Positions 1 through 20,668 of a DNA stretch of 20,668 bases are shown one piece after another. The stretch comes from a virus, in IMG/VR virus record IMGVR_UViG_3300030419_004842, positions 40,611-61,278 of that record, one strand, 5' to 3'. Each line of letters begins with the position of its first letter. Within the stretch, counting starts at the first letter, position 1. Below the pieces are notes generated by a model, which saw only the letters and a list, made by a program, of their open reading frames with translations, ran no database searches and was not told where the DNA came from. Both the position numbers and the translations under genes were made by a program.

Positions 1-128
1 TTGCTAACCTCTAGAATGACCGCGCTAATAGTGGCATCGGGCCTTCCCATGAACATAACAGTGATGTCCCAGAAGGCCACGATGAGCACTATGCCTAAAA
101 TGATACACTTCGCTATAAGGTCTAGCAT
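1..128 (-). CDS. Small membrane protein, 3' end cut by window edge
   Basis: An ATG at 128 follows GGGG six bases upstream and lies 12 bases after the stop of the 324-aa gene. The frame stays open to the window edge, giving 42 visible residues that begin MLDLIAKCIILGIVLIVAFW. Residues 5 to about 27 form one strongly hydrophobic segment, then a polar GRPDATIS stretch and another hydrophobic run. This suggests a small inner-membrane protein with an N-terminal transmembrane helix. Short membrane proteins with a similar TIS motif after the helix occur in tailed phages, to my memory without a firm function. A role in lysis is possible from its place at the end of the structural genes, but nothing here shows it. 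Confidence 0.6.
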   Translation of the reverse strand, partial: MLDLIAKCIILGIVLIVAFWDITVMFMGRPDATISAVILEVS

Positions 129-140
129 GGTTGCCCCAGT

Positions 141-1115
141 TTATAGATACTCTAAAGATACGTATAGGCCGTATGACTCCTTAGATCCAATAGAAAGGGG
201 AGATGCAGAAAGAGCCACGGACCAAGTGTGGTGTGTGTCAATACCAGTACCACCAAATGTTTTCTGGTCATTATTGGTATGCGAACCATCACCGAATTCA
301 TAGGCAGCGCCACCAAAAAATGTATTTTGATTTGCGGTGGTTTTGATGTACTGGGTCCACTTGGGCCAAACCATACCCGTGGCACTAACCACCTCAGAAG
401 CTTGAAGGCCCTTCTGACCACTACACGGGCTATCGGAGAGTGGAACGATAATGCCTGTTCCGCCTACCGTGTCATAAGAACCAGCCACAGCTGCGGTCGC
501 AAGTCGAGCGTCCCCATTGGTTCTGGCATCACTATCGAGCCCATTGTAAAATACCACAGAAGAACTATTGGTGAAATAGCCCTGAGTAGCCAATGCGGCT
601 GGCCAAGCCTCACCCCACCATAAAGCATCGCCACTACCAACAGCGGCTGAAGTGGTTCCCGTGGAGCCCTGATTATCAAAGGTGGAACCATTATGGTTAA
701 TAATTTCAGCCACTTTGGTGTTTACCCCACTAGCGGGGTAGTTTACATTAGCCCGATCATAGATTCTTAGTTGACAATTCTGCACATTAACAGCAGTAGT
801 ATGGCCAAATTCAATACCCAAAGTGCCCTGAAACGTCTTGACGCCAGACAGGCCAATGTTTGTTGCGGTGCCAAAAGACCCTGCAATTGTGGCCCGACCA
901 CTGGGGAACGTAGACCCAACATACTTGATATTGTTGGTCTCATCGGAATAGGTGCTACCATCAGAGCTAGCTACCCGTGTAATATCTTGATATGATCCAA
1001 TTTGCACGGAAGATCCCGCAGTTGTTCCATAAAAAGCGAGTCCAGACCCTGACAAAGTAGGCAGAGCCGGAGTGCCATTGGCTTGTTTTAACAGTTGAAA
1101 TCTAATTTCGGCCAT
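141..1115 (-). CDS. Putative virion structural protein, 324 aa (tail fibre or surface protein)
   Basis: The ATG at 1115 is preceded by AGGAGA nine bases upstream. The protein is rich in Gly, Ser, Thr and Ala with short alternating hydrophobic residues, as in beta-rich virion surface proteins. It starts with a small segment (MAEIRFQLLKQANG), then a Gly/Ser-rich region with GLAFYGT and VQIGSYQD. A central stretch, QLRIYDRANVNYPASGVNTK, reads like a beta-sandwich strand and loop. The C-terminus is THHTWSVALSASPLSIGSK followed by GLYVSLEYL. I recall this C-terminal pattern from structural proteins of large phages, but cannot name a characterised homologue. No enzymatic motif or signal peptide is seen. 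It ends the run of baseplate genes, so a fibre, receptor-binding or head/tail decoration role is inference. Confidence 0.7.
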   Translation of the reverse strand: MAEIRFQLLKQANGTPALPTLSGSGLAFYGTTAGSSVQIGSYQDITRVASSDGSTYSDETNNIKYVGSTFPSGRATIAGSFGTATNIGLSGVKTFQGTLGIEFGHTTAVNVQNCQLRIYDRANVNYPASGVNTKVAEIINHNGSTFDNQGSTGTTSAAVGSGDALWWGEAWPAALATQGYFTNSSSVVFYNGLDSDARTNGDARLATAAVAGSYDTVGGTGIIVPLSDSPCSGQKGLQASEVVSATGMVWPKWTQYIKTTANQNTFFGGAAYEFGDGSHTNNDQKTFGGTGIDTHHTWSVALSASPLSIGSKESYGLYVSLEYL

Positions 1116-1124
1116 TTTGAGTTA

Positions 1125-1130
1125 TCTCCT
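1125..1130 (-). promoter_or_regulatory. Ribosome binding site of the 324-aa gene
   Basis: AGGAGA, the strongest Shine-Dalgarno match of the window, lies nine bases before the ATG at 1115. High expression of the 324-aa protein would fit a component present in many copies. Confidence 0.65.
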
Positions 1131-1150
1131 TTATTTAGTCTCATAATGTA

Positions 1151-1160
1151 ATACACAATT
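1151..1160 (-). promoter_or_regulatory. Shared 10-mer AATTGTGTAT in the gap before the 324-aa gene
   Basis: This exact copy of the 10-mer lies in the 65-base, AT-rich gap between the 304-aa and 324-aa genes, 35 bases before the ATG at 1115. Here it continues as TACATTATGAG instead of a clear -10 box. No hairpin is seen in this gap. A late promoter for the last genes of the window is possible but unproven. Confidence 0.3.
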
Positions 1161-1180
1161 TTAAGTATATATTGGGTTAT

Positions 1181-2095
1181 TTAGCAGTTAGTACAATAAG
1201 TACTTCCTTTCTCACCAGCATCCGGGCAGCCTACCCAAATTGGAAGCCATTCATAATTAATTCTAACGGCAATACAGAAAATCATACCATCATTAGCCAC
1301 TTCTTCAAGGCTAGGATCTCTATTTAGTACGGTAATTTCTTCGCAACCACTCCCCCACCAATTATTATTGCCGCTAGACAACTTTTTGGCCGCCACCGTC
1401 CCGTAAGTGCTATTGGTGCCCTGTAATCTCAGCAATCTTACTGTAAAGCTGGTTGGATTACATGGGCCCGTAGGTGCTCTGATTGCTCCCACCACTGTTC
1501 CACAAACAATCTGTGGGCCCCCTTGCCATACCTGTCTTTCCTCATCCCATTGCAGGTTTACAGGTCCCGATTTCCATGTGGATCTATCCCCCTGCATATC
1601 TGTTAAGTGCTCATCTCCGTCTTCCGAGGGCACGGGCCTATCAACAATGTCGTACCCCCATCCAGAAAGGATTAGTGGTCCACGTAAGCCAGTCGTATAA
1701 ACAGTACTAGGACTACTACTTAATTTTCTAAGGTCTAGATCTTTTTCGGAAGAGTTATTCACAGTCTGAACAAAGTCCAACCCATCAAAAAAATTATCCA
1801 AAGTATTAGAATAATACGGATTCAGTTCAGATATAGTAGGTCCCACAGACCCGGACCCAAAATCACCGCTCTCGCCCCAAGACTGACTCCATGGTGTTTT
1901 AAAAGAGGGGCCAGTAACCCACCCAGTCGAATCATCCCACCACCAATTAGATTGCGATATCTGTACGGGCGAAAATATCTGCTCGTCCGAACAACCATAC
2001 GATTGCCCCGGCGCCTTGGTGTTCGCAAAAACAAGCGTAGCCGCGTTGCTCCCAGTAGTTAGGGTGGAGTAAATAGTTCTTTTTGGTTCTACCAT
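1181..2095 (-). CDS. Cysteine-rich virion structural protein, 304 aa
   Basis: The ATG at 2095 lies 34 bases after the hub-like gene, with AGGA nine bases upstream. Residues about 134-158 hold GLRGPLILSGWGYD, followed by a segment with GPVNLQWDEERQVWQGG. Such a W-rich block is familiar from baseplate or tail-tip proteins of large phages (memory, not a search). Eight cysteines are scattered through the protein, including a C-terminal cluster GCPDAGEKGSTYCTNC that ends in CTNC at the last four residues. These could bind metal or form disulfides. The N-terminal third is Asn/Ser/Trp-rich and probably flexible. The neighbours suggest it is assembled with the 1262-aa hub-like protein. No enzymatic domain is recognised. 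Confidence 0.7.
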   Translation of the reverse strand: MVEPKRTIYSTLTTGSNAATLVFANTKAPGQSYGCSDEQIFSPVQISQSNWWWDDSTGWVTGPSFKTPWSQSWGESGDFGSGSVGPTISELNPYYSNTLDNFFDGLDFVQTVNNSSEKDLDLRKLSSSPSTVYTTGLRGPLILSGWGYDIVDRPVPSEDGDEHLTDMQGDRSTWKSGPVNLQWDEERQVWQGGPQIVCGTVVGAIRAPTGPCNPTSFTVRLLRLQGTNSTYGTVAAKKLSSGNNNWWGSGCEEITVLNRDPSLEEVANDGMIFCIAVRINYEWLPIWVGCPDAGEKGSTYCTNC

Positions 2096-2129
2096 TTTAA
2101 CTGTTCCTACCTTCCAATAATAAAATATC

Positions 2130-5100
2130 TCATGGGCCCCAAACCATTAACCTTATATTGTGACAAACGTGATCAAACCTTTGATTACGAATGTGTTGAG
2201 CAACACCCGCAATATCCTTCGCATCGGGCCTCAGTGTAGATAATTCCTTCGCTTGCTTAATGCTGTTTCTTCTGATCTGCGCTATTCTGTCTAAATTATA
2301 CTGTGCCAGCTTGCCAAATTGCGGCGTCCAAGTATTGAAGCTATATTTTACAGTAGATCCCTGAGCGCCCACACTAACCTCCATATCGGTTACATATGGA
2401 CCAGCACCGATGAACCTATCTCCAATTTTCCACTGGGGAAACTGTGCTAAAACAACACTGCCGCTTTCTTGTTCCTTGAAGAGGGCTAAGTTTGTTCCGG
2501 TTTTAGTTCTTCCGGCATAATCCATAAGCGTTCTGCCACCATAAGTTTCTGGAGAAAGATTATCGTCGGCAACTACTTCAACCTTGCCATTTTTAGCCTG
2601 ACCCGTCTCGGGATCAGCTCCCCATCTCCACCACGGCCCCCAAACATACCTAGTGCTCTGCTGTGCAACCAAAAACTTAAATGGGGCGACGGGATTAGGC
2701 GGAACGGCAAGCTGTGTCTGATCTTTTGTGGGCCCGATATACCTAGCGGGCGCTAGATCTATATTATAAAACAACTTGGCTAAAGTAGTTGCACCGAAAT
2801 CAGGCGTGGTCCATTGGTCATAATCCTTAATATGACAACCGCTATCACAGTACGCCATAAGCGTTCCCTCAAAGTCTTTGCCCCATATGTTAAATTCGTT
2901 TACATCCCAAACCAATTTTGGTTGGACGGAAGCTTTTGTGCTCCAAACGCCAACCCCATTAGGAAATTTGATTTGTTCCGGAAGCTTCATCGTGAACTGA
3001 GCAAAGGCTCCCACTGGTGACGCATAAGAAGTACCTAAGTCACTGTAGTCATATCTAGAGTTATCGTCCCAAGCGCAACAATTCACTAGTCTTCCACTAT
3101 CATCGAAAAAATGAGGGCTCATCACTGGCGGGCTATCAGCCCAAGCCGATCCCGCTATCTCCCAAGTTGTAGTCATTTTGCCATCGGATTCCCATTTTTG
3201 ATTATTCCACCTTCCCCCCGGCTCCATGGGTAATGGCACCATGAATTTCTTCATAAAAAAGTTTTCAGCACATTTTTTTACTACGCTAAATATCTTTGCG
3301 GCGTTTCTCTTCCTTATGTCTTCAAGCGCATTACCATCTCCATTTTGAGCCTGCATGTTGGCGGGAGCGAGGCCGGGGGCCCCCCAGCCTGCATTGCCTG
3401 CCTGAGCCACCTTCTGGAGAACGGCTTTACGGGGATCGACCTTGGGCACAAAGGGGCCCTTCTTTCCCAGCCCCCAAAAACCACCATCAAACACATAACC
3501 ATTGGGCTCACTATCATTTGCTATCTGAAAGCACTTAAACGTCTCCCATGACTCTTGTCCCGCAAGAGCCATTCTTAATTCAAATAAAACAGCCACATAC
3601 GTGCTTCCGTCTGCCATGGGCAAAGAAATGTGATAATTTGATTTAACCGGAAAACCGTTGCCATCTGTCGCGCTAAGATCCGCAAGGGTAACCTGCTCAT
3701 CATAAATAGGGGTGCCATCTGCCAATTCATACCAAACTGGATACATCCGATCCCTAGCAAAATCAAGTATTCTACTGGCTGGCGCTCCCCACACTAATCG
3801 CTGCGTGACATTCTGAGCAAGCTCACCACCGATATCATAGGAGATAACATCATTTTGGGCGTTTTCGCTCCGCTCTCCTACGGTCTTGCCATGAGGCCTT
3901 TTTCTTTCTAGTATGTAATCATGTATTGTCCCCGGAGTTGGCTGAAATTGGCGATTCATGGTCCTAACAACCATAACGGCCCTATCCTCGGTAGTCCTCC
4001 ATACCACCATACGTTTGTTTTCGCCCGACAAGGGGAGCGGATTGCCATCATCATCCAACAACTTACTCGCAGCCAAATCTATTTTCAGCCCAATGGGACC
4101 ACCACCATTACCGCCAACTCCAGTTGCCGCATAGCCGTCATGCGTCTGATAGTGATTCGGCAACAAAGCAGTACCACGAGTATACCCATCAATCGGATTT
4201 TCAATTTCTTTGGGGTTCTCTGGACCTTCTGGCTCGTCTGGATCGTAGTCTGGGTTATCTATAAACCTTTTCCACTTCTTGTCCTTTATGCTCATATGAA
4301 CTTCAATAAAATAATCATACTGACAAAGTTCGGTAACCTCTTTAAACAAACTATTGCAATCAAGTATTGGCCCATTAACTCTAAATCTTCGCAGACCAAA
4401 AAGAGTATCATCATCAAATTCTGCCGCCGTGGCGTCCATCATATTTATCAGTTCACGTAAATCTAGCTCGTACTCAGAATCACCAAATCTTATAAGGCCA
4501 CCAAAATGATTAAGTCGATAGGCTTTCTCATCCTTATCGAAAGTACTATTTCCAGCGCCTCCAAAATTCCAACCATCACCATAGCTTTTTAGCCGTTCTC
4601 CTGTCGGAGTGCTGGCCATGGCTTGCAATAGTTCCAGCGTGTCATAGGCATTTATACCGTCCTCATTGGTCCAAGCAAAACCAAAAGAGGGGCCCGAATT
4701 GTATATTGCGTTGGCGTGGCTCCAGTTGGGATCATTCCCGCCCATCATATAATTTTCTAGATGGCCAAAAATATTAAATATGTTGGTTGGAAAATCGTTC
4801 GTAGACTCATACATGAGTCCTTTTCGATCCTGATAATCTTCGCTCACCTTTTCTATTGTCCCATAGGTAATGCTTGGCTCATAGGTAGCCGGAAATAGAT
4901 AATCATAAGGTTTATTGCCGGTATACTGGGTGCCTTGAAACTTATCTACAATAAGCTTTACACCATCTAGTAGCGAACTGGGTGTAGTTATAACCACATC
5001 ATAACTTCTACCAGAAGAACCCTCACTATAAGTCCATCGCTGAAAAACGCCCCCAAAATAAAACCCATGATATAAAAAATAACACGCGGTCCCCACCGCC

Positions 5101-5918
5101 GGAAATGTCACCAGTGCGGGATCTGGATCACCGTTTTCATCAACGGCGTCTGGATCTTCTATCAATGTAAGCTGCAAATTACCGGCATCACCACCCCATC
5201 CCATGTTACAGCTAAATTTTTGAACGAGCCCATTAAACATGCGCGCGGGCTGTTCGGCCTTGGGTTTGCGTACAGTGAATGCCACATCCAAGTATGCGTC
5301 CTTATAATTCTCTGTGTCATTGGGTACGTATGTAGCCCTAACAGTAGTCGTTATTGTGCTATCAACCTCGCAATTAAGCTGCGTGCTCTCTGCGCCATCA
5401 ATGTAGTATTTAATACTTCCCTGAGCGTCAGCATCAGATGATACAGTAGCGTTTGTTGAAGCGCTGGGACAATCTGCGTTTCTGAGCAAGTAAAAATCTA
5501 CTTGATTAGGTTCCCAAGTTAATAGTGGATCACCCCGATTAATGGTAAGCGATTGTGAGGCTCTATGTGGGGCTCCCGCAAAAGATATGTTTGTGCCGTC
5601 TACGGATACAGAAGCGTCAGAAGTAGTAAACGTAACCCTAATCTCGTAGTTTCCAGCGTCAAGCTTGTCGCCTGCGCTAAGCGATGTCCAAGTTCCGTTA
5701 TTGTCATATTGATAGGCAAAAGATCCCGGCACTGGTATTGTTCTTGTGTATTTGGTGGTTCTTATGGTTGCGCCCGTATCGTCATCGGTCTCGACCTCGG
5801 TAATTTCCACGCCAGCCACAGACACATCCAGCATGTCCGCAGATATTGTTAGCGGATATGTGATATCGGCGGGCTTGTCCCATCTCAGTAATGGTTTTAG
5901 TGTAGAAGTTACTGCCAT
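2130..5918 (-). CDS. Large baseplate hub-like / tail-tip protein with N-terminal Ig-like domains, 1262 aa
   Basis: The start is the ATG at 5918, 13 bases after the previous stop. Residues 1 to about 127 and about 130-220 are two Ig-like domains of the bacterial MBG/Big_3 style. The first opens LLRWDKPADITYPL and the second GDPLLTWEPNQVDFY. Both carry the Y-x-P-N-D-T-x-x-Y type ending. From about 230 a different region begins, with FNGLVQKFSCNMGWGG and later AVGTACYFLYHGFYFGG, which looks like the start of a hub-type structural core. The C-terminal 170 residues contain RYVWGPWWRWG, VTDMEVSVGAQGSTVKY and SFNTWTPQFGKLAQYN. I associate that block with large structural proteins of big phages. Its length and the order tape measure, small tail proteins, hub fit a tail-tip or baseplate hub. 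No peptidase or lysozyme motif is seen. Confidence 0.75.
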   Translation of the reverse strand: MAVTSTLKPLLRWDKPADITYPLTISADMLDVSVAGVEITEVETDDDTGATIRTTKYTRTIPVPGSFAYQYDNNGTWTSLSAGDKLDAGNYEIRVTFTTSDASVSVDGTNISFAGAPHRASQSLTINRGDPLLTWEPNQVDFYLLRNADCPSASTNATVSSDADAQGSIKYYIDGAESTQLNCEVDSTITTTVRATYVPNDTENYKDAYLDVAFTVRKPKAEQPARMFNGLVQKFSCNMGWGGDAGNLQLTLIEDPDAVDENGDPDPALVTFPAVGTACYFLYHGFYFGGVFQRWTYSEGSSGRSYDVVITTPSSLLDGVKLIVDKFQGTQYTGNKPYDYLFPATYEPSITYGTIEKVSEDYQDRKGLMYESTNDFPTNIFNIFGHLENYMMGGNDPNWSHANAIYNSGPSFGFAWTNEDGINAYDTLELLQAMASTPTGERLKSYGDGWNFGGAGNSTFDKDEKAYRLNHFGGLIRFGDSEYELDLRELINMMDATAAEFDDDTLFGLRRFRVNGPILDCNSLFKEVTELCQYDYFIEVHMSIKDKKWKRFIDNPDYDPDEPEGPENPKEIENPIDGYTRGTALLPNHYQTHDGYAATGVGGNGGGPIGLKIDLAASKLLDDDGNPLPLSGENKRMVVWRTTEDRAVMVVRTMNRQFQPTPGTIHDYILERKRPHGKTVGERSENAQNDVISYDIGGELAQNVTQRLVWGAPASRILDFARDRMYPVWYELADGTPIYDEQVTLADLSATDGNGFPVKSNYHISLPMADGSTYVAVLFELRMALAGQESWETFKCFQIANDSEPNGYVFDGGFWGLGKKGPFVPKVDPRKAVLQKVAQAGNAGWGAPGLAPANMQAQNGDGNALEDIRKRNAAKIFSVVKKCAENFFMKKFMVPLPMEPGGRWNNQKWESDGKMTTTWEIAGSAWADSPPVMSPHFFDDSGRLVNCCAWDDNSRYDYSDLGTSYASPVGAFAQFTMKLPEQIKFPNGVGVWSTKASVQPKLVWDVNEFNIWGKDFEGTLMAYCDSGCHIKDYDQWTTPDFGATTLAKLFYNIDLAPARYIGPTKDQTQLAVPPNPVAPFKFLVAQQSTRYVWGPWWRWGADPETGQAKNGKVEVVADDNLSPETYGGRTLMDYAGRTKTGTNLALFKEQESGSVVLAQFPQWKIGDRFIGAGPYVTDMEVSVGAQGSTVKYSFNTWTPQFGKLAQYNLDRIAQIRRNSIKQAKELSTLRPDAKDIAGVAQHIRNQRFDHVCHNIRLMVWGP

Positions 5919-5931
5919 GAAAATTTATCCA

Positions 5932-6783
5932 TTAAAAAGTTGTAAATGTTGCTGTGCACTTTGCGGGATTTGCCTTGAAGCCATAATCCCACTCAGACTC
6001 ACTAGACACCCCAGCATCGTCCCACGACCAATAATTTCCATCAGTAGACTTAAAACGAGCTTCTACCGATGTTTCGTTGCGTACACCAATCTGTTGCACC
6101 AATCTGGCGGGGTGGTACGTAATAGTTCCATTTGCCTTTTCTGTGGTCGCGTTTTGGCTATATTCTACATCACCCATAATATAAAAATAGGTCTGGGTGG
6201 GCTCCCATCGTAGCCTTGGATCGCCCTTATAAACCTGTATATACTTATGTGTCTCAACCTCGCTTAGTGACACAGTATAAGTTTGGCCGTTAGCGATTTG
6301 TTTGGGGGTAAGCACCTCGGTAGAAATATCAATTTCTTCGGGATCTGGAATGAATTTCGCAGTCACAAGGTGTCCATTTGTAGAAAAAGAGCCGTCTGCA
6401 TCTTGAGTGGCATTTAACTTCACGCCATCGAGAGAAGACACACGAGTAAGATCGCCCCAATGCTGAGCATTTGTGTTTTTATTTCTGCGCCAAAGACCGG
6501 GCGTCGTCGTTGCTGTGAAGCTGGCGTCTTCTATCGTATATACAAACTCACCATCAATGGGTCTCGCCCTAGTAGAATAATATGTGTCCGTACTTATTAA
6601 CGTGTCATTGGCATCTTTTCGCGTTTCTACAGTAGTGAATTTAACGCCTGAAATTGATGCATCCAAAGAACCGTTGGTGGGAGCAAACGGATGTGTTATC
6701 TTAGACGGAGTGTCCCATCCCACTAAGATTTCTGCGGTTACAGCATAGGTTGTTGTGAAGGGTAATACTGGTGGTACTGGCAT
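5932..6783 (-). CDS. Ig-like domain virion protein, 283 aa, related to the N-terminus of the 1262-aa protein
   Basis: The stop of the 549-aa gene and the ATG at 6783 form TAATG, a classic translational coupling junction, so I prefer this ATG to the in-frame TTG at 6798. The protein has two beta-sandwich segments. The first has VGWDTPSKITHPF and a GVKFTTVETRKD stretch; it matches the N-terminal domain of the next gene (WD, P, IT, P, LD, GV, T-VET in the same order). The second, from about residue 186, has GDPRLRWEPTQTYFY, matching GDPLLTWEPNQVDFY of the same neighbour. It is therefore a stand-alone relative of the Ig-like part of the hub-like protein. Its likely role is an accessory tail-tip or baseplate component. 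Ig-like domains in phage virions are often thought to bind cell-surface glycans weakly; that is not shown here. Confidence 0.75.
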   Translation of the reverse strand: MPVPPVLPFTTTYAVTAEILVGWDTPSKITHPFAPTNGSLDASISGVKFTTVETRKDANDTLISTDTYYSTRARPIDGEFVYTIEDASFTATTTPGLWRRNKNTNAQHWGDLTRVSSLDGVKLNATQDADGSFSTNGHLVTAKFIPDPEEIDISTEVLTPKQIANGQTYTVSLSEVETHKYIQVYKGDPRLRWEPTQTYFYIMGDVEYSQNATTEKANGTITYHPARLVQQIGVRNETSVEARFKSTDGNYWSWDDAGVSSESEWDYGFKANPAKCTATFTTF

Positions 6784-8432
6784 TATGTATATGTCCAATC
6801 TAATGTTAAGCTATATGCGCCCGTTTTGGGGTTATAGCTTTCTGTCTTGTTGGTAAGAAACGGCCCATGACCACCGGCGCTTGCGGTAGGCTTATACGCT
6901 TCTGCCACGGTCATAGCCGAAGGTTTAACCGATCTTTTGTTAGACGCCATTACCAAATCAACCGTCACTCCCACGGTTTTTTCTTTGGTAGTTTTCATGT
7001 CCTGAATAACGGGCCCAAGCTCTCTCTCTAAAATAGGCTGGAGAGCGATTATTTGTATATTGTTTTCACTATTGTTGTAATTAACACTAATGGTCTCTGA
7101 AATCACGTCTTCAGCCGGGCTGTATTTTATTTCTAAATCATTATAAGTTACATTATATCCAATCGAACCGCCTACCTTATTGTGCGAAATACTTTCGGCC
7201 ACCTTGAGATCTCGCAGTATTCCGGTGCCACCAGAGTCCTTATATACGTTATTAGCCGCCGCAAACAATAATCCCCTCATAGCATGAAAAGAAGTAAGGG
7301 CCCCATTGTATTTATTGTCGTCTTGATCTAGGGCGGTCTTTGTGCTTAGTCCCTGTATAGTGGCACTCACATTGACACTGGAAGCATCTGCCTGCGGGTC
7401 CGCCTCATAACTAAATTCGATTTCGTGGGTCGCTGAGATCTCTTCCTGACTCAATAACCAAGTATCAGTGACGGAGTAACTCCCTTCCGCCATGTTGTGA
7501 GATATTTGTCTAATATGATTATATGACCCATAATTACTTAGGCCGTTAGCAGACAGCTTCATCCCCAACTCGCTCTGATAATTTACATCATTCATGTCTG
7601 CCGGGGTAAAGCCGCTCGGAAACTCCTTATAGTTTCCCATCATATCTGTTTGAATTTCAGCCATTGGATCAGCAACAAGTCTAGTGGCTACCCATCTAGC
7701 CGCTTGACGAAACGCCTCATCGTTGGCGGTCATTACATTATCAGTGCCCTCATATGTACTTCTTCCCGTCGCGCTAACCGAATGGGTCAATGTGTAGGTT
7801 TTCCTGCTAGACGCCGGAGAATCTGGATCATTGCCCACATAAGATATTTGGCCCTCATTTTGAGATAACTCCCAGTTTTCTTCTATCGAGGCTAAATTAT
7901 ACTTGGGCTGTGTCGCCCTGCCATCAGTAGTTCTCCCATCGTTATTATTAAAGGAAATTTCACGACTGGCTTCAAAAACAAACGTATATTCAGTGTTTTG
8001 AATACCAGCGGTTTCGCCCTGTTCTGGAACCTCAATACTCATTAATTTAGCATCAGCAAATTTGATGTGATTACTTAAGCCACCATAGGGTTTTATTTGG
8101 AGCAGTCCAATAGACTGTGCCTCCTGCTGTTCTCTGGCAAACTGGAGAATGGTCAATACTTCGCCCTGAACGCGGCGCTGTCTCTCGCCCACCTTTAATG
8201 GGTCTTGGTCATCGTCTGCCTGATTCAATATTGCCGTACCGGTCACGGTGATGGTAAAAGTGGACCCAATATTTGTTCCAGCGCCAGTAAAAGTGTTCTC
8301 CCTACTGATAGAATACCGTGGAAATGGACCCAGTATGCCATATGACTTATAGTCGCCGGTGCCATGCTTGGACTGACCACCGATAACTAGCGATACGGTG
8401 GGGGCTGATTTTGTCTGATATGTAATAGCCAT
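6783..8432 (-). CDS. Putative tail or baseplate structural protein, 549 aa
   Basis: The ATG at 8432 lies three bases after the 218-aa gene. Its Shine-Dalgarno GGAG (8439-8442) is inside the last codons of that gene, so translation is probably coupled. Near residues 40-70 it has PRYSISRENTF and then GSTFTITVTGTAI, a beta-rich block I associate with tail or baseplate proteins. Similar strand patterns recur at THEIEFSYEA with SVNVSATIQG, at SIGYNVTYNDLEIKY, and at the end, AYSLTLDWTYT. This suggests a multi-domain beta protein, perhaps with repeated folds. A more helical part around residues 85-115 (RQRRVQGEVLTILQFAREQQ) follows the first domain. No catalytic motif is visible. Its place two genes after the tape measure fits a distal tail or baseplate component; this is inferred from order. 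Confidence 0.7.
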   Translation of the reverse strand: MAITYQTKSAPTVSLVIGGQSKHGTGDYKSYGILGPFPRYSISRENTFTGAGTNIGSTFTITVTGTAILNQADDDQDPLKVGERQRRVQGEVLTILQFAREQQEAQSIGLLQIKPYGGLSNHIKFADAKLMSIEVPEQGETAGIQNTEYTFVFEASREISFNNNDGRTTDGRATQPKYNLASIEENWELSQNEGQISYVGNDPDSPASSRKTYTLTHSVSATGRSTYEGTDNVMTANDEAFRQAARWVATRLVADPMAEIQTDMMGNYKEFPSGFTPADMNDVNYQSELGMKLSANGLSNYGSYNHIRQISHNMAEGSYSVTDTWLLSQEEISATHEIEFSYEADPQADASSVNVSATIQGLSTKTALDQDDNKYNGALTSFHAMRGLLFAAANNVYKDSGGTGILRDLKVAESISHNKVGGSIGYNVTYNDLEIKYSPAEDVISETISVNYNNSENNIQIIALQPILERELGPVIQDMKTTKEKTVGVTVDLVMASNKRSVKPSAMTVAEAYKPTASAGGHGPFLTNKTESYNPKTGAYSLTLDWTYT

Positions 8433-8435
8433 GTG

Positions 8436-9092
8436 TTACTCCAAATATCCATCTGTATAAAAATTGAGGGTGTCGGTAAATGGTGCGCGGATTGAAAGTG
8501 TGATATCGCCACTACCCATATATGCGCCACTAATAGCCAAGTCGGGAACGCCACTGGCCATTTGGTGTTTTATGAACAGCGTCGTTTCCGCGCCAAAATC
8601 TCTCTCTATGTACAGGGGGGCGGTTTGGGTTATACCGCTTTGACATGGTATGAAAAGCGGCATAGTGTTTTGTCCATCAGCAGCCACCACCATGCCCAAT
8701 ACACCACTAGATGTGTCAAAAACCTCCGGAGTAATTTGTAGTGGGATAAGGGCTGTGCCACTTGCCGACGATGGTGACGTTAACACCAGACTAAAGCTCT
8801 GAGCGTGCCCAGAATTAACGGTGCCCGACACAGCCATAGTCTGAATGGCGCTATACATTGTGTACCCAGCTTCAGTCGTACTAATAGGTGGATTAATGTA
8901 TAACGATAAATTTTCGTTTGCGTTACTATTGCCCAACCATAAAGTTAATGGGTTTCTTGGGTCTGACGCTATGTTCAAATCAAGGCTTTGAGTGCCGCTA
9001 GGTGGCCCCTGTGTCTGTAGTGGCATAGAGGAAGCCGCTGGCCCATTAATGACCATAGGTATAGCACCCTGTAAACCACCAACAATAGCCAT
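8436..9092 (-). CDS. Short-repeat beta protein of the virion, 218 aa
   Basis: The ATG at 9092 follows the tape measure stop by 15 bases, with AGGA nine bases upstream. Almost the whole protein is a string of about 15 short units of 10-18 residues, each starting with a strand such as MPLQTQG, LDLNIAS, LTLWLGN, LSLYINP, FSLVLTS, IPLQITP, MPLFIPC, APLYIER, TLFIKHQ, LAISGAY or ITLSIRA. These are separated by loops of Gly, Ser, Asn, Thr and Pro. The pattern is hydrophobic, any, hydrophobic, any, hydrophobic, as expected for stacked beta strands. It has no signal peptide and only one Cys. I recognise this style from uncharacterised phage structural proteins and cannot name a function. Directly after the tape measure, it would most simply be a tail-tip component or spike. 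Confidence 0.7.
   Translation of the reverse strand: MAIVGGLQGAIPMVINGPAASSMPLQTQGPPSGTQSLDLNIASDPRNPLTLWLGNSNANENLSLYINPPISTTEAGYTMYSAIQTMAVSGTVNSGHAQSFSLVLTSPSSASGTALIPLQITPEVFDTSSGVLGMVVAADGQNTMPLFIPCQSGITQTAPLYIERDFGAETTLFIKHQMASGVPDLAISGAYMGSGDITLSIRAPFTDTLNFYTDGYLE
8439..8442 (-). promoter_or_regulatory. Ribosome binding site of the 549-aa gene, inside the 218-aa gene
   Basis: GGAG lies six bases before the ATG at 8432; it covers the last sense codon of the 218-aa gene and the first base of its TAA stop. It supports that start and suggests coupled translation. Confidence 0.65.
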
Positions 9093-9107
9093 ATCTTGTT
9101 TTCCTTC

Positions 9108-12100
9108 TTAGGTTCCAGTTGCGTTAAATCCACCAAACCTATTGTCTAGTTCTCTAGTAATCAAATCTGATATGTGGGGAGTGATAGCGTCGGCAATAGA
9201 TTGTTTAAGCGCATCAGTATTGGTAACACTAAATGCCAAACTCATATCGCCCTTAAAGTTATGTGTCATATTGAGGTCACTAAACACATTCTGTAATTTG
9301 GTAATAACGTTATTCAGTGTCGGAAATGCTTTGGTCATGGTGTCAAGCATACCCGCTAAACTGCCGAAATTGAAGCCGCCACCCTGCTTAACGGCACTCG
9401 TGCTGCCATTTTGAAAGTATTTAGCCCCCACTACTCCACCATTATTAAATCCGGGCAGGTTGCCGCGATTAAGTCTACTCATGAATCCAGTGCCATATCT
9501 CTGAACTGCGTCCCGGTTCATAACAAACTCTCCGGGCGTCAGCATGGCTGGGACCGAATCTACTTGACCACCATCTGCAAATCGCTGCCCGTAGCGCATT
9601 TGTAATCGTTGTCGTCTTTGCTGCGCCTTCATGTCAGCCCGCTCAAAGCGATTACGAAACTGCTGAGTAAACTCGGACTTACCGAGCCGTCGCCGTCTTG
9701 CCGCGCCCTTCTCTAGCGCTCGGTCTTTTATTATTTGTTTGGCTTTTTGTTTTTTTCGTGCTTGGCTGATGGTCATACGATAATAAGGTGAATTTGAATT
9801 ATTATAGTGCTTTTTCCTGTACCATTCTGGTTGGTCCCATGCGATTATCCGGTGTCGTTTGTCCCGTTGTTCTTTTGCTCTATCGAAGCTTTCCTGCGAG
9901 CGAAACGCAAATGGCATTCCGCGTGTTTGGGCTGGTTGTGCCGGTGCCTGCCGTGCCTGTTGCGCCTTAAAAAGCGCCTCTTCTCGATTAGCTCTATTTA
10001 TAGCTCTTTGCGCTGCAACATTTCTTGGGTCCTCGGGAATGCCGATACCGGAGACATCTGGCATCTTTCTTTTCGTTGCTGTGGGCTCACCTGCTCCAAA
10101 CATAAAGGGATCAAACGTAGTACCAAGATCAAATGTTTTTTCGATTGGTTTTCTAGTGCGCCGTCGCCCTGCATCCATCCTTCTTTTAGGCAACAGACTC
10201 TTCGGTTCCGGCGGTTCCGGATCAAATAGCTCGATAGGACTAACGCCATGTTGCGACATGCCCTGCGAGGGAATGTCCAGAATATTACGACGCGGTTCGG
10301 GTCTAGAAAAACCGGGACCTTTTGGACTGCTCGGCTTACCTTTTATGAGTCGCTCCAGCTGACTAATTGTCTTAGCGTGTTTACGCCGAGACTCCTCCAC
10401 CCTCGCAGCTCTTTCAGCCGCATCCCTCATCTGCAAGGCTTTCTTGTTCTTTGGATCTAGCTGGAGAACACGCTTCCAGTCTTTTTTCTTCATAGCGTTG
10501 GCCACCTGTATAGCCTTCTTCCTACTTCTGTAGGCCGCTGCTTTGTTTTTGGGGATAACCAAGCCGTCTATAATTACAAACGGCTTCGTAAGATTCCACG
10601 GCTCTTGGAACTTCATTTTTTTTCGACTAAAGTATGGCACCTCTATAAATCCCCCCTCGGCAAACCCGAATGCCTCCATCCAGCTCCCGCGTTTCTTGTT
10701 TCGCTGCATCTCATCATAGGCCTTCTGAACCGCCGGAGTAACCTGTCCCCCCAGCCTCGACGGACCAACCGTTGGCACGGGCGTCTTCGCCCCAAACCCA
10801 GCACGTTTGCTCTTAGAGCTGTGGATACCGAGAAAATCCTGAAGCAGAAGATCGAAACCGACCACGGTTCGGCCAGTCTCGTGACCCGCCCTTCTAATAC
10901 CGGACCCCAGCTTGCCGCCCACATGCTGGTTTACCGGTGTTCCGTCAAAATTCTTTTTGATTCCCAGATATGGGTTAAGAAAATCCGCAAGCATCTTTAT
11001 CCCGAATCCCTTATATCCCGGGCCAGTCCTCGCCTCCGGCATTTGGTATTCTTTGCGTCTTTCTATCTCTTTAGTCGTCGGTATGGGACCGCCTCCAAGG
11101 CTAGCATAAACCACACCACCACTAGCAAAGTTAAACTTTCGTCGCGCAGCTTCCTCCAGTTTCTTCTTGCGTTCTTGCTCCTCCATCCAACGGAGTTTAT
11201 TCATTCTCTTCTGGTACGCATGTTGTTTTGGGCCGATTACATCAGCAAAACTTCTCTTAAACCCGAACGGGTTGAATGATTCGGTTGCCGGGTCTCCGAA
11301 TTCGTTCGCCTTGAGAAATCCCGGCCCTTGGTTTTTGTTCCAGTCTTTGAATCTGAAGAGGCTCAATAGCCCATGATCCGGGCCGTATTTATCCCCCCAC
11401 TCTTCCCACGATGGCCAGAAACGATTTGGGTATTTTCGTCCCCCTACGGTGACCACCTCGGACGCACTGCCACGATGAGTTGGGCCAGAGCTTTTCTTTG
11501 CTCGTTGCCATGTAGGGGTGGGTCTACTTGTTCCCGGCATGGCATCAGGATGTTTTTCGTCATGATAGATACGTGTCGTTTTGTAGCGGGGGACTGTTGA
11601 CTGCCAAAAGCTGCTTTTACCGCCGTCTTGCAGATAAGAAACCCTTCCACCATTAGCAAAGCGCCCCGCATTAATAGCGCTCATCATTCCAACTCCGTAC
11701 TTATCAACAGAACTCTTTTTAATGACAAATTCGCCCGGTGTCAGCATGGCAGGAACTGTATCAGTGCCACGAGGCTTAAATATGGTGCTACCACCACCAG
11801 CTAAATGGATCAGACCACCCATCGCCTTTCCTTCGGCCTCCGCCTTATTCGCCGCTTCCATTACTTTCGTGAGCGATTCAAGAGCCTTAATTAATTTCTC
11901 TTCTTTACTTGTGGCAGTGGCTAGCTGTTTTGCTATCTTGGGATCGAGGCCCATCCTGACGGCATCATCGAAAACCAGTTTTTGTTTCACTTCTTTGCCG
12001 GTCATACCTCCGGCGCCGGGAATCTCAATATCGGCAAGTTTGTCTAACATGCCTACGGTGGCTTGCCTTTGTTCAGGGGACTGGTTCTGGAGAGTGCCCG

Positions 12101-15100
12101 TGGCCACAGCAAACTGTATACCCATAACAGACTTTTGCATCGCCCGTCTTTCTTCTTGTCCCCCTACCACAAAATCCGTAACAAGGCCAGTCAACACTTC
12201 TCGTTTAGCTCTCTCCGCATCAATCTGATCCATCAATCTACCGGCCTTCTCGCTTTGGTTGCCAAGCCTCTTTATTTCTGCGGTAGTTCTTTGAATAACT
12301 ATCTGCATCTTCTTATCTTCTGTCATCAATTTCTTACGAGCATCCGTGCTCAAATTCATATTGTGTCTCTCTTTTTCAATTTCTGCACGACGTTTTTCGG
12401 CGGCCTCTCTCGCAGCCACAGCGCCACCTATGTCGCCAGCTCGAACGCCAACTCCACCCAATGCGGCCTGAGCCCTTTTTCTCTCCTGCCGATCAAGTAT
12501 TTTGCCTATGTCTGCGTCGTCCGCGCCCCTAGCCTTTGCCAGCATCACCTCATTTTTATTTTGAATATCTATCATATTTAGCTCAGCAGCTCTTCTTTTC
12601 TCAAGAACAGCTAACTGATTGTTAAGCGCCCGAGCGTGATTACCAAGGGCCCTATTGACCTCGTTCTGAATTGCAGATAATTTTTTTGCTTGGTCTTGTC
12701 CTATACTTATCAAAGGCTTGAATATTTCGTCGAACTCGTTGGCATCTAGCACTCGGTCGGAAAATGCTTTTTCTACCTGCTTTTGTACTTGCTGTATTAC
12801 ACTTGCAGACTGTTTAGTTGGATCAATACCCACCGATTTCAATATGTCTACTGCACTTGGAGCCTTGTCTCTAGGTCCAATTCTCTTACCCACCAGAAAT
12901 TCTTTCCCCTTAGTAACCAGTACGGCAGTCTCTTTTACTCCCCTCGCCAGCTTGAGAGCTTCTTTCCGCAAGGTGGGTGGAAGATCGGCTATGCTGGTTT
13001 TAAGTTCTCTATCAAACTTCTTCAAATCTCTTATCATTGTAAGATCACCGAGGCCCTGAGCTTGGGTGATACTAAAATCTAAATCTTTATTCTCAATAAG
13101 GGCCTGTTGTCCCTTTAGTTGTTTTTCTCTCTTGGTGTTTGCGTCGGTTACTGCTCCAAAGGCTCTCATAAATTTGCTGCTCGCCACCATTGCTTTTCTA
13201 AAGGATTCAGCGGCCTTAGCAGCCAATAGGTCTTCTTTGATTCTCTTCCTAGTAGCATTAACAGCCTGCTTGGCTGACAGATTAGCCATTTTTAGTGCAT
13301 TTGATCGCCGTTTTTTGGCATCATTGAGTGCCTGTTGCGCGCTCGCTCGGGCTGTCTTATTGCTGACATCAGTACTATCTAGTGTTTCTTGAGCTATACG
13401 AATTTCTAAACTTGATTTTTCCTCAATGGCAGCTATGTTATCCGCTAGAGCTTTTTTGAAACGGGGCATTGCTTTATTCAGCTCAGTAAAATTAGCAGCG
13501 CTACGTATAGCGTCTGTCGCCTTAGCATAGTTAGCTGAAGTGGCTTTAACTTGATCCGACGCCGCTTCCTCCAAAGCCTTGCGCTGCATAAGTGCGGCAC
13601 CAAGAGCTGTACTTGCGTTGATAGCAGCTTGTGTAGATTGGCCGTTCTTCTTTGCAAGATCTTTTAGTTTTTTTTCATCCCCCCCAGTGGCAAGTACTTC
13701 CGCGCTAGTCGCGCCAAGGGTTTTAGCAATTCTGGCTATCTCGGTTACTGATTGCGCGCCCCCTCTAGACACTTCCCTCTTGCCAACTGCTTCACCGGTA
13801 GCTTTTAACCTAAGATCCAACTGCTTTTCTGCCGATAGGCCAGAAGCATCAATATCAGCTAGTGTGTCTTTAAGTTTTTTCTGTGTATTCCTAAGTGAAA
13901 TAAAGCTCTCAATAGTACCGCGAATCGCTTTGATTTCTGCTATTCTAGCATCGCGTGCCGCATCTACCGCATTCGTAGCCATTTTACTTGACTGCCATAC
14001 ACCCATCAATCCCCCAGCTGCTGCACCAATACCAGCACCCAATGGTCCACCGAGCAATGCACCAATCCCCGCCCCCGCCGCTATGAAACTACCAGTTGTC
14101 ATGAGGGCTGTTTTGCCGAACAGCTCGGCTGATTTATGGCGCGCCGCCATCTCGGCTTGCATACTCTTTGTAATCTCGTCCGCGTCTCCACCGCCCTCTT
14201 TTGATATCTTATTTAGTGCGTTGGTCCATTTTTTTCTAGCTTCGTCCGCCATGGCCTTTTGGCTTGCAGAGAGGTATTTTAAGGCGGTCATAGCAACGGT
14301 AACGACAACTAACAGCGCAGAAAATGCACCCCCCACCTTCGAACCCATACTAGCGGCTCTGATATTCGATTGAGTCTCTGCATCTTCTGAGGCCGCAGCT
14401 GCCACATTTGATACGACCAAGTTGGTTAATGTGTTTATGACAGTACCAGCTATTCCAACCATCCCTGTCGCAAATCCAGCCGTTTCATTAATAGCCTGTT
14501 TTGTGGTATCAGAAAGACTGGACATTTGGCTGGTTACAGACGTTACGGCAGCACCCAAGAAAACAAATTGTTGCATAGCCGAAGCGGTGCCACTCACCGC
14601 CTTCGCGGCGTCACGGGCACCACCCGGAAGTTTACGGGCACCAGCTCCAATTCTTTGTCGCGCCGCCTTGCCTGCTTCACCGAAGGGGACTGCTGCCCGA
14701 AGTCCAGTCCCAGCCGCCTTGAATGGTGCCATGGCCCTACCCGCAACCTTCGATCCAACAACGTTACCTCCGGCAGTCTTTGCGGCGGCGCCCAATTTCT
14801 GTGCAAGCGTTTGTCTGGCAGTATTCAGCTGTTTCGCATATTGTAATCCTTCCTTGCTTATGCCACCAGACTGCTTGTGGGCCTGAGCGCCTACTTTTAA
14901 AGCATTATTCATAGCATTTTGCGCCGACATACCAGCTTTTAGGTTTGTCACGTATTGCTTTCGGGCTGCCTCTAAGTGTCGGGCGCTTGGAGAAGTCTCA
15001 ATTATTGCTTGCATTCCAGCGGTCCTTGAGGCCGCGCTCGCCTTTATGTGTGGCGCTGGCACACTTCCTGCGGCACGGGTTTCTGCTACACCCCCCACTC

Positions 15101-18098
15101 TTTCTGCTCCACGCAATTTTCGCGGCGCTGCGATGGCGCCCCCTTGTTTCGGACGCCCCAGCTCATCATGTCGCATTGGGTTCCGGATCACCGCATCGCC
15201 CCTCCGCACTGCTTCTTGCATTCCTACTGCTTTTCCAGTGCCCTTAGCACTACTCATAGCCTTCGTCGCCACATCCATGGCTTTTTCCAGCCTTGCGCCC
15301 GTATGGCCAAGTGCCTTAAAGTGTGCCTCAACTTTATTCTTCTTGATTTGTGCGGCAGTTAGTTGGAGTACCTTACCAACATTAGCCGCATCTTTAGCCA
15401 ATTTTGCGCTCCACTGTGGAACACCCCCCTTCATCTTTAGTCCCGCACCGGTACGACCCGGAATCTGTCCGGGGGTAACATTTGGTGTTATCTTCTTACC
15501 ACCATTAGACATATACTGAACCACACCACCATTAGCAAAGTGCTGTACGCCCGTTTTGTTCATCTTGTTAAGGTTGCTATAGCCAATAGCCTGCGCGGAA
15601 GATCTATTAACTACATATTCGCCCGGAGTCAACATAGCGGGAACCGAATCAACCGCACCGCCCCTGTTAAGCAACTGGAAATCAGCAAACTCCAAAACAG
15701 AGGCTATCTTGTTTTGTATAGAGTTTTCACCAGACGTTGCGCTGCTCGCAGTTCTTTTGGCGTCAGCGGCTATCATTAGATCAACAGCATTGTTCTCTCC
15801 AAACAATTTTTTCAGTCTTGTTTTAGCTGTTTTTGTCAGCTTTGGGAAATCAAAATTAATACCGCCGCCCCCAATCTTGGCAGCGGTTAGTGCACCAATA
15901 ACACCCTCAAGCAAATAACCCTCTAATGTCTCCTGCGCCCCCTCAAACAAGCCATTAAAATTAAAAAGCTTCTGTTCGTCTGCTTTAATGGGGGGAATAT
16001 TTAAATTCTTTACCAGTTCAGATTGAGCAATCTTCTTAACACCAACTTTGAGTGCCGCTCTAGAGGCTTTCTCAAAATCAGGACCGAGGTCTTGCATTAA
16101 TTCGCCCTTGTTGTTCTTGCCGGATATCCCCAGCACATTAAACGGCCCCTTCAAGCTAACGCCAGTGATATCACTTTTCTGTCCCTGAGCGCCCTTGGTT
16201 TTTGAAGTTCTGGAGTTAAGGTATTCCTTCTGGAGTGACTTTTGGGTGGCGGGCTTCATCGCCTTATATGCACTAGCAGTGCCGGGTTTTAGTGTCGATA
16301 TTTTTTTAGTACCATGAAGCCAGTCGCTAAAGCCCTTCGAGGGCGCCCCGCTCTTCCCAACAAGATTCGCCTGTGCGGCTTTAGCGCCCTTTGTGGCCTC
16401 TTTTCTAACTATTTGGGGTATTAGTCTATCTAAGGCGGTTTTTCGGTCGACTTTCCTTCCTTCCGTAGCAAGCGATTCTTTGTCAGCATTCAACGCAAAA
16501 ACACCATAGTTTTGTGGTCGTGTGGCCTGAATTTTGGCTACTCTTCCGCCCTTATTATATCTATTCATAGCGTGAAGACTACTGGCCCCAAGTTTTTGTG
16601 CGCTACTCTTCTTAATTACAAACTCTCCCGGCTGAAGCATCGCCGGAACCGAATCACTATTGCCAACACCCGGAACAAATCCCCCCGTAGAAAATTTATG
16701 AATCTTACCGCCCGTAGCTCTGCCCCTACCGCGACCCATACCCATCATCATACCGAGACCGGGGGCTAGAGCCGAACCAATCTTCATGGCCATCAAAGTT
16801 GTCAACAATGGAATCATCGGCGTCAAGGCGTCCGCTATCTTGATAAACGCCCTCGCCAATTCTAGTGCGCCCTTGGCCACAGACCTAAAGGTAGAGCTAT
16901 CAGCAAAATTACGCATAAGGGCGCTAAACTCTTCTTTAACCCTTGCGGCCTGAACAGCCAGACTTTGCTGTGCAGTAATAGCGTCTTTCGTAACGGAGCC
17001 AGAAGCGGCTTGAGCTACATTCAATGCTTGTTGAGCGGTGGTAAACTGCCTGATCATAGGGATCACTTTACCAATTTGGCGAAAACCACCCAACTGTTCA
17101 ACAATTTGACTAAATCTAAAGTCACGCGGATCTAATCCAGCCAGTCCCTCAGAAAGTCTTCGCACCGCCTCATAGGAGCCAACAAATTGCCCCTGCGCAT
17201 TTCGCAACTCGATGCCTAGCTGTTTAAGCATATCCACCGTTTCAGTACGCTGAATACGTGTAAAAATAGTTCTCAAACCGGTAGCAATGGTTTCTGCCGT
17301 TTCACGAGTAGTGGCTCGCACAGACGTAAACAGAGCTATAAGTTCGTTCACGCTACCACCAGCAGTTTCAAACACACCACCGACACGGCGAACAACAGAA
17401 ATTAAGTCATTAGACTCAACGGCAAACCTTTTAGACACAGCATTAATAGCATCCATCGTTTGCTCAAGAAACTTAATGTCACCACCAGCCCTCTGTGCCT
17501 CAGCCCTGAACTGACGCAATACAGCAATTGCCCCTTCTGTGGTGTTGCGAATGTCATCAAAAGTAGCACCAAGACTTGTCTTAGCTAGAATGTCTAGTGC
17601 TTGTTTGGTCTTCTGAGCAGAGAAACCAGCCTGAGTCAAAATTCTTGAAACGTTAAGCAGGTCACTAGAAGAGGCACCCAAACTTGTAGACAGGCGAGTA
17701 ATTTCTTTTGTTAGTCCTTGTAGGTTTTTAACACTTTTGCCACTAACCTGAGAAATTTTTACCAACTCTCGCTCAAACGAAATAGCTTCTCCAACAGCAT
17801 TTTTCACCGCGTGAGCAAAGGCGAGCATTGTGCCTGTTGCCACCGTAATAACACTAAATCTACGGGCCGCTTCAGAAAGATTTCGATTCAGCTTACCAAC
17901 AGCAGCGGCGGAACCACGGGCACTTTTATCTACATTCCGTAGCTCCTTATTAACCTTAGCCACGGCGCGTGCGTCACCTTTCACCTGAACGTTGGCGGTA
18001 ACGCCCTGTAGCTGCCTCTTTATTTGCCCAACTACCTGACCAACATTACGAGGTGCTTGTAGTTGTAGCTGCGCGGTAAGGTTGAATCGCTCGGCCAT
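9108..18098 (-). CDS. Tail tape measure protein, 2996 aa
   Basis: It sets tail length, fills the tail tube and is usually ejected into the host ahead of the DNA. I choose the ATG at 18098 (MAERFNLTAQ) because GGAG sits five bases upstream; the in-frame TTG at 18113 has no such site. Residues about 105-345 (SFERELVKISQVSGKSVKNL, then LSTSLGASSSDLLNVSRILT and TTRETAETIATGLRTIF) match the phage minor tail (TP901-type) tape measure domain. Four modules with VPAML[TQ]PGE[FY]V lie at about 472-518, 813-858, 2101-2151 and 2843-2888. Hydrophobic segments lie around 1200-1370 and include a glycine zipper at 1336-1368. Residues 1370-2095 are charged, helical and likely coiled coil. Residues about 2152-2842 are unusually basic and Pro-rich. 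No lytic transglycosylase or peptidase motif was found. The end, HNFKGDMSLAFSVTNTDALK, is typical of tape measures. Confidence 0.95.
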   Translation of the reverse strand: MAERFNLTAQLQLQAPRNVGQVVGQIKRQLQGVTANVQVKGDARAVAKVNKELRNVDKSARGSAAAVGKLNRNLSEAARRFSVITVATGTMLAFAHAVKNAVGEAISFERELVKISQVSGKSVKNLQGLTKEITRLSTSLGASSSDLLNVSRILTQAGFSAQKTKQALDILAKTSLGATFDDIRNTTEGAIAVLRQFRAEAQRAGGDIKFLEQTMDAINAVSKRFAVESNDLISVVRRVGGVFETAGGSVNELIALFTSVRATTRETAETIATGLRTIFTRIQRTETVDMLKQLGIELRNAQGQFVGSYEAVRRLSEGLAGLDPRDFRFSQIVEQLGGFRQIGKVIPMIRQFTTAQQALNVAQAASGSVTKDAITAQQSLAVQAARVKEEFSALMRNFADSSTFRSVAKGALELARAFIKIADALTPMIPLLTTLMAMKIGSALAPGLGMMMGMGRGRGRATGGKIHKFSTGGFVPGVGNSDSVPAMLQPGEFVIKKSSAQKLGASSLHAMNRYNKGGRVAKIQATRPQNYGVFALNADKESLATEGRKVDRKTALDRLIPQIVRKEATKGAKAAQANLVGKSGAPSKGFSDWLHGTKKISTLKPGTASAYKAMKPATQKSLQKEYLNSRTSKTKGAQGQKSDITGVSLKGPFNVLGISGKNNKGELMQDLGPDFEKASRAALKVGVKKIAQSELVKNLNIPPIKADEQKLFNFNGLFEGAQETLEGYLLEGVIGALTAAKIGGGGINFDFPKLTKTAKTRLKKLFGENNAVDLMIAADAKRTASSATSGENSIQNKIASVLEFADFQLLNRGGAVDSVPAMLTPGEYVVNRSSAQAIGYSNLNKMNKTGVQHFANGGVVQYMSNGGKKITPNVTPGQIPGRTGAGLKMKGGVPQWSAKLAKDAANVGKVLQLTAAQIKKNKVEAHFKALGHTGARLEKAMDVATKAMSSAKGTGKAVGMQEAVRRGDAVIRNPMRHDELGRPKQGGAIAAPRKLRGAERVGGVAETRAAGSVPAPHIKASAASRTAGMQAIIETSPSARHLEAARKQYVTNLKAGMSAQNAMNNALKVGAQAHKQSGGISKEGLQYAKQLNTARQTLAQKLGAAAKTAGGNVVGSKVAGRAMAPFKAAGTGLRAAVPFGEAGKAARQRIGAGARKLPGGARDAAKAVSGTASAMQQFVFLGAAVTSVTSQMSSLSDTTKQAINETAGFATGMVGIAGTVINTLTNLVVSNVAAAASEDAETQSNIRAASMGSKVGGAFSALLVVVTVAMTALKYLSASQKAMADEARKKWTNALNKISKEGGGDADEITKSMQAEMAARHKSAELFGKTALMTTGSFIAAGAGIGALLGGPLGAGIGAAAGGLMGVWQSSKMATNAVDAARDARIAEIKAIRGTIESFISLRNTQKKLKDTLADIDASGLSAEKQLDLRLKATGEAVGKREVSRGGAQSVTEIARIAKTLGATSAEVLATGGDEKKLKDLAKKNGQSTQAAINASTALGAALMQRKALEEAASDQVKATSANYAKATDAIRSAANFTELNKAMPRFKKALADNIAAIEEKSSLEIRIAQETLDSTDVSNKTARASAQQALNDAKKRRSNALKMANLSAKQAVNATRKRIKEDLLAAKAAESFRKAMVASSKFMRAFGAVTDANTKREKQLKGQQALIENKDLDFSITQAQGLGDLTMIRDLKKFDRELKTSIADLPPTLRKEALKLARGVKETAVLVTKGKEFLVGKRIGPRDKAPSAVDILKSVGIDPTKQSASVIQQVQKQVEKAFSDRVLDANEFDEIFKPLISIGQDQAKKLSAIQNEVNRALGNHARALNNQLAVLEKRRAAELNMIDIQNKNEVMLAKARGADDADIGKILDRQERKRAQAALGGVGVRAGDIGGAVAAREAAEKRRAEIEKERHNMNLSTDARKKLMTEDKKMQIVIQRTTAEIKRLGNQSEKAGRLMDQIDAERAKREVLTGLVTDFVVGGQEERRAMQKSVMGIQFAVATGTLQNQSPEQRQATVGMLDKLADIEIPGAGGMTGKEVKQKLVFDDAVRMGLDPKIAKQLATATSKEEKLIKALESLTKVMEAANKAEAEGKAMGGLIHLAGGGSTIFKPRGTDTVPAMLTPGEFVIKKSSVDKYGVGMMSAINAGRFANGGRVSYLQDGGKSSFWQSTVPRYKTTRIYHDEKHPDAMPGTSRPTPTWQRAKKSSGPTHRGSASEVVTVGGRKYPNRFWPSWEEWGDKYGPDHGLLSLFRFKDWNKNQGPGFLKANEFGDPATESFNPFGFKRSFADVIGPKQHAYQKRMNKLRWMEEQERKKKLEEAARRKFNFASGGVVYASLGGGPIPTTKEIERRKEYQMPEARTGPGYKGFGIKMLADFLNPYLGIKKNFDGTPVNQHVGGKLGSGIRRAGHETGRTVVGFDLLLQDFLGIHSSKSKRAGFGAKTPVPTVGPSRLGGQVTPAVQKAYDEMQRNKKRGSWMEAFGFAEGGFIEVPYFSRKKMKFQEPWNLTKPFVIIDGLVIPKNKAAAYRSRKKAIQVANAMKKKDWKRVLQLDPKNKKALQMRDAAERAARVEESRRKHAKTISQLERLIKGKPSSPKGPGFSRPEPRRNILDIPSQGMSQHGVSPIELFDPEPPEPKSLLPKRRMDAGRRRTRKPIEKTFDLGTTFDPFMFGAGEPTATKRKMPDVSGIGIPEDPRNVAAQRAINRANREEALFKAQQARQAPAQPAQTRGMPFAFRSQESFDRAKEQRDKRHRIIAWDQPEWYRKKHYNNSNSPYYRMTISQARKKQKAKQIIKDRALEKGAARRRRLGKSEFTQQFRNRFERADMKAQQRRQRLQMRYGQRFADGGQVDSVPAMLTPGEFVMNRDAVQRYGTGFMSRLNRGNLPGFNNGGVVGAKYFQNGSTSAVKQGGGFNFGSLAGMLDTMTKAFPTLNNVITKLQNVFSDLNMTHNFKGDMSLAFSVTNTDALKQSIADAITPHISDLITRELDNRFGGFNATGT
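9435..9572 (-). repeat. Tape measure VPAML module, copy 4
   Basis: FADGGQVDSVPAMLTPGEFV, then MNRDAVQRYGTGFMSRLNRG, closing with NNGGVVGAKYF. It lies about 105 residues before the C-terminus and ends the basic, Pro-rich region. Confidence 0.85.
9573..11645 (-). other. Basic, Pro-rich region of the tape measure protein (about 690 residues)
   Basis: Between VPAML modules 3 and 4 the coiled-coil pattern stops. The segment is rich in Arg, Lys, Pro, Trp, Phe and Tyr, with pieces such as WPSWEEWGDKYGPDHG, KRRMDAGRRRTRK and ARKKQKAKQIIKDR. Two FAxGG half-modules lie inside (near 11111-11130 and 10651-10660). One short piece, KKKDWKRVLQLDPKNKKAL, looks like part of a TPR helix pair. Confidence 0.6.
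11111..11130 (-). repeat. 20-base repeat in the tape measure gene, copy A
   Basis: It encodes the FASGGVV half-module and matches the bases at 15521-15540 in 19 of 20 positions. The close match at DNA level suggests recent copying or gene conversion between modules. Confidence 0.6.
11646..11798 (-). repeat. Tape measure VPAML module, copy 3
   Basis: AGGGSTIF, then TDTVPAMLTPGEFVIKKSSV, then GMMSAINAGRFANGGRVSYL. It marks the border between the coiled-coil region and the basic, Pro-rich region. Confidence 0.85.
13994..14093 (-). other. Glycine-zipper hydrophobic segment of the tape measure protein
   Basis: Residues about 1336-1368 (numbered from the ATG at 18098) read GSFIAAGAGIGALLGG and PLGAGIGAAAGGLMGVW, with Gly or Ala every three to four positions and no charge. 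Such zippers pack membrane helices. In tape measures, hydrophobic stretches of this kind are thought to help form a channel across the inner membrane during DNA entry. Confidence 0.7.
15521..15540 (-). repeat. 20-base repeat in the tape measure gene, copy B
   Basis: It encodes the FANGGVV end of VPAML module 2. It differs from copy A by one base. A shorter version occurs at 11645-11659 in module 3. Confidence 0.6.
15525..15662 (-). repeat. Tape measure VPAML module, copy 2
   Basis: RGGAVDSVPAMLTPGEYVVN, then a short helix with NLNKMNK, closing with FANGGVVQY. A further GG follows seven residues later. Confidence 0.85.
16545..16685 (-). repeat. Tape measure VPAML module, copy 1
   Basis: A glycine pair (TGGFVPG), then DSVPAMLQPGEFVIKKSSAQ, about 20 residues, then NKGGRV. 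Q replaces the T that follows PAML in the other copies. It lies right after the N-terminal tape measure domain and a hydrophobic Met/Gly-rich stretch. Confidence 0.85.
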
Positions 18099-18103
18099 CT
18101 TTG

Positions 18104-18107
18104 CTCC
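18104..18107 (-). promoter_or_regulatory. Ribosome binding site of the tape measure gene
   Basis: GGAG stands five bases before the ATG at 18098. It decides this start over the TTG at 18113, which would place the site inside the coding sequence and has no Shine-Dalgarno of its own. Confidence 0.75.
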
Positions 18108-18117
18108 ATCCAAATAG

Positions 18118-18146
18118 AAAAAATGGGGAAACTATGGAGTTTCCCC
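18118..18146 (-). terminator. Intrinsic (Rho-independent) terminator before the tape measure gene
   Basis: On the minus strand GGGGAAACT (18146-18138), loop CCAT, then AGTTTCCCC (18133-18125) form a perfect nine-base-pair stem with a four-base loop. It is followed by A and six T (18123-18118). This is a textbook intrinsic terminator, lying 20 bases before the tape measure ATG and 32 bases after the stop of the 332-aa gene. It should end much of the transcription coming from the chaperone-like genes and so lower tape measure mRNA, unless the phage antiterminates or restarts downstream. Confidence 0.8.
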
Positions 18147-18170
18147 GTAACACATAATTCCCGAAAGATT

Positions 18171-18180
18171 ATACACAATT
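18171..18180 (-). promoter_or_regulatory. Shared 10-mer AATTGTGTAT in the gap before the tape measure
   Basis: The ten bases AATTGTGTAT begin within the stop codon of the 332-aa gene and lead into TATAAT (18173-18168), a perfect -10-like hexamer. No TTGACA-like -35 box stands 16-18 bases upstream. The same 10-mer occurs in the gap before the 324-aa gene. It could be a phage promoter element or an RNA processing site. A promoter here would run into the terminator about 25 bases later, which speaks against a simple promoter. Confidence 0.3.
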
Positions 18181-19177
18181 ATTGTGCACTTTTGGCATCT
18201 TTAGTGTTTCTTTTGGTACGCTTCTGAGGCTTATTCTCTGCTTTTAAGGCATCTTCCTCTTCTTCAGAAGCCTCTTCTTTGTTAGATTCCACAATAACGG
18301 GCTTACCGTCGTCGTCTAGGAAGGGCTTTCTTTCCTTAAGTGAGAGCTGAATCCACTCTTCCTCGCCCTCATCATTTGTTACAGCCACAACCTCTTCACC
18401 ATCTCTATTGACGAAATATACCTCTTCTGGGTCTTGTTTTTCAGCGCCCTCTGGGGTCCGGTAGGCTATAAATCTGCCATCCTCATTAACAAGCCTACCA
18501 TCAGCGTCTACCAAGTGCCCATCATTATTAATAAACTTGAGGTCTTCATTAACAAAGCTAAATTCTTTTAGGAATTTGTTTTCTTCAAGATTATTGTCAT
18601 AGTTGGGATCTAATCCGTAAATCATATTGGCGAGTTCAGCAGAAGCCTCGCTTACCCACGGTTGAGTAGCATTAGCATCATATGCTGCCTGTTCAGGGAA
18701 ACAAGGCTGCTTCGTATCCGGATTGAGAATACATAGCCTAACCAACTCCGAGAATCTAGCATTGTCTGCCTGACCTTCCGCTGAGTTGGAATCGAGCGCA
18801 TTTCTTTCGGCAAGAAAGTCTCTAAAGTCTTCTCGTAAATTCCTCAATTCCAGCGCCACATCTTTGGCCTCTGAAAGCCTAATGCCACCCCCTTTGAGGA
18901 GGGCTTCTTTTTTGCTGATATCGTCCACGAATTTATCGTGCTGCTTTTGTTTTTCTTCGTTCCATATTCCCTGCTGCTCCATGTAGTCTGTGAGCTTCTG
19001 TCTCAACAGGGCGCCAGAATCTAGGGCGCTTCTAAATGCCTTATTGTATTCAACCTGTGAATCCCTATAGTGCTGTGCCGTAGGCTGAATAACAATCACC
19101 TTAACCGGATTGCCATCATTATCCGTGCTGTTAATTTCTCGTTCCTTGTCATCAATGCTTTTTTTCTTATCCGTCAT
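18179..19177 (-). CDS. Putative tail assembly chaperone-like protein, 332 aa
   Basis: It lies directly before the tape measure, where tail assembly chaperones are normally encoded. The ATG at 19177 overlaps the 127-aa gene by 11 bases, and GGAGAAG (19184-19190) inside that gene is six bases upstream. Residues about 40-150 form a helical domain with Y44, A47, A51, G55, W72 and the motif ALDSNSAEGQADNA (127-140). The same residues occur at the same numbers in the 347-aa protein. Residues about 211-238 are four seven-residue units (EDLKFIN, NDGHLVD, ADGRLVN, EDGRFIA). Further DG turns follow (VNRDGEEVV, FLDDDGKPV). The tail is acidic (EEASEEEED) and then basic (KPQKRTKRNTK), probably disordered. 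The chaperone role rests on position and domain style, not on a characterised homologue. Confidence 0.7.
   Translation of the reverse strand: MTDKKKSIDDKEREINSTDNDGNPVKVIVIQPTAQHYRDSQVEYNKAFRSALDSGALLRQKLTDYMEQQGIWNEEKQKQHDKFVDDISKKEALLKGGGIRLSEAKDVALELRNLREDFRDFLAERNALDSNSAEGQADNARFSELVRLCILNPDTKQPCFPEQAAYDANATQPWVSEASAELANMIYGLDPNYDNNLEENKFLKEFSFVNEDLKFINNDGHLVDADGRLVNEDGRFIAYRTPEGAEKQDPEEVYFVNRDGEEVVAVTNDEGEEEWIQLSLKERKPFLDDDGKPVIVESNKEEASEEEEDALKAENKPQKRTKRNTKDAKSAQ
18464..18547 (-). repeat. Four tandem seven-residue DG repeats in the 332-aa protein
   Basis: Four units in exact register: EDLKFIN, NDGHLVD, ADGRLVN, EDGRFIA. The consensus is acidic/Asn, D, G, any, hydrophobic, V/I, polar. 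This suggests short strands joined by DG turns. Two looser copies (VNRDGEEVV, FLDDDGKPV) follow. Confidence 0.75.
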
Positions 19178-19550
19178 TATCGTCTTCTCCTTTAGGTTTA
19201 GATACTGGTAATGAAATAAAATGTTTTTTTCTGACTATTTCATAGTTAAGAAATTCCGATTCCAAGCTCCTTATCTGTGTGTTGCCTCGATCTAGTATTT
19301 GGGCTCTCGCCTCTTCATATATTTCGTGAATATGTTTTTGTTCTGGTGTTTTTTCTTCCTCTGTATTGCCAAACCCCCATAAAAACCCAAAGCTTTCTTC
19401 AAGTGTTGATAGAGCGCCAATCATTGTGGTTTGAATTTTTTTCTTTGCCGCTTTAAACAATTGGTTCCGAGACATATCCTTGCGGCGGCTTTCCCTAATG
19501 GCTTTTAGGTCGAGTGATTTTTTTAAAAATGCTTCATATTCCTGTGTCAT
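19167..19550 (-). CDS. Small helical protein upstream of the tape measure, 127 aa
   Basis: The ATG at 19550 has GGGAG five bases upstream and begins ten bases after the 347-aa gene. The protein is charged and almost wholly helical in pattern. A first helix-rich part (FLKKSLDLKAIRESRRKDMS) is followed by AAKKKIQTTMIGALSTLEES. A hinge holds FGFLWGFGNTEEEKTPEQ. A second helical part is IYEEARAQILDRGNTQIRSL. The C-terminus is acidic, and its last codons carry the ribosome site of the 332-aa gene. I do not recognise a named family. Between two chaperone-like genes and before the tape measure, it may be part of the same tail-assembly complex. The frame relation to the next gene is +1, with no convincing slippery site. 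Confidence 0.65.
   Translation of the reverse strand: MTQEYEAFLKKSLDLKAIRESRRKDMSRNQLFKAAKKKIQTTMIGALSTLEESFGFLWGFGNTEEEKTPEQKHIHEIYEEARAQILDRGNTQIRSLESEFLNYEIVRKKHFISLPVSKPKGEDDNDG
19184..19190 (-). promoter_or_regulatory. Ribosome binding site of the 332-aa gene, inside the 127-aa gene
   Basis: GGAGAAG lies six bases before the ATG at 19177 and within the last codons of the 127-aa gene. Together with the 11-base overlap it points to coupled translation rather than a frameshift fusion. Confidence 0.7.
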
Positions 19551-19560
19551 GTTTTTCTCC

Positions 19561-20604
19561 CTATTTGCTCTTGATCTTATTGATCTGAGCTTGAGTATTT
19601 TGCAAGGCTATTTCTTGCTGCACATCTGCAAATTTTGTAAAATTAATGGAACCAGCTTCCTCAATCTGTTTATTTCTTTGTTCCATAATGGCCCTAGAGT
19701 GAGGATGATTAAGGTCCAAGATTTCCTGAACTGCCTCTTGGCTATCCGCCATTAGAAAAACTTCTTGCGAATTGGCAATCTTTGGATTGTTGGTAAGTTT
19801 GTCAACTTCTTGCTGTTTTTTCATTTTTTCTGCTTCCCTTCTTTGTACAACGAACCATCCGTCCAAGCAATCATCGTCATCAATGACCTTCTCTTTCGGC
19901 GTATCTGAGCTTTCATAAACCGAATCATACATGGAAGAATAAGAGCAAAGATTAGCTTGGTCTCTGGTTATGTCACAGGCCAGCCCGCCAAATAGATTTG
20001 TACCCGATTTGCCCAAACTCCACATTGGTCTCCAAGGATGAGATCTAGCTATTTTTCTCATGTCAGAATGATCAATGACTTCTCCTGCATACTTATCCAT
20101 AACCGTAGAGATAGAATACTTGCCCCACTGATAGTCGCTTCCATCTTTATTTTTTGTGTTGGTGGAAATCAACCATGTTTTTTGAGCGAAACTAGCGATA
20201 CCCTCACATGTTGTGTGATCTAATATCGTTTTTTTCATCTTAAAGCCCATCATTTTTTTTTCCATCGCCCTAATGTAAGACTTAATTCCGCGCAACTTTC
20301 GAGGATCATAAAAAGACTTAAAAGCCTCTACTTTTAGATCGTCGATCTGTTTCTCTATCTTGTCAGCCTCTCTATCGTCATGGGGAGACCACATCTCATG
20401 AGCCAGCAAGATTTCAATTATCTCACTCTTTACAAAAACGCCCTCGAAATACGCCTTTTTATACGCTTCATCGTATATCTCAAAAGACTCTTCGAGATCG
20501 TCTCTGCTGGGCTCCTGTATAAATAAAACAAGATCGCCTAGCTTTAAGCGTAGACGACCTTGTAATATTCTATACAGAAGTTTTTCATAGTATATATCGT
20601 CCAT
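19561..20604 (-). CDS. Putative tail assembly protein, 347 aa, paralogue of the 332-aa protein
   Basis: The ATG at 20604 gives MDDIYYEKLLYRILQGRLRL; AGG is adjacent and GGA lies seven bases upstream, so the site is weak. The frame happens to stay open upstream to the window edge, so a longer start cannot be excluded. Residues 40-150 are helical and share Y44, A47, A51, G55, W72, D81, K82, I87, R112, F121, L128, D129, E134, G135, A137, A140 and L145 with the 332-aa protein, without any gap. The second half has no counterpart there: it holds HPWRPMWSLGKSGTNLFGG, then DDDDCLDGWFVVQRR and a helical tail with NSQEVFLMADSQEAVQEI. No catalytic motif is seen. I infer a tail-assembly chaperone or adaptor role from the paralogy and from its place two genes before the tape measure. 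Confidence 0.65.
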   Translation of the reverse strand: MDDIYYEKLLYRILQGRLRLKLGDLVLFIQEPSRDDLEESFEIYDEAYKKAYFEGVFVKSEIIEILLAHEMWSPHDDREADKIEKQIDDLKVEAFKSFYDPRKLRGIKSYIRAMEKKMMGFKMKKTILDHTTCEGIASFAQKTWLISTNTKNKDGSDYQWGKYSISTVMDKYAGEVIDHSDMRKIARSHPWRPMWSLGKSGTNLFGGLACDITRDQANLCSYSSMYDSVYESSDTPKEKVIDDDDCLDGWFVVQRREAEKMKKQQEVDKLTNNPKIANSQEVFLMADSQEAVQEILDLNHPHSRAIMEQRNKQIEEAGSINFTKFADVQQEIALQNTQAQINKIKSK

Positions 20605-20633
20605 CCTAATTCCGTTTCTAGCCCTAGATACTA

Positions 20634-20668
20634 CTAGGTCAGGTTGGCAGACATGCCACCATTCACCG
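20634..20668 (-). CDS. Possible 3' end of an upstream gene (10 codons visible)
   Basis: One frame running in from the window edge reads VNGGMSANLT and ends in two consecutive TAG stops (20634-20636 and 20631-20633), 29 bases before the ATG of the 347-aa gene. The spacing suits an upstream gene in the same operon, but ten codons are too few to identify a product. A competing frame, in phase with the 347-aa gene, is also open here. Confidence 0.3.
   Translation of the reverse strand, partial: VNGGMSANLT

Follow-up and report, generated by a model that had tools for sequence, protein, structure and literature searches.

In the analyzed window, which spans 20,668 bases at one terminus of a virus record of 61,278 bases, two genes preceding the tape measure gene are, as judged from family profiles and predicted structures, diverged copies of one ancient domain. 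The two proteins, A and B, probably act as a two-gene version of the gpG/gpGT tail-assembly-chaperone (TAC) system. All genes concerned lie on the minus strand and are transcribed in the order A, C, B and tape measure gene. The ORF of gene A (347 aa) occupies 19561-20604, gene C (127 aa, defined by its ORF and family alignment) 19167-19550, and the ORF of gene B (332 aa) 18179-19177. The first 11 nt of B lie within the end of C, and the median C-B overlap in related loci is 11 nt as well. The domain shared by A and B covers residues 25-161 of both proteins, encoded at 20122-20532 in A and 18695-19105 in B, each delimited by hhalign against the family of the other. The gene directly after B was identified as the tape measure gene (9108-18098, with its ATG at 18098) by a PF10145 match (E 4.2e-29) at record positions 57698-58318, corresponding to 17088-17708 of the window, and the same order was read in relatives. 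A predicted intrinsic terminator (18125-18146, minus strand) lies between B and the tape measure gene.

The relationship of A and B was analyzed at the sequence level. A previous sequence-only reading had listed 17 residues as identical at the same numbers in both proteins, and all 17 were confirmed. Over residues 40-150, the zero-offset diagonal displayed 18 identities and a BLOSUM62 score of +55, compared to at best 12 identities and a best score of -47 at other offsets. The gapped local score of 80 was matched by none of 2000 shuffles, and BLASTP of A against B with composition adjustment gave E 7e-05. Family profiles were then built from 54 A members and 49 B members, and hhalign aligned them with a probability of 98.3% and E 2.6e-14 over 137 gapless columns (residues 25-161). 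When the comparison was restricted to residues 40-150, all 111 of 111 columns aligned at E 1.2e-14 (hhalign), whereas a control over residues 25-161 with the B columns reversed gave E 0.83. Seven residues (P32, Y44, W72, D129, E134, G135, and A137) exceeded 60% in both families, and the conservation profiles of A and B correlated best at zero offset. Chance similarity or convergence of helical bundles, as the A/B pairwise identity of only about 17-22% might suggest, is therefore extremely improbable and already refuted by the gapless profile match, the reversed control, and the conservation tests.

The ancient paralogy that had been proposed for the N-terminal domain was thus borne out by profiles and predicted structures, and its gapless register by profiles and the equal helix numbering of the models. 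Similarity was present across the proposed extent of residues 40-150, but this start was too late, since the domain actually begins at about residue 25. The halves after about residue 150, described earlier as unrelated, indeed gave profile E-values of 0.011 (residue 151 to the end) and 0.3 (residue 190 to the end). The C-terminal half of A is helical and carries a conserved DDDDCLDGWFxxQRR segment, and that of B is acidic and DG-rich. In a tree of 269 sufficiently distinct domains (133 A and 136 B sequences), all A sequences were separated from all B sequences with a support of 1.0, indicating that the duplication took place before the sampled genomes diverged. Apart from A and B, the loci showed no further paralogue other than fragments in a single locus (L096).

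Gene C belongs to a strongly conserved family of 120-135 aa with the motifs TTMIGALST..FGFLWG and ILDRGNTQIR. No convincing match to C was detected in Pfam, PHROGs or the phage collection. Its profile did not match those of A and B, and the idea that C carries the domain a third time was rejected on this basis.

The structures of A and B were predicted by AlphaFold2 with mean pLDDT values of 89.1 and 89.6, respectively. Both models place a strand at residues 24/25-30 and helices at 34-53, 59-68, 74-96, 101-124/131, and 133-149, so that the helix positions, compared by residue numbering, are equal in A and B. The shared fold would consist of a beta-hairpin followed by helices, and a long helical hairpin at about residues 59-131 is present in both models. 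For the B model, the top match by VIA was HK97 gp13 (2ob9), with Z 9.3 and an rmsd of 4.2 over 95 of 107 residues; the next-best Z was 7.9, and 9.3 is a modest value for a helical protein. Foldseek assigned the same match a probability of 0.90, the maximum of its list, and a TM of 0.56 by target, and ranked it second by E-value with E 0.33. The other structural matches of B were generic coiled coils aligned mainly to the hairpin at 58-132. The match list of the A model contained no TAC, an absence that is not evidence against the fold, and annotated TACs occurred among the weak viral fold matches of both models. Since only B matches 2ob9 and the other matches are generic, the fold evidence is suggestive, and for B only.

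Related loci were then collected. A scan with B alone yielded 17 loci. Profile scans of IMG/VR returned 325 and 361 relatives, 80 of each being kept; the 361 were relatives of B from one scan, and the lineage is present on hundreds of environmental contigs. The order A-C-B was conserved in all 166 related loci, near-duplicates included, and the A profile matched the B ORF in 166 of 166. Five more loci came from metagenome-assembled genomes labelled as unrelated bacterial groups. These were taken as misbinned phage contigs, and on this reading the five bacterial labels do not identify the host. In the phage genome collection, searches with A, B, C and the structural protein encoded upstream gave sub-threshold pieces but no relatives.

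In the relatives, a protein of about 345 aa is encoded directly before A. Of its 35 members, 17 weakly matched phrog_985 ('virion structural protein'), and from its sequence we take it to be the major tail (tube) protein. The upstream half of the slot is accordingly less certain, as the tube identity depends on this reading. A-C-B is flanked by the probable major tail protein gene on one side and the tape measure gene on the other, which is the TAC slot, as in HK97. There the layout is major tail subunit, gp13 with its -1 frameshift product, and tape measure. HK97 uses one gene and a -1 frameshift extension, whereas two full genes and no frameshift signal were found here. An annotated putative terminator also stands just before the HK97 tape measure gene, and the predicted terminator of the window is at a like place. 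Ten large, possibly incomplete records of relatives contained no match to the tail sheath (PF04984) or to baseplate J (PF04865). The lineage comprises large, uncultured, aquatic phages, probably with non-contractile tails.

Several other features of the lineage were recorded. Three contigs (L129, L140, and L150), for which no terminal repeats are reported, were 223-238 kb long, which brings some members close to the size of jumbo phages. The large terminase of one relative (L087:1255-3237) shared about 26% identity with those of the Bacillus phages Slash, Stahl, and Staley and the Microcystis phage MaeS, and no closer match was present in the phage collection. The rest of the record (positions 1-40000; L084 and L085) presumably contains replication genes and, beyond them, a long array of genes that read as glycosyltransferase-like and nucleotide-sugar-like. 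Two large ORFs about 900 bases apart (L084:5375-6967 and L084:7895-9448) look to us like pieces of one DNA polymerase III alpha subunit, and an intein, an intron or a split gene is possible.

Known TAC families were searched for A and B. The comparison to the HK97 gp13 profile was not significant (E 0.13 and 0.53), and short stretches aligned to gp13 at the expected places, the beta-hairpin and D..KQP.F, with E of only 0.017-0.13. PF06894 did not match A or B. The TAC families of Pfam and PHROG likewise gave no match to either protein, a result compatible with distant membership, and the curated families gave no convincing one. PF12322 was detected in none of seven records, including that of the window, under conditions in which T4 as a positive control yielded both of its genes. 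A sequence search of the PDB with the profiles returned chance-level matches only, one of them a short alignment between A and a designed TIM barrel. Sequence homology of A and B to either HK97 gp13 or T4 gp26/gp51 was rejected, as no comparison was significant. The earlier description of the domain as chaperone-like is thus supported indirectly, by the adjacency of the tape measure gene and by the fold match of B to HK97 gp13, but not by a sequence profile link.

Compared to a TAC of the gpG/gpGT kind, the locus has the slot, with its upstream half less certain, and two forms with a common domain. A profile match to a known TAC and a -1 frameshift were not found. The protein sizes count against the TAC reading, as A and B have 347 and 332 aa versus 128 aa for HK97 gp13, and the pair includes no bare short form.

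The -1 frameshift producing gpG and gpGT is widely conserved in long-tailed phages, with T4 as an exception (PMC5009743). In lambda, the two parts have separate partners, the tape measure for the G domain and the tube protein for the T extension, and the ratio of the two products is critical (PMC5009743, PMC4493119). Signals of frameshifting and dosage were surveyed in the A-C-B loci. No slippery heptamer was conserved in common across the loci, the -1 frames were closed before or just after each stop, and the frame of C relative to A varied among loci. Frameshifting from A to C, from C to B or beyond B was rejected, based on the variable relative frames and the closed -1 frames. Instead, A, C, and B each have an ATG start and their own Shine-Dalgarno-like sequence. 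The longest Shine-Dalgarno match usually measured 5-6 nt in front of B and 3-4 nt in front of A, although such a match is a rough expression guide only and some A starts are possibly misplaced.

The predicted terminator is strong and of textbook form and consists of the hairpin GGGGAAACT-CCAT-AGTTTCCCC followed by ATTTTTT, with a predicted energy of -14.3 kcal/mol. Hairpins after the B stop are conserved in the relatives, and terminator-like hairpins were present at this place in 53 of 126 loci compared to 2 in shuffles. No such hairpin was found by this survey where C and B meet. The median folding z was -2.64 for the 60 nt that follow the B stop, compared to -0.27 inside B, and values lower than -2 occurred in 60% of loci at the former place and in 10% at the latter; the shuffles behind these values kept base composition and not dinucleotides.

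Duplicated chaperone genes have a precedent in T4 gp26/gp51. Like A and B, these are a paralogous pair near the tape measure gene without a frameshift, and they provide two chaperone forms, as is proposed for A and B. The same BLASTP test that was applied to A and B gave E 2e-06 for gp26 against gp51. Both T4 proteins belong to PF12322, whereas A and B have neither this domain nor a profile match. T4 is contractile and its two genes are transcribed divergently; A and B are co-directional with a third gene between them, each exceeds 330 aa, and no sheath was found in the relatives. In light of a paralogous pair without frameshift and without a PF12322 match, the A/B module would work like the T4 solution, with homology not demonstrable. 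Short and long chaperone genes are also reported for some T4-like phages in PMC10274946, citing Vladimirov et al. 2022. The suggestion that the module is unusual holds in part: frameshifting is the route of most long-tailed phages, but the paralogous gp26 and gp51 of T4 are an earlier case of two genes (PMC10274946). In phage TP901-1, tails require two chaperone products, gpG and gpT, one of which is credited with recruiting the tube, and the two are made by a frameshift at GGGAAAG (PMC4493119); the resemblance of A and B to this pair is one of description.

It is rather unlikely that only B is a TAC and that A, while keeping the domain, has been turned to a different task, for example capping the tube or processing the tape measure. 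HK97 gp13 was indeed listed for the B model alone, and the mean within-family identity of the shared domain is 0.52 for B and 0.29 for A. However, A and B were never found apart and always had the same order in the 166 loci. The divergences of A and B are also correlated (r 0.76), a value that genome co-ancestry alone can cause.

We also consider it unlikely, at a low probability, that A and B belong to the structure of the tail or neck, perhaps as components of the tail tip or initiator with a common domain, rather than being chaperones that leave the particle. Both are larger than usual TACs and have long conserved C-terminal halves, both are located among virion genes, and their functional counterparts in T4 (gp26 and gp51) carry the annotation of baseplate hub proteins. 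On the other hand, genes for tail-tip proteins normally follow the tape measure gene, and region 2130-9092, after the tape measure gene, encodes other large proteins. The slot between the probable tube protein and the tape measure is the one used by the TAC of HK97, and the fold match of B is a TAC.

For the preferred TAC reading, the following mechanism is proposed. A and B, probably as a mixed oligomer, would use their shared domains to coat the tape measure of roughly 3000 aa and maintain its solubility. B adjoins the tape measure gene and has the stronger Shine-Dalgarno match, and would be the gpG-like major form. A adjoins the major tail protein gene and has the weaker match, and would be the gpGT-like minor form. 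We infer these roles from gene position and Shine-Dalgarno strength. The C-terminal half of A may recruit tube subunits to the tape measure, and both A and B would be released during tube polymerization. The A:B ratio would be set by ribosome-binding strength, not frameshifting, and the terminator after B would hold tape measure transcripts below chaperone transcripts. C would be the third conserved factor of the module. The paralogy, the constant gene order, the lack of a frameshift signal, the hairpin, and the Shine-Dalgarno difference are observations, and the chaperone activity, the mixed oligomer, and the partners of the C-terminal halves are inferred in this model. As a more tentative suggestion, which we regard as possible but somewhat doubtful, the lineage may have independently replaced frameshifting with an A-C-B module that combines a mixed A/B oligomer, partner-binding halves, a C subunit, and dosage by ribosome-binding sites and a terminator.

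If the proposal is true, gene duplication would be a second, unrelated-looking route to two chaperone forms. Selection would then keep the requirement for two forms rather than the frameshift itself. Furthermore, functions would be named for three genes in an environmental phage lineage.
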